Shown one piece after another: positions 1 through 64,000 of a DNA stretch of 64,000 nucleotides. The stretch is taken from assembly GCA_963920705.1 (NCBI GenBank), contig OY987234.1, positions 4,971,851 to 5,035,850 on the forward strand. The letters run 5' to 3'. How positions within the stretch are numbered: the first letter of the stretch is position 1; each line of letters opens with the position of its first letter. This DNA is from Odiellus spinosus. Lineage: Eukaryota > Arthropoda > Arachnida > Opiliones > Phalangiidae. A model generated the notes under the pieces. That model was given only the letters and a program-made list of their open reading frames with translations, searched no databases and was not told the DNA's origin. The translations under genes and the position numbers were made by a program.

Positions 1-334
1 ATAGTCATTTTTTAGTCACCTATAGTCATTTTTTAGTCACCTATAGTCATTTTTTAGTCACCTATAGTCATTTTTTAGTCACCTATAGTCATTTTTTAGT
101 CACCTATAGTCATTTTTTAGTCACCTATAGTCATTTTTTAGTCACCTATAGTCATTTTTTAGTCACCTATAGTCATTTTTTAGTCACCTATAGTCATTTT
201 TTAGTCACCTATAGTCATTTTTTAGTCACCTATAGTCATTTTTTAGTCACCTATAGTCATTTTTTAGTCACCTATAGTCATTTTTTAGTCACCTATAGTC
301 ATTTTTTAGTCACCTATAGTCATTTTTTAGTCAA
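1..334. repeat. 21-bp tandem satellite
   Basis: About 16 near-identical head-to-tail copies of a 21-bp unit (ATAGTCATTTTTTAGTCACC plus T). The array is cut by the window start, so its full length is unknown. It degenerates over 334-375. The unit contains TAG triplets, so it is not coding. Confidence 0.97.
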
Positions 335-911
335 TTTTTACTCGCTTTTGAGTCACTTTTTAGTCACTATAAAAGTAACTATATTTTAACTTTTTTAAAA
401 TAGGGCTTTCGATTTTTTGTTCGGGCCCCATTCAAACTTCTACGTCTAGTTCCCTTTGGCTATGTTTTTCAAAAGCTATTATAGATTTTGAGAGTATTAT
501 ATGAAACGGGTTCGCTTTTAGGAAATTGCGTTAACACGACGTTTAAAGCTTAAAAGTAATACGCCTAGTTGTCCGATTTTAACTCGCAAAGGGAACGCCT
601 CGCGATTTTTGTAGATCAATTGAAAAAGAAGAAAAATTCAAATTATCTGTCTTTTTACGACACGAGCGGCGCCTTTTCAGATCAGATATATTTACAATTT
701 GTATATCTCGGCCAAGATTAAAATGTATAGCTCCAAGCCTTTTTTATGGGAGACAGTTTCAAACCCATATTTTCCACACTGTGATAAGATTAAGCCACCG
801 TTAATCCAGCCGGTTCAAGCTTTTATCTCATTTTATTACGGTTAATCACTTTTGAAGAGAGGATGATTTTTTGATCCATTCTCTACTATTAAAAAATAGA
901 ATCTTTCGCGT
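335..911. other. AT-rich non-coding stretch
   Basis: No exon, tandem array or recognisable element terminus is visible. The two short ORFs over 975-1341 lie mostly in the next element and have no splice or domain support. Confidence 0.5.
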
Positions 912-1825
912 ATTAGAGGGAAAATACAACTTAACAAGTAATTCCTTATCGTTTAAATAGGCCTAATCCACCACTTAAACAAGAGATATCCAGACAGTCT
1001 GGATAATCGAGTACTCGGTAACCGCGTAAAAAGTGTAAATGATTCTTACCCGCGCAAAAAAAAAAAAAAAAAAATCAAAAAATAAATAAATGGAGAAAGG
1101 AGTCTTTGCGCCAGATGGCGCCGGGGATTCCAGCCAGAGAGAGAGAAAACTCAACTGTCGACGAAAACATGGGTGTAACACGAAAAATTTGCCCTTTTTT
1201 AGGAGCGACGCGAAGGGGAGTAAACGCGCTGAAAGCTACGTTCCTTCCCCCAACTACATCTGTGTTTCGAGCTATCTTTCAATAACGTGTAGTGATGACG
1301 TCATCACTCCACGTAAAAATTACAGACAAATATTAAACTAGAAATTTAAAACTTATCCGGAAAATAGGCTTAGCTGGATTCATGGAAATCAGCTGAATTT
1401 CTTCGCATTAAAAGGTCAGCGACCAATGAGCAAAGGCCCATGTCGTTAAGGCGAGATCTCCGTGAGACTTTCAAAAACATTTGATTGGTCGATGACCCGT
1501 CAATGTGAAAATTTTCAGCTGATCTCCATGAATCCAGCTAAGCCTATTTTGATGGTAAGTTTTAAATGGTATCGTCCCAATTGATCGACTTTTAAGTGAT
1601 CGAAACCAGTTTTTTGGATTTAATGATCGAAATATTTAGGTTAGGTTAGGTTAGGTTAGTTTTTTAACTCAATCGATCATATGAAATTCGATCATTTCGA
1701 CCCAAATCGTTTTAAATTGGCTTCTAGATTATTATTTGTTTGTTTTTTTTTTGTTACTGGTGATTAGATCTATTTAAACCATAAGGAATCGATAAAAAAA
1801 ATCACTTTTTGTTTTTTCCCTTCAA
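912..1825. mobile_element. M2 family MITE, interrupted by a KW element
   Basis: The left end TTAGAGGGAAAATACAAC and right end TTTTTCCCTTCAA are diverged forms of the M2 terminus TTAAAGGGAGAATGCAACC. The interior has the M2 arms (CCTTATCGTTTAAATAGGCC and its complement) and the central inverted segment with GGCTTAGCTGGATTCATGG. A KW element is inserted at 1568. Boundaries are approximate. Confidence 0.8.
1568..1709. mobile_element. KW-a: TTAGG-cored keyword-arm element
   Basis: A 142-bp insertion flanked by the perfect 8-bp duplication TTTTAAAT (1560-1567 and 1710-1717). Other M2 copies show the unoccupied site. The core is four TTAGG units plus TTAG (1636-1659). The arms carry repeated GATCG words in inverted orientation (CCAATTGATCGAC on the left, CGATCATTTCGACCC on the right). 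No coding capacity. The 8-bp duplication suggests hAT-type mobilisation, which is inference. Confidence 0.85.
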
Positions 1826-1990
1826 AGAATTCGGAAAATATTAATCTGAATTGTGCAAAAAACAACCTGATTCAGATTTAATTAAATGTAATATTTGTGA
1901 GTGTGAATGTAAACGTAGATAAGGTCAAAGGTGCAGAGTTGTCTGCTGATTATTAAGATTCTTTGTCAAGGTAAAATCAGTGCAGATTTC

Positions 1991-2315
1991 GTACATGACC
2001 TGGAAAAGTCAGGGAATTTGATAATTGACCCAAAATGTCAGGGAAATTGGAAATTGGCCCAGAAAGTCAGGTAATTTGGAAATTGGCCCAAAAGATCAGG
2101 GGAAAGTTCGGGAATTTGGATACAAGCAGAAAAGTTCGGAGAAATTAAATATTTTGGTACCTGTCAGGGAACTGTTTATGATTGGTTGACCGTTTAATTG
2201 TAACGTAATTATAAACTGAAAATATTTGCCTAGAGATTTTTTTTTCTTATATTCTGAGTAATCTATCGACCCTTATTGATAAACTATGATAAATAAAAAG
2301 TGGGAATTTTTATAC
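1991..2315. mobile_element. M19 family fragment (GTCAGGGAA phrase array)
   Basis: Several imperfect copies of a phrase of the form GTCAGGGAATTTGGAAATTG followed by GCCCAAAA. They are followed by a tail (TATAAACTGAAAATATTTGCC) shared with 43400-43830. Termini were not identified. Confidence 0.75.
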
Positions 2316-2813
2316 GAACCCACAATTGGTTTTTAATATTTTGCACAATCCAGCCATACTTCCTGAATTATGTGTTACTACGCAAACGACGTTTTATTTT
2401 TAGAAGCAGAGTCAATAAAAAAAGATTACTTAATTTTCCACTTCACCCTCTCTTTAATATCGACCCACTTTCGCCAAATCTTAAATTCTAAACCCACTTA
2501 CAGATTTCGCGCCATAATTTCCCGTTTTTTTTTTAGGCTTATATTTCGCATAGTTGTGAGAACATATCATAGATGGCGATATTGTTTCAGCGGGAGAATA
2601 AATCGATGTTTTTACCGGCTTTTTCTTCAAGGTCTCTTCCTAATCCTGTGGTAGACACGTGTTATAAGTCTGCAGTCCTAGAAGGGTTTAAATTTTTTTG
2701 TTTGAAAACTTAACATAGGCGTGAAGCTTGTCGCTTTCAAACATTGCGTTTTAATCATTGATCGGTTTCAAAGTATCACGTGACACTTTGCGGGAGGAGA
2801 AAAAATGTAGACT

Positions 2814-3440
2814 TTAAAGGGAGAATGCAACTTAACAAGTGATTTTGTTTTATCGATAGCTTATCGTTTATTTGTCTTAGGTTCATTTGCTCGACTTCCA
2901 ATTGATCGACAAGGAGTCCGTTTGATCGACTACCGTTTGATCGACTACCGTTTGATCGACTACCGTTTGATCGACTACCGTTTGATCGACTACCGTTTGA
3001 TCGACAAGCCGTTCCAATTGATCGACAGCCCAGTTTTTTAGCGAGTAACGAGTATAGGTCAAAGTTTTTTTACAAGAAACTATTAAAGGTTAAATTATGG
3101 TATATAAATAAGAACTAATTCAAATAATAATTATTCCGTGAAAATGGGGTCAGAGTACTCGTTTGTCGGTTAGGTTAGGTTGGTTAATCTATTTATAATC
3201 GTTATTACGAAGTTGACCAATTGGGAAACGATCAAATGCACCCTTTGTTGTCGGTAATTTGGGATTAGGCATCAATCATTTGATCCCTTTGTCGATCGTT
3301 TGGGAGTCGATCAAGTGGACCTCTTGTCGATCAATTGTGAGTCGATCATTTGGGTGTCGATCAAGTGGACCTCTTGTCGATCATTTGGGAGTCGATCAAG
3401 TGGACCCAAATCCGTTTATTTATGCCTAATCATAAGGACT
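2814..3440. mobile_element. M2 left arm split by KW-b
   Basis: TTAAAGGGAGAATGCAACTT starts at 2814, and the M2 arm runs to CTTATCGTTTATTT at 2873. It resumes after the KW-b insertion with ATGCCTAATC, matching GGCCTAATCC in other copies. The rest of the element is missing. Confidence 0.75.
2874..3413. mobile_element. KW-b: TTAGG-cored keyword-arm element
   Basis: A 540-bp insertion with perfect 8-bp duplications GTTTATTT (2866-2873 and 3414-3421). The left arm holds GATCGAC words, including about five copies of a 15-bp unit TTTGATCGACTACCG at 2930-3005. The right arm holds the inverse word GTCGATC at least seven times over 3290-3405. The core has TTAGGTTAGGTTGG at about 3170-3184. No ORF. Confidence 0.85.
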
Positions 3441-3464
3441 TTTGATTTTGGCCTCAAACTTTCT

Positions 3465-3545
3465 TTAAAGGGAGAATGAAACCCAATAACAAGTGTTTTT
3501 TTATATCCATTCCTTATCGTTCAAATAGTCGTAATTCAACACACG
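3465..3545. mobile_element. M2 left-end fragment
   Basis: TTAAAGGGAGAATGAAACCC begins a second M2 left arm in the same orientation as the one at 2814. It stops after about 80 bp, near the CGTAATTCAACAC segment. Confidence 0.7.
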
Positions 3546-3569
3546 AGAATCAAGTGTAGGCTCCAAAAT

Positions 3570-3840
3570 AGCCACGCGACCATAGCGCGTATGACGTAGT
3601 ATTGCGAGGAATTTTTATTTTAAAAATTTAGAAAATGGTGATTATAAAATATTATTTTTTACTTTCGCGGGAATTTTGTTGTATGACATATGTATATATA
3701 TTTTGAATCTTTTTTAACGATCTTTCCGAAAATACTACTCAATTTCCATTTGTAGTTCATGAAAAATCCTTTACAGCCTCACTTTCTTAGTCGAAATGCT
3801 GCATTATTACATAGAGTTAATTTCAGGCTCCCTTTAAAAA
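3570..3840. mobile_element. M18 repeat family copy
   Basis: Shares blocks such as AACGATCTTTCCGAAAAT and TAGTTCATGAAAAATCC with 6690-7510, 16880-17175 and 20130-20250. It contains GCCACGCGACCATAGCGCG near the left edge. Complete termini were not determined. Confidence 0.7.
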
Positions 3841-4391
3841 AGAGGCTTATTATTGGTTAATAATACGCGCGATCTACGTCCTTCGAGGCTTCGAACTTTA
3901 ATCGATTCATAATTAAAATAAACCCGGAACATTTCTAAGAAAAAATGGCAAATACTTTTTGGTGTGACGAGAAATTACGATTAATTATTATCTTCGATAA
4001 ATATACAGTTGCGTCTACCGTAATAAACTTTAGTCTAGACTTTCAATTTGGTCCATAATTTGATGCCTAAATCAACAATGTCTGGTATTACTTAACCCAT
4101 ATTCTCCCCCCCCCCCCTTTCTACCGCCACAAAACACGCGATTATGTTTGGAAAAGCACGACTAAATCTATATTATTGACGGAAATAAGGTTTCTGCTAT
4201 TAAAATACAAGAAAAGGTACATTTTAGGTTAATAGTTATTCCTCTACATTACTCTAGTATTTACTTTTAAGCGCAGTTTGCAAAAAAAAAAAAATAGGAA
4301 AAATCTTAATTCAAAAACGTGAGAATAGCGTAAGTTACGTAATATATATAAGTGAGGCACTTTACATTACATAATATTGTTTCAATATTAT

Positions 4392-4706
4392 CAAGAATCC
4401 ATTCAGGTTCAATAAGAATATGGGAGGGCCGCGATTCAATAACCATCCTCCCAAACTTTGTAGCAAAAGTTCGTCCGCTTCGAATCGATTTTTCAAGTAA
4501 ATCGCTCCTGACATTATATTATTAACCCGCGCCACTAACGACCTTGACATAATATTTTGGGTAATAAAAATGGAGCCAACCGAAAAAAGATCTAAGCGTA
4601 CAAATGTTGGAAAATTGCGGACGAACTTTTGTTACAAAGTTTGGGAGGATGGTACCAGAGGCTAAAGCTATGCTCCCATATTCTTATGGAACCTGAATGG
4701 ATTCAA
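4392..4706 (-). mobile_element. M1 family MITE, copy 1
   Basis: Begins CAAGAATCCATTCAGG and ends CCTGAATGGATTC. It has long subterminal inverted repeats (TTTGGGAGGATGG and complement). Orientation is opposite to copies 3-5. The right terminus is altered (GGATTCAAT instead of GGATTCTTG), and no target duplication is recognisable. Confidence 0.85.
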
Positions 4707-5029
4707 TTAATTCACATATATGCGTAGCGGAACGGAACGTGGAGCAATAACTACTGGAGATTTAGCTTCACAATCTTGAATCATGCAGACATCTAGATAT
4801 ACCTTAGTTCCGCCGTTTACGGAAGTATAGTTCGGCTTGTCGTTTTTAGACTAATTTTTATATTATGGCGGGGTTTAAAATTAGTCTGACAAAAGATATC
4901 AGGTTCTGTAGCCAATTTGATTTTACAATAACGGCAGCTCGAATTTTGACTTGAAACCAGTTGTGTAAATAGATATCATATAATTGTCTAGATACAGTTT
5001 CCTTGGTTAGGCCGTTGAGTAAAACGCGG

Positions 5030-5540
5030 AAGTGACAAATAGCAGACGACGGCTATGGGGACCCCCATGGTGGGGCAAAAATAGGAACAGCACCTTTCCT
5101 TTCGGAAAATACTTGAATTTTCCCGCTTTTGACCAAAAAATGCCTTTGTTATTAAATATAATTCGAGTGGAGAGAATGAAATCGGCTTCAAACGTGTCCA
5201 AAGGTATTTTACGAGATCCGTCAATTTTAAAAAGTTAAATTTAATTTTTATATCGTTTAAAAAATAACTTATTTAGCCCGCTAAGCCTTGGCCAACTGTA
5301 TAAAGGTAAATTTGACTCTTTCTTATGCCTTTGTAGAGTAGACCAAGGCTTAGCGAGCTAAATATATTTTTGTTTTTTTAAACGATATGAAAGTTACATT
5401 TATGTTTTGAAAATTGACGGATCTTGTAAAAACAGCTTTTTGAACACGTTTTGAGCCGACTTCATTCTCTCCTCTGGAATAATATTTAATAAAAAATACA
5501 TTTTTTAGCCGAAGCGGGGAAATTCATCTATTTTCTGAAC
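5030..5540. repeat. Large inverted repeat
   Basis: A left arm (about 5100-5270) and right arm (about 5365-5525) are imperfect reverse complements around a short spacer. Paired landmarks are GGAGAGAATGAAATCGGCTT with GCCGACTTCATTCTCTCC, and GCTAAGCCTTGGCC with CCAAGGCTTAGCG. It is probably a MITE; the three ORFs here are by-products of the arms. Confidence 0.8.
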
Positions 5541-6689
5541 TCCGGTATAGATGGCGCTCTTCCGATTATTCCCCCCTCCCGCGTTTTCTCATGATTCAGT
5601 ACGGTACCTAGCCAGTTATATCTATGGTATGGGTGGGTGGTGGATATAATGAGCAACTGCATTTTTTATTCATTGTCATATTTCTAGGCATATGTATTAT
5701 AATAAGTTTATAACATATCTTCTATAAGTATGTCAATTAGCAAATTTTCTTAATGACACCTTGTCTGAAATCGGACGACAGTGTGACGTCAGAGTAACCA
5801 AGAATAGAGATCTCTGGCTGAGACCCTCATTAATATAATATTCAAAATTATTCTATTGGCTGGCATGAAAAACGTAAAGACCACACGTGACCCCGAAGTA
5901 GCCAGTAAAAATCTACACAAAGAATGATTATTTTTGACTGGGTTTTGGCGATCCATATTCTATTATCGATCTTGCGACATTTAAGGTCTCATTAAGAAAA
6001 ACTCGTTTGAATTAAACGATAGAAGTGACACACTTATAGAAGACAAGTTATAAACTTACGGTATTACGTTACTTCTGAGAATAATTCTTGAATATGTAAT
6101 TCGTTCACGCGACGCGATCGAAATCCGTTTCAGTATTTTTAGGGACTACTTTTCCTCTAGTTAATACTAATATGTAAGCATCCGCTATAACTTTGTATAC
6201 GGTCTAAATTTAAGTTGATTTTTTTCAAGTACGTTAGTAGCTTAGAATAAAAAGGTTCTGAATAATTTTTTTCCAACTCGACAATATTTGCGCTTTTTCA
6301 GCTGACGTTGCTCGATTGTTTTTGGAACATTCTTTCGCCGCCTTTTTAGATTAGTCGCTTTTATAGGCGTGCTAAGCCAAATTTCGAAGATCGTTCTTTC
6401 AATTATACTCTTGTTCGTTTTAAAGGGGGAGATTTCTAGTTTTAATATCGCTATGATCTTTAATATTACGTATCAGTCCGCTTCTGTTTCCCCTATTATG
6501 TCAACTGCCCTCGGCATTGAAGTTTAGTTTGACCAAAGTTTTAAAACTAGTACCACAATGGAATCATTTCACTCGGGCTGACTGAGCGCTTTTTTAGAAT
6601 CTAAGTGAGGATAAAGTATTTTTATTTTTCAAAATTAGTAAACGCATTAACGATGTTGCTGGTATTTTAAAGAAATATTTAAACATTTG
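5541..6689. other. Non-coding stretch, nothing recognised
   Basis: No long ORF, clear exon, tandem array or element ends could be supported. It may hold diverged transposon remains. Confidence 0.45.
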
Positions 6690-7510
6690 CTGTTAAGTTG
6701 GGGAAGTGTCAGACACTCTTAAACAAAATTACGAACCGTAAGAATTTAACAGTTTTTTGCAGTTTTTCCCAAAATTAGGACAAAACATTCCCCATTTTGT
6801 TATTAAAGAAATCACTCTGACAATTTTGTGGATATTTAAATTTAGTAGAACTTTCGGAAAGATCGTTTAAAAACGATTCAAAATATATATTCATATGTCG
6901 TAGAAAAATATTGCCGCGGTATTAAAAATATATATTTTATAATCGCCATTTTTCCCAACAATACTACATCATCGCACTATGGTCGCGTGGCTATTGTAGA
7001 GCCGTTAAGGTTCCAATTGCGCAGTTCCCACGAGCGCATTTCCTTTTGCGCAGTGTTCATTTGCAGGTTATGTTAGGTTTCGTTAGGTTAGTTAATCACT
7101 CGAACTAGCCTGTCGCTCTTGTGGACAGCTCGAATGGCAAATTACACAAATGGAAAACTGCGCAAATGGGAACCGCGCAAATGGAAATGAGCAAATGGGA
7201 AACCGCGCAAATGGCTACTGCGCAAATGAAAATGCGCAAATGAAAATGCGCAATTGAAAATGCGCAATTGGGAAACTGCGCAAACCGTAGAGCCTACAGT
7301 TGATTATCGGGCGTTCTGCCACAAGTGATAAGGTCGATTTCGTAAAAGTACTTAATCCAAAAAGTATCAAAATTATCGTCATTTATCGGGGAAAACAATT
7401 ACCTATAATTTTCATATATATTTTTTATAATTGTTTTTAACGATCTTATCGAAAATGCTACTCAGATTTTTATTTGTCGTTCATGTAAAATCCATGACAG
7501 CCTCACTTTA
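6690..7510. mobile_element. M18 copy interrupted by KW-c
   Basis: The left part (to 7003) resembles the reverse of 3570-3840, with CACTATGGTCGCGTGGCTAT. The right part (from 7287) resumes with GTAGAGCCTACAG and later AACGATCTTATCGAAAATGC. The reverse complement of 3550-3600 approximates the unoccupied junction (GTGGCTATTTTGGAGCCTAC). Confidence 0.7.
7004..7286. mobile_element. KW-c: TTAGG-cored keyword-arm element
   Basis: A 283-bp insertion with perfect 8-bp duplications GTAGAGCC (6996-7003 and 7287-7294). The right arm repeats GCGCAAATGG-like words about ten times. The left arm has the inverse word (CCAATTGCGCAG, TTTTGCGCAG). The core, near 7065-7110, includes GTTAGGTTAGTTAATC. The keyword is GCGCA, unlike the GATCG of KW-a and KW-b. 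Confidence 0.85.
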
Positions 7511-7680
7511 ACTTAAAATTGCGTGAATAATTTGAAATTTGATACGTCCCCCAAAAAATTACTCGTTTGCGAATTATATGCTAGATTTATGACTTTCTTC
7601 GGATTTTTGAGTTCAATCTAAATTTCTAATAAATTTTTGCAATCGAGGTAAAGTTTCAACTATTGTTTCCATTGTCGATG

Positions 7681-8160
7681 AAAGGGAAGCTTGAAGCTAA
7701 AATTGAAACAGATTTTGAATTTATTTTCTTAATCACCCGATTCCAAAAAAAGTATTCGACAATTTTCAAAGCAATTATTAGACACGTTTTTGGTTTTTAA
7801 ATTCGTTTCTAAAGATTGGTAAAATTTGAATAAAAGTACGTGTAAATTCGGGCAAATCATATTATTTCAGCCTTCAACAGCGCTTGTAATGTCCTAATAT
7901 TAAAATATGCCCAAGGTCTTGGGCATCAAACTCCGGCCTTTTCTCTTAATTTTCCGACATTACAAAGGCTGCTGAAGGCTGAAATAATATGATTTTACAT
8001 TTACTTTTATTTAGTAGGTTTAACCAAACTTGAGAAATGAATTTAAACACCAAGAAAGGTGTCTAATAATTGTTTTGAAAATTGTCGAATACGTTTGTTA
8101 CATCCGGTTATTAGTAAAATAAATTCAAAGCCTGTTCAATTTTTAGCTCCATGATTCCCT
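7681..8160. mobile_element. M5 family MITE, copy 1
   Basis: Starts AAAGGGAAGCTTGAAGCTAA and ends GATTCCC before TTAA (8161-8164). The centre (about 7868-7990) is a hairpin whose arms read CAGCCTTCAACAGCGCTTG and the complement, around CCCAAGGTCTTGGGC. Confidence 0.85.
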
Positions 8161-8179
8161 TTAATACTTTAAGACCATT

Positions 8180-8700
8180 TAATAAAATAAATTCGATCGA
8201 ATGCCTTAAAAAGTTCATAAATTTGATCAAATGCCTTAAACACTTCATAAATTCGATCAAATGCTTTAAAAAATTCAAAAATCAAATGCCTTAAACTCAA
8301 AATTCGATCAAATGCCTTAAAAAACTCAAATTCGATCAAATGCTTTAAGAAAACTCAAATTCGATCAAATGCCTTAAAAAACTCAAATTCGATCAAATGC
8401 TTTAAGAAAACTCAAATTCGATCAAATGCCTTAAACTCAAAATTCGATCAAATGCCTTAAAAAGTTCATAAATTCGATCAAATGCTTTAATAAAACTCAA
8501 ATTTGATCAAATTCCTTAAAAAGTTCATAAATTCGATCAAATGCATTAACAAACTCATAAACTCGATCAAATGCCTTAACAAACCCATAAAATTCGATCA
8601 TTTGAACCCATTTGCTTATGAAATTCGATGAAATGACCATTGGATAAAACGTCACACTGTTCGATCGATTGCCTTTCGATGAAACGGCCTTCATCAATTG
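8180..8700. repeat. KW-d: degenerate TTCGATCAAATGCC array
   Basis: About 15 imperfect copies of a 28-36 bp unit containing TTCGATCAAATGCCTTAAA, decaying at the right into ATTCGATCATTTGAACCC. The keyword resembles that of KW-a and KW-b, but there is no TTAGG core and no convincing target duplication. Confidence 0.85.
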
Positions 8701-8719
8701 TTCCAAATGATTCAATAAT

Positions 8720-9671
8720 TTTGAGATGATCCTACCATATCATATTTATAAAAAATAATAATATTTTTTGAGCTTAATTCATATACGGTATTAGCCCAGC
8801 TGCTAGCTAAATGGTACAGTAAGGTGAGAACCACTGTATCATTTCCCTTGGAATGGATGTTCCTGACTAGAATATCTAGAGCTGCAAATTAAAATAACCG
8901 TAATTTTGGCCGATTGGTTAAATTGCACGCTAATTTACCTTTAATTACAAAATGATTTATGTTTGAATTTGTTTCCTCTTTCAAACGCTTCTAAATTCTG
9001 AATTCACCTAAACCCCCCTTACACTCGCGAAAAAGGCCTGGATAAGTTATTGATTAGAATATAATATCTGAAAGAAAATAGGCGATATACACTGGTCAAT
9101 AAGTTAATCACTTATTACATAAAAGTAATTAGCGTCCTGTAGCGTAACGACTGAAGCAAACCACGAACGTGACGTCATAGCCCATCACTTAAAATTAGCG
9201 AAAATAAGTCACCAGCACCCCTGTCTGGTTCGATTAAGTTCGATTTATCTTAGACTTCCCTTTTATAATTTCAAATTATGAATAAAGATAAAATAATCAG
9301 AATTATCATTTCAAACCCCGACCTCTATTTCCTCCAAAAATATTCTTAGTTAGAGAAATTTTTATAAATCGGGTAATCAATACCGGCGATTTTGCGCGGT
9401 AACTATGCCCTTGAATAGTTATATTCCAATGTCACGAATGTGGATTTTTCCGTGGCTTTTTCCTTTAAACGTGTTATACCCTAAATTCCGTTTGTCAGTA
9501 ACGGCTTTGTAGAGGTAAGGGACAAAGTTCCGCTTGGAGTTTAATTTCTGACTCCTTCCCGTATGTCTTAACATTAATTTCTTACGAGACTGTGATTTAT
9601 TTAACATTTTACCTCGATTTTTCTCCTTCCTTCGAATATCACTATATTGACTCTTCAAATTGACGCAGTAT
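8720..9671. other. Non-coding stretch, no recognised element
   Basis: A 79-codon Lys/Arg-rich reverse ORF (9419-9658) has no splice sites or recognisable domain, so I do not call it a gene. No repeat unit was identified. Confidence 0.45.
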
Positions 9672-9675
9672 TTAA

Positions 9676-10213
9676 AGGGAGTCTCAAGGAAAAGTCGAAA
9701 GTCATATTTTGTTGATAAATATAGTAAATTAGTCCATTCCTCTAGTTGAAGTAATTAAGCGGAGTAATTAAATATTCAAAATTAAGGTTTAAAGTCAGCG
9801 TTTTAGACCCCCTACTTATTTAACTCGTCCACCATCTAGAAAAGGAGATACGAGCCAATCAGAATTTTTCTTTGGTAAAATCTTATTACGTGTTTTGTTA
9901 GATGGCGCCACAGTCTCCTACGTGATTCCGAAAAACGTTCTTTTGCTGGAAATTGATATCGATTATTTTACGGGAAATGTGGCACCACCTTTTGGGGGAC
10001 TTGTCCTTGTATATATGATATTAGAATAAAAAGACGAGATTTGATTGGCTCGTATCCCTTTTTCTCAAAGCAGGATTCTAAATGGTGGTTGACTTAAAAA
10101 TTCGAAATTTAAAAGTACCGTTTTTTTCGCAATTTAACTATTTTAGAAACTTATTTTAGGGTCTAAGATATCTAAAAATTAAGTTATTACACGCGATTTA
10201 GTTCAGTCTCCCT
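9676..10213. mobile_element. M3 family MITE, copy 1
   Basis: Flanked by TTAA on both sides (9672-9675 and 10214-10217). Termini are AGGGAGTCTCAAGG and CAGTCTCCCT. Shared internal landmarks are ATTTTGTTGATAA, AGATGGCGCCACAGTCTCC and GATTTGATTGGCTCGTATCC. It is the best preserved copy of the family. Confidence 0.88.
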
Positions 10214-10217
10214 TTAA

Positions 10218-11249
10218 AGGCGCTTTTTTTCTTCTGGCGACCTTCGCCTCACTAAATCAATATAAAACATCAGTTTATATTCGTATAGACCTTAATATTC
10301 ATTATTTTCCCGGTGTCAATAACTAGATTAATAAGAAATCGTTAAAAAATATTTTTCACCCTAAAAAATATTCTTCAAAATTTCAAACAAATTACTTAAA
10401 AACTTTTTGAAATTGGCGCTGAAATGACGTTTTAGTATAATTTCCTCGTTCCCAATTGGTTACCGAGTCGTTTTACGTCACCGTAACTCGTTATTAATAT
10501 TTTCGTGACGTATTTCTACGTTCTTTTTCGTATTCACGCGTCTGGAAAGACTGGAGGGGAATGGTTTTTATTCATTTTATATTATCCGGGTAAAAAGTTT
10601 GAATAGGATTGTATAGCTATTTCGCGGTGTTTTTTCGTATCGACATCGGTTTAGGGTTTTTACACCGTTATATCTCTTCGTTGCTTCTAATTTAGCTAAC
10701 GGACTTTGAATCTCGCACGCGATACCTTTTTTATATTTTTCTTTCGCTTGAAGCATTTTGTAGGCCGCCGACATTCGAAGGTTTCTACATCGTGAGGTGA
10801 AACCTCTCTTTTTAGTAAGGAGACTAAATTACTCGTGAATGGTACTATAAGATCTTCTTTTAAATAAATATTAATAAAACGAGTCTTCGAGAAAATTGAA
10901 GGGGGAAGGGATTAGATTATTTTTTTTTAATAATCCAAGAGTCCTTTACCTTGGAACGGATCGGATTGCATCTCCGGATTCTTAACTGTTATTTTAAAAG
11001 TTACCGCCCAGAAAGTTGCCTTCGTGCGAATTACTTGAAAAAAAAAGGCTTGTTAAATTTTATGAAGATCATCATTTAGTCGATGGAGACTTTTGTCGCT
11101 TTGTGTTTGGTGGTGGTCCCGCGTGTGACTGTGACGAGGGTCTCGGCTCTCTACCACTCGGAAGCTGTCGCGTAACTTCTGGATCAGTGTTGAAGAATAT
11201 TTAGCATGATATCACGAAGTTTAAGAAATAGTACAGGATTTTAAATGAA
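10218..11249. other. Region upstream of exon A, unassigned
   Basis: Contains small ORFs (65 codons reverse at 10577, 62 codons forward at 11016) without splice or domain support. Promoter sequence for the downstream gene could lie here, but no specific element is recognised. Confidence 0.4.
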
Positions 11250-11920
11250 AGTATTTGATGCCTTTGACAACAATTAAATACGGAAAAGTGTTCTATAGCC
11301 GTTATCTTCTTGAAGAACCACAATTCTACTGAAGGATATGACTAGCTTAAGACACGGCGATTAAGAATTGTCAAACTGAAAACAAAACAGCGTCAACTAG
11401 TTCTCCAACAAGTGTACCATCTTTTGGAAGTATATACTGGATTTTATTGACAATATTTGATGTATTTGTCAACAATTATATTCGGAAAAGAGTGTTCAAT
11501 GTATAAATGAAGTTATCTGTAGCGTCTGTCTATTCGAAGAACTACAATTTTACTGAAAGATGACTTGCTAAAGACACTACAATTAATAATTGTCAGAACG
11601 CATTGAATTGTCAAAGCGAAAACAAAACAGTATCAACCAGCTATCCCAACAAGTGTACCATCTTTCAGATATATCAATTTCCTGACTTACTGGATTTTAT
11701 TAACAATATTTGATATCTTTGTCAACAATTGAATCCAGAAAAAGAATAAACATTGTATAAATGAAGTTATCTATAGCGTTTATCTACTTGAACTACAGCT
11801 CTACTGAAAGATATCACTAGCAAAAGACACGGGAATTAAGAATTGTCAAAACCTACGCTTCGAGCCTTCGACACAAAGCAGAATCAACTCTTCAACAAGT
11901 ATACCATCTTTGGAAGTAAT
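11250..11920 (+). repeat. Triplicated 210-250 bp block upstream of exon A
   Basis: Three tandem diverged copies start near 11250, 11463 and 11705. Each has, in order, a TATTTGATG-like start with GACAACAATT or GTCAACAATT, then TCTACTGAAAGAT-like sequence, AAGACAC, AATTGTCA, and CAACAAGTGTACCATCTTT near the end. The block stops about 100 bp before the start codon of exon A. It could be a duplicated promoter or 5' leader module; that role is inference. Confidence 0.85.
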
Positions 11921-12023
11921 CAAATATCGGTCAAGTTGATAAGCTAAAATTCGAAGTTACCGCGCCAACCAAGTGTCGATACTTACTTCTCTCGGTGTAA
12001 GTTGATTTTAAAAGAATAAATAG

Positions 12024-12431
12024 ATGAATAACACGACACGAAACGATAAGAAACCCTTATCGATATTGAAACTGTGTCCGACGGTCAAAACTAACAATTT
12101 TTCGGAGAAATTCAGTCCCAGTTTGGGAATGGGTGTCGAAGACGGTAATAAAAAGAATGGCGTTGCATTGGCGCGGATGTTAAAAGTTAAACGGGTCTTT
12201 GCCGATCAAGCTTACAACGAAGTTTCCGATTTGAAAGTACTTAGTTGGAAGAAAAAAACTTGGGAATGCGAAACGAACGGTGGTGGTAAAATGACAGTCA
12301 CTGACAAGAAAGTAACCTTCGCGACCAACCCTATCTCTAATTTAACGGTTGACAAACCTACTTTGGCCCAGACTATTGCATTGACCGAATCGATCCTAAA
12401 GAATTTCAACGATTGTACACTGTGTCTAACC
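12024..12431 (+). CDS. Exon A: probable first coding exon, unknown protein
   Basis: An ATG directly preceded by an in-frame TAG (12021-12023) opens 136 codons that end exactly at a consensus donor, ACC followed by GTGAGT (12432). The exon therefore ends in phase 0. Past the donor the frame runs only into an M2 transposon and its poly(T), which supports the intron call. The product begins MNNTTRNDKKPLSI. It is rich in Lys, Thr and Asn, with a Gly/Lys-rich middle (NGGGKMTVTDKK) and a cysteine pair in DCTLCL at the end. I see no signal peptide or membrane segment and recognise no domain. The phase matches exon B at 33029, giving a 20.6-kb intron. A triplicated repeat lies immediately upstream and may carry control sites. 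Confidence 0.65.
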
Positions 12432-12463
12432 GTGAGTCCATGCTCTTACATAGTTCCTTTTAA

Positions 12464-13092
12464 AGGGAGAATGCAGCCTAACAACAAATGTGTTTTTTTT
12501 TTTTTTTTTTTTTTTTATATCGATACGAACACATATTAAACTAGAAATAAATTTAAAACCTACCCGGAAAATAGGATTAGCTGGATTCATGGAGATCGGC
12601 TGAATTTCTTCGCATTGATGGATCAGCGATCCATTGTTAAGGCGAGATCTTCGTGAGACTTTCAATTACATTCGATTGGTCGCTGACCCTTCAATGCAAT
12701 GCGAAGAAATTCAGCTGATCTTCATGAATCCAGCTAAGCCTATTTTCCGGATAGGTTTTTAATTTATTTCTAGTTTAATATTTCTTTATAAATTTTTGTT
12801 ACTGGTGTATACATAGTTTTCGATAAAGGGGGAAAGGAAAATTCCACCCCTCTTACCCAGCTTTGCTTTCATTGCAGGGTTGCCAGGAGCTTGTGAGTGC
12901 AATTCAGAACAGATCAGTTCCGAAACTGAACTGCTAGCCTTTCCCTCTGCTTCAGTTTGGACTCACAAGTGGCTGGCAACACTGGGGGAACGGCTTTTAC
13001 CCCCTTTAGTGAAAACTATGTATTATTCCTGGATTAAACTATAAGTAATCGATAAAAAAATCCTTTGTTATTAAGTTGCATTATCCATTTAT
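12464..13092. mobile_element. M2 family MITE with nested TA element
   Basis: TTAA at 12460-12463 precedes AGGGAGAATGCAGCC. The right arm ends AAGTTGCATTATCC near 13092. A poly(T) tract (12492-12517) has expanded in the left arm. The element lies 30 bp inside the intron after exon A and is interrupted at 12812. Confidence 0.82.
12812..13020. mobile_element. Nested TA-flanked MITE
   Basis: The inverted termini CATAGTTTTC and GAAAACTATG are flanked by TA (12810-12811 and 13021-13022), as in Tc1/mariner-type insertions. A second, inner inverted repeat (GTTGCCAGGAGCTTGTGAGT with ACTCACAAGTGGCTGGCAAC) suggests a palindrome within a palindrome. Confidence 0.78.
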
Positions 13093-14051
13093 GCTCTGGA
13101 AACAAGTTATGTCAATTTATTGTTGAAATATGCCTAACATTCGATTAAAACTCGAAACAAAGTCCAAATACTAATTCGAAGTTATTAAAGTATCGAAATT
13201 AGGAGTCGGTTACTGATCAGCCAATCCAAGAGTTGCTCTTTGAAACAGTATTGCGTCAAGCGTAAGATATGTTTGTTAGAAATACCGCACGCGCTAGAGA
13301 TAGATTGATTTTAGCGCCATTTTTATCCCATATTTCAATAGACCTTTTTATAAAATCATCTTGAAAAACGATAAAATAACCGTTAAAAAACCGTCGTTTC
13401 TATCGAAGATGTTGCCTTCTTTCAAGGTTGGTCAAAGTATAGGATTATTTACCTATACTTTTGCCAATCTCGAAACTAACAAAAAGTGCCGTTAAATGGA
13501 ATCCATTTCTACGGAGGATGTTGGATTATATAAAGTCAGACTTTGTATAATTGTCTATTAACTTTTATCGAGAATTTTTACATTCTAAAATTTCTTACTG
13601 GTTTAGGCTTAGCTAGTCTAGTGCGCGTCTTTGATAAGTACCTCTAAATCTTTATTTCAAGTTTTGAATTGTTTAGAAGAGTCTAGAGTATCCCTTTAAT
13701 CTTTTACAATAACTCTTTAATCCGAGACTTACCGTTTCTTCGATGATTCAACGATGACGTGTCCTTGTTTTTTCTTTTATTTTTACGTGCCAACTCATTT
13801 TAATTGAAGGGGGGGAATAGTGTCTTGACTACTCGCTATAGATTTTTGCATAAATTATGTAAATTTATATATGTCAAATTAATATCCGTGACTATCTGAA
13901 ATTATCTTAACCCTTTTTATCAAATAAGCAAACAAAATTGTCACGTGAGCTATATTTAAACACCGAATGTACTTAGATTCATGTACATCTATTATTTGCG
14001 TCATTAATTTTAATTATCCTTCGTAATTGCGTTTTTTATAAGAAATTTTCT
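13093..14051. other. Intron sequence, nothing recognised
   Basis: AT-rich, without a supported exon, array or element terminus. It contains a short G tract near 13808. Confidence 0.45.
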
Positions 14052-14055
14052 TTAA

Positions 14056-14494
14056 AGGGAGAATGCAACCTAACAACAAGTGATATTTTACCGATTCCTT
14101 ATCGCTTAAATATACTTAATCCACCAGTAAATAAATTTACAAACTAATATTAAACCCTAGAAATAATTTTATAACTTACCCGGAAGTTAGGCTTAGTTGA
14201 ATTCATGGATATCCTAAATTACTTCGCATTGAAGGGTCATCGACCAATCAGAAAAGTCCCGTCGATACCGCATGATATTCCTAAGACTTCCAATAACATT
14301 CGATTGGTCGCTGACCCTTCAATGCGAAGAAATTAAGGATATTCGTGTCAATGTAGCTAAGCCTATTTTGATGGTAAGTTTTAAAATTATTTCTAGTTTA
14401 TTATTTGTATGTTAATTTTTTTACAAGTGGATTAGGCCTATTTAAACGATAAGGAATCGATAAAAAACACTTGTAATATGGTTACATTCTCCCT
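14056..14494. mobile_element. M2 family MITE, complete copy
   Basis: TTAA at 14052-14055 and 14495-14498. Termini are AGGGAGAATGCAACC and GGTTACATTCTCCCT. The arms and the central inverted segment are both present, so this serves as a reference copy. Confidence 0.88.
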
Positions 14495-14833
14495 TTAAGC
14501 CTTAATACCGGCAAAGTCATATTTTTATAGTTAATTTAAATAACTAAGCTCGTTAAAACCTAGGCTTCCATGAAGTAAAAACGTCACAGTAAACCTTAGT
14601 CTATAATTAATGTACGTTTTTTTTTCTTAAAATATTAAGTTATAAATTTATGTTAAATATAATAATTTACGATGATTACCGGTGCTTTAAATTCCCCACT
14701 CGGATACAACTGAGTAAATATATACGTTAACTCTTTAGAATATTATTAAATAAATTTACGAGACTGTTACTTCATGGTTAAGAAAAACAATTTATTAAAT
14801 AGATGCTTTCAGGACAGTTTTCTTTATATTTAA

Positions 14834-14970
14834 AGGGAGAATGCAACCTTTTTTTATCGATTCCTTATATAGTTTAAATAGGCCTAATCCACCAGTAAAA
14901 ACAAATGCAAATAAATATTAAACTAGAAATCAATTTAAAAATTACCCGGAAAATAGGCTTATGAAGATAG
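14834..14970. mobile_element. M2 left half, truncated at M4
   Basis: TTAA (14830-14833) followed by AGGGAGAATGCAACC. The element runs through ACCCGGAAAATAGGCTTA and then stops at the M4 insertion. Its right half is not found beyond M4. Confidence 0.75.
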
Positions 14971-15386
14971 CAGGGTGACCACTTTTCCTATATTTTCACC
15001 TCCTTCCTATTTTCTACTATAATTTAATGGCAATTCCTATAATCTCCTATATTTCTACTCAAAATCACTAGTTAAGGGTAAAGTTATAAATCATACTGTC
15101 AGCTGTGGCTGTATAAGATTATTTTAGCTAGTCAGTAAAATTCCATACTATTTAAGTAATTGGATCATATTAATACCATGTTTAAACTGGTGGCGAGAGT
15201 TGTGATGCAATAATAAACATGGTTCCTACTTTTAATTATTTTCCTATTTTATCATATATTTTACACGTATTTCTTCCTATTTTATCCTATATTTTACATA
15301 AAATTATTCCTATATTTTCCTATATTTCGCAAAGAAATTCCCTATATTTCCTATATAGGATTTTCAAGTTTTCAGTGGTCACCCTG
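14971..15386. mobile_element. M4: CAGGGTGACCACT element with CCTATATTTT words
   Basis: The inverted termini CAGGGTGACCACT and AGTGGTCACCCTG are flanked by the 6-bp direct repeat AGATAG (14965-14970 and 15387-15392). The interior near both ends is made of repeated TTCCTATATTTTC-like words. CAGGG termini are common in hAT elements, but hAT usually makes 8-bp duplications. Confidence 0.82.
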
Positions 15387-15766
15387 AGATAGTAACAGAA
15401 TTTTATGAATTATCCCCTTATTTCTATATATTCTTGGGCCTAACCCTTATTCTTAACACTTATTGACGTCACACGTGGACACTAGCGTAAATAGCTCATG
15501 CCACGTGTGGATAACCCTCTTTTTTTTCCTGGCTGGTCGCTGACCACTCTACATAGCCCTCTTCCGTTCCGGGCGTGGTTTCGCGTGCGGCACTAGCGGA
15601 CAAATGATGACGCCGCACGAATTGGCGGGGGTGTTATGTGTTACCCAGCACGGTAACAACAAATCTATCTGATGGTCGCTGACCAAGATCTTAGTTTGAT
15701 CTCTTCACCCGCGTGGCCCTTCGAGGTCCCCAGTCCCCATTCGCGTTCTTTCGGCGTGGAGTGGAG
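15387..15766. other. Unassigned stretch with CACGTG pair
   Basis: Contains two near-palindromic CACACGTGGA/CCACGTGTGG segments about 30 bp apart, and GC-rich sequence around 15550-15650. No exon was supported. Confidence 0.4.
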
Positions 15767-16488
15767 CATGGACTAATTATAGTATACACAGGGACGAGTG
15801 GCAGACACAGATTTCCCTTATAGCGCCGCGTCCGAGTCTTGTTAAATGTTGTGCCCTGTTTTTACCCCCCCCCCCCGACCAAATCTAGCCGAGTCTAAAC
15901 GAAAAAAAAGGAAACAGAATTATGCGGCTAATGCCATCTTTCCGCCGTGAACTGAACTATTTTATTCAATGTAGTTTGAAATTTTCGTCTGCTTATCAGC
16001 TAGGATATATTTCTAAACGGTTATTTTAGTCTCTTTTGTTAAAATTTAACGAATTATTAGTTGGTTAGTCTTACGTTTTAGAGCTTAATTATGAGGATCA
16101 AGCCCTTAAATACTGCTTCAAGGTAAGGTCGATTTTAAGTTTGTTAAAAGTTATTTTTTTTTTTTAAAAAAAAGCCAAAACTTACCATCATCTGAATCTC
16201 TTAATACACTTTTACTTTTTTACTTCTCTGGAGAATGTGTAAAATCTCCAAACAATGTCTCAAACGTTTGAGCACTAAAATTCATCGCGAATTCGCGATA
16301 AATCTAAACACGTGCGTAAAGGCCTAACTTTATAAATCTTGTGCTAGTATTTTTCCCCGCGTTCCTACCCCCTTTTGACTCGGTTTGTCGTTAGTTCCCA
16401 GAAATGCCGCTGGAGCGCGCATTTAACAATCGTTAGCCAGAAAATTACTTCTGCCACTCGTCCCTGTGTATACTATAATTAGTCCATG
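15767..16488. mobile_element. M12: 722-bp element with 38-bp inverted ends
   Basis: The perfect inverted termini begin CATGGACTAATTATAGTATA and extend through ACACAGGGACGAGTGGCAG. The 7-bp duplication AGTGGAG occupies 15760-15766 and 16489-16495. No transposase ORF. The 7-bp size is shared with M1, M13 and the element at 22811. Confidence 0.9.
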
Positions 16489-16879
16489 AGTGGAGTCTAG
16501 GACTTAGAAGGCTAGAGTTAGGCTAAAATAATTTATAAGGTGTTCTTTGTGCGTGTACGCGTTTATCGGGAAATATTGTTTCGGATCACCGCTAATCGAA
16601 AATTTATACGGTACCCTAAGAACAATAAGCATTTTGTTTTCCAGCCTAAGTTTTTCTTATAAACATTTAAATTAGTGTTATATAATAAACTACTATTCTT
16701 AACCGCGAAGTAGCAGTCTCTTAAATTAAATAATAATAATATAATTGAACTCCGTTATAACTCAATAATCTGTCCATTTTGATTCTTCACTGAAGCTAAA
16801 TTGGTCCTTAATGACAGTCATGAAAGGGAAAATTTTATTTACTAATGATAGATATATTAGATTTTTTTTATGATTTTTT

Positions 16880-17175
16880 TTGTTTTGAAGGTTATCACGT
16901 TTAAATCGCCGCTTAAAACTTAATTTTTACATTTTATTTTCCTAGAAATATTATATTTTTTGTAAAATTCTGGAAACTATATATTTTAGGCAATTTTTAA
17001 TTCAAGTGAGGCTGTCGGTGATTTTTTCCCGATTTGTTTTTGAGTAACATCCGAGGAAAAATAGTAAAAAAAATTATTCTATGCTACACAAACATTACCG
17101 CGAGGGAAAATATAAATATTTTACAATCGCCATCTAAAATTCCCCGCAATACTTACTTCATCTTCTACCATACAT
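16880..17175. mobile_element. M18 repeat family copy
   Basis: Shares CAAGTGAGGCTGTC and TTTACAATCGCCAT blocks with the other M18 copies, in reverse orientation relative to 3570. Ends are diffuse. Confidence 0.6.
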
Positions 17176-17308
17176 TGTTTTTAAGCAAATCACCAGTAAC
17201 TACAAATTTCTAATCTTACGTGGTCACTTTATTAATTAAGCAAAAATTTTCGAAAATTGAAGTTTGAAACATTACGAACTTCCAACAATTACAATTATAT
17301 ACTAATGA

Positions 17309-17624
17309 CAAGAATTCATTCAGGTTCCATAAGAATATGGGAGGGCCGCGATTCAATAACCATCCTCCCAAACTTTGTAGCAAAAGTTCGTCCGCTTCGA
17401 ATCGATTTTTCAAGTAAATCGCTCCTGACATTATATTATTAACCCGCGCCACTAACGACCTTGACATAATATTTTGGGTAATAAAAATGGAGCCGACCGA
17501 AAAAAGATTTAAGCGTACAAATGTTGCGAAAATTGCAGACGAACTTTTGTTACAAGGTTTGGGAGGATGGTATAGAGGCTAAAGCTATGCTCCCATATTC
17601 TTATGGAACCTGAATGGATTCTTG
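17309..17624 (-). mobile_element. M1 family MITE, copy 2
   Basis: Flanked by the perfect 7-bp duplication CTAATGA (17302-17308 and 17625-17631). Termini are CAAGAATTCATTCAGG and CCTGAATGGATTCTTG. Same orientation as copy 1. The ORFs overlapping it are by-products of the inverted arms. Confidence 0.93.
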
Positions 17625-17711
17625 CTAATGATTATATTATAATTAAGAAAATCGTTGTTTGTTTCATCGATGTTCTTTTTTTAAATTTTGCACCACCTTA
17701 TCAAATTATCC

Positions 17712-18127
17712 AAACGCCGAGATTTTTTATCGACTCCTTATTGTTTAAATAGGCCTAATGCAACAGTAAAAATATTTAAGAACAAATATTAAACTAGAAA
17801 TAAATTTAAAACTTACCCGAAAAATAGGCTTAGCGGGATTCATGGAGATCCTGGTTTCCTCGCGTATAAGGTCTAGCGACCAATCGAACGCGATTGTAAG
17901 TCTCGTGCAGAACTTCCGTGAACAACGGGCCTTTGCTCATTGGTCGCTAGACCTTACACAGAGGCAATTCAGCTGATCTCCATGAATCCCGCTAAGCCTA
18001 TTTTCCGAGTAACTTATAAATTTATTTCTAGTATATTTGTTTTGTGAACTTTTTATCGGTGGATTAGGCCTATTTAAACGATAAGGACTCGATAAAAAAT
18101 CACTTGTTATTAGGTTTCATTCTCCCT
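17712..18127. mobile_element. M2 family MITE, left end missing
   Basis: Starts inside the left arm at TTTTTTATCGACTCCTTATT. The right end GGTTTCATTCTCCCT abuts TTAA (18128-18131). Confidence 0.82.
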
Positions 18128-18307
18128 TTAAAGGTGTTTAATTTTTAGTATACAACTTATTAATAATTATCCACGAGATACGAGCATATTTTAGCCAAAA
18201 CCAAAGATGCCGGTTAACTGGATTTTCCTTTTCATGTTATATTTAAAATTAATTCATCCACAATAGTACTGGCGCAAAATTCACTGATTGTAAATATCGA
18301 TGCCATC

Positions 18308-18723
18308 AGAGGTATATAATAACCCCCTTCGGGGGGAAGTATGAAAGGTAGGCAAAATCGACGAACAACAAGTGCCCGGCGTAAATCGCGGCGGATCGAC
18401 ACACCGCTTTACTCCCAAAAAATAGTTACACCATTTTGAACCTCACTAAATTTTCCCTACGCACACTTCCGGAACTCGCGAGCTGAAGTCAACCTTCGAC
18501 TCCATTTTAACAGACGGCCTGACTCCTGAGACAGGAAGTTCTAAACACAAATCGAGCCGTCTTGTTTATACAAAGACCATTTACTAGAGTAGCGACATTG
18601 AGAAGTCCAGCGCGAGCTATTGGCCTAGATAGTCAGCAGCGGGCTCTTGTTGTTCGTGATTTTTAGCATTGGTAGTATAGGGGCTTTCATACTTCCCCCC
18701 GAAGGGGGTTATTATATACCTCT
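18308..18723. mobile_element. M7: Mutator-like MITE, copy 1
   Basis: 416 bp with inverted termini AGAGGTATATAATAACCCCC. The perfect 9-bp duplication GATGCCATC occupies 18299-18307 and 18724-18732. A 9-bp duplication fits Mutator-like transposition. Nearly identical to the copy at 39218, so probably recent. GC content is higher than in the surroundings. Confidence 0.92.
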
Positions 18724-19129
18724 GATGCCATCTATAATTATCAGTATTTTGACCCATTTTTTTTCTCAACATCTATAACTCATCCAATTAAATTGTTTTT
18801 CTCTTGTTGATTTCGTAACAATGACGAATTGGTTTTTAATTTCATGCACTAAAGTGTTTTACTATTTAAACTTTTCTTCTTAAAATGATAATTAAGACGT
18901 ATACTCGGAGTTACGTAATCACTTACTACAGTCAAATATACAGGCCGATTACGAGGGCGTTGGGGGTCCTGTTACAAGAAAGCGACTTATTATTGACCCT
19001 CATCCTGGGCTGTAATCAAACCAGATATGTTACCGCCACTGCGCTATATAAATAAAAGTGAAGTCGCGAAAATTGAAATCTGGAAATGGGTGGCGCGAGT
19101 TGGGGATAAGGCGGGAAGTTGGGACCATA

Positions 19130-19449
19130 GATGTATAAAGAACTAACATTCATGGATAATGCACTCCCACAAAAACCTGTCAACAGAATTCTCGATGTTC
19201 ATTGGCGCCATCTAGTAACGAAGTTTGTCGTTAGACAGGAAGTGTGGCATTACGTCACATTTGAAATTGGAAAACTGCAGAACGTGCAGACGACAATTTC
19301 TGAAACACAGGAAATTCGTTTCGCCAATATTTCCCAAAAAAGCGCCACACTTCCGCCGTCGATAGCGGACGAAATTATCCGAAATCTACTGAAAATGCCT
19401 TACAGAAGCTACGAGTGCAATATCCATGAACGTTAGTTCTTTATACATC
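19130..19449. mobile_element. MITE with GATGTATAAAGAACTAAC ends
   Basis: The inverted termini GATGTATAAAGAACTAAC and GTTAGTTCTTTATACATC pair almost perfectly, extending inward through ATTCATGGATAATGCACTC. A 101-codon ORF lies wholly within the element, starting and ending in the terminal repeats, so it is treated as accidental. Confidence 0.85.
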
Positions 19450-19879
19450 CATGTTTGGACGGTAGTGGCCGTGTGGTCACCGAAGACTTAGCGTCGTCTC
19501 CCTCTGTTTTCCTACACGAGATTTTAATTTGTTACAAACTAAAGTCATTTTCGTAAATTAGGAAGCCCAATCTATTATATGTTTTAATAAGTAGTTTTGA
19601 GGCTCTCTAAAACCCTGCCTGTTTACAATTTTAAGGCAGTCCCTGAATTATATCTTGACGCTGCGGAAGATTCCGACGCGCGTGCCTCATTTATCACTTC
19701 TTTCTGGGTAGTGTGGGCTGGTTTATTTGAAATCTACCTTAAAATTTAAAACAAAAAACCGTTTTTAAGCCTACTACTTATTAAAACGAAGCTTGGGCTT
19801 CCATATTTACGAAAAAAAAGTTTAGTTTGTTTATATAATCCTTATGGAAACCACAATTAACATAAATTAAAAACTGTTC

Positions 19880-20125
19880 TGAAAAACCGTGGCAGACGAC
19901 GCTCTTAAGGTCTCTGATTCGCACACGCGTCACGTGACTTCCAGTTTCGAGGTGGGGTGGAAAGGGGGAGTTGCTGACAAAGCCACGTACTACCTGACGA
20001 CACTGAGAATCAACCCGCGATTTGTCGACGCCTTAGAGGTTATGGGAAGAGGCGTATCTCTATAGGGGCAACGTTGAAAGATCTCTGAACCAAACACTTC
20101 AGTTTTGAACAACCTCATCAGTTAA
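19880..20125. repeat. M14 dispersed repeat, copy 1
   Basis: Shares AATCAACCCGCG followed by GTTTGTCGAC-like sequence, the order of a GAGAGGC segment, ATCTCTATAG and GATATCTCTG with 35345-35490. Termini unresolved. Confidence 0.6.
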
Positions 20126-20129
20126 ATTG

Positions 20130-20250
20130 TGGCAGAACCAACTGACATATGTATACATATTTTGAATTATCTTTTAACGATCTTTCCGAAAATGCTACTC
20201 AGTTTTCTATTTGTAGTTCATGAAAAATTGGTGACAGTCTCACTTTAATT
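20130..20250. mobile_element. M18 fragment
   Basis: AACGATCTTTCCGAAAATGC and TAGTTCATGAAAAATTGG match 3720-3790. Only about 120 bp are present. Confidence 0.65.
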
Positions 20251-20455
20251 TATTGCATTCTCGAGTTCTACAGCTACGTTGCTATCTGTAAAATTTTATT
20301 CGTGAGACCAAACTTCCTTTTCCCTAAGAATTTCTAGAATTTCATTCGATACGTTATTTTTTGATACATAATATTTCCATTGTTAATGTCTATTTAAGCG
20401 TTATATTCCACGTAGTCACCTACGTATAGCTCGAGTTGAGTTTAATTTATATTGA

Positions 20456-21236
20456 AGGGAGCCTGAAGGTAAAATTGAAAGCCCTATTTTGTTGATAAGA
20501 CAGTAATACAGTGATAAAAAGTCACTTCCTACAATCAAATATTTCTTACTCCGCTTAATTACTCCAAAATTTAGGTTAAAAGTCAGCGTTTAACCCCCCC
20601 CCCCCCCCCACCCCGACTAAATTAAATCGCCCACCATCTTGTTTTGTGTAGAAAAGGAGATACCAGTCAATCAGAATTTTGCTTTGGGAAATTTAGTCTT
20701 ACGTGTTATGTTAAATGGCGCTACAGTCTCCGAATACTTTTGGAATCGTTTTCGCCACCTTTTGGGGACTTGTCTCTTGTATATATTGGAGTAAGTAGAT
20801 TTGATTGGCTTGTATCCCTTTATCTCTAGAACGTGATTCAAATTGGTAGTAGACCTCTGATTTTAAATAGTCCTGGTCGATTTCCAAAACCAGAAATCTC
20901 GAGACCCTCGCGAAAATTTTGGCGGGGAAAACTTTTGTCACGTGATCGTCCGCCTTTTTTTTTGTAGTGTGATCTGTTCTAGTGGAGAGCGACAGACTAA
21001 CAACTTGAATTTGGTTTGTGGGAAATAAAATTAGAAATGGTCTGGCAGCCTGTTACTACAAAAAGATGGCGGCGCCGCTATGAGACAAGCGCCCATTTCC
21101 GGCAAATAGACCAGGACTATACATTTTTTTTGCGATTTTAACTATTTTAGATACTTACTTTTGTACTAAATATCATATTTTATGGTCTAAGAAATCTAAA
21201 TTATCGCGTATTACACACGATTTCCTTCAGTCTCCC
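20456..21236. mobile_element. M3 family MITE, copy 2, interrupted by M8
   Basis: Left terminus AGGGAGCCTGAAGG after a mutated TTGA, right terminus CTTCAGTCTCCC. Includes a poly(C) tract at about 20587. M8 is inserted at 20868. Confidence 0.82.
20868..21119. mobile_element. M8 MITE, copy 1, nested in M3
   Basis: Inverted termini TAGTCCTGGTCGATTT and AAATAGACCAGGACTA, consistent with a TA target. The interior carries CCCTCGCGAAAATTTTGGCG and AAGATGGCGGCGCCGC. It is about 90% or more similar by eye to 53833-54101. Confidence 0.87.
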
Positions 21237-21429
21237 TTTATGTTGAAAAAGCAGACCGCGAGGTCGTGTCCTTACGTATGATATCATTAAACTCAATTAA
21301 GCGAAGGTGACATTTAAAAACATGTTTTTAAACCTGTAAATATAGTGATTTTTCTCCGACACTTTCCCGTTGGACTTTTTGATTTGAAATATATAATTTT
21401 ATTTTTACTAACCAGTTATTTAGCCGTTT

Positions 21430-21860
21430 AATTAATTCTTAAGCCTAATTTATTTAATTACGAAGTTTTAATTGCTTTAATTATACTTAAGAATTAAAGG
21501 GAAAGCATGAGCTAAAAATTGAAAAGCTTTTTGAATTTATTTTCTAAATCACCGAATGCCAAAAAAAAAGCGTACACGAGAATTTTCAAACAGCTATTAG
21601 ACTCGTTTTTGATGATTAGACTTTAGAATTAAGATTTGAATTTCTTCAATTAGAGTTGGGAATTAAGGTTTCAGTTTCCTTAATTAAGCTTGGGAATTAA
21701 GGTTTCAGTTTCCTTAATTAAGCTTGGGAATTAAGGTTTCAATTTCCTTAATTAGACGGCTTAGAAATAAAGTTTTAATTTCTTTAAATAGACTTAAAGT
21801 TTGAATCGTATTAATTAAACTTCGAAATTGAGTTTGAATTGCTTAAATTATAAGATTAGA
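21430..21860. repeat. GGGAATTAAGGTTTCAGTTT array with M5 fragment
   Basis: Three close 34-bp copies (GGGAATTAAGGTTTCAGTTT then CCTTAATTAAGCTT) at about 21657-21760, flanked by looser TTAATTA-rich copies. At 21495-21600 there is an M5 left-end fragment (AAAGGGAAAGCATGAGC). Confidence 0.75.
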
Positions 21861-22810
21861 AATGATATATTGAGTGCAACCTTCAGACTATAGAACAACT
21901 CTTTATTAAACCAAAAATTTCAATTAAGCTTAATTATACGTAAATAATTAGCGATAATACGTACTTAGAATAAAACGACTTATTGAACCTTGATTATCGG
22001 GTATAGAGTAGAGGTACATGTAGTTTATTAATCGTATTTAATCGATTTTTCAAGGTAAGATAATTAAAGTCAACCTCTCTTAATCTAATGCATATGGTTA
22101 TCTATAGAGGAAGTTAGGAGAGTTTACAAAGTGGGAAAAGTTGCGGCGGATTGATACGCAATATGAAACCTCGTAGAAAGAAAGAAGGCCTTACCAACTC
22201 ATCTTTTTTCGACACGATTATAATTACTATCATAATTCAACTTATTTATATAACGAGGAGAATTTGCCCTTTATTTGAAATTCCTATTTACCTTGTAGGC
22301 GATGCGTAACTAACATGAACGGAAAAATAACACAGGGTTGCCACAGGTCAGGGAAAACAGGCAAAAATCAGGGAATTTGAAAATGAACCAAAAAATTCAG
22401 GAAATTTTAAGATATTTTAAAAAGTCAGGAAATTTTAAGATATTTTAAAAAGTCAGGGAATTTAAAGATCTTTCAAGAAGCCAGGAAATTACAATCATTA
22501 TCTGCAGAAAAGATTTGAAGCTGATCGTGTCAGTTGTATCAAGAATCCATTCAGGTTCCATAAGAATATGGGAGCATAGCTTTAGCCTCTGGTACCATCC
22601 TCCCAAACTTTGTAACAAAAGTTCGTCCGCAATTTTCGCAACATTTGTACGCTTAGATCTTTTTTCGGTCGGCTCCATTTTTATTACCCAAAATATTATG
22701 TCAAGGTCGTTAGTGGCGCGGGTTAATAATAGATGTCAGGAGCGATTTACTTGAAAAATAGATTCGAAGCGGACGAACTTTTGCTACAAAGTTTGGGAGG
22801 ATGGTTATTG

Positions 22811-23551
22811 CTTGGAGGAGAGAGTAGGATGGAGTGGAATTCTCTATAGGTTTAACACGAGAGGTATTTCCCATCTATGGAATTAAAAATTACCCAGAAT
22901 GCCTCGGGTTTTGGTTGGTTACAAACTGTATGTGGCACCTAGTTTTAGTAATGAGAAGTTATATATTTTCGAATTCGTTAGTCGCGTCTGCTCGAGTTTT
23001 GTGGTAAGCTAACCAAGGGCTACCGTTAACATTAAAATTTGAACTGGAGACTGTACTAGGTATTGTTAAAAAGGAGAATAATGGTTAAATACTGTTGTTA
23101 TTTGGAGTATTTTATTAAGATTTTTATTTTATTTAGATTTTTTTATTTAGATTTAATTCGATTTATTTATTTAGATTTAATTAGATTTTTTATTTAGATT
23201 TATTTTGATTTTTATTTAGATTTATTTATATAAATTGTTTATTTAGAATTTTTGTTTAGATCTATTTAGATTTTTTATTCAAATTTTTATTTTTATTTAG
23301 ATTTAATTTAAAAAACTATCGAGAATTCCATTTAGATTTGTTCCTCGGAGGAACTTCCATCGAGTACACCTACCCTCCTCCAAGCTCCAACGATATTCCC
23401 TACCCCACGTGACCTCTTAAATAAAATGATTAATTTTTCTACCAAGAGGTGGCAGCGCTTACTGTAACCAACCCCGGAAAGCATTTTGGGATTTTTACAC
23501 AGCATCAGATGGCCACCCACTTTTCCACTCCATCCTACTCTCTCCTCCAAG
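22811..23551. mobile_element. 741-bp element with CTTGGAGGAG ends
   Basis: The inverted termini of about 28 bp begin CTTGGAGGAGAGAGTAGGAT. They are flanked by GTTATTG at 22804-22810 and 23552-23558 (8 bp, GGTTATTG, if the end is drawn one base earlier). It interrupts M1 copy 3, so it is the youngest layer. No transposase ORF was found. Confidence 0.9.
23124..23310. repeat. ATTTAGATTT degenerate array
   Basis: About 12 imperfect repeats of a TTTTTATTTAGATTT word inside the 22811 element. Probably slippage-derived. Confidence 0.75.
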
Positions 23552-23794
23552 GTTATTGAATCGCGGCCCTCCCATATTCTTATGGAATCTGAATGGATTC
23601 TTGGTTGTATAGACTACAACAAAGATACGCGTGCAAAAAGTTGGCAATTATATAAAAAAAATAAAAGGTTAGAAATTGGGTAGTAGCTGAATCATTCAGG
23701 GAAAATCGTTATAAAAGGTCAGGGAAAAACCTGGAAAAGTCAGGGAATTTGAATCTGAAGAAACTGTGGCAAACCACAATTTAAAGAAGAAACG

Positions 23795-24002
23795 CAACTG
23801 CTGACTCGATTTGGGGCCTTGTAAAATTGATCTTGCGCTAAGTTTACAAATTTAACCACAAGAAATTGAAGTATATATATTACCATGGCTGTTTTTACAT
23901 TCACGCGTGACGTGGGTTTTACTTTTCATTTCAATCTGCGCCCGTAGAATAACCAAAGAAATAGGTTTACCCAATCAGGAAAAATTAACGAAATTGGTCC
24001 AA
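23795..24002. repeat. M6 dispersed repeat, copy 1
   Basis: Shares GACTCGATTTGGGGCCTTGT and TTCACGCGTGACGT with 46320-46480, and partly with 29085-29150 and 55548-55690. Termini unresolved. Confidence 0.65.
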
Positions 24003-24540
24003 AATGCTACAAATCGAAAGCTCTATTTTGTTGATAAAACATTAATAAAAGAGTCCTTTCCTACAGTTAAATATTTAATTACTCCAAAATTAAGGTTTAA
24101 AGTAGGCGGTTTATCCCGGCCCATCCCCTACTTAATTCAATCATCCCCCATTTGCTTCATGTAGAAAAGGGGATACCAGCCAATCAGAATTTTATTTAAG
24201 GAAAATCTTATATGATTTGTTAGATGGCGCCACAGTCTCCGAATTCTGTTGCTCGAATTGATATAGATGTTTATGGGAAATGTGGCGCCACCTTTTGACG
24301 GCTTGCCAGCTTGTATATATAATACTGAAATGAAAAGACGAGATTTGATTGGCTCGTATCCCCTTCTTTCCGAGCGAGATTAAAATTGGTGGTCGACCCG
24401 CAAGTTCAGATTTAAAATTACTTATTTATTCGCGATATAACTATTTTACGTACTTGTTTTTTTAAAGAACATTTTATAGTCTAAGAAATCTAAAAATTAG
24501 GTTATTTCGTAATACACACGATTTTCTTCAGTTTCCCTTT
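24003..24540. mobile_element. M3 family MITE, copy 3
   Basis: Diverged left end. Internal AGATGGCGCCACAGTCTCC and GATTTGATTGGCTCGTATCC are intact. Right end CAGTTTCCC before TTAA at 24537. Confidence 0.8.
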
Positions 24541-24544
24541 AACT

Positions 24545-25069
24545 CGTTGTAACTTTTGTCTCTTAAACAAAAGATCATGGAACAAAAATATATAAGGATA
24601 TAAAGACCTCGACTCGGGGTTAAAGTCGTCGGAGTTTTTTATTTCTCGTTCGTGACTTTTGTCTCGAATACATTATTCATTTAATTGTGATATCTACTGA
24701 AGCGAAAATAATAAAAAAGCAAGTCTTGGTTAGACCAAGCCTCTATTGTCTGGGCCGCCTTTTGAACCTAAAAATCCGAGCCCAAAGTTTGTAGTCTTGC
24801 TTCTGAAATAACGGAGTTTCTAATAATGGTAGTATTTTAATTTGGTAAATGAAATATTATTGAGTGGTTTGCAAAACAAATATAAACACTTATAATACAC
24901 ACAAAACAATTATTCAATAAGGAAACTTCGTAACTTTTCAAACAATTATTATAGACTGCCCCCGGGCTCTAGCCAAATGGGGGCGCCCAAGAAATCTGAT
25001 GATACCCAAATCCGAGCGTTTATTTTACTATAATTTGGGAAAGCTTGACGTTAGATATTAAATTTTGAA
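24545..25069. other. Unassigned intron sequence
   Basis: No exon, array or terminus recognised. Contains a GC-rich patch near 24955-25000. Confidence 0.4.
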
Positions 25070-25195
25070 ATGCGCTGTTGAAAGCCGAAATAATATAATT
25101 GGCCCGAACTTATATTAACTTTTATTCAAATTTTCCCAAATTTTAGAAATTCATTTAAACAACGAAAACGTGTCTAAAAATTGTTTGAAATTTCT
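25070..25195. mobile_element. M5 right-half fragment
   Basis: GCTGTTGAAAGCCGAAATAA followed by ATTGGCCCGAA, as in the right half of full M5 copies. The left half is missing. Confidence 0.65.
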
Positions 25196-25385
25196 ACTAA
25201 TTTATCTCAGAAATATTTAAATTTAAGTGTTTATTATTAAATTGTAGTTTTTTGATATTCCCCTATTGAACCTAATTTTTTAACTGCATTTGATCAGGAA
25301 TTTTGGATATCAATAAAATTTTAATAGGGAGTTTTATTAGTATGATATCATTCGAGAAAAAAATTGGGGAAAGCCTTACTATAAC

Positions 25386-25702
25386 CAAGAATCCATTCAG
25401 GTTCCATAAGAATATGGGAGAATAGCTTTAGCCTCTGGTACCATCCTCCCAAACTTTGTTACAAAAGTTCGTCTGCAATTTTCTCAACATTTGTACGCTT
25501 AGATCTTTTTTCGGTTGGCTCCATTTTTATTACCCAAAATATTATGTCAAGGTCGTTAGTGGCGCGGGTTAATAATATAATGTCAGGAGCGATTTACTTG
25601 AAAAATCGATTCGAAGCGGACGAACTTTTGCTACAAAGTTTGGGAGGATGGTTATTGAATCGCGGCCCTCCCATATTCTTATGGAACCTGAATGGAGTCT
25701 TG
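25386..25702 (+). mobile_element. M1 family MITE, copy 4
   Basis: Perfect 7-bp duplication CTATAAC (25379-25385 and 25703-25709). Full-length, with both distinct outer segments (AGCATAGCTTTAGCCTCTGG on the left, TTGAATCGCGGCCCTCC on the right). Confidence 0.94.
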
Positions 25703-26614
25703 CTATAACTAATCATTCCCGAAATTAGTGAAAAGATCTTAATTATTCTAAAATTGTCCCCAAAATTTATCTTTTTCGAAAAATCGTCACGTTTAGGGAG
25801 GAAAGATACGGTACTTAAATACTTTTTGTTTTGTTTATAAAACGGGGTAATTATTTGGGCTAGAATTAGAATAGTCTCTTTGTATGTAAACATCGGTCGG
25901 CCGTGAAATGTTTCCAGTCGTTATCTCCCACTATTTAGGCCGTCGTTTCAGAGAGAGATAGAGAGAGAGTTAACTTTGTGTGTCATATTGAATAATAGTG
26001 GATGGTTAACATACATGTAAAATGTTTCCCTTCTTCACGTATTGTTTGACACCCTGTTCTTTAAAAAAGGAATGAAAGGAGACCACGATTCCGAGTTCTC
26101 GATGGTATTTGGTGCGTTCATTATAATCGCCTGTTGCCTATGTAGTAAAATGCATTGTACACGGGGCTCGGCGTTTCGATAAGGTGGTGCAAAAATTAAA
26201 AAAACATCATCATTAAGAGATAATCGTACCCAAGTTGCGATAAAGAAATTAACATTTTCAAATGAAATGAAAGTCGTCAATATAACTGTTATCACGAGTA
26301 AATCATCCTGTATGATCTACTCGCGCTGTTATCACGAAACAAATCAGATAAATTTATCTATAAGGAATATATTTGTATTTATATAGCAGCATCTAGCCAT
26401 TTAAAGTTCGCTTATAAAGAATTTTACTTCAAATTTATCGATTGCCCACGATTAACCGCTTATTCCGGTTTATCAGTAGTTAATTACCAAACTCGTTTGG
26501 AGCGAGTTTTCTATTAAATTCCAGATCTGTTTGAAATATTTCAACGGCGCGATTAACAGAACATACTATAAATGCTGTTTCTAACACGTATTTGCGTATT
26601 TTGAAGACATTCAC

Positions 26615-26886
26615 AATAGCGTTTCTTAATCGGTTTGAAACGTTAAAATCAAACCGATATGGTCAGGAATCGATTTAAGCGTTACGTGTTCACGCATTAT
26701 CGTTATTTATCTCTATTTATTGTAGCTTCATCTATCGGTTGTTGAAACCGAATCGGTATGAAACTGCTTCCCTAGGCAGTTCCGAGAAATAGATTCAAAT
26801 CGATTCGAGAACAAACGGTTTATTGTTGACACATCTCTAGTGAAACGTTTTAAAATCGATTCCAAGGCCTAGTACGAACGCGGCTT
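26615..26886 (-). mobile_element. M9 family copy
   Basis: Contains TTGAAACCGAATCGGTAT, ACGTGTTCACGCATTATC and an end GCCTAGTACGAACGCGGCTT, matching the reverse of 61681-62160. The left boundary is approximate. Confidence 0.7.
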
Positions 26887-26924
26887 ATCTGAAACGAAGT
26901 TATCTGCCCTTGGTTTTGTAATCT

Positions 26925-27112
26925 AAAGCTACGTTCACACTACAGACTTTGAAACCGTTTTGAACCGTTTTGGAAAGGTCAAATGATAAAATTTTGGGGT
27001 CACCCTTGTAGATCTTTGATCAAGAAACAAAATTAAAATATTAAAAAGTTGATTTGAACATTCGAAACGGTTTGAAAACGGTTCCAAAGTGTCAAGTGTG
27101 AACGTAGCTTAA
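26925..27112. mobile_element. MITE with AAGCTACGTTCACACT ends
   Basis: Inverted termini AAGCTACGTTCACACT and AAGTGTGAACGTAGCTT, with matching inner arms (TTTGAAACCGTTTTGAA and complement). Its middle also appears inside the repeat at 62160-62285. Confidence 0.82.
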
Positions 27113-27119
27113 GAAACAT

Positions 27120-27490
27120 CCCCAGTGCAGGTCCCTAAAACCCCCTACTTTTTTTAGGTCCATAAACCACCATAAAATCGTGATTTGGTCCCTAAATCAC
27201 CATAAAATCGTGATTTTGGTCACTAAATTACCATATTTCTAGTAAATTAGGTTAAATGTGTATAATATCACGAAAAAATGTCATAAAATTAAAGTCAGCT
27301 TTGTGATAAAATGCTTTATCACAAAAAAAACCTACTTTAAAAGATCTCATTTTTTCTTAAATTGGTTCCTATTTGCTCCCTATTTGAAAAATTTTGGTTC
27401 CTATTTCACCCTATTTCTAGCCTGAAAAATCCCCCAGTTCCCTATATTTTTTTTTTTTTTAAGATTTTGGTGTGAACCCTGGCAGTATCA
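27120..27490. repeat. Phrase-repeat remnant (CCTAAA..ACCATAAAATCG)
   Basis: Several copies of a phrase such as CACCATAAAATCGTGATTT, then TTCCTATTT-type words, ending GGTGTGAACCCTGG. It resembles the M4/M19 style of terminal words. Not resolved into a complete element. Confidence 0.6.
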
Positions 27491-27504
27491 TTATTTAGAA
27501 TTGG

Positions 27505-27785
27505 CAAGGAGGATCAGAGAAGGAGAGGAAATGTGGGGACGGCGCGGTTCCTACTGCGTCCGCCTAAACTCCCACTCTGGGAGAACGGGGGTAGAGACGT
27601 TTCGTGGTAAAATGTTGTCACGTGGGTAAAACGAATCCTTTATGAGACGCGCTAGCTAGCGACCACGTGACAACAGTTTACCTCGAGAATTTCCTATCCC
27701 CCTTTTCCACCCGAGTGGGAGGTTGGCTCTTCTCTCTCTAACTCAACGCAGCCCCACATTTCATCTCCTTCTCTGATCCTCCTTG
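27505..27785. mobile_element. M13: 281-bp MITE with CAAGGAGGATCAG ends
   Basis: The inverted termini CAAGGAGGATCAGAGAAGGA and complement extend about 34 bp. The 7-bp flanks are GAATTGG (27498-27504) and GTATTGG (27786-27792), 6 of 7 matching. The interior is GC-richer and contains CACGTGACAAC and its complement. Confidence 0.85.
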
Positions 27786-28288
27786 GTATTGGTGGTCTAT
27801 TTTTGTTTTGGAATGTCGTATATGGGGGTCGTATTGCGCAATGTTGTTAACTATTCTCTTCTCGCGCGGAAAATGGTTCATTGGTTCCGTATAAGTTCCT
27901 CTAATTTACTGTCAAGAATATATTTTAAATACGCAACTATATCTAGTACGTTACGAAGGTTTTCTTTATTCTTTTCGGGTTCAGTAATCTCGAAATTGAA
28001 TTCAAAATCCCTCGTTCTGGCTCGTATTAACCGGATCGTAATTACGATCTTATCGTTAACGATGTAGACATAGTAATTGAAAGCGCGTGACTAATTTAGT
28101 CGAAAAACCTTAAAATTTACGCGCGAAAAAGTTTCAATATGAATAAGTTAGAAAAAAAGGGGTTATTTGACACTTCGTGGTACGCGATTAAACTTAATTA
28201 TACGTAATTTAAGTTTTCCCGTTCATAAATAGTTAATTCTACCTCGAATTAGCTTCAAGCGCGAATATAGGCTGAATTATTAACTTAA

Positions 28289-28787
28289 AGGGAAAATATA
28301 AGCTAAATTCGAACAGTTTTTGAATTTATTTTCGGAATCACCATTTCTAAAATTTTCTAAGCAATATTTAGACACGTTTTTGGTGTTTAAATTAATTTCT
28401 AAAGTTTGGTTAATTTGAATGCGAGTGAAGTATAAAATCGTGCCAATCATACTCTTTCGGCCTTCAATAGCGTTTGTAATGTCGTAATATATATAAAGAA
28501 TGGGCGGTCGTTTGATGTACAAGGTCTTGGACATCAAACGCGGGCCTATTTTCTTAATGTTAAGACTTATTACAAGCGCTATTGAAGACCGAAATAATAT
28601 GATTGGCCAGATTTGAAGCTTACTTACATTGAAACTTTACCGGTAAACTTTAGAAATTAATTTAAACGCCAAAAATGATATAGGCCTAATAGTTTTGGAA
28701 ATTCTGGAATGCGTTTTTTTTTTATGGCATCCGGTGATTCCGATGATAAATTCAAAAGCTGTTCCATTTTTAGCTCCAAGTTTCCCT
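28289..28787. mobile_element. M5 family MITE, copy 2
   Basis: TTAA on both sides (28285-28288 and 28788-28791). Termini AGGGAAAATATAAGCT and AGCTCCAAGTTTCCCT. The central hairpin includes CAAGGTCTTG. Confidence 0.85.
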
Positions 28788-29084
28788 TTAAGAGATAGAG
28801 CGAGCAAAGATTTCTATACTAGCTGTCGAAGTTCTCTATACGAATTTGATTATAATGATTAAGAAATTTAATTCGGGGCGAGCTTCTATGCTTGAAGTAA
28901 TTTCAACGGCACATTTTATAAGGAAAAATGTTTTTAAAGTGTGAATTGTATCATTGAATTGAATTGAATCGCGGTTTATTATCGTTAATCCATCGTTGTG
29001 GATAATTCTAGGTTGATTTCCCCTTACGAGTCATTCGTTTCAGGCAATCTACAAGCGTTAAAATCTGCACCCTTTTTTAAGAAG

Positions 29085-29150
29085 TTAAAATAGACGCGTA
29101 ACTTGACTCGATTTGGGCCTTGTCAAATTGATCTCTCGCCACTCCTGGGT
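29085..29150. repeat. M6 fragment
   Basis: GACTCGATTTGGGCCTTGTC followed by AAATTGATCTC, as in the other M6 copies. Only about 65 bp. Confidence 0.55.
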
Positions 29151-29253
29151 AGAAAAATGACAAAAAAATTGCCATGCCACCACTGTCAAAGACAAAAATG
29201 TTTACGTGAAAATGTCAGAGAGGGATTCTTTACTGTCAGAGGGACTAGCTAGA

Positions 29254-29690
29254 GGGGGAGCCAGACGTCAAATAATGGAGTAGGGATAATAAAGGGAGAA
29301 CCAGATCTAAAATCATGGGAGTGTGAATAATAAATGGAGAACCAGACGTAAAGTCATGGAGTAGGGATAATAAAGGGAGAGCCAGACGTCAAATCAAGGG
29401 TGTAGGGATAATAAAGGGAGAACCAGATCTAAAATCATGGGAGTGTGAATAATAAATGGAGAACCAGACGTAAAGTCATGGGAGTGTGAATAATAAAGGG
29501 AGAGCCAGATGTCAAATCATGGGAGTTTGAATAATAAAGGGAGAGCCAGACGTAAAATCATTGGAGTAGGGATAATAAAGGGTGATCCAGACGTCAAATC
29601 TTGGGATTAGGGATAATTAAAGGGGGAGCCAAACCTAAAATCATGGGAGTAGGGATAATTAAATAAGGAAGTGCCAGACGTCATCACGGT
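29254..29690. repeat. 43-bp minisatellite with higher-order pattern
   Basis: About ten units containing AATAAAGGGAGAGCCAGACG then TCAAATCATGGGAGTAGGGAT. Variants (AGATCTAAAATC, ACGTAAAGTC, ACGTCAAATC) recur in the same order over 29300-29490, suggesting duplication of multi-unit blocks. Confidence 0.9.
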
Positions 29691-29960
29691 GTGCAACGTT
29701 TATGTTAACTTTGGCCCGCGGTTTTAATTGCGAATTTATCTTTGGCCGCGAAAACAAGCTTTATCGACCATCTTGTTCTCTTAAATGGGCTTTTATATTT
29801 GAAAAAAATAACCTGTTTTTGGTTTTAATAATAAAATGGGGAATTCCTCTTAACATTGTCTCCTACAAGAGCGTGAGAAACATATATATTTTTATTAATA
29901 TTTTTTTTGCGCCGTATTGTTATCATTGTGTATAATGAAATTTCTTTACATTGTTCCGTG

Positions 29961-29999
<39 letters not shown>
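29961..29999 (+). repeat. Poly(A) tract, 39 bp
   Basis: Uninterrupted A run following TTGTTCCGTG. It could be a simple repeat or the tail of a retroposed sequence; no matching body or target duplication was identified. Confidence 0.85.
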
Positions 30000-30002
<3 letters not shown>

Positions 30003-30334
30003 TTGTTTCGAGAAATAAGTCCGCTTGAATCTTAAGTATATCCTGCTTTACCACATTTTTGATCACGACCCTCTATTTTCCCCCAAGGTTATCCTCGGTT
30101 CTCGTATTTAATTTCTATTCTGGTGTTTAAAAATCTTACGTACGGTTAAGCACGCTTGAAAGCGAGACAAACTAAACTCTACCCTTCAACTTTCACTTAT
30201 TAAATACAATTTCCCTAAACATTATATGAATATATTTAAATAGACAAATCCGTGTTGTTTCCTCGTACACCATTGAATGCGATATTTTGTTTTGCTATTT
30301 TAGCTAAACAACTATTTTTTTAAATAGAGAATGC

Positions 30335-30597
30335 AACTAGTGAAAGGACTAATTCACCAGTAAAAACATTTACAAATAAATATTAAACTAGAAATCAATT
30401 TAAAACTTACCCTGAAACTAGGCTTAGCTGGATTGACACGGAGATCCTTAATTTCTTCCCATTTAAGGGTCGGCGACCAATCGAATGTTATTGGAAATCT
30501 GTCCTAGATCTCGTCTTAACGACGGGCATTCGCTCATTGGTCTATGACCCTTCAATGCGAAGAAATTCAGGATCTCCATAAATCCAGCTAAGCCTAA
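30335..30597. mobile_element. M2 left and central part, fused to M5
   Basis: A diverged left end (AGAGAATGCAACTAGTG) and the full central inverted segment, stopping at AGCTAAGCCTAAAT. M5 sequence follows directly, so the right arm is lost. Confidence 0.75.
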
Positions 30598-31013
30598 ATA
30601 TTTTGCAAAACAAATTCTGAATCACCGTCCCAAAAAAAAGTATTATAGAATTTTCAAAATAATTAGACGCGTTTTGGTGTTTAAATATTTCTATAGGGTT
30701 TGGTAAAATTTCAATAAAAGTAAGTAAAATTCGTGCCAATATTATTTCAGCCTTCAACAGCGATTGTAATGTCCTAACATTATAAGAATAGACCGGCGTT
30801 TGACGACCAAGGTCTTGGGCATCAAGCGCCGGCATATTCTCTTAATGTAAGGACATTACAAGCGCTGTTGAAGGCTGATTATGGCTGGCCAGAATTTATA
30901 CTTGCCAAAAACGTGTCTAATAATGTTTTGAAAATTCTTGAATATTTTTACGGCATCCTGTGATTCCGAAAATAAATTCAAAAACTGTTCAATTTTTAGC
31001 TTCAAGTTTCCCT
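30598..31013. mobile_element. M5 family MITE, copy 3, left-truncated
   Basis: Lacks the usual left terminus, retains the central hairpin (CAAGGTCTTGGGCATCAA with complement), and ends AGCTTCAAGTTTCCC before TTAA (31014-31017). Confidence 0.8.
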
Positions 31014-31017
31014 TTAA

Positions 31018-31464
31018 ATTTTATACTGAAAAATACCCCTTTTATTTATTTAAAAATTTTGGATTTTGGGCTGGAAAAATAATACATTTAAGAAACACTA
31101 AATTCGGTTTGTACTTAATTAACCGTTTTGATCTTTGAAATTCATTTTAAGGTGTTTTTTTTTTAAGTGGTGGTTTTTTTTTTTTTTCGTGGGTAAAACC
31201 CTAGGATGGGATATTTGAATCGGAATCTCCGTGATTTCGGTGATACTACTATGTTCTAGCTGTCTTTTTAGCGTTGTACTTAATCCACAAATTCCTTCAT
31301 TGCCGTTAAAACCTTTTTTCCTTTTTTCAACTTTGACATCACTAAAAGAAAACGCTCGAATTTAAGTCACGTAACGCAATCGATATTTGAATCCATTTAT
31401 CAATGAGCCATGTCTCTGAAGCTAGAGCGACGAAATCAAAGTTAAGGCTATATAATACCTACAG
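31018..31464. other. Unassigned intron sequence
   Basis: AT-rich with poly(T) runs near 31155-31190. Nothing recognised. Confidence 0.4.
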
Positions 31465-31560
31465 TTACCTATATTTTCAATAATTTCCTATATTATCCCG
31501 TATTTCCATGAAAATCCTATAAAATCCTATATTTTTGGGTTAATAGACATTTTGGGAACA
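31465..31560. repeat. CCTATATTTTC word fragment
   Basis: Repeated TTACCTATATTTTC/TTTCCTATATT-like words, as in M4 and in 32620-32760 and 34200-34290. Confidence 0.6.
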
Positions 31561-31819
31561 AGAAATATCGTCATGCCTACAAAACTTGAATGTTTATGTC
31601 TTTGCTGGAGCCGAGGGGGCAAACACTCGCGAACTCAGGTGTACAAAAGTTTTAGCTTTTTGCACTATCAAATCTGAACTCAGAGTTCATAGGAGTTCGA
31701 ACTAAATGGACTGTCACAGCTGAACTCAGTGAACTCTGGTGTACAGCGAATTCAAGAGTGGCTGACCCCTCGGCTGGAGCATCCTAAAAGGGTGGGGAAT
31801 AGCTCAACCAAACTCTTAA

Positions 31820-32162
31820 AGGGAGAATTAAATCCAACAAGTGATTTTTTTTTAATCTATTCCTTATCGTTTAAATGGTCCTTATCCACCAGTAAAAACA
31901 TTTACAAACAAATATTAAGCTAGAAATAAATTTAAAACTTATCCAGGAAATAGGCGTAGCTTTCTCCTGCAGTGCATTCCCCATATAAGGGCCATAGATC
32001 AATGTCATTGGTCGATGACCATTCAATGGGAAGAATGGGAAGGTTTAAATTTATTTCTAGATTAATATTTGTTCATATTTTTTTTTTCTCTAGTGGATTA
32101 GGCCTATTTAAACCATAAGGAATCGATAAAAAAATCACTTGTAATTAGGTTGCATTCTCCCT
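31820..32162. mobile_element. M2 family MITE, short copy
   Basis: TTAA at 31816-31819 and 32163-32166. Both arms present; the central segment is reduced. Confidence 0.85.
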
Positions 32163-32619
32163 TTAAGGAATCGAAATTTATGCCTGTATTCGCTATGTTT
32201 TTGGTTATTTTTCTATCGCTAATCGCTGAAATTTTCTCTTAAATCGCTCTCATGAAAACGAGGATTAAGAGAGGAGGGAGACACGTGCCCTGACTTTCAC
32301 AATTTTGGATTTTCCCAAAACCAGAAAATTTCCCTTTTTTGGGGGGTCCTGTAACGATCATTTTAAAAAATTAGAGTACTCCACAATCGTACTTAAAGGC
32401 AGGGATGTTAATAAGGGAGAAAATTACCCCGGGGTCCCATGCTCTATATTAATTGGAGCCTGCAAAATCAATGTTTATGGGGGTAAACAGGAGGGAATTT
32501 GGTATCCTAGCCTTCACATAAATTTCCATTTTTTTTCGCTTGTGGTGTAAAATCGTTACATCGATTACGCAATTACGTATCTGATTACAGATACTTAATC
32601 TGCACAGTCAAAGCTATAT

Positions 32620-32900
32620 ATTGCAAATATATAGTAATTTTCCGATATTTTCACTGTGTTCCTATAATATCCTATAAAATGGATTGATTTCCTATATTTT
32701 CAATGTGTTCCTACAAGTTCCTATATAAATTCGATTGTTTTCTTATAATCTTTTTAAATATAATCAAGTAGAATGAGAAATAAGACAGTTTTAAACCTGA
32801 TATTATTGAGTGAAAATTCCTTTGAAAGCGTTATGTAATATTTGAAAATACATTTCCCTCTAATATCAATAGTAATTCTCCTATATTTCTAATTTAAATT
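32620..32900. repeat. CCTATATTTTC word fragment
   Basis: Repeated TTCCTATATTTTCAATGTG-like words, ending in CTCCTATATTTC near 32890. Related to M4 words; no termini found. Confidence 0.55.
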
Positions 32901-33028
32901 CTTCATCGATTGATGTTAATCTTTTTTCTATAGATATGGCGGGGGGGAAATGCACCATATTTCACATTTCGCTATCGTAATTATATATTCATATTCTAAC
33001 CATTTCTATTTAATATTTCTTTAACTAG

Positions 33029-33116
33029 GAGACGAAACTAGTCGGCGGAATGAAATCTCGTAGTAGATACCGAAGTAGATCTCTCTCGGCTTCATCAACA
33101 GACAGTTACAGCTCCG
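33029..33116 (+). CDS. Exon B: internal Ser/Arg-rich exon
   Basis: 88 bp with a good acceptor (TTTCTTTAACTAG) and a consensus donor, CTCCG followed by GTGAGTAC. Only one frame is open: 29 codons plus one base, entering in phase 0 and leaving in phase 1. The product includes SRSRYRSRSLSASSTDSYSS, a low-complexity basic then Ser-rich stretch of the kind seen in phosphorylated linkers. The other two frames contain TAG. The entry phase matches exon A, so A and B join cleanly (Thr-Glu at the junction). Too short to assign a family. Good splice sites and phase compatibility make a real exon likely, although the 20-kb intron is unverified. Confidence 0.65.
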
Positions 33117-34918
33117 GTGAGTACTATAAAACGTTTTTTACTTACCTACAAATTCCATTTTGGCTCGAAATGTTTCCCGCGTAAAACAACTCCATCTAGT
33201 TTCGAGTTAAAAAAGTAATTTCATCTTTCCGTTTTTATAAACGATACTTTAATTAAAATGATATAATGGGTTTTAAACTTAATTATATAATGATTTTGAA
33301 TTCCATCGTATCGTTAAACATTAATCAAAAAATCGATTTTTATATAATAATCGATTAAAATGTAATAACGTTAAGTATTAGTTACGGAAATCGTAAACTG
33401 ATGGCGCCACCTTCTCTAAATAAAGTCATAGCTCGGTTTTGTATACCTTACGTAAATATAATCGATGAAGTTCTTCACGCTGTCGTAAATTCATGGATCA
33501 ATAATTTCTTAGCCCCCGCCCCCTTTGGATACCAATCCAAAGATGTTTCCAAAAAGGTCACACATCCTTTCCTAGTCTATTTAACCCTAAAATAAGATAA
33601 TATAACCCAATTATCCGTAAATGAAGTTTAAATTTTACTACGCATAGTTGGAAATCTTAATCCAATGTCTCTAAGTATTGGAAGATGTCCTTGATTCTAG
33701 CGGTCGTGTTTTATTCATTCGCTACTGTTTCTATTTATAAATTTAATGAATATCTTTGCTACCGAAACGTTGTCCGTCCGTCCACTGGAGCGGAAATTTT
33801 AATTAAAAAAAAAGGGGAAGTCTATAGACATTAAGAACAAACCCAGCCCTGCAGGGCAACACCCAAAATGATTGATCATTTTTCGCGCCTTTACTACGAT
33901 CTGTTTACTGATTTCGAAACAGTATGACGAAAGGCGGGGATTAATGTATCCCTTACCAATTTTTCTTGACGCTTCGTATCACGATATTGGTTCTAATTAA
34001 GCAATAACTCTCGAAAATTAAATTCTGAGGCATTATGAGCTTCCAAGAATTACATTTAGCTCAACCAAGCTCTTTTAAGGGTTTTAAGCTATAGTTCAAT
34101 ATCTAAACAAATTCAACTGAGCCGTGTCTATCGCGTTTGCGAGGAAGTAGGTTCAACACAAAAGTGTTTTTGCCCAAATTTGCCTTATAAAATCCTTTGA
34201 GCGAATTTTAGTCCTATCTTATCCTTTGTGTCCTGTATATTCCTATATTTTGGAATAAATAATCTTATATTTCCTATAAGGAATTTATGGGCTACCTGCA
34301 ATTAATCTAGTTTATACTAGACCCCAATCTAGTAAGAATTCCTATGGTTATTTGAGTTACTTTACTATCAATGGTTTTCGTTTCCCGGAAAATTGAAATT
34401 ATCCAGAGAAATATTTGAGCCAAACCTATCTATTCGCTGAGGTTATTTTTTTATATAAAACGGGGGTATCTGTATCCTCTTATCTCTTTTTGCAAAATAC
34501 TTCGCTTTTTATTATCAATCGTAGCTCGCAAAGTAGACGAAACTTATGGCGGGTTATTACGCCATGTTAAACCTTTTAGTTTATTTATTTATTTGAAATC
34601 AAACGAGGTACTGAGTCACTAGGGTTCAAGCAAAGTAGTTTGGAAAACTTTCCCTGAACAGCCAAGTATAAAAATAGTAAAAATCGAATAAGGCTTTCAA
34701 GCGTTATACTTATCCGAAAAATACAGACCTAAGCCTTTTTTTAAAGCCACCACCAAGATTCTAAAGTTTTCAATAGTATTGTAGCTGTAAAAAGGTTGTT
34801 TCCAGGGAATGTGAAATGTTGGAGATATAATATGGAGGAGTTTCTGACTGTTTCAGTGACTAGCGCAAGCATTAAAACGGTCTAGCGCGCCATGGATTAA
34901 TTGATAGACAGCAGTTCA
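33117..34918. other. Intron after exon B, unassigned
   Basis: AT-rich. CCTATATTTTG-like words lie at about 34195-34290. A 64-codon ORF at 33401 lacks splice or domain support. Confidence 0.4.
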
Positions 34919-35352
34919 ATAGATGATATTATAAAAGAAGTTGTGGTTGCGACGTCTTGTTCAAATGTTGCTAACTACGTCACGAAATCACGTGAGCAGA
35001 GAAAATTTCAGCCCCACTTCTCGTGGACGATTGACCACCCCTGGAGCGCGTTCACGGTCGCTCTTTTGTTAAGTTTTAAGGTTTATTGACCCAACAGTTG
35101 TACTGCTACAGGCGTTCGCTGACTACAAACGCGTAAAAAGATAAGAAAATCAGTGAAAGTGGTCACCACTACTATGATAGGGGAAGCTTCTTTGAACCTA
35201 TAATAAAAGAGCGACCGTGCACTCTGGATATAGGAAAAATAAGCAATGCTCGTTGCTCACAAGCGCTAGAGCTTTACTAGCTATTACGTAGCTGATGACG
35301 TCGACGGCAACATGCCATAAGTAAGCTCCTCCTCTTTTATAATATCATCTCA
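34919..35352. mobile_element. MITE with AGATGATATTATAAAAGAAG ends
   Basis: The left end AGATGATATTATAAAAGAAG pairs with CCTCTTTTATAATATCATCT near 35330-35351. An inner pair, CACGGTCGCTCTTTTGTT and ATAAAAGAGCGACCGTG, supports a folded-back element. Target duplication unclear. Confidence 0.72.
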
Positions 35353-35490
35353 TGTGTCAAAGCCTGACGACTCTTAGATGGCGCTACAATCAACCCGCGG
35401 TTTGTCGACAGAAGTTTTTATAGAATGAAGATATTAAGAGAGGCACATCTCTATAGCGTGGCGTTGGGATATCTCTGGGTCTAACTTAAC
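35345..35490. repeat. M14 dispersed repeat, copy 2
   Basis: Matches 19880-20120 through TGACGACTC, AATCAACCCGCG, TTTGTCGAC and ATCTCTATAG. Ends unresolved. Confidence 0.6.
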
Positions 35491-35499
35491 ATAGCGGAT

Positions 35500-36555
35500 C
35501 AAATCCGCTGCGATGGAACTCTAGCTTCGTCGATAATTCCCGAAATTTCACTCGTATTCTCGGGTTATACTTATCTTCAAGCGGAAATTGCATCAGACTC
35601 TTTGAGTTTAAACATTGTTTATCAAACCACCACAGCTGTTTTTCATTTTGCAAACTTCTCTTGGGAACTTTAGGTCAGTTTCTGTTTATTTACTGATAAA
35701 CTGATCCGTAAGTCTTTTTATTCCATTTTTGGGGCTCAAATACCGACTTTTTTCTCGCGCTTAAAGCAAGTTTAATCACTTAAAATTGGGCTGAAGCTTA
35801 AAACTTCGATACGAAGTGGTTTAGCTTGCTTATTGAAAAGATTTTAATCCGCTGTACATCTATCATTAGGGTACTTAATCCCGAAATGATCGTTAATTAC
35901 GTTTCTGAAAAAATAATTACTTATATTTTTGAAGCTTTAATTCTTCTAACGCCCGCAGAGATACAAAATTTTGAAAATTACATGTTTTAATAGTATTCAT
36001 TCATTGTTAAGTTTGGTTCAACTTTATACTTGCTGCCAATTCTAAATGAAATACACTATGGATAAGCGCGTATCTCTACCACCCCTATAGCTAGCTTTTC
36101 AAACTGAGGTCAAGGATTTTAGCCTTAGACTCCTCCCTTAATTACAATTCCAATAAATACCCCATAAAATAGGGAAATAAATTTAAGAAACCAACCTCTA
36201 CCACAATCTACATTAAAATCTAAAGCAGTTTTAATCAAATTAAACTAATTATAAATTAAGATTATGGTAAAGAACTTACCCATGAATAAGAATGCAAGAT
36301 TGTTTTCACTTTTTCGTCACAAAAATCTTGTCATAAAATGACAACTCCTAAATTGAGTTGATCTCTCCTTTTTGAAAAGGTTAAATAGGATGTCTCGAGT
36401 TTGAATGGATTAATTTATTTCCCTCTCTCGTTTAGAGAATTCCTAAGAAACGCGGGAAATTAAATTGCGCGGGAAAACTGCGAGTTCGTGACTCTGAATC
36501 TCCGCGAGGGAATTTCTTTCCTGTTCGCGCGAAGAAGATTCACACCGCATTATCT
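35500..36555. other. Intron sequence, nothing recognised
   Basis: AT-rich, with no supported exon or repeat terminus. Confidence 0.4.
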
Positions 36556-36850
36556 TATCAGTCTTTAGCTCTATCTCTTTTACGAGTGCTTTTGAAAAAG
36601 ATTTTCATTCTCCGACGCTTCTTTGGCGTCTCCAGGGCGATTTCGTCGCGTTTCAGGCTTTCCTCTTTCACGTCCTATCAATAAGCTTCTCCGCAGCGCT
36701 TGATTCGAGGTTCCGGGATGATAGGGAGGATTTTGGCGCGAACTAGCATACTGTAGAGAAGAGCATCCAGGGAAAGGACACTGTAGCGCCCCACCCCATT
36801 CGGTTCGTGACCTCATTCCGTTACCTTCTTTCTAAGGGAGGCTCTCATTT
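36556..36850. other. GC-richer unexplained island
   Basis: A 300-bp segment with higher GC than its surroundings and medium ORFs on both strands (reverse 78 codons at 36580-36816, and an open forward frame over about 36600-36700). Possible acceptor-like TCTCCAG sites are present, but no complete exon with matching donor and phase could be defined. It could be an exon, promoter or unidentified element. Confidence 0.3.
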
Positions 36851-37089
36851 CCCGCCAAAATTACTTTGAACTTTGAACCCAACTTGTGTAGAATAATATT
36901 AGAATTGGAGAAAAGTGGGATACAAGTGATTTTAAAATCAAAATTTCTCTACAACGTAGCATTCAACCGAAAAAGGGTTTTTCAAGAATCTAATCTTGAT
37001 TCGCTGATATATAGAAATGAAAATTTCAGAGATTAATCAAAAAGTCGTTTTATACAATATAAATGACCATAGCCTTCGTGTACTGTAAC

Positions 37090-37406
37090 CAAGAATCCAT
37101 TCAGGTTCCATAAGAATATGGGAGCATAGCTTTAGCCTCTGGTACCATCCTCCCAAACTTTGTAACAAAAGTTCTTCTGCAATTTTCGCAACATTTGTAC
37201 GCTTAGATCTTTTTTCGGTCGGCTCCATTTTTATTACCCAAAATATTATGTCAAGGTCGTTAGTGGCGCGGGTTAATAAAATAATGTCAGGAGCGATTAA
37301 CTTGAAAAATCGATTCGAAGCAGACGAACTTTTGCTACAAAGTTTGGGAGGATGGTTATTGAATCGCGGCCCTCCCATATTCTTATGGAACCTGAATGGA
37401 TTCTTG
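37090..37406 (+). mobile_element. M1 family MITE, copy 5
   Basis: Perfect 7-bp duplication CTGTAAC (37083-37089 and 37407-37413). Full-length, same orientation as copies 3 and 4. The 113-codon reverse ORF here is an arm by-product. Confidence 0.94.
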
Positions 37407-37739
37407 CTGTAACCTATACATCATGTCTTTGACTGCGATGACTTAAAATATAGCTTCCGCCTTTAAATGTACGAAATACATGAATAGGTTCCTATCGTAA
37501 TGGCCTAGAATATAGCCGTCGCCTTTAACTGTACTAAATACACGCGAGGATCCTGCGTTCTATAAATGCAGTAAGGGATCTATTTTCTATAACCCAGCCT
37601 TTATCTGTACTAAATAGAGGTTTCCACCGAAGCACGCGTGTCTTCTATACATCTCTTAAACAAGTAAACACGAGAATACGATATCAAATTCTTACCTCTT
37701 TCCACCACCTGTTTCGAATCCCGACCCAACGAAAAATGT

Positions 37740-38375
37740 CTATGGAGAATTAACATACACCACTTTTCTATGAGAATTTAACATACACCACTATTCTATG
37801 AGAATTTAACATACACTATTCTATGAGAATTTAACATACACTATTCTATGAGAATTTAACATACACCACTATTCTATGAGAATTTAACATACACCACTAT
37901 TCTATGAGAATTTAACATACACCACTATTCTATGAGAATTTAACATACACCACTATTCTATGAGAATTTAACATACACCACTATTCTATGAGAATTTAAC
38001 ATACACCACTATTCTATGAGAATTTAACATACACCACTATTCTATGAGAATTTAACATACACCACTATTCTATGAGAATTTAACATACACCACTATTCTA
38101 TGAGAATTTAACATACACCTCTATTCTATGAGAATTTAACATACACCACTATTCTATGAGAATTTAACATACACCACTATTCTATGAAAATTTAACATAC
38201 ACCACTATTCTATGAAAATTTAACATACACCACTATTCTATGAAAATTTAACATACACCACTATTCTATGAAAATTTAACATACACCACTATTCTATGAA
38301 AATTTAACATACACGTCTTGTCTAAGGGATTTTAACATACACCACTTTTCTACGGGGATTTAACATGCACTACCA
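37740..38375. repeat. 28-bp tandem satellite
   Basis: About 23 copies of GAGAATTTAACATACACC plus ACTATTCTAT. Two short units lacking CCAC occur near 37811-37858. A block of five consecutive units with GAAAATTT instead of GAGAATTT lies at about 38185-38305. Both edges decay gradually. Confidence 0.97.
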
Positions 38376-39217
38376 CTCTTTCATTATACATCTATTAACG
38401 GAATGTAGGCGGGCCGCGCTTGGCTATATTATCCCCCTTCGCCACTCGGCGGAATTTCCCCAAAGAGTGGCGCTTCTTCCGTTACGCTATTGAATGTTAA
38501 TTACTTTTATGGAATAAGTTATGAACTTTTGAAATGACTAAATTATCCCGTCTGGTAATATTTCATCTCTCGTGTGGACTTTAATCATTTTATTATTATA
38601 CGGTATATAAGCTATAACCTATTAATTACTATGTAGGAGCTATAGGGTTTTAAAGATGTTTATTTAGTTCCTCTTTCGCGTAATAGAACCTGATTGGTTT
38701 CCTAATGACTTTTAAAGTTCTAAACAAACTTTTGGCCCGGAGTTTTGTAATTTGATTCTTAAAGGGAATTGGGGAGCTACTACAACTTTACGCTTATACT
38801 AAGGGGGAAGTATAGGTTGTTTAAAATTCACGATTTCCGTAGTATTTTGCATACGATTGAAGTTTTAAATAACACGTTTTGACTCGTTAAAGGGGGTTCT
38901 TCACGTCCTTGGCAGCTCCCTCTTGTCAACCTGCTCCCCTACCTCCCTGTCTTTTAAGGCTAGAATTACTTTATTTGAAGTATTTACATAATATCTCATG
39001 GTTTTTAAAGTTTCCGGAATAAAAAAATGTGGAGAATTTTCAAAAATAACAAATTTTGAAAATATACAAGTTGAAACCAAAAGTATTTTTGAACATTTTT
39101 TAAAATATTTTCTAGAATTAGAATAGGTAATTTGAACATATTTAAAATATTTTCTACAATTAGTTCAATTAATTTTACCTTTTTTTTAAATATTTTCTAG
39201 AATTAGCATAGTAAGGC
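38376..39217. other. Unassigned stretch
   Basis: Contains GCGGGCCGCGCTTGGCTATA and an inverted CCACTCGGCGGAATTTCC / AAAGAGTGGCGC pair near 38440-38475, a motif echoed at 46800-46870. No gene seen. Confidence 0.4.
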
Positions 39218-39632
39218 AGAGGTATATTATAACCCCCTTCGGGGGGAAGTATGAAAGGTAGGCAAAATCGACGAACAACAAGTGCCCGGCGTAAATCGCG
39301 GCGGATCGACGCACCGCTTTACTCCCAAAAAATAGTTACACCATTTTGAACCTCACTAAATTTTCCCTACGGACACTTCCGGAACTTGCGAGCTGAAGTC
39401 AACCTTCGACTCCATTTTAGCAGACAGCCTGACTCCTGAGACAGGAAGTTCTAAACACAAATCGAGCCGTCTTGTTTATACAAAGACCATTTACTAGAGT
39501 AGCGACATTGAGAAGTCCAGCGCGAGCTAGTGGCCTAGATAGTCAGCAGCGGGCTCTTGTTGTTCGTGATTTTTAGCATTGGTAGTATAGGGGCTTTCAT
39601 ACTTCCCCCGAAGGGGGTTATTATATACCTCT
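39218..39632. mobile_element. M7: Mutator-like MITE, copy 2
   Basis: 415 bp, nearly identical to 18308-18723 with the same AGAGGTATAT termini. No matching 9-bp duplication is visible around this copy. Confidence 0.9.
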
Positions 39633-39639
39633 GGTGAAA

Positions 39640-40335
39640 GATATGACGTCAGGTCCCTAGATCTTCCCATAGTAATATTTTGATATATTTTAATATCCCC
39701 TGTATGGCATCTTGTCCCTGAGCAAGGAAGCGCCACGGTTAGAACACTTTTACAGGCGTTGACATATTTTAAAATCTACTGTCAAATTGACATTTAATAT
39801 TAAAATAATTTTGACTTAGCCTATATATTGTAAAAAATACATTAATTAAAAGATTTAACATATCTAATTATCAAAAATAAACAAAAATAAAATCCAATAT
39901 CCGTAACCTCCCCGAAAAGCAAAAGTTCTGGAAAGGGCTGGAAGGTTCTGGAAATGTTCCCTAATTTTTCACGGGTTTTTATTCATACATTTTCAAAATT
40001 TATTTATATTTAGCGACCACGAAAAACAAGTGTGTACTATAGAAATAAAATGTTGACGTTACATCGTAAAAAAAAAATCAAAAACGAAAGGGTTAAGGCT
40101 GGAATATTTTCCATAAATATTGATTTGAAATGTATCTGCCACGTAAATGTCTTTCAAACCTAGGGAGTTTGTCAGAATCGGCCGGAGTTTTCATTAAGCA
40201 TTGAGCTATTGTGTCTTGTCCGAGGGACAGATCATTAATGCCCAGGATACGTCACATTTAAATTAAGATTTTTTTTAATCGCGACTACAGTAATTAGTGG
40301 ATTAAACTAAATATTTAATCCGTATTACTATTTGA
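39640..40335. other. Unassigned stretch
   Basis: AT-rich, with GTTCTGGAAAGGGCTGGAAG local repetition near 39925. Nothing else recognised. Confidence 0.4.
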
Positions 40336-40340
40336 TACTC

Positions 40341-40772
40341 AATCGCGATTGGCGATATTGGCGTCGCGATTGACGGTATTCCTTCTCAATTGGCGATATT
40401 CCTTCGCGATTGGCGATATTCCTTCGCGATTGGCGATATTCCTTCGCGATGGGCGATATTGCCTCACGATCGGCCATATTGCGTTCGCGATCGGTCATAT
40501 TGCCTCGCGATTGTCGATATTGCCTCGCGATTGTCGTTATTGCCTCGCGATTGTCGTTATTGCCTCGCGATTGTCGTTATTGCATCGCGATTGTCGTTAT
40601 TGCCTCGCGATCGGCCATATTGCGTTAGCGATCGGTCATATTTTCTCGCGATTGTCGATATTTTCTCGCGATTGTCGATATTGCCTCGCGATTTTCGATA
40701 TTGCGCTCGCGATTGTCGATATTGCGCTCACGATTGGCGATATTGCGTCGCGATTGGTCATATTCCATCGTG
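40341..40772. repeat. 20-21 bp array, CGCGATTGGCGATATTGCC
   Basis: About 21 units of TCGCGATTGTCGATATTGCC and variants (GGCGATATTCC, GTCGTTATTGC, GGCCATATTGC). Variants cluster in runs, and the CGGCCATATTGCG/ATCGGTCATATT pair occurs twice, showing block duplication. Several overlapping ORFs (up to 142 codons) arise from the periodicity. Confidence 0.95.
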
Positions 40773-41043
40773 TTTAAAAAATAATAAATCTTATGCCAAA
40801 TGAATAAACCCACGCCACCGAAAAGAGTAGTGAACCGAACCTTTTCATTAATCTCGAGCTAGAGCTAAGAGGTTACATCTTTGTAGAAGCAGAAATCTTC
40901 CAAGTGATTTTTTACGAAACTTCTTGTAACTTCCTATCTTCTCTATTTGTCTTCCCTTCAATATTTCTCTTGGGGGGGAAAAGTATAGGAACATCACCGG
41001 GCGCAAAAAGAAATATTTGAATATTTTTAGATACCCCTTTTTT

Positions 41044-41047
<4 letters not shown>

Positions 41048-41079
<32 letters not shown>
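41048..41079. repeat. Poly(T) tract, 32 bp
   Basis: Uninterrupted T run, followed by a second T-rich stretch to 41140. No associated retroelement was recognised. Confidence 0.85.
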
Positions 41080-41080
<1 letters not shown>

Positions 41081-41379
41081 TTACATACGTAAAATTCGCG
41101 CGACTTGTAACATTTTTTTATTTAATTTTTTTTTTTTATTTTGAGACATAAGAGTGGTTTTGAAACGGGGGTAAAAAAATAAGGGCTTATCTTTGGCGTA
41201 TTCCAATCTTAGATTGCCACACTTTTATTCAAACTCTATAATAATATATAGGACGGTGTAGTATTCGTGGCGTTGCGTTTTTAAATGGAATTGAACTCTA
41301 GAAATCTCTCCTTCTTGACGTCAAAAAAGCGTTCTTTAGAACCTTCTGATGACGTTGCCCTCGTCTCGCTCTCCATCTT

Positions 41380-41735
41380 AAGGCCCTTTCACACGAAGCA
41401 AAAAAAAAACTCAATACAGCCTAGATTTTTAAATCGATAAATTACTAGGGTAATAGTAATTTACTATTGTCCAAAAATTTCGCGAAAAAATAATAGAATT
41501 ATAGTTAAATTGACATTTATCCGCCGATTAACTGGCAGACATCGGTCCAAAAAATGGAATCAGTTTGGATAGATAATTCGGATATAAAAAATAGTTAAAA
41601 AGAGATTGAATAGACAACTGGTCTGGTAAACAAGTTTTATCAGTTAACTCATTTGCTCAATATCTGATACGCGAAATGTATAAGTTTGTTCGATAAACAT
41701 AACAGTTGGAAACACTAGTCGTGTGAAAGGCCCTT
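41380..41735. mobile_element. M10 MITE with AGGCCCTTTCACACGA ends
   Basis: Left AAGGCCCTTTCACACGA pairs with right TCGTGTGAAAGGCCCTT. Interior AT-rich without an ORF. Target duplication not resolved. Confidence 0.78.
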
Positions 41736-41908
41736 CACTCGTTCTATTGGGTTCGCGTCGCATTGCCGGATAGATGACGTCACTAAAATGGGAGGAGATT
41801 TCGACCTTTTCTCTTCGTACGTTATAATACGTCTTCGTTACTCTATTAAAGGCCAGTTCACATATAGATTATGTTATCAATTTATCGCGTGTATACCTAC
41901 TCCTTTAA

Positions 41909-42103
41909 AGGGAGAATGCAACCTAACAGCAAGGGATTTTTTATCTATTCCTTATCGTTTAAATAGGCCTATTTTGATGGTAAGTTTTAAATTTATTTCT
42001 AGTTTAATATTAGATTTAAAAAAAAAAAACATTTCTAGTGAATTAGGCCTACTTAAACGATAAGGAATCTATAAAAAAATACTTGTTAGGTTGCATTCGC
42101 CCT
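41909..42103. mobile_element. M2 family MITE, internally deleted
   Basis: TTAA (41905-41908) then AGGGAGAATGCAACC. Both arms are kept but most of the central segment is missing. The right end GCATTCGCCC abuts a mutated TTGA. Confidence 0.85.
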
Positions 42104-42339
42104 TTGAGATAATGGTGGTTTGATATCTCGGAGTAGCGAAATACATCACCCCAATTACGGTTCTGGAAAACCTAGTATAAATTTTCTCGTATGCAAGCTT
42201 GAATTTTCCGAGGGGTCAGACACTCTTGAACTCGGAATTATTTACGGAGCATTTAGTTCTCACAATATGATCAAAGTAAGATTATTAGGTGAATTGCGCA
42301 ACCCAATTGTTTGCGTGATTTCCTCGTAACTAAATGTAT

Positions 42340-42860
42340 GATTATAAAACAGTAATACAGTAACAAAAAGTCCCTTCCTCCAGTCAAATAGTTTTTACTC
42401 CGCTTAATTACTCCAAAATTAAGGTTTAAAGTCGGAGGTTTATCCCCAACCCCTACTTGTTCCATGTAGAAAAGGGGATACCAGCCAATCATAATTTTAC
42501 TTCGGGAAAATCTTATTAAATGTTTTTTTAAATGGCGCCACAGTCTCCGAATACTTTTGCTCGAATTGATATAGATTTTTTATGGGAATGTGGCGCCACC
42601 TTTTGGGGGCTTTCCGCTTGTATATATAATAATAATGGAATAAAAAGACGAGATTTGATTGGCTCGTATCCCCTTTTCACCGAGTAGGATTCAAAATGGT
42701 GATCGACCCGTAAGTTAGAAATTTAAAAGTACTTATTCAAATACCGTTTTTTCGCAATATAACTATTTTAAATACTTGTTTTTTGTACTAAATAACATAT
42801 TTTATGGTCTAAGAAATCTAAAAATTAAGTTATCGCGTATTACACACGATTCCCTTCAAC
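42340..42860. mobile_element. M3 family MITE, copy 4
   Basis: Internal CAGTAATACAGTAACAAAAA, AATGGCGCCACAGTCTCC and GATTTGATTGGCTCGTATCC, ending ACACACGATTCCCTTCA. The left terminus is lost. Confidence 0.8.
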
Positions 42861-43399
42861 GAGGCAGAAAAAATGTACTTGAAGGTTTGACGTATATTAC
42901 GCGGCTAAATATTAACTACAGTAATGAAAAACTTTCTAGGCCATAATTAGAAAGGTGAATTTGGGGCTATACAGATTCGAACAGGTCTTCATTTTTTTTT
43001 CTCCCCTAGCTCTCTCTCTCTCTCTCTTTTCCTCAATCTCTATTTTGGACATCACTTCTTTTCTGTAATTTGGAAATCATCGCTATTTGGTCAATTTAAC
43101 CGGCTTGCGGCATAGTCTCTTTCTTTTCGATCTCGCGTTACTCGTTTTTTTCGCCCTCTCTGGTTGGTGTCCACGCTGTAGGGTCGATATTTCACTCTTT
43201 CACTCCTAGTTACAATCTTACCTTTTAGCCATACCTCCCCCCCCCCCAGGAGATGGCGTAGCTCCGATTTTGTGCTTGCTGTCGTAACTCGGTACTAGGT
43301 GTAACAGTGAAGACGAGTAAATGGCTTACAGAAAAATCAATGGGTACTATGATTAGATCACAAATAAGGTCCCAAGAAACACTAATTGGCCTAATTTAA
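42861..43399. other. Unassigned stretch with (CT) run
   Basis: A (CT)n microsatellite at about 43010-43027 and a C tract near 43238. No gene seen. Confidence 0.45.
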
Positions 43400-43830
43400 A
43401 TGTTAATTACATCAATAAAAGTCAGGGAATTTGGAAATTGGCCCAAAAGCTCAAGGAAAAGTCATGGAATTTGAAAAATGGCCCAAAAGCTCAAGGAAAA
43501 GTCAGGGAATTTGAAAAATGGCCCAAAAGCTCAAGGAAAAGTCATGGAATTTGGAAATGATCCTAATGTCAACAACTGTTGACCAATTGTATCATAATTA
43601 TTATAAACTGAAAATATTTGCCTTAAGATAACACTTTTTTTTTCTAATATTCTGAGGAACAATATCGACCTTCATTGATAAACTATGTCAAATATAAAAG
43701 TGGGAGTTGCCGAGACCTCGCTCGTAAAAATAAATAATTCGTAAAAAAAAAAAAAAATTAAAATTGATCTGCGAAATTATTTAGAAATGGTCAGGGGAAA
43801 CCGGGAAAAGTCAGGGAAATTAAGTTAACT
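43400..43830. mobile_element. M19 family copy (GTCAGGGAA phrases)
   Basis: Four close phrase copies (AAAAGTCAGGGAATTTGGAA type, alternating GTCATGG/GTCAGGG) at 43420-43560, then the shared TATAAACTGAAAATATTTGCC segment, and GGTCAGGGGAAACCGGG near the right edge. Same order as 1991-2315. Confidence 0.75.
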
Positions 43831-44034
43831 CCCAAAATTTTCTAAGAACTCGGATGGATAACATCCCCTCGTCCAATATTCTTAATCCCTCGTTTAATCC
43901 TCTGTTAGAGCGGTGCGCACGCCGAAAATATCAAATAATTGATTCCCGGATGCTTGGCGTAATTATAGAGAATTTAAGCCTAACTCGAAATCGTAGGCAT
44001 CCTCTTATTTTGTTTATAATTCTTAAAGTCTTAA

Positions 44035-44555
44035 AGAGATAATGCAACCTAATTGAAAAGGTTTTTTTATGATTCTTTATCGTTTAAATCCACTGGTAAA
44101 AAAATTTAAAAATAAATATTAAAACTCTAATAGTCCTTATTATTTAGGCCAAGCCTAAATCCGTTTGGAAAACGTTCAGCAGATTGTTAAAATTGTCGAT
44201 CAGTTGGATTTGCTACTCCCAACTTTTCTTGTTAAATTCGCGAATCGCGAGCTTGGCGTGAGTCAGCGTTTCTACTTTAAATATATTTATTGTTTATTTA
44301 TTTGCACACTTTTAGGAGGGATGGAAAAGTAGTTGGAGGAATCTCAAACCCTTAATCTAAAACTTACCCGTAATTAGGCTTAGCTGGAGATTAAGGCGAG
44401 ACTTCCAATAACATTCGATTGGTTGCTTACTGATCAATGCGAAGTAATTCAAAATCTCCGTGAATCCAGCTAAGCCTATTTTCCGGGTAACTAGTTTTAA
44501 TATTTGTCTGCTGGATTAGGATAAAAATCACTTGTTGTTAGGTTGCATTTTCCCT
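44035..44555. mobile_element. M2 family MITE with extra internal sequence
   Basis: TTAA at 44031-44034 and 44556-44559. Left end AGAGATAATGCAACC, right end GGTTGCATTTTCCCT. Contains about 150 bp of unrelated sequence around 44150-44340. Confidence 0.8.
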
Positions 44556-44559
44556 TTAA

Positions 44560-45604
44560 TATTCTTCTTCTTGCATCCCATTTTCATATTATTTTTATTT
44601 TCTTGAGAGGAGCAGGGGGTCCCTTAGGCTCATGTGGTGCCCACCGAGCGTTCTTGTTTAATTACGAAACTTTTCTGTTTTCTCCGCGACTTCTAACGCA
44701 CTTTTTCCCAAAAACTTGTTTATATATACCCTTGGTTTTGTATTTACCAAGTATTTTCGCTTTTGCTTTGTATAATAACAATCATTGCGTATCAATCCGC
44801 CTAGGCTTTCGCTAGGGATACAATCTACTCTTGATCACGTGATTATGCAAATTATAGACGAAGCCTAATACTTTGTATACCATCCTAGTTCTTGCCAGGG
44901 TTGTTTAATTATTAATTTCCCGGGCCTGGAAATCCCTAACGCGAAAAGATTTATCTCGCTTCCACTTTCCATATATTATTTTTGACAGATTAATGTTGAC
45001 TCTCGACGCTTATATCAAAAGTTCGTAAAACAAACCTTCGAAAGTGAAGTTTCTAAAGGCAAGCGTGAGCCTCGCGTCTCCGTAACGTAACCGTTTTTGG
45101 TTCGTAACTCAACCGAAAGATGGCGCCCGCTACTTTTCTAAAAAGTAACATTTTCTCTCCGCCAACAGAGCGCGATATAGTCGGAATAGAATATGTACCT
45201 CTATATTCTTAGGTAATTTCGAAGATTGACCGATTTCTTTAATCACCAGTGAAGTCCTAGGCCTAAGTTATATTTTAAAGGCGTATTTAACACCCGCTAT
45301 TGAGTATTTGCAAAGTTATCGACGATTTTCAAAATGACCATCCTAGCTATATGATTTCTATCTCTCAGCCACTAATGAAATCGTCAATAATCGAACAGAA
45401 ACGATTGTATTCGGAAACTCAACGTTACTTTTACGATTACTGTGACATAAGCGCCGAGGTTGAAGTAAAACAACCTTTGTTTCATATCTGAAATAAGTTT
45501 TCCTTTTCTATGTAGATTTATATATAGAAAATAGTGCAATTCAATTGTATTTAGGTAACCGTGGCAACGCCCAATCTGACTAGAGAAAATATACCTATAT
45601 ATAT
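44560..45604. other. Unassigned stretch
   Basis: Holds a 63-codon forward frame ending at 45491 (CKVIDDFQNDHPS near its start). It has no usable ATG or clear acceptor and matches nothing I recognise. An ATGGCGCCCGCTAC segment lies at 45119. Confidence 0.35.
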
Positions 45605-45608
45605 TTAA

Positions 45609-46083
45609 AGGGAAGCTTGGGGCTAATTGAATTTATTTTCAAAATAACCGGATGTCAAAAAAGTATTCGAGAATTTTCAAACAATTTGTAGACACTTTTT
45701 TGTCGTTCAAATTAATTTCTATAAAGCTTGGTAAAGTTTGAATAAAAGTAAATATAAATTCGAACCAATCATATTATTTCAGCCTTGAACAGCGCTTGTA
45801 ATGGCCAGTGGCTTAACATTACAAGAATATAGGCCGGCTTTTAACGCTCAAGATCTTGGTCATCAAACGCTGGCTTATCCTATTAATGTTAAGAAATTTG
45901 AAATAATATGATTGGCCCGAATTTATATTTACTTTTATTCAAACTTTACCAAACATTTGAAATTAATTTCAGCACCAAAAACGTGTCTAAAATTATTTGA
46001 ATTTTGTGGAATACGTTTTTAGGCATCCGGTGATTCCGAAAATAAATTCAAAAGCTGTTTCATTTTTAGCTCCAAGTTTCCCT
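45609..46083. mobile_element. M5 family MITE, copy 4
   Basis: TTAA at 45605-45608 and 46084-46087. Left end AGGGAAGCTTGGGGCT, right end AGCTCCAAGTTTCCC. Central hairpin partly decayed. Confidence 0.87.
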
Positions 46084-46319
46084 TTAATCATCTATTCTTT
46101 AACCCTCGGACGGGGCTTCGGCTCGAGGCAAGATGAGTTCAGAAAATGAAATGAAAGGAAAAAAAACCTCTCAGGAAAAACGTCCAAAATGATTTGTCTC
46201 GTTTCATATTTTATACTTCTTTTGACGACAGCTCTCTCCATTATGTATCATCGCAATTTCAGTGTCATTAATATCGTCAATTGTTTTTTTAATTATATAC
46301 GTGCTTAAAGTAGAAACGC

Positions 46320-46480
46320 AACTCGATTGGGGGCAGCTTGTTTCAATCGAGAGAAATTGAAACAATTCCACCTGCTATTTTTTACATTCACGCGTGACGT
46401 CAATTTTACTTCTCGTTTCAATACGCTCCCATAGAATTAACAAAGAAAACGGCTTATCCAATGAGGGAAAAACCAAAATT
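46320..46480. repeat. M6 dispersed repeat, copy
   Basis: AACGCAACTCGATTGGGG and TTACATTCACGCGTGACGTC match 23800-23960. Confidence 0.65.
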
Positions 46481-46495
46481 CACGCTCATCCCTCT

Positions 46496-46754
46496 TAAGC
46501 CGCGTTCATACTAGTCCTTGGAATTGATTAAAACCATTTCAAAACGTTTCGCGGGAAACCGTCTTTTCTCGAATCGATTTGATTAGATTTTTTGAAACCG
46601 CTTCGGGAACCAGTTTCACACCGATTCCGTTTCTACAACCGATAGCTACAATAAATTGATTTATAAAGATAATGCGTGAACACGTGACGATTTGAATATT
46701 CGTTTGATTTTGCCGTCTCAAATCGATAAAGAAATGAGTGTGACCGTAGCTTTA
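46496..46754 (+). mobile_element. M9 family copy
   Basis: Starts TTAAGCCGCGTTCATACTAG and ends GTGTGACCGTAGCTT, with CGATTTGATTAGATTTTTTG and ACCGATTCCGTTTCTACAAC inside. Confidence 0.75.
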
Positions 46755-47092
46755 GCTAAGCGGAAGAGCGGTTTCATCAAGGCGATATTTTGCTCGTGAG
46801 CCTGTAAGCGCCACTCTTTGGAGAAATTCCGGAGTTGGAAAGGAAGTCAGTATAGCCAAGCGCGGTCCGCCTAAATCCCGTCCCTCTCTCCCGGCTCAAA
46901 ATATGTAAGAAGAGTCCAAACCACTCGAGCCAGACAGGGGTGATGTCTTTTTGTCTTTTTTGATAGGATAGTACATTTACCTGGCCCTACGGTATGTCGT
47001 TTACTTTAATGGAATAAAGTGGTAGACTTTTGATATTAGATAGATTTGTTTTGACCAAATAGTAACTTTTTCGTCATATTTGACGAATTCGA

Positions 47093-47306
47093 AATTTCCA
47101 TACTCATAAACCAACTTCCAGGGGCTACGGCCATTGGGGTAAAAATATAATGATGAATTATCACGATAGATGGCGCGCCTGCTCTCCTACCTATCCATAT
47201 ATTACACCCGTTGCGATGGGAAACGAGTAGAGTCTCGAAGCGCGAGTGGAGGGGTTACCGCCTAGTTTGTCTCTCGCGTCATAGCTTAGCCAATCGGAAT
47301 AGGATC
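47093..47306. repeat. HR repeat, copy 1
   Basis: Reverse complement of sequence at 53690-53830 plus 54103-54150 (shared GGGGCTAC before CCAACTTCCAGG, and AGATGGCGCGCC, CGCCTAGTTTGTCTC, AATAGGATCAGAA). It ends within a few bases of exon C. Confidence 0.78.
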
Positions 47307-47309
47307 AGA

Positions 47310-47417
47310 ATGGGAGCTACGATAGCGACATCTCTTAAAAGATCGGAGCGTAAAGAGTGTACCCCAATGGGGGCTGCCCCCGCAAGTTCATCTTCAATTT
47401 CGATTTCGTCTATTAAG
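47310..47417 (+). CDS. Exon C: candidate alternative first exon
   Basis: From the ATG at 47310 the frame is open for 36 codons to a good donor, ATTAAG followed by GTAAAT (47418), ending in phase 0. The product starts MGATIATSLKRSERKE and ends in a Ser/Ile run (ASSSSISISSIK). The segment is less AT-rich than its surroundings. The frame is also open upstream, but that part lies in the dispersed HR repeat. An acceptor giving phase 1, as needed after exon B, exists only at the poor site GAATGGGAG. It therefore fits better as an alternative first exon than as an internal exon. A chance ORF next to a donor-like site cannot be excluded. Confidence 0.35.
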
Positions 47418-47699
47418 GTAAATTTCTATCGTTACGACGAAAATATTCCTTTTTTGGGCCAATAAAATATTGATTGAAAACGCGCCATTAGGCTCTAAAT
47501 ATGTCGTTATTAAATTTTCATTCGAGCTAATTTTACGCGATGTCTCTAGAATCGTAAATGTAAACATGTACGAATTTAAGCTGAATATAATTAAATTTTT
47601 ATTCCAAGCTTAGATCTCTAGTCTGTTTGGAAATGATAAATCTTTATTTGGTATCCCGCAGGCTTTATTGTAGAAGTTTAATCAAGAATAGTCTACCCA

Positions 47700-47950
47700 C
47701 ACTAAAGTTCCGTTCATACTTAGCCTTGAAGTCAAAACGTTTCTCTGCGCAGTCGTGTGAACGGGAATCCGTTTCACGTATCGATTTTAATCGATTTTAT
47801 CGCGCCTGCTTCGGGAAGTCGGGAACCAATTTCAATTACCGATTCGGGACTTAAACAACCTACAGGATTAAAATATAATTTATTGGTTTAAGCTGAGCGA
47901 TTTTAAATATCGGTTTGATTTTATGGATTAAAATCGATTATGTGTGAATG
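47700..47950 (+). mobile_element. M9 family copy, diverged
   Basis: AGTTCCGTTCATACTTAGCC through GGAACCAATTTCAATTACCG to TGTGTGAATG. More diverged than the other copies. Confidence 0.65.
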
Positions 47951-48189
47951 TAATTATCGTTTCCGCGAAAAAAATCGTGTCTAGAGAGAATTAAAGAAAG
48001 GACATATTTGATGACAAATCGTAAAGTAGCGCGAGTAATATTATAATTTCTGTCAAAAATAATTAAGCAACGAGCTACGAACACGATTAACTAATTATGT
48101 TGAGGTAATTATTTATAATTTTAAATTCTTGGCTATGGACGAACCTTGGAGCGAACCGCGTCTTGTCACTGCGTGTGAACAGCAGGGAC

Positions 48190-48488
48190 TGAAGCTACAC
48201 ATCACCCTTGCATTTCTTAATCGATTTTAAACGGTAAAATCAAACCGATATTCAAATCGCCAGGAATCTATTTAAGAGCCACGTGTTCACGCATTATCTT
48301 TATAAATCGATTTATCGTAGCTTTATCTATCGGTTGTTGAAACCGAATCGGTATCAAATTGGTTCCCGAAGCAGTTTCGAGAAATCGAATCAAATCGATT
48401 CTAGAAAAGACGGTTTCCCGTTCACACGACTCTAGCGAAACGTTTTGAAACGGTTTAAATCGATTCAAAGCCCTAGTGTGACCGCGGC
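48190..48488 (-). mobile_element. M9 family copy
   Basis: Contains ACGTGTTCACGCATTATC, CGGTTGTTGAAACCGAATCG and end CTAGTGTGACCGCGGCC, reverse orientation relative to 46496. Confidence 0.75.
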
Positions 48489-48742
48489 CCTTGGCTAACT
48501 GTCGTTGGCCGTTGCTAAGCGCAAAATTGTTTCGTATAAACGTCTGCAAAAAATATAAGGTTGGTTTTTTTTCGGAATTTTTAATATCATTCTCGCATTC
48601 TTTGAAACTCGGGTTTTCGTTCTGTTTACAGCAGTGACTTTAAATATTCAAATCCTAAATAAAAAAAGTTTCTTTTTGCTGATAAACTAATTTATCTTCT
48701 TGATCTTTAAAAGAATTTGTTTAAAGGAGGACATCTAATTAA

Positions 48743-49108
48743 AGGGAGAATGCAACCTAACAAAAAGTGATTCCTTATCGTTTAAATAGGCCTAATTCAC
48801 CAGTTCACAAACATATTAAACTAGAAGTCATTTTAAAACTTACCAGTAAAATAGGCTCAACTGAAATTCACGGAGATCCTGAATTTCTTCGCATTAATGG
48901 GTCATGGAGATCTCACCTAAAAGACGGGCTCCTTTGCTCATTGGTCGGTGACCCGTCAAAGCGAACAAATTCAGGATATCCATGAATTCAGCTAAGCCTA
49001 TTTTGATTTTAAGTTTTAAAATTTAATTGGTTTAATATTTGTTCGTTTTTTTTACTGTTCGATGATGTCTATTTAAACGATAAGGAATTGGTGTTAGGTT
49101 GCATTATA
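48743..49108. mobile_element. M2 family MITE copy
   Basis: TTAA (48739-48742) then AGGGAGAATGCAACC. The central segment is present. The right end decays at GGTTGCATTATAGG. Confidence 0.82.
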
Positions 49109-49514
49109 GGCTTCACGCTTTACTGCGCTTTAAGTTATAGAAACCAATCCAAGTAGACTTAGCGCGGACACAGGACCACGATCTGAACTCACCTGATTAG
49201 CCGAATCCCCGGCGAACAATCCTCGAACTGGATTATTGGGTGACTTCGTAAACGCGTGCTTGTTTATTATTATTTTTCTTGTGAATTTAGGCTTATTTTC
49301 AGAATATGGACTTGACATGAAAATCCCTTTAATGTAATTTGAGGCTTAATTTGAAATATAAAACCTTTATATTCCTAATATATCAGAATCAAATCTTCGC
49401 TCAAAATAGGTTTAGCTATTAGATTAAGGATTTACGTAACCTTAATTAGAATGTAATTTCACTGTCTTTATTCTGCATTGATTGATAATGAAGATTAGTG
49501 ACGTGTTATTTTTA

Positions 49515-49625
49515 TTACCTCCCCGACTGAACTTTAGTTCAGGGGGAGGTTTTACACTGGTCGTGTCTGTGTGTGTGTCTGTCTGTGTGTGTGTGTGTCT
49601 GTGTGTGTGTCTGTGTGTGTCACTT
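49515..49625. repeat. CCTCCCCCTGAAC hairpin plus (TG)n
   Basis: A near-perfect hairpin (CCTCCCCGACTGAACTTTAG with its complement TTCAGGGGGAGG) followed by a TG/CTG-type microsatellite (49566-49620). Possibly the end of a transposon that extends to about 50170; the other end was not found. Confidence 0.7.
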
Positions 49626-50335
49626 CCTGTGTAAGCGGATATCCTGTGTAACCGGAAATCACGTGACCTAGCTCGTGGAGCCAAAAGTCTAGAGACATTA
49701 TCATACCAGCTTAACGTTCAATTCCGTTTAACGGGAATTACCTCCTTTAAGCGTGGCTGCCACAATGAGTTTCAGATGTCGTGCAATTATATACAACAGG
49801 ACGTCTTCAATTGTATATTATCGCATGCCACCATCCACTTTACGGTCAAACCTCGATGCTGGACAGTTGAAGGCGATTATACGCAATGGGACGTCTCCCA
49901 CTGTTATAATCACCTCCGACCATCCTCACACCAAGGTCCAACCTCTAGTGTCCGATCTCAGCGGGCCATATTAGCGAGGCGTCCCTCACTAATATAGTCC
50001 ACATCAACCTTCCACTCCAGTCATCTCCTCCCTCTTTGTGGTGCAGTTACCGAATGCCTAGGGTTACGATAAACGTCTAGACGTTGAGAAGGGGGGGTTT
50101 TCCCCAACTCTTCTCGGTTACTCGCTCGGTGAATAAAGGTTAGCGAAAGCTATATATACCCCTTTTCCATGCCCTAACTATTTTGGCCTTATGCCGCGAT
50201 ATCTTTTAGTGAATTGAAGCGTATAATTCATTTAAATTTTAATTTAATATAATAATATTGTTAAACTGAATCTAATTAATAAAGAAGCTGAACAATCAAT
50301 TAAAAATTCGAGATAGTTTAGAAGATATTTAAGAA
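49626..50335. other. Unassigned, less AT-rich stretch
   Basis: 49700-50170 is GC-richer than its surroundings, with overlapping 73-codon frames at 49753 and 49776. GTGGTGCAGTTACCGAATGC and GGTGAATAAAGG occur. It may be one mobile element beginning at the hairpin. Confidence 0.35.
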
Positions 50336-50339
50336 ATTT

Positions 50340-50520
50340 CCCAAAAATTTAATGAAATGAGACCGTTTAATACCAGCTTGAGTTGGCAACACGCGCTTAG
50401 CTGTTTTCCATATATCATTTAGTCCAAAAAGCAAAGGTATAACGGGCAGTATAGGCTTAGTCTTGCTGCAAACTTGGGGTGGATTGAAGAATCTAAATAA
50501 AAGTGCGTTTACACCGTCCA
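50340..50520. repeat. Direct repeat DR1, copy 1
   Basis: About 175 bp (AATGAAATGAGACCGTTTAA through GCAACACGCGCTTAGCTG to GCGTTTACAC) repeated with few changes at 50840-51012. The 67-codon reverse ORF here is only partly kept in copy 2. Confidence 0.9.
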
Positions 50521-50839
50521 CTGAATTCGAATTAATACAGACAAAGGTACTTTGACAAAATTTGATAAGACTTCTTTCGGTACGAGAGTTTCTCTAGTTA
50601 AACACAGATTTAAATAATGAAATATTGATAAATTATATGAAGTAATAGAGAGTAAGGTGCCTGAATTGGTTACAAAAGGGTGAAATCATAAGCTTAGCCT
50701 ATTTTTATTAATTGCTTCAAAATGATAAACAAAAATTTTATTTCTTAAACAGTAGAATGATAAGGAATATCCATTGAATTCCAGCTAATAGAGAGAAAGT
50801 ATAGTTTATTGTTTACGAGTGCTTCTCTTAGTTAAACAA

Positions 50840-51012
50840 AGATTTAATGAAATGTGACCGTTTAATACCAGCTTGAGTTGGCAACACGCGCTAAGCTGTT
50901 TTCCATATATCATTTAGTCCAAAAAGCAAAGGTATAACGGGCAGTATAGGCTAAGGCTTGCTGCAAACTTGGGGTGGATTGACGAATCTAAATAAAGGTA
51001 CGTTTACACGGG
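50840..51012. repeat. Direct repeat DR1, copy 2
   Basis: Same orientation as 50340-50520, about 95% identical by eye, start to start 500 bp. It lies directly upstream of the decayed coding locus. Confidence 0.9.
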
Positions 51013-51064
51013 CATCCAAGATAGAAACGACATAAGATTTAAAGCTGAGGCGGATTGATACAAA

Positions 51065-52007
51065 ATGTTAAACCTCTTAAGAAAAATTATAGTCGTGAAA
51101 ACTCCCCTTGGACAGAAGTACAGTAGGTTTCCCGTGTTTAAAAAAACATCAGTTTTGAATAAAAAATGGTTATCTGATGCTGGAAAAAAATAGGCTTCAG
51201 ATTTCTCCACTATAAAACCAAGAAACATTTCCGATTATTTTCATAATCAAAAGAAGCCGTGTAGAGTGAGACCAGACAAAAGAGAGCTATAGTGACTTAA
51301 GTGAGAAAATCAACCAGCGCAGAATGTCATCACCATTTGAAGTCAACAGAGCAGCGACACGGCTTTCATTTATCACCAGAAAGAGACGGCCTGGCTACGA
51401 AGAATTGAAACACGCAAGCAGTGAGTGTTTTCGGACTCGACATATGAGATTCTTACAGTCAGTAAAAGCTCAACAGTTCTTCATACGGCCTCGTTATTCT
51501 AAACATAAAAGGAGCTATTCAAGTATAAATATTAAAGGTATGGAAATTAGTCTATTTCAGTATTCAAGATATTTTTTTTATCATAGGAGTGGAAGCTAAC
51601 GTCTTGTCAGCCGGTTTGGAAAATAACCTCTCGACCAGCTCAATCCTTTGATTCTTCCAATGACTGGGATCACTTGCATGATGAAAATATCAGTAATGGT
51701 CCTCTATTAGCACGTCAAAACAAGAATTTTAGACGAAAACTGTACCGGAAGTAATTGCCGATCATCTACCGAAAATGGGTTGTAAATGGAACATTCAGTC
51801 TACAATATTTCTTGGTTTGTCTAAGAGGAACTTGCTACAAAATCTTCGTCGTTTTAATTCCTTGTCTTCATTGCCATCCCAGACTAAATCCTTCATCTTT
51901 ATCAAATCAGTGGATTATCTCAAAGATAATCACACAGTACAGCCTATGCTCTAATGATAATTTATATTATAAGAACATGTATTTTACATATTTATTAAGA
52001 AAATAAA
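51065..52007 (+). pseudogene. Decayed coding locus with poly(A) signal, unknown
   Basis: A run of protein-like forward frames in different phases: 51065-51190 (42 codons, VKTPLGQKYSRFPVF), 51324-51537 (71 codons from ATG, TRKRRPGYEELKHASSE), 51587-51751 (55 codons, DSSNDWDHLHDENIS) and 51733-51951 (73 codons, VPEVIADHLPKMGCKW). A splice-like pair, AAAG/GTATGG (51538) and TTATCATAG (51586), would make a 49-bp intron, but the phases on each side disagree. The last two frames overlap with a shift. AATAAA is at 52002-52007. I infer a broken gene or transposon-carried gene. The family is not recognised. Confidence 0.45.
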
Positions 52008-52013
52008 TTTCAT

Positions 52014-52140
52014 TTGGTGTGTCAATTATGAATTCTACGCCATGCCGCATATAATTATTGGTAACGCAGGACATTTCATTTGGTGTGTATATTAGAGTCT
52101 ACGACCTGCCGCATATAATTATGGGTAACGCATGACATTC
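52014..52140. repeat. Tandem pair of about 66 bp
   Basis: TTTCATTTGGTGTGT to GTAACGCAGGACA is repeated once as TTTCATTTGGTGTGT to GTAACGCATGACA, just after the poly(A) signal of the decayed locus. Confidence 0.85.
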
Positions 52141-52455
52141 TTTTGCATTCTCTGTATCCTTGAGGTTAAGGGAAAATACTTATACTCCGTAAAATAGAGA
52201 ATAATGATTGAAATGCACGCTGTTTCCTCTACTCATCCAATACTCTACATTTCTTTTCATCTTTTATTTTAGGTAGGGTTAGGTTAGATTACCTTAACGT
52301 CGGGGTCGGGGAGGTTATATTTTGGTTTCCCAACTTGTTCGATTAAAAATCGACGAAAACGAAACGTACAAAATCGTCGACCAAAGATTTTTCCTAAGCT
52401 TATATTTGTTAAAAAAAATCATAACTGAAAACTGATTCGTTATGGAAGAGTGAAG
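52141..52455. other. Unassigned stretch with TTAGGTTAG
   Basis: AGGGTTAGGTTAGATTACC at about 52276-52294, followed by TTCGATTAAAAATCGACG words, is reminiscent of the KW core and arms. No duplication or complete element was found. Confidence 0.4.
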
Positions 52456-52459
52456 ATTA

Positions 52460-52795
52460 TCCCGTTTTACTCCGCTTAATAGCTCCAAAATTAAGGTTTA
52501 AAATTTTATTACGTATTTCGTTAGATGGCGCCACAGTCTCCAAATACTTTCTCTAGAACTGATATTGATTTTTATGGGAAATGTGGCGCCACCTTTTGGG
52601 GCTTGCCATATATATATAATAATGGAATAAAATGACGAGATTTGATTGGCTCGTATCCCTTTCTTTCCGAGCAGGATTCAAAATGGTGGTCGACCCCTAA
52701 GTTCAAAATTTAAAAGTATTAATTATTTTAGATACTTTTTTTTGTACTAAATCTAAAAATTAAGTTCTAACACACGATTTCCTTCGGTCCTTCTT
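52460..52795. mobile_element. M3 family MITE, copy 5, deleted
   Basis: Retains AGATGGCGCCACAGTCTCC and GATTTGATTGGCTCGTATCC. It lacks part of the left half, and the right terminus reads TCGGTCCTTC. Confidence 0.75.
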
Positions 52796-52968
52796 TTAAG
52801 TTTAAAGCCTGTACGATACGCGTATATTTGTAGACACGATCGTTAAAGTTGGAAAATATTTTACTTGGCAAAGTTTAAATTAAAAATCCAGACGTGTACG
52901 TAATTCGTTATAGGTATAACAAGCTTGTCGTCCTTATAACCGCCCGCCCTAACCCTAATATATCGAAA

Positions 52969-52991
52969 TATATATATATATATATATATAT
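52969..52991. repeat. (AT)n microsatellite
   Basis: An uninterrupted AT repeat of about 11 units. Confidence 0.9.
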
Positions 52992-53689
52992 TTAGACACT
53001 CATTAATAACGCGCACTCGTAATCTGGACGGAAGGGTCGTTTGTATAATTTAAACATTTTTCTCTTTACTCTCTTCTCTCAACTTGGAAAGTGAAAGGAA
53101 AATTACGCGCGTGACCTTAACTCCCCTTCAAAATGTTTCTTATCACTTTGGAAACGAAAATTTCCAAATTAATGGTAAAGTTAACCTCACCTAAAAAATA
53201 AAATAAATATATATTTTATGAATTGATGATAGTGTAGGTGCTATCAAAAGTATATATCTTCAAGATCATTATGAAGTATGATGCCACTAATCCCTAGACA
53301 AAAGCAAGTCTTACCAACACACGTAAAAGTTTTGAAGGTTAAACGCAACCTAACTCGATGGCATCTTCCCTTTTGTCCCAAGGTCATCATGTAGACCCCA
53401 TTTCACCCAATCTGTAGGTTAAGGTAGATCGACAGAAATGGGAATTAGGAGAACATTTTTGGGCGAAATGGGGGCAAACCGATTCCCCAAAATCTGTATG
53501 TACACCGATAATCCGATCGAGTCCGAATCCGATTACGGAAAAGATTACAGACTTTGGTAGAGTACTAAATGTGTAGTCATTTACGTAATCACTTTAATAC
53601 AGTAAAAGCTACCGGCGTTATCGACAATTTTTAGACACTTTTTGGATTTTAAATTAATTTATTTTCTTCTGATCCTAAATTAATTTCTG
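52992..53689. other. Unassigned intron sequence
   Basis: No exon or element terminus identified. ATTTCACCCAATC and ATTTTTGGGCGAAATGGGGG-type text near 53400-53475 is faintly repeated. Confidence 0.35.
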
Positions 53690-54150
53690 ATCCTATTCTG
53701 ATTGACAAAGCTATGACGAGAGAGACAAACTAGGCGGTAACCCTTCCCCTCTCACTTCGAGACATGACGCCTTTCCCATAGCAATGGGTGTAATACGTGG
53801 ATAGGTAAGAGGCGCGCCATCTATTGTGATAATAGTCCTGGTCGATTTCCAAAACCGGGAGTCAAGAGACCCTCGCGAAAATTTTGGCGGGGAAAACTTT
53901 TGTCACGTGATCGTCCGCCATATTTTTGTAGTGTGAGATTTTCGTCTGCTCTAGTGATCTGTTCTAGTGGAGAGCGACAGACAAACTTGAATTTTGTTTG
54001 TGGGAAATAAAATTAGAAATAGTCTGGCAGCCTGTTACTACAAAAAGATGGCGGCGCCGCTATGAGACAAGCGCCTATTTTCGGCAAATCGACCAGGACT
54101 ATGGTCCTAGCCCCTGGAAGTTGGTTCATGAGTATGGAAATATCTAATTT
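53690..54150. repeat. HR repeat, copy 2, interrupted by M8
   Basis: Inverted relative to 47093-47306. 53690-53832 and 54103-54150 are the two parts, with M8 between them. About 30 bp present at the corresponding place in copy 1 is missing here. Confidence 0.78.
53833..54101. mobile_element. M8 MITE, copy 2, nested in HR
   Basis: Termini TAGTCCTGGTCGATTT and AAATCGACCAGGACTA. Carries the CTCTAGTGATCTGTTCTAG segment, partly duplicated relative to copy 1. Confidence 0.88.
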
Positions 54151-54639
54151 GTCTAATTATTTCAATTTCTCGTGATTAAATTTTCGAGATCAATTCGACG
54201 TGGCCATCAGCGAGATAGAGGTTAAGTGTGTTTATTTAAAAACATGGGTGTGGCTGGCTGAGACCTGAAAATGGGTCCGTAGAGGTAGTAAATTCAGAGA
54301 AATGGTGGCGCAAAATTTTGATCTTATAAACTTGAAATACAAACGCAACGCGAAATAATAAGGTTGCCTGTGAATTAAAACTTTAGTGAAGAATATAATT
54401 TTGAAATCTAGGTATTTTAAAATATAATTTAAAGCTGTATTTAAAGGGAGGGTGAAGAGGAAAATCCAGTGATTTTTCTATCGTTTCTCAATACTAGTTA
54501 TAAAACATATCCGCGTAATTAATCAAAACGGATTACGCGTAATCATTTTAGCACTGTCAAAGGCAGGGTTTTTAAAGATTACACGTACAGTCAAAGGTAC
54601 AGCCTTTTACACTGTCTGGCACGCCTTCAGATTGGTAGT

Positions 54640-55110
54640 TTATAATATACTAATTCTGGAAATTAGGCTTAGCGTCGTCTTTTAGGTATACAATTATTCG
54701 ACGCTTTTCTTCTCTCGACCTCATCAGTTTCAGATTCGAAAAAAAATCTTGATTGAAAATGAATCTTTACACCCATCGTAAGGCGTACTTATAGCTAGAT
54801 TACGCGTAACTATGGTAATAGTTTGTAATATACTACTTCTGTGAGTTAGGCTTAGCGTCGTTTTTTAGGTATACAATTATTCGACGTTTTTCTTCTCTCG
54901 ACCTCATCAGTTTCGGATTCGAAAATAATTCTTGATTGAAAATGGATCTTTACACCCATCGTAAGGCGTACTTGTAGCTAGATTACTATGGTAATACTTT
55001 GTAATATATTACTTCTGGGAATTAGGCTTAGCGTCGTCTTTTAGCTGTACAATTATTCTACGTGTTTTTCTTCTCTCGACCTCATCAGTTTCCGATTGGA
55101 AGAATAGCGA
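54640..55110. repeat. About 185-bp tandem repeat, 2.5 copies
   Basis: Copies start near 54645, 54825 and 55005. Each holds TAGGCTTAGCGTCGTCTTTT, ACAATTATTCGACG, CTTCTCTCGACCTCATCAG and, in the first two, TTTACACCCATCGTAAGGCG. The third copy is cut after TTTCCGATTGG. Confidence 0.92.
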
Positions 55111-55186
55111 ATCTGCATATATATATTCGAATATGTAACAAATGGAAATGAAATACTATCTTTTGAAGTTAAACCAAATAATGTCG

Positions 55187-55200
55187 GGGGGGGGGGGGGG
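55187..55200. repeat. Poly(G) tract, 14 bp
   Basis: An uninterrupted G run. A similar 17-bp run lies at 60161-60177, just after exon D. Confidence 0.85.
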
Positions 55201-55547
55201 TTCTTCTCCTCCGGCATCTCTCTCTTTATTTCTTTCTTTCAATATCCAAACTCTGGATCTCGACTCTCGAGGGAGGATCAAAAGAGTACGAAGTGACTAT
55301 TTGTAGAGGATTTTGCATTGATTTTCCACGCGTTTTCTGCTGAAACATATAGGCCTAGTGTTTACCAGGAAAATATAAACTAACCCTGAAGCTTTCGTAT
55401 AACCCCAACGCGTGACGTTGATATAAAGCCTCTAGAAATTCGAACGTCAATTTCAAAAGTCCCGAACCAATAAGCGTACGGTGTCTATGTCAAATGCGTG
55501 ATGAATAACTCACTCAAAATTTGAAACCTCTATTTAAAGTAAAGACG

Positions 55548-55690
55548 CAACCGGACTCGATTCTGACCTTGTCAAATTGATCTCGCACCAAGGTCGACAA
55601 TTTAATCCAAACATAAAATTTGACATTAGAGTGTGACGTCTGTTTTACTTTTTATTTCAATGTATTGCCATAGAATAACGAAAGAAAATC
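55548..55690. repeat. M6 dispersed repeat, copy
   Basis: GACGCAACCGGACTCGATTC, CTTGTCAAATTGATCTCGC and CCATAGAATAACGAAAGAAA match the other M6 copies. Confidence 0.6.
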
Positions 55691-56611
55691 CATGGCTCAA
55701 AACAAAAAGAACCTAGGAGTTTTCCATTTTGATCCTCTTTCAGATGTTTTGATAAGCTGCTCAAATCGAGCTAGTTTGCTTGTCTACATTAAAGGGCTAG
55801 GGTTAGTTATCAAAATATCAAATCCTGAGGAAAACAGGGGGAATAAAATTAACATTATGGGCATTTTTCGACGACGTCAGGAAACATCTACAGTTATAGT
55901 AGCGTATGATCGATTTTGACCATGAGATTTAGGAACTTAGGCCTAATACGAGTTAGAAGTCTCTACCGGATTGACGCCAACACGCCATACAATCGTGACG
56001 TCATTAGAAATTAAGACTAAATGAAATAACCATCGAATTCAATCTGAAGTGGAACAAAGCCGCATTTTATATTTTGGTCCATTTTTGCTCCTGGAGAAGT
56101 ATGGTGTGCCGTATTGAATGTTATAGCTGTCATCTTTCAGTTGTCAATAGTAATTGAAATGGACGCCCTCTGGAAATCAAGCCCAGATTTCAAAAAAGTC
56201 ACGTGGCTGGGCGGATGACTGCTTAACCTGTCCCTTTTGGAGTAAAATCCCTCGAACAAGTGCTTCTGACGTCGGCTATTCGCTGACTTTGATTTTTAAA
56301 CATCGACTTTCTGTAAAGACTTGGTATTAAATTTTTGCGGGAACTCGAATAACAATTAATTCAAATGCGCCTTCATTCGCAATCTTCCATTTTTAGTCGT
56401 TAATCCTCGAGGGATTTTGGTTCTTCCATTTTATTATTAATAACTCTGAACGTTCTCTTTCGATTTTGACGTTTGACCTTTCTTCGCGAGCAATATTGCT
56501 ATGAATTCTATATTTAGGCTTCTTTCGCGTCGGAAATGTTCGAATTTTATATTTATATAATATGTGTCCTCGCTCGTATCATCTCTCTGTTGGTTTCCCC
56601 GTTTGCCGCAG
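55691..56611. other. Unassigned stretch before exon E
   Basis: A 75-codon forward ORF (55692-55919) begins inside repeat-derived sequence and is not convincing. No repeat array. Confidence 0.35.
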
Positions 56612-56772
56612 TTTCTCCGAATCCCCCCAGCCGAATTTTGGACAAAACCGGCGCGCCTGATAAACTCCGCTATTTCTCTACCCATTCTAGTAGAAAATTT
56701 AGTAGGAAATCTACCGCAATGCAGCTGATCCGTATTTCCTCTTTAAACCTCAATCTTTTAGCGAGACAGTAG
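56612..56772 (+). CDS. Exon E: candidate exon after a strong acceptor
   Basis: A long pyrimidine-rich acceptor (TTGGTTTCCCCGTTTGCCGCAG) precedes 56612. Entering in phase 1, the phase in which exon B leaves, the frame is open for about 52 codons to TAG at 56770. The product is Ser/Pro/Arg-rich (SPNPPSRILDKTGAPDKL near its start, HSSRKFSRKSTA later), similar in style to exons B and D. Internal GT sites (near 56699 and 56732) could end it earlier in phase 1, which exon D can accept. Phase 0 is also open for 38 codons, so the frame is not settled. It could be a terminal or an internal exon. No family is recognised, and a chance acceptor is possible. Confidence 0.35.
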
Positions 56773-57018
56773 GTCAAATAGCCTCAAATATAGCGTAAAC
56801 TTAACGGACAGTGATATCAAATTCAAGTTCGATATATTTAAAATATGGGCCTATAACTCTTTAAGTAGGCCTAAGTCTGTCTGTTTTTGGGAAATACTAA
56901 AATGTACACGCCGAGTTAGTTACACTGAGTTAAACTTCATTGCAAACTCCGCCTGAGTTTGATGTTTTATTTCAAAAACACTCAATTCATCGTATCGCGA
57001 AAATAAAGTCACACGTTT

Positions 57019-57734
57019 CATTTCCAACGTCGATTAAGCCAAATTTCCAACGTCGATTAAGCCTAATTTCCAACGTCGATTAAGCCTAATTTCCAACGTC
57101 GATTAAGCCTAATTTCCAACGTCGATTAAGCCTAATTTCCAACGTCGATTAAGCCTAATTTCCAACGTCGATTAAGCCTAATTTCCAACGTCGATTAAGC
57201 CTAATTTCCAACGTCGATTAAGCCTAATTTCCAACGTCGATTAAGCCTAATTTCCAACGTCGATTAAGCCTAATTTCCAACGTCGATTAAGCCTAATTTC
57301 CAACGTCGATTAAGCCTAATTTCCAACGTCGATTAAGCCTAATTTCCAACGTCGATTAAGCCTAATTTCCAACGTCGATTAAGCCTAATTTTCAACGTCG
57401 ATTAAGCCTAATTTCCAACGTCGATTAAGCCTAATTTCCAACGTCGATTAAGCCTGATTTCCAACGTCGATTAAGCCTGATTTCCAACGTCGATTAAGCC
57501 TGATTTCCAACGTCGATTAAGCCTGATTTCCAACGTCGATTAAGCCTGATTTCCAACGTCGACTAACCCTGATTTCCAACGTCGACTAACCCTGATTTCC
57601 AACGTCGATTAAGCCTGATTTCCAACGTCGACTAACCCTGATTTCCAACGTCGACTAACCCTGATTTCCAACGTCGACTAACCCTGATTTCCAACGTCGA
57701 CTGACCCCGATTTCAAACGTCGATTTAGCCTAAT
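57019..57734. repeat. 23-bp satellite, CCAACGTCGATTAAGCC
   Basis: About 31 copies of TTTCCAACGTCGATTAAGCC plus TAA. Variants appear in order from left to right: TAA units, then TGA units, then GACTAACCC units. Confidence 0.97.
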
Positions 57735-58162
57735 TTCAATCGTCGAGTAAGCCTAATTTTCAAACGTCGAGTAAGCCTAATTTTCAAACGTCGAGTAAGC
57801 CTAATTTTCAAACGTCGAGTAAGCCTAATTTTCAATCGTCCAGTAAGCCTAATTTTCAATCGTCGAGTAAGCCTAATTTTCAATCGTCGAGTAAGCCTAA
57901 TTTTCAATCGTCGAGTAAGCCTAATTTTCAATCGTCGAGTAAGCCTAATTTTCAATCGTCGAGTAAGCCTAATTTTCAATCGTCGAGTAAGCCTAATTTT
58001 CAATCGTCGAGTAAGCCTAATTTTCAATCGTCGAGTAAGCCTAATTTTCAATCGTCGAGTAAGCCTAATTTTCAATCGTCGAGTAAGCCTAATTTTCAAT
58101 CGTCGAGTAAGCCTAATTTTCAATCGTCGAGTAAGCCTAATTTTCAATCGTCGAGTAACCCT
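57735..58162. repeat. 24-bp satellite continuing the 23-bp array
   Basis: About 18 copies of TTTTCAATCGTCGAGTAAGC plus CTAA, differing from the 23-mer by one inserted T and a few substitutions. The first few units read TTTTCAAACG. The 24-bp length makes a spurious 156-codon reverse ORF repeating RLKIRLTR. Confidence 0.97.
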
Positions 58163-58189
58163 TACAAAATAGTAACGTTTTCTTCTCTT

Positions 58190-58310
58190 GGTCAAACGCC
58201 GGCCTATTCGCTATGTTAGGACATTAAAAGCGCTGTTGAAGGCGTCTATAATATGATTGGCCCGAATTTATACTCACTTACATTTAAAATACTTTAGCTC
58301 CAAGTTCACG
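58190..58310. mobile_element. M5 right-half fragment
   Basis: AACGCCGGCCTATTCGC, GCGCTGTTGAAGGCG and ATATGATTGGCCCGAAT match the M5 right half. Adjoins the end of the satellite. Confidence 0.7.
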
Positions 58311-58739
58311 CGATTCTGGTTATTTAGTTAAAAAACGCGGGTTTTAAATAAAAGCTCGCCCTCCTATATTCTCTTTCAAGGGAAGTTTACTATTAACTAC
58401 TTTTTCCCAATGAAGTTTAACATTGTGTATCAGTTCGCCTCAGGTTCACGTTTAGAGTCCGATCGACTGACATTTGTTACATTGATAGTTATATATTTTA
58501 AAAAAATTTCAACCCAGTCATATATGAATGATTTGTATTTAGACCTTTGGACTAGAAGGATAGCGCGCATTTTAATACTCCTAGCTGTAATGGCCCATAT
58601 ATTTTTGATGATAAGAGTTCCCGTTTTACTGAAAAATAAATAGGGTACATTTACGAAAATAAAAATAAAATCTATGTCAACCGTAGTTTACAATACAACC
58701 GACCTCGTACCAACACCAATTTATTATTCTTTCTCATAC

Positions 58740-58997
58740 CTCTGGAATAATCGGGGTTAAAATACAGTTTATTTGGAGGTGCAAACTCTACTGGTTCATA
58801 ACTAGGGGTCCCAATCGATGATTCTCTCCGAATTCTCTCTGAAGTTAGAAACCCATTTTCCCTCCCGAGATAGTTTCGTAGCGGGAGGAAAACTACTATT
58901 GCGGAGAAGGCATTTTTGGGTGTCCTCTTATCACGCGGAGAAGGTGATAGGACGAGAGCGCGAACGGTCTGTTTTCTCCTGATTAGCCTTTCCACCC
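58740..58997 (-). CDS. Exon F: candidate reverse-strand exon
   Basis: On the reverse strand a good acceptor (CATATTTATGTTGCAG) and donor (CCAGAG followed by GTATGAG) enclose 258 bp that stay open in one frame. The exon enters and leaves in phase 1, so it is symmetric (86 codons). The product is basic, with VERLIRRKQTVRALVLSP near its start, PSPRDKRTPKNAF, and YEPVEFAPPNKLYFNPDY near its end. No domain is recognised. The forward strand has stops in the two frames checked, and the full reverse ORF of 119 codons is the longest non-repeat ORF on that strand. No neighbouring reverse-strand exon was identified, so the gene it would belong to is unknown. It lies about 500 bp from exon D on the other strand. 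Confidence 0.38.
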
Positions 58998-59503
58998 CTG
59001 CAACATAAATATGTTTTTCAAATTTTTTCATTCTCCAATATACGCTTAAACATTACGTTTTCCTTTACCAAAGATTACGAAAGAGAAAGAAAAAAACATT
59101 AAAATTCTCACAGCCTTATTTTTTGGCAATATTTTGTAATTCCGCTTAATTTTTTTTCATAAAATCAAAACAAAAGTATCTAATCTTAAACATTCGACGC
59201 TATTTTAACCTCCCACTTCCGAATAATATCAACTTCCGGTCAATTTTAAGACGCTTTTAAACTTTTTATCTTCATTCTTGGTTATACCCCACGTGGCTTT
59301 GTTTATGTTTTAAACGAAACTTTCTCTTTCAACCGGTTTATAAAATTTGGCCTCAAATTCTCATAAATTTCTTTTAAACTCTCTTAAGCCTTTTTTGTTT
59401 CGACTTCATCGTTTTTCGGTTCGATTCTGAAAGAGAGAAAGGCGAAGGGGGAAATATAAATCGTTAAGAACGTTTCTACCCCGCGACCTCTTTCGCGCGT
59501 AAG

Positions 59504-60099
59504 CGCCGCGCCGTAAATTGTCGAGATCTTTGAAACTCCCGTGGAAAGAGTTGGAAAGAAATAAAAAAGGGGGCGGTCCAAACTCGTCTTTGAAAGAAAA
59601 CCGTTCGCTCTTTGATTTTTTGACGCGCATTACTGTCGATTTGGGTAACAAGGCCGGTAGGAGATCGCACGACAATCTCGAGTCAGTCGCTCTCGAATCG
59701 CCGTTCGTCAGGAAACGCGATTTTGCTTCGTCTTCGACGCGTAGTCAACCGGTCCCAGTCGCTTCCCGTCGTTTGTCCCGCGGTTACCCGGTACCTTTCG
59801 CTTCGTCTTCTTTACCGACAAGTCCCGCCGTGGCTGTGGCCTCAACCGCCGGAGCCGATATCACGGCCTACGCCGCTCGCGACCACCTTTTACAAAATCG
59901 TCAAGATTTCGCCGTCACTTCACCCTCGACTACCGCCGTGTCCACTTCCCCCGGAAGACCTCCACCCAACGTAACCAGAAGAAGAAAATCCCTCATCGCC
60001 AGCATCGCTATGGCCGAAATTAACGGCGAAACGACCTTAGGTACGGACCAACAGAGCGCCAATTCAGGCTCCAATTCAAACATTTCAGCCAGTGTCAAG
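59504..60099 (+). CDS. Exon D: long Ser/Pro/Arg-rich exon, unknown protein
   Basis: Open from just after an in-frame TAA (59500) to a donor, GTCAAG followed by GTAATG (60100), ending in phase 0. There is no ATG at the start; the frame begins at an acceptor-like CTCTTTCGCGCGTAAG, entering in phase 1 as exon B would require. About 198 codons. Near the start are KLSRSLKLPWKELERNKKGG and FDFLTRITVDLG. The middle is Ser/Ala/Pro/Val-rich (RRLSRGYPVPFASSSL). Later come RRRKSLIASIAMAEINGE, with an RRKS-type basophilic kinase motif, and a Ser/Asn-rich end. It is clearly richer in GC than its flanks. Low complexity suggests a disordered regulatory region. Past the donor the frame runs into poly(G). The family is unknown. 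Confidence 0.6.
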
Positions 60100-60160
60100 G
60101 TAATGAAAGTTTTCGCACTTTTATGGTCTTTTAAAACCTTTAGTGGACGCGTAGAAACTC

Positions 60161-60177
60161 GGGGGGGGGGGGGGGGG
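60161..60177. repeat. Poly(G) tract, 17 bp
   Basis: An uninterrupted G run in the intron, 60 bp after the exon D donor. Confidence 0.85.
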
Positions 60178-60785
60178 AAGGTGTTGATACTCTAGATCAA
60201 GAGCGTTATAACAAAGTCAGGGATTTTCAAAATTTGGGGGCAAAAAGTCGGGGATCAGTTAGGGCTAATCAAAATACGTGGTTTTGTTTTTTAACCTAAA
60301 ATAACTCAATGATGGTAAGGGATAATGGCTAAATTTGGTTAGGGATAACTTTAAGTAAGTTAAGGGTTTTCAATCGTCAAATTTTGTACGAAAATTGTGA
60401 TAAAAATCCTTATTTGTAGTGAAAATTCAAATCAAAATGGTGAATTGCAATAGGCATATTTATTATCATAATTTTTTTAACACTCATTCTTTTATTATCA
60501 CCCCATTTAAAGATATAATAAGTTTAACTACTTTAAATTTAATGCTGATATTATTACTCCTATGACTTCAGCAAATGTTAACGAACTCTGTCTGAAGTAT
60601 CAACCCTAATTCCATTTTTTTCTAACAGACGTTTAAACATGTATAACTTTTATAACAACCTCCCTCACATGTCTCTAAGCGTACTAAGAATTAAAAGAAT
60701 TCGTAACCAATGCCAAAAAATGTGACTTCCACATAGCTATAGTACAACTTCACCTATAATATAATATTTCTGTGAGTTTAAATTT
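60178..60785. other. Intron after exon D, unassigned
   Basis: Words like GTCGGGGATCAGTTAGGG and TTAGGGATAA recur loosely over 60215-60370, resembling a decayed phrase repeat. Nothing else recognised. Confidence 0.4.
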
Positions 60786-60789
60786 TAAA

Positions 60790-61116
60790 CGGATACTTGG
60801 AGCTAAAAATGGAACCGCTTTTAAATCACCAGTGCTTGTCCCATCATTGAAAGATGTTTAAGACCTTGGCCATCAAAACTCCGGCATATTCTCTTAATGT
60901 TAGGATATTACAAGCGCTTTTGAAGGCTGGAATAATATGATTGGCCCGATTTTACCCTTCACTTTTACTCAAACTTAACCAAACTTTAGAAATTAATTTA
61001 AACACCAAAAAAAGTGTTTAATAATTGTTGGAATTTTGTAGAATACGTTTTTAGGCATCCGGTGATTCCGAAAATAAATTCAAAAGCTGTTCCATTTTTT
61101 AGCTCCAAGTGTCCCT
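60790..61116. mobile_element. M5 family MITE, copy 5, deleted
   Basis: Left end ACGGATACTTGGAGCT, right end AGCTCCAAGTGTCCC before TTAA (61117-61120). Part of the central hairpin is missing. Confidence 0.78.
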
Positions 61117-61120
61117 TTAA

Positions 61121-61615
61121 AAAACGACGAAAAATTCCCTTCATTACGACATTCATTGTTGTTAAATTAAATTTAATTACACGTAATCTCAAGTGTTTTT
61201 TATCAGTTTTTGTTTTAGCTAAGATCTAAAAATATAAATATTAGAGTAATTTCTTTTTAACCGTAGTTTTTCCACGGAAGTAAGTTAAACTGGAACTAGA
61301 TTCTTATCCGTTTGCCAATTTGGAAAGGTTTCAGCTATAAAATCCCCTTTATATAGATCCGAAAACCACGATAAAAAGTAATTTATGCCGCTCTTAATTC
61401 GCCTCCTTGCTATATAGCCACTCTATTTTTCCCACCCCCTTTATGTACCTGATCGCGAGGTACTTGCCAGAAAATACTAATCTACAATATATACCTAGAA
61501 TAGAAAAAAGATAATCGTCTATTAAGATATCGGATCGATAAGTTTTCCCTTATAAAAAGTTGCGTGCTACGAGTTCTAATTCTGTTTTACGATTATAAGT
61601 AACTTGAAGTCCAAG
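61121..61615. other. Unassigned stretch
   Basis: AT-rich, with no supported feature. Confidence 0.4.
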
Positions 61616-61619
61616 TGTG

Positions 61620-62285
61620 CCAAATACCATTGGCTCCAGGAGCGCTACACTTTTGCTCGTTGTTAAGACTCTTTAAGACTATAGCCGCGTTCGTACTAGG
61701 CCTTGGAATCGATTTAAACCGTTTTAAAACGTTTCCCGAAGCAGTTTTGAGGAATCAAATCGATTCGAGAAAAGACGGTTCTCTGTTCACACGAATCCAG
61801 CGAGACAGCCTAGTATACTGTCAGGTGTGACAGTATACCATTGGCTCCAGGAGCGCTACACTTTAGCTCAGTGTTAAGCCGCGTTCATACTAGGCCTTGG
61901 AATCGATTTAAACCGGTTCAAAACGTTTCGTTAGAGTCGTGTGAACGGGAAACCGTCTTCTCTCGAATCAATTATGATTAGATTTCTCGAAACTGCTTCG
62001 CGAACCAGTTTCATACCGATTCGGTTTCACCAACCGATAGACGAAGCTACAATAAATTGATTTATGAAGATAATGCGTGAACACGTGACGCTTAATACGA
62101 TTCCTGGCGATTTGAACATCGGTTTGATTTTACCGTTTCAAACCGATGAAGAAATGCTAGTGTGACATTAAATATTAATTTGGTTTCTTGATGAAAGATC
62201 TACATGTGTGACCCCAAAATTTTATAATTTGACCTTTCCAAAACGGGTAAAATCCGTTTCAAAAATCTAGTGTGAACGCTGCTAA
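61620..62285 (+). mobile_element. M9 cluster with internal duplication
   Basis: A segment starting ATACCATTGGCTCCAGGAGC (61625) and running into GCCGCGTTCGTACTAGGCC is duplicated at 61835. The second copy continues into a full M9 (TTCATACCGATTCGGTTTCA, GAACACGTGACGCTTAA). The tail 62160-62285 shares sequence with 26925-27112 and ends CTAGTGTGAACGCTGC. Confidence 0.78.
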
Positions 62286-62915
62286 ATAGAAGTCCAGTGA
62301 ATTTGCGTTGGAAGTTGCGCAATATTTGCGTATTTGCATGTGTGAAAACGATGTTGTATACAACTTAAATTTAACAGCCCAAATTGATCCATAACCCTCC
62401 ATAATCTCTCAGAAATGGCAGGGCATATCATGGCGTACTTTCGCTTATAACGTGACTTCTGATAAAATAAAAACGTATGTACGAGGCTTACGTAACGTCT
62501 AAAGCCGAATTTAATTAAGCGAGCGCGGTATCACGTCTTGTTTACGGATAAAGGTATTAGATAAGGATCATTTCAAAAATATAATACCTGGCCCGCTCGC
62601 CGCGTTAAGTTTCTTTCAAATAACGACATTAAATAGCCTCGTCATGTTTTATGAAAGAAATATTACGAAATATATGAAACGGTTGCGCGTTACCCTCTGG
62701 TCATTTAAAAAACGTGATCCTAGAGAAGTTTCGCCAAGTTTCCTAATAAGCTTAGTAAATTTATCTAGTAAAGAAATTACGCTTATGGGTTTAAGAGCCA
62801 AATAACCCGATTTGCTGCTGGAGCTACCTTTAATATCTTTAAAGGTCATTGAAAGTGAAAGCAGAATCTTTTTTCATGTCTCGTAAATGAATTAAAGGCT
62901 TTTAGCATGTGCTAT
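62286..62915. other. Unassigned stretch before the end satellite
   Basis: No gene or repeat terminus found. The 66-codon reverse ORF at 62649 is unsupported. Confidence 0.4.
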
Positions 62916-64000
62916 AGAAGGCGAATCGATGAAGGCCTAGCTACCATTAGAAGGCGAATCGAATAAGGCCTAGCTACCATTAGAAGGCGAATCGAATAAG
63001 GCCTAGCTACCATTAGAAGGCGAATCGAATAAGGCCTAGCTACCATTAGAAGGCGAATCGAATAAGGCCTAGCTACCATTAGAAGGCGAATCGAATAAGG
63101 CCTAGCTACCATTAGAAGGCGAATCGAATAAGGCCTAGCTACCATTAGAAGGCGAATCGAATAAGGCCTAGCTACCATTAGAAGGCGAATCGAATAAGGC
63201 CTAGCTACCATTAGAAGGCGAATCGAATAAGGCCTAGCTACCATTAGAAGGCGAATCGAATAAGGCCTAGCTACCATTAGAAGGCGAATCGAATAAGGCC
63301 TAGCTACCATTAGAAGGCGAATCGAATAAGGCCTAGCTACCATTAGAAGGCGAATCGAATAAGGCCTAGCTACCATTAGAAGGCGAATCGAATAAGGCCT
63401 AGCTACCATTAGAAGGCGAATCGAATAAGGCCTAGCTACCATTAGAAGGCGAATCGAATAAGGCCTAGCTACCATTAGAAGGCGAATCGAATAAGGCCTA
63501 GCTACCATTAGAAGGCGAATCGAATAAGGCCTAGCTACCATTAGAAGGCGAATCGAATAAGGCCTAGCTACCATTAGAAGGCGAATCGAATAAGGCCTAG
63601 CTACCATTAGAAGGCGAATCGAATAAGGCCTAGCTACCATTAGAAGGCGAATCGAATAAGGCCTAGCTACCATTAGAAGGCGAATCGAATAAGGCCTAGC
63701 TACCATTAGAAGGCGAATCGAATAAGGCCTAGCTACCATTAGAAGGCGAATCGAATAAGGCCTAGCTACCATTAGAAGGCGAATCGAATAAGGCCTAGCT
63801 ACCATTAGAAGGCGAATCGAATAAGGCCTAGCTACCATTAGAAGGCGAATCGAATAAGGCCTAGCTACCATTAGAAGGCGAATCGAATAAGGCCTAGCTA
63901 CCATTAGAAGGCGAATCGAATAAGGCCTAGCTACCATTAGAAGGCGAATCGAATAAGGCTTAGCTACCATTAGAAGGCGAATCGAATAGGGCTTAGCATC
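62916..64000. repeat. 33-bp tandem satellite
   Basis: About 32 almost identical copies of ATTAGAAGGCGAATCGAATA plus AGGCCTAGCTACC, running off the window end. The last visible unit diverges (AGGGCTTAGCATC). Because 33 is a multiple of three, one reverse frame stays open for 352 codons as an 11-residue repeat (MVARPYSIRLL). Confidence 0.98.

Follow-up and report, generated by a model that had tools for sequence, protein, structure and literature searches.

Non-coding elements with arms of repeated words in the Odiellus spinosus genome resemble Phantom/Muta Mutator-like foldback transposons

Within a 64,000-nucleotide stretch of the Odiellus spinosus genome (here called the window), three short sequences, E1, E2, and E3, carry inverted arms made of many copies of a short word, raising the question of whether they are truly mobile and, if so, what kind of element they represent. 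The initial annotation had read them as three insertions of one architecture whose internal word changes between members. Joined via one target duplication, the flanks match copies of the host repeats that lack the element, and the insertions are therefore real, at the places first given. Unoccupied copies lie in the window for E1 (14241-14472, + strand, and 17723-17948, - strand) and for E3 (3538-3729, - strand); those for E2 were found by targeted alignment, an earlier broad comparison having matched one flank only. The span of E3 (7004-7286) and its 8-bp duplication (GTAGAGCC, at 6996-7003 and 7287-7294) stand as originally described, but with boundaries derived from E2-family copies, E1 occupies 1568-1708 and E2 2874-3412 (all three on the + strand), each ending one base earlier than annotated, and their duplications are 9 bp long rather than 8. 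That of E1, GTTTTAAAT, lies at 1559-1567, a boundary set by the family 3' end CCCAAATC, and again at 1709-1717, where it was read in the sequence; that of E2, CGTTTATTT, lies at 2865-2873 (identical at 9/9 positions in locus L091) and 3413-3421.

E2 and E3 are non-coding foldback elements. The left arm of E2 (2888-3027, +) holds eight copies of GATCGAC in units of 15 bp, its TTAGG core followed by TTAATC lies at 3169-3190 (+), with TTAGGTTAG in 29/30 family copies, and its right arm (3208-3404, +) holds seven copies of GTCGATC at spacings of 15 and 20 bp. E2-type ends read GGCTTAGG...CCCAAATC with GTCGATC, read outward, as the word, and E3-type ends read GGTAAGG...GCAAACC with the word TGCGC, which in E3 appears as TTGCGC in the left arm (7011-7064, +) and as GCGCAA, spaced 14-16 bp, in the right arm (7147-7283, +), on either side of a core at 7068-7120 (+). 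As DNA, both fold better than shuffled sequence (z -8.4 for E2 and -4.5 for E3). E1 is a small member with five GATCG-type words and a TTAGG core located by motif scan at 1636-1659 (+); taken alone it folds no better than shuffled sequence (z -0.7) and does not qualify as a foldback. Three different words had been proposed for the three elements; TGCGC is indeed distinct, but E1 and E2 share the same GATCG-type word and the same 3' end (81% identity over 36 nt). No match was obtained at gathering scores in an Rfam search, nor above the cut-off in a Pfam search of 10 window reading frames.

The word types of E2 and E3 are high-copy families; the 22-base 5' end of E2 alone has 303 exact copies in the genome. 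Sixty family loci were fetched, including the window's own E2 and E3. In the E2 family (30 loci, one dropped when its 5' end was not located), an 8-9 bp duplication with at most one mismatch flanks 24/29 copies, 10 of them perfectly, compared with 3/812 swapped flank pairs; duplications of 9 bp are frequent. In the E3 family (30 loci, four dropped when both ends were not located), 21/26 copies have such a duplication, 14 of them perfect, compared with 2/650 swapped pairs. The words flip strand at the core in both families, with no wrong-way exact words in the 30 E2 copies and five stray words confined to 4/26 E3 copies. The original reading had depended on most copies having target duplications and on cores and arms occurring together beyond the three window loci, and the family copies tested bear out both.

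Scans of the window alone give a noisier picture. A search for 8-base direct repeats bracketing 6-letter words that switch strand gave E2 a score of 15 and E3 a score of 10 against a best of 6 among four Markov controls, with an array at 8158-8945 (score 9) and a place at 40104 (score 7) close behind; shortening the words to 5 letters let a satellite at 57.3-58.1 kb occupy the top rows, and when the direct-repeat condition was removed, E2 came first and E3 sixth, after satellite-like places. TTAGGTTAG matches the window seven times, six within E1-E3, for a chance mean of 0.62, with the caveat that the motif is commoner in the genomic background (17 in 120 kb of flanks). It could be argued that the three sequences are not mobile at all and are chance tandem repeats or satellite fragments bordered by fortuitous 8-mers: the surrounding region is rich in repeats, E1 by itself would not stand out, and satellites outrank E3 in one scan. 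We give this explanation practically no credence in view of the unoccupied sites, the hundreds of copies, and the duplications around copies with differing flanks.

Mobility says nothing yet of the words themselves, which might be functionless; the arms would then be neutral minisatellites, lengthened by slippage and homogenized with each other by hairpin-templated repair. Word number is very variable, as this would have it: the left arm of E2 has 5-17 repeats across the copies whose arm was covered, and E3-family arms have 4-82 on the right and 2-94 on the left, the extremes being the 82 and 94 words in a single arm of L122 and L146; moreover, the left arm of the window E2 has 5.9 perfect 15-bp repeats. 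On the other hand, both arms of E2 repeat one word while the letters following it diverge between arms, cross-arm identity falling to 0.14-0.25 at columns 9, 10, and 13 in the window E2 and to 0.17 at column 10 over 30 E2 copies. This contrast is suggestive only, because the units were selected by exact word and 6/7 (window E2) or 7/7 (30 copies) word columns are identical by construction. Precedents from Muta and Galileo elements, described below, also favor a role for the words, and we regard a purely neutral origin of the arms as rather unlikely. Whatever drives their growth, these families provide further examples of foldback arms expanding into satellite-like arrays.

Several known elements share features of this design. 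TU elements of sea urchins, foldbacks with short tandem repeats in their arms and short duplications, are alike by description; sea urchin foldbacks are also mentioned in the report on Tetris (PMC4079207). Tetris, a Drosophila element assigned to Mutator by its authors, makes 8-10 bp duplications and has seeded satellites (PMC4079207), and Galileo, a P-superfamily element of Drosophila, has foldback-like arms with tandem, functional transposase-binding sites (PMC3688188). Both resemble E1-E3 in their long inverted arms with tandem repeats, but as described their arms are longer, the Tetris repeats measure about 220 bp, and Galileo belongs to another superfamily. The closest match is the Phantom/Muta group of Mutator-like foldbacks, which is a named kind of this design (PMC5225508, PMC3169594, PMC6446971), contrary to the initial view that there was none. 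Muta1 and Muta5 of Aedes aegypti, Mutator-like and grouped with Phantom, have target duplications of 8 or 9 bp with no apparent preference, and their arms comprise a terminal motif of 8-10 bp followed by nine subterminal repeats of 12-15 bp, inverted; more than 300 non-coding derivatives of Muta1 and more than 200 of Muta5 are described, repeat number varies in Muta1, and 10/12 long-arm families have repeats of 9-15 bp (PMC5225508). Arm plan and duplication length are those of E1-E3, but the words differ in sequence, and a TTAGG core and a unit divided into constant frame and variable word are not mentioned for Muta1/Muta5 in the sections of that paper used (PMC5225508). Tm1 of root-knot nematodes is a Mutator/Phantom foldback with duplications mostly of 9 bp (8-10 bp in 45/53). 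Its composite arms contain tandem repeats of 13-15 bp, its asymmetric terminal motifs lie beyond the inverted region, and it has both MITE-like and transposase-coding members (PMC3169594); as described there, it has one repeat motif, other termini, and another host group. The E2 and E3 families share with Phantom/Muta elements an 8-10 bp duplication and a terminal motif followed by inverted subterminal tandem repeats, and they look like new families of this known type.

A Mutator affiliation turns attention to MULE transposase genes in the same genome. The cut-off is exceeded by 72 matches, a figure that includes duplicates and fragments, and FLYWCH adjoins MULE at no fewer than six; 16/72 were read (L151-L166). 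Four of these, L151-L154, have no tandem-word arms, under a stricter score than was used for the rest, and were set aside as partners of the word elements. The other 12 (L155-L166) form a related group in which several have FLYWCH, and Pfam confirms both domains in L156, L160, and L161. Tandem 14-17 bp units with other words adjoin the gene in 11/12 of them, thinly in L155 and L164 (about three copies); L163 has no short array beside the gene. By BLAST, inverted arrays flank the gene in L156 (right arm short), L159, L160, L161, and L162, and unit orientation indicates the same for L166, whereas in L157, L158, L164, and L165 an array was seen on a single side only. Duplications of 9-10 bp were found at L156 (ATTTAAACT), L160 (ATTGTGAACG), and L166 (CAAATAACT). 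They were selected within 50-140 bases to either side at eight loci, and in intervals of that size chance alone yields a perfect 9-mer a few per cent of the time at each; no clear duplication was seen in the flank intervals of L157, L159, L162, and L164, and the only one at L161 sits apart from the arrays. Since the MULE loci carry arrays with other words, the annotated pattern of one architecture with different words holds for coding elements too, as it does in the 60 family loci. The E3 core matches four tandem copies beside the L158 MULE gene (84-87% over 50-53 bp); the E1/E2 family is tied to the coding loci by architecture and unit frame only. A TTAGG motif beside a coding-locus gene is not decisive, because at the background given above a stretch of this size would contain one by chance about half the time.

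The duplication length is also compatible with foldbacks of some other superfamily whose duplications measure 8-9 bp (P/Galileo with THAP, hAT, Merlin, or KDZ) and has converged on arms of tandem words. The hAT superfamily makes 8-bp duplications and has CAG-type ends; hAT membership of the E2 and E3 families was rejected, as their ends (GGCTTAGG/GATTTGGG and GGTAAGG/GGTTTGCG) begin with G and have no CAG, and 9-bp duplications are frequent in the E2 family. Galileo itself sets a precedent for tandem binding sites in foldback-like arms outside Mutator (PMC3688188), and among the 16/72 MULE matches read, no MULE gene lies inside GTCGATC or TGCGC arms that could be the partner of E2 or E3. However, mixed duplications of 8 and 9 bp are the pattern of Muta1 and Muta5 (PMC5225508), and the same genome holds MULE genes with arms of this kind, one of which (L158) matches the E3 core; convergence from another superfamily therefore seems quite improbable. 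It is instead likely that E1-E3 are non-autonomous Phantom/Muta Mutator transposons, putatively moved by a word-binding FLYWCH+MULE transposase made elsewhere. Insertion, duplication, family copies, arm architecture, and coding relatives built alike with other words are established by the data above; that the words are transposase-binding sites, and which transposase would move the E2 and E3 families, we infer. As proposed, an element would consist of a short terminal motif, inverted arms of tandem units of about 15 bp, and a short core, with no gene; a cut-and-paste FLYWCH+MULE transposase encoded elsewhere in the genome would probably bind many word copies in both arms, pair the two ends, and integrate the element, duplicating 8-9 bp of the target. 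Every family would respond to its own word, and we therefore propose that each is moved by a transposase of matching DNA-binding specificity. A puzzling pattern thus becomes a defined transposon group with corrected boundaries, comprising about eight or nine word types on one architecture in one genome, several of them with transposase genes; if the words are binding sites, they would form a natural series for studying DNA choice by FLYWCH fingers and the splitting of families by word change.

What draws interest is the half-constant, half-variable unit, whose frame had been described as partly shared among the elements. From E2 and E3 alone, a common frame is weak: three versions of the E2 unit agree with E3 at 8, 9, and 10 of 15 letters, and 40%, 12%, and 3% of shuffles, respectively, do at least as well. 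Summed over eight coding families, the frame fit is 49 against 40.7 for shuffles (standard deviation, 2.03; 1 in 5000), and with L164 added it is 56 against 45.5 (0/4000 shuffles), these sums using one unit consensus per family that we selected from the repeat-finder output. Taken one at a time, L155, L156, L159, and L160 show no match to the frame (P = 0.30-0.91) and L166 only a weak one (P = 0.08). One might suppose that the unit of about 15 bp is a modular address, in which the frame half (AAATGGGA-like) is kept and the keyword half is exchanged between families (GTCGATC, CTGCGC, TTCGGTC, TTGGGCG, TTGGGAG, and GATGCGA) as FLYWCH+MULE diverges. We entertain this idea tentatively, and on balance doubt it. 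If it were true, the keywords of one genome would each have a matching zinc finger, and the recognition code of the FLYWCH finger might be deduced from such pairs; transposon families would gain independence from each other through changes of keyword.

Unit patterns of this kind, exact or gapped, were also searched for in viral_contigs, yielding 0, 18, 68, and 4 stretches; in none of the 86 loci from the first three patterns did 600 bases contain two or more frame units in each orientation, none of these loci had two TTAGGTTAG motifs, and one unit pattern gave no matches in genome_contigs. Within the window, a one-sided array at 8189-8690 (+) has the unit word TTCGATCAAATG, similar to the E1/E2 words; it is at most a possible relic of such an element, because its perfect flanking 8-mers occur only within the array itself.

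E1, E2 and E3, the three word-armed elements of the window, are genuine insertions, their joined flanks matching unoccupied repeat copies in the window. The initial annotation placed them at 1568-1709, 2874-3413 and 7004-7286, each with a perfect 8-bp target duplication. All three are present there, and for E3 both the span and the 8-bp duplication stood, whereas the 3′ ends of E1 and E2 were off by one base (corrected spans, 1568-1708 and 2874-3412). The ends of the E2 family, GGCTTAGGTTCATTTG and CCCAAATC in its 30 best loci (L091-L120, including the window copy L091), fix the 3′ boundary one base over, so that the E1 and E2 duplications are 9 bp each (GTTTTAAAT and CGTTTATTT). E3-family ends are GGTAAGGTTCC and GCAAACC (L121-L150, including the window copy L121, in which the usual 3′ motif is partly missing). 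For the unoccupied-site search, each element and one duplication were removed, and the joined flanks were compared with surrounding repeats in the window. Those of E1 matched two unoccupied copies (14241-14472 and 17723-17948) and those of E3 matched one (3538-3729), extending 21 bases beyond the junction, with scores of 163-216 versus 33-41 for reversed controls. For E2, only one flank was matched in this general search; targeted alignment found the host repeat at 16 places; at 9 of these the match spans the junction, by 7-11 bases because the host repeat stops there, and no reversed control reached threshold. E1 and E2 lie in a second repeat family of many copies ending in TTATCGTTTAAATAGGCCTAATC or a near variant (913-968, 1761-1827, 14050-14121, 14430-14498, 18062-18133, 32096-32166, 41903-41971, and 42042-42105).

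The window was scanned for direct repeats of 8 bases enclosing a 6-letter word that recurs in one arm and, as its reverse complement, in the other. Scores were 15 for E2 and 10 for E3, against a maximum of 6 among four third-order Markov controls, 9 for an array at 8158-8945, and 7 for a place at 40104. When 5-letter words were used, E2 and E3 were outscored by a satellite (57.3-58.1 kb), and when the direct repeat was ignored, E2 ranked first and E3 sixth, after satellite-like places. The signal of E1 (1568-1708) is much weaker than that of E2 or E3, with five words in 141 bases and folding no better than that of shuffled sequences; it is tied to E2 because their 3′ ends match (36 nt at 81%; E-value, 9e-5). 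A one-sided array at 8189-8690 has units of about 29 bp holding TTCGATCAAATGCC, the last of which resembles the E1/E2 3′ ends; 8-mers matching perfectly on its two sides occurred solely within the array itself.

Across the 443-Mb assembly there are 303 exact occurrences of the 22-base E2 end and none of its reversed control. There were 466 E2-family and 902 E3-family candidates, 40 of each being scored, and copy statistics refer to 30 loci per family. With boundaries fixed, 24 of 29 E2-family copies are flanked by a duplication of 8 or 9 bp containing no more than one mismatch (10 perfect; L092, L100, L101, L109, and L113 have none), compared with 3 of 812 flank pairs taken across different copies; L102 was left out, its 5′ end not being located. 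L114 and L115, which lie on two contigs with identical flanks, probably represent a single insertion. At 8 bp, 21 of 26 E3-family copies carry a duplication (14 perfect), against 2 of 650 flank pairs from different copies; L121, L133, L135, and L150 were omitted because both ends were not located, and L148, scored as a miss, has a perfect 9-bp duplication.

In the 30 E2-family copies, exact GATCGAC lies entirely left of the core and GTCGATC entirely right of it (coverage did not include the left arm of L102, and L100, which lacks TTAGGTTAG, was split at its midpoint); in the E3 family, five stray words are confined to 4 of 26 copies. The word count of an arm runs from a few to 82 in L122 and 94 in L146, both of the E3 family, so arms can expand into small satellites. 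The two E2 arms have the word in common, and some letters after it differ: cross-arm identity is 0.14-0.25 at columns 9, 10, and 13 in window E2, and over the 30 copies it is 0.17 at column 10 and 0.87-0.99 at columns 8, 12, and 13. Because units were chosen by exact word, 6 of 7 word columns in window E2 and 7 of 7 in the 30 copies agree by construction, and the contrast is no clean test of constraint. That the words are without function and the arms neutral repeats is unlikely; since the contrast is partly built in, this explanation gains somewhat in weight, and the transposase-based one loses slightly.

The MULE domain search gave 72 matches over the cut-off, including duplicates on other contigs and pieces of one copy, and scoring of 150 FLYWCH matches showed FLYWCH next to MULE at six or more places. 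We read 16 of the 72 MULE matches (L151-L166); no coding copy with the E2 or E3 word was found among them, and L151-L154 have no word arms. The TTAGG-type repeats together with the Phantom-type genes point to a likely arthropod host. The remaining 12 are all mutually related (25.5-100% identity over 66 pairs), and tandem 14- to 17-bp units adjoin the gene in 11 of them, although L155 and L164 have only about three copies each, little above chance arrays elsewhere in L162. Pfam confirmed FLYWCH plus MULE in L156, L160, and L161, FLYWCH in L166, and MULE in L158, L159, and L163; the FLYWCH match of L163 fell slightly short of the cut-off. The arms of L160 are made of TTTGGTCTAGAGACAG, degenerate TTAGG sequence lies immediately inside one of them, and the duplication is 10 bp long (ATTGTGAACG). 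In L156 the arms are made of GACATTCGGGCGCCGC, CCTAACC occurs inside the arm, and the duplication is 9 bp long (ATTTAAACT). The units of L166 centre on TTGGGCGAAATGGGAA, and its duplication, CAAATAACT, likewise has 9 bp. These duplications were chosen within intervals of 50-140 bases each side, with an estimated chance of a perfect match of that length of 0.4% (L160) to about 6% (L166) per search. L161 has units of TTCGGTCGAATGGGAT type on both sides, L159 and L162 have GGATTTTTTTACC in common, and in L158 four E3-core copies (84-87% over 50-53 bp) separate the MULE gene from an array built around GATGCGAAAATTGGGT. A nested E2-family copy, 84% identical to window E2, occupies the arm region of L159 (2300-2852).

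Set in one register, units from several loci show a variable word first and then a similar half: GTCGATC then AAATGGGA in E2, CTGCGC then AAATGGGA in E3, TTCGGTC then GAATGGGA in L161 and L164, TTGGGCG or TTGGGAG then AAATGGGA in L166 and L165, respectively, and GATGCGA then AAATTGGGT in L158. Eight coding families had a summed fit of 49 to the E2/E3-derived half, versus 40.7 (SD, 2.03) for shuffled units (1 in 5000). Taken singly, L155, L156, L159, and L160 did not fit and L166 fit weakly, so the word-and-frame pattern covers part of the group; between E2 and E3 units alone, the frame likeness is not striking. The L156 and L160 transposases are 50% identical, and by eye their units share GACA.TT.GG and differ elsewhere.

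The initial annotation knew of no named family with this design, which is mistaken, as the available descriptions of Muta1/Muta5 and Tm1 fit it. Like Muta1 and Muta5 of Aedes aegypti, these elements combine a short terminal motif with tandem repeats of about 15 bp in inverted arms and duplications of 8 and 9 bp, and they have non-coding derivatives that vary in repeat number (PMC5225508). The same description fits Tm1 of root-knot nematodes, whose duplications are mostly 9 bp (PMC3169594). A later survey assigns Muta to the Phantom group (PMC6446971), and in the mosquito, 9- to 15-bp subterminal repeats occur in 10 of 12 long-arm families (PMC5225508), so there is precedent for such repeats across many families within a single genome. 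The portions of the literature searched do not describe the word-and-frame split or the TTAGG core for such elements, and a description may exist in print. E1-E3 are likely non-autonomous Phantom/Muta-type elements, probably moved by the FLYWCH-plus-MULE transposase of a coding relative. This transposase would bind word copies in both arms via its FLYWCH finger, multiple sites conferring specificity, as proposed for Galileo (PMC3688188); the ends would then be paired, cut, and inserted with an 8- to 9-bp stagger. Except for insertion with duplication, these steps are what we infer, as probable, from the coding relatives.

Elsewhere in the window, 51032-52347 matches MULE locus L164 at 79%, and the seventh TTAGGTTAG lies within 52218-52339, which matches a portion of MULE locus L165 at 95% identity. 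A multi-copy repeat (4365-4631, 17219-17578, 22448-22751, 25385-25705, and 37040-37420), with translations alike at several places and on both strands, is probably a palindromic MITE. About 140 of the 150 FLYWCH matches listed (291 candidates) lie on one strand at G000:C6:5.64-6.11 Mb, an arrangement reminiscent of mod(mdg4)-type loci and their numerous alternative last exons. Long minisatellites at 1-333, 37739-38370, 57020-58162, and 62915-63997 have units of 21, 28, 23, and 33 bp, respectively, and are 95-100% uniform.
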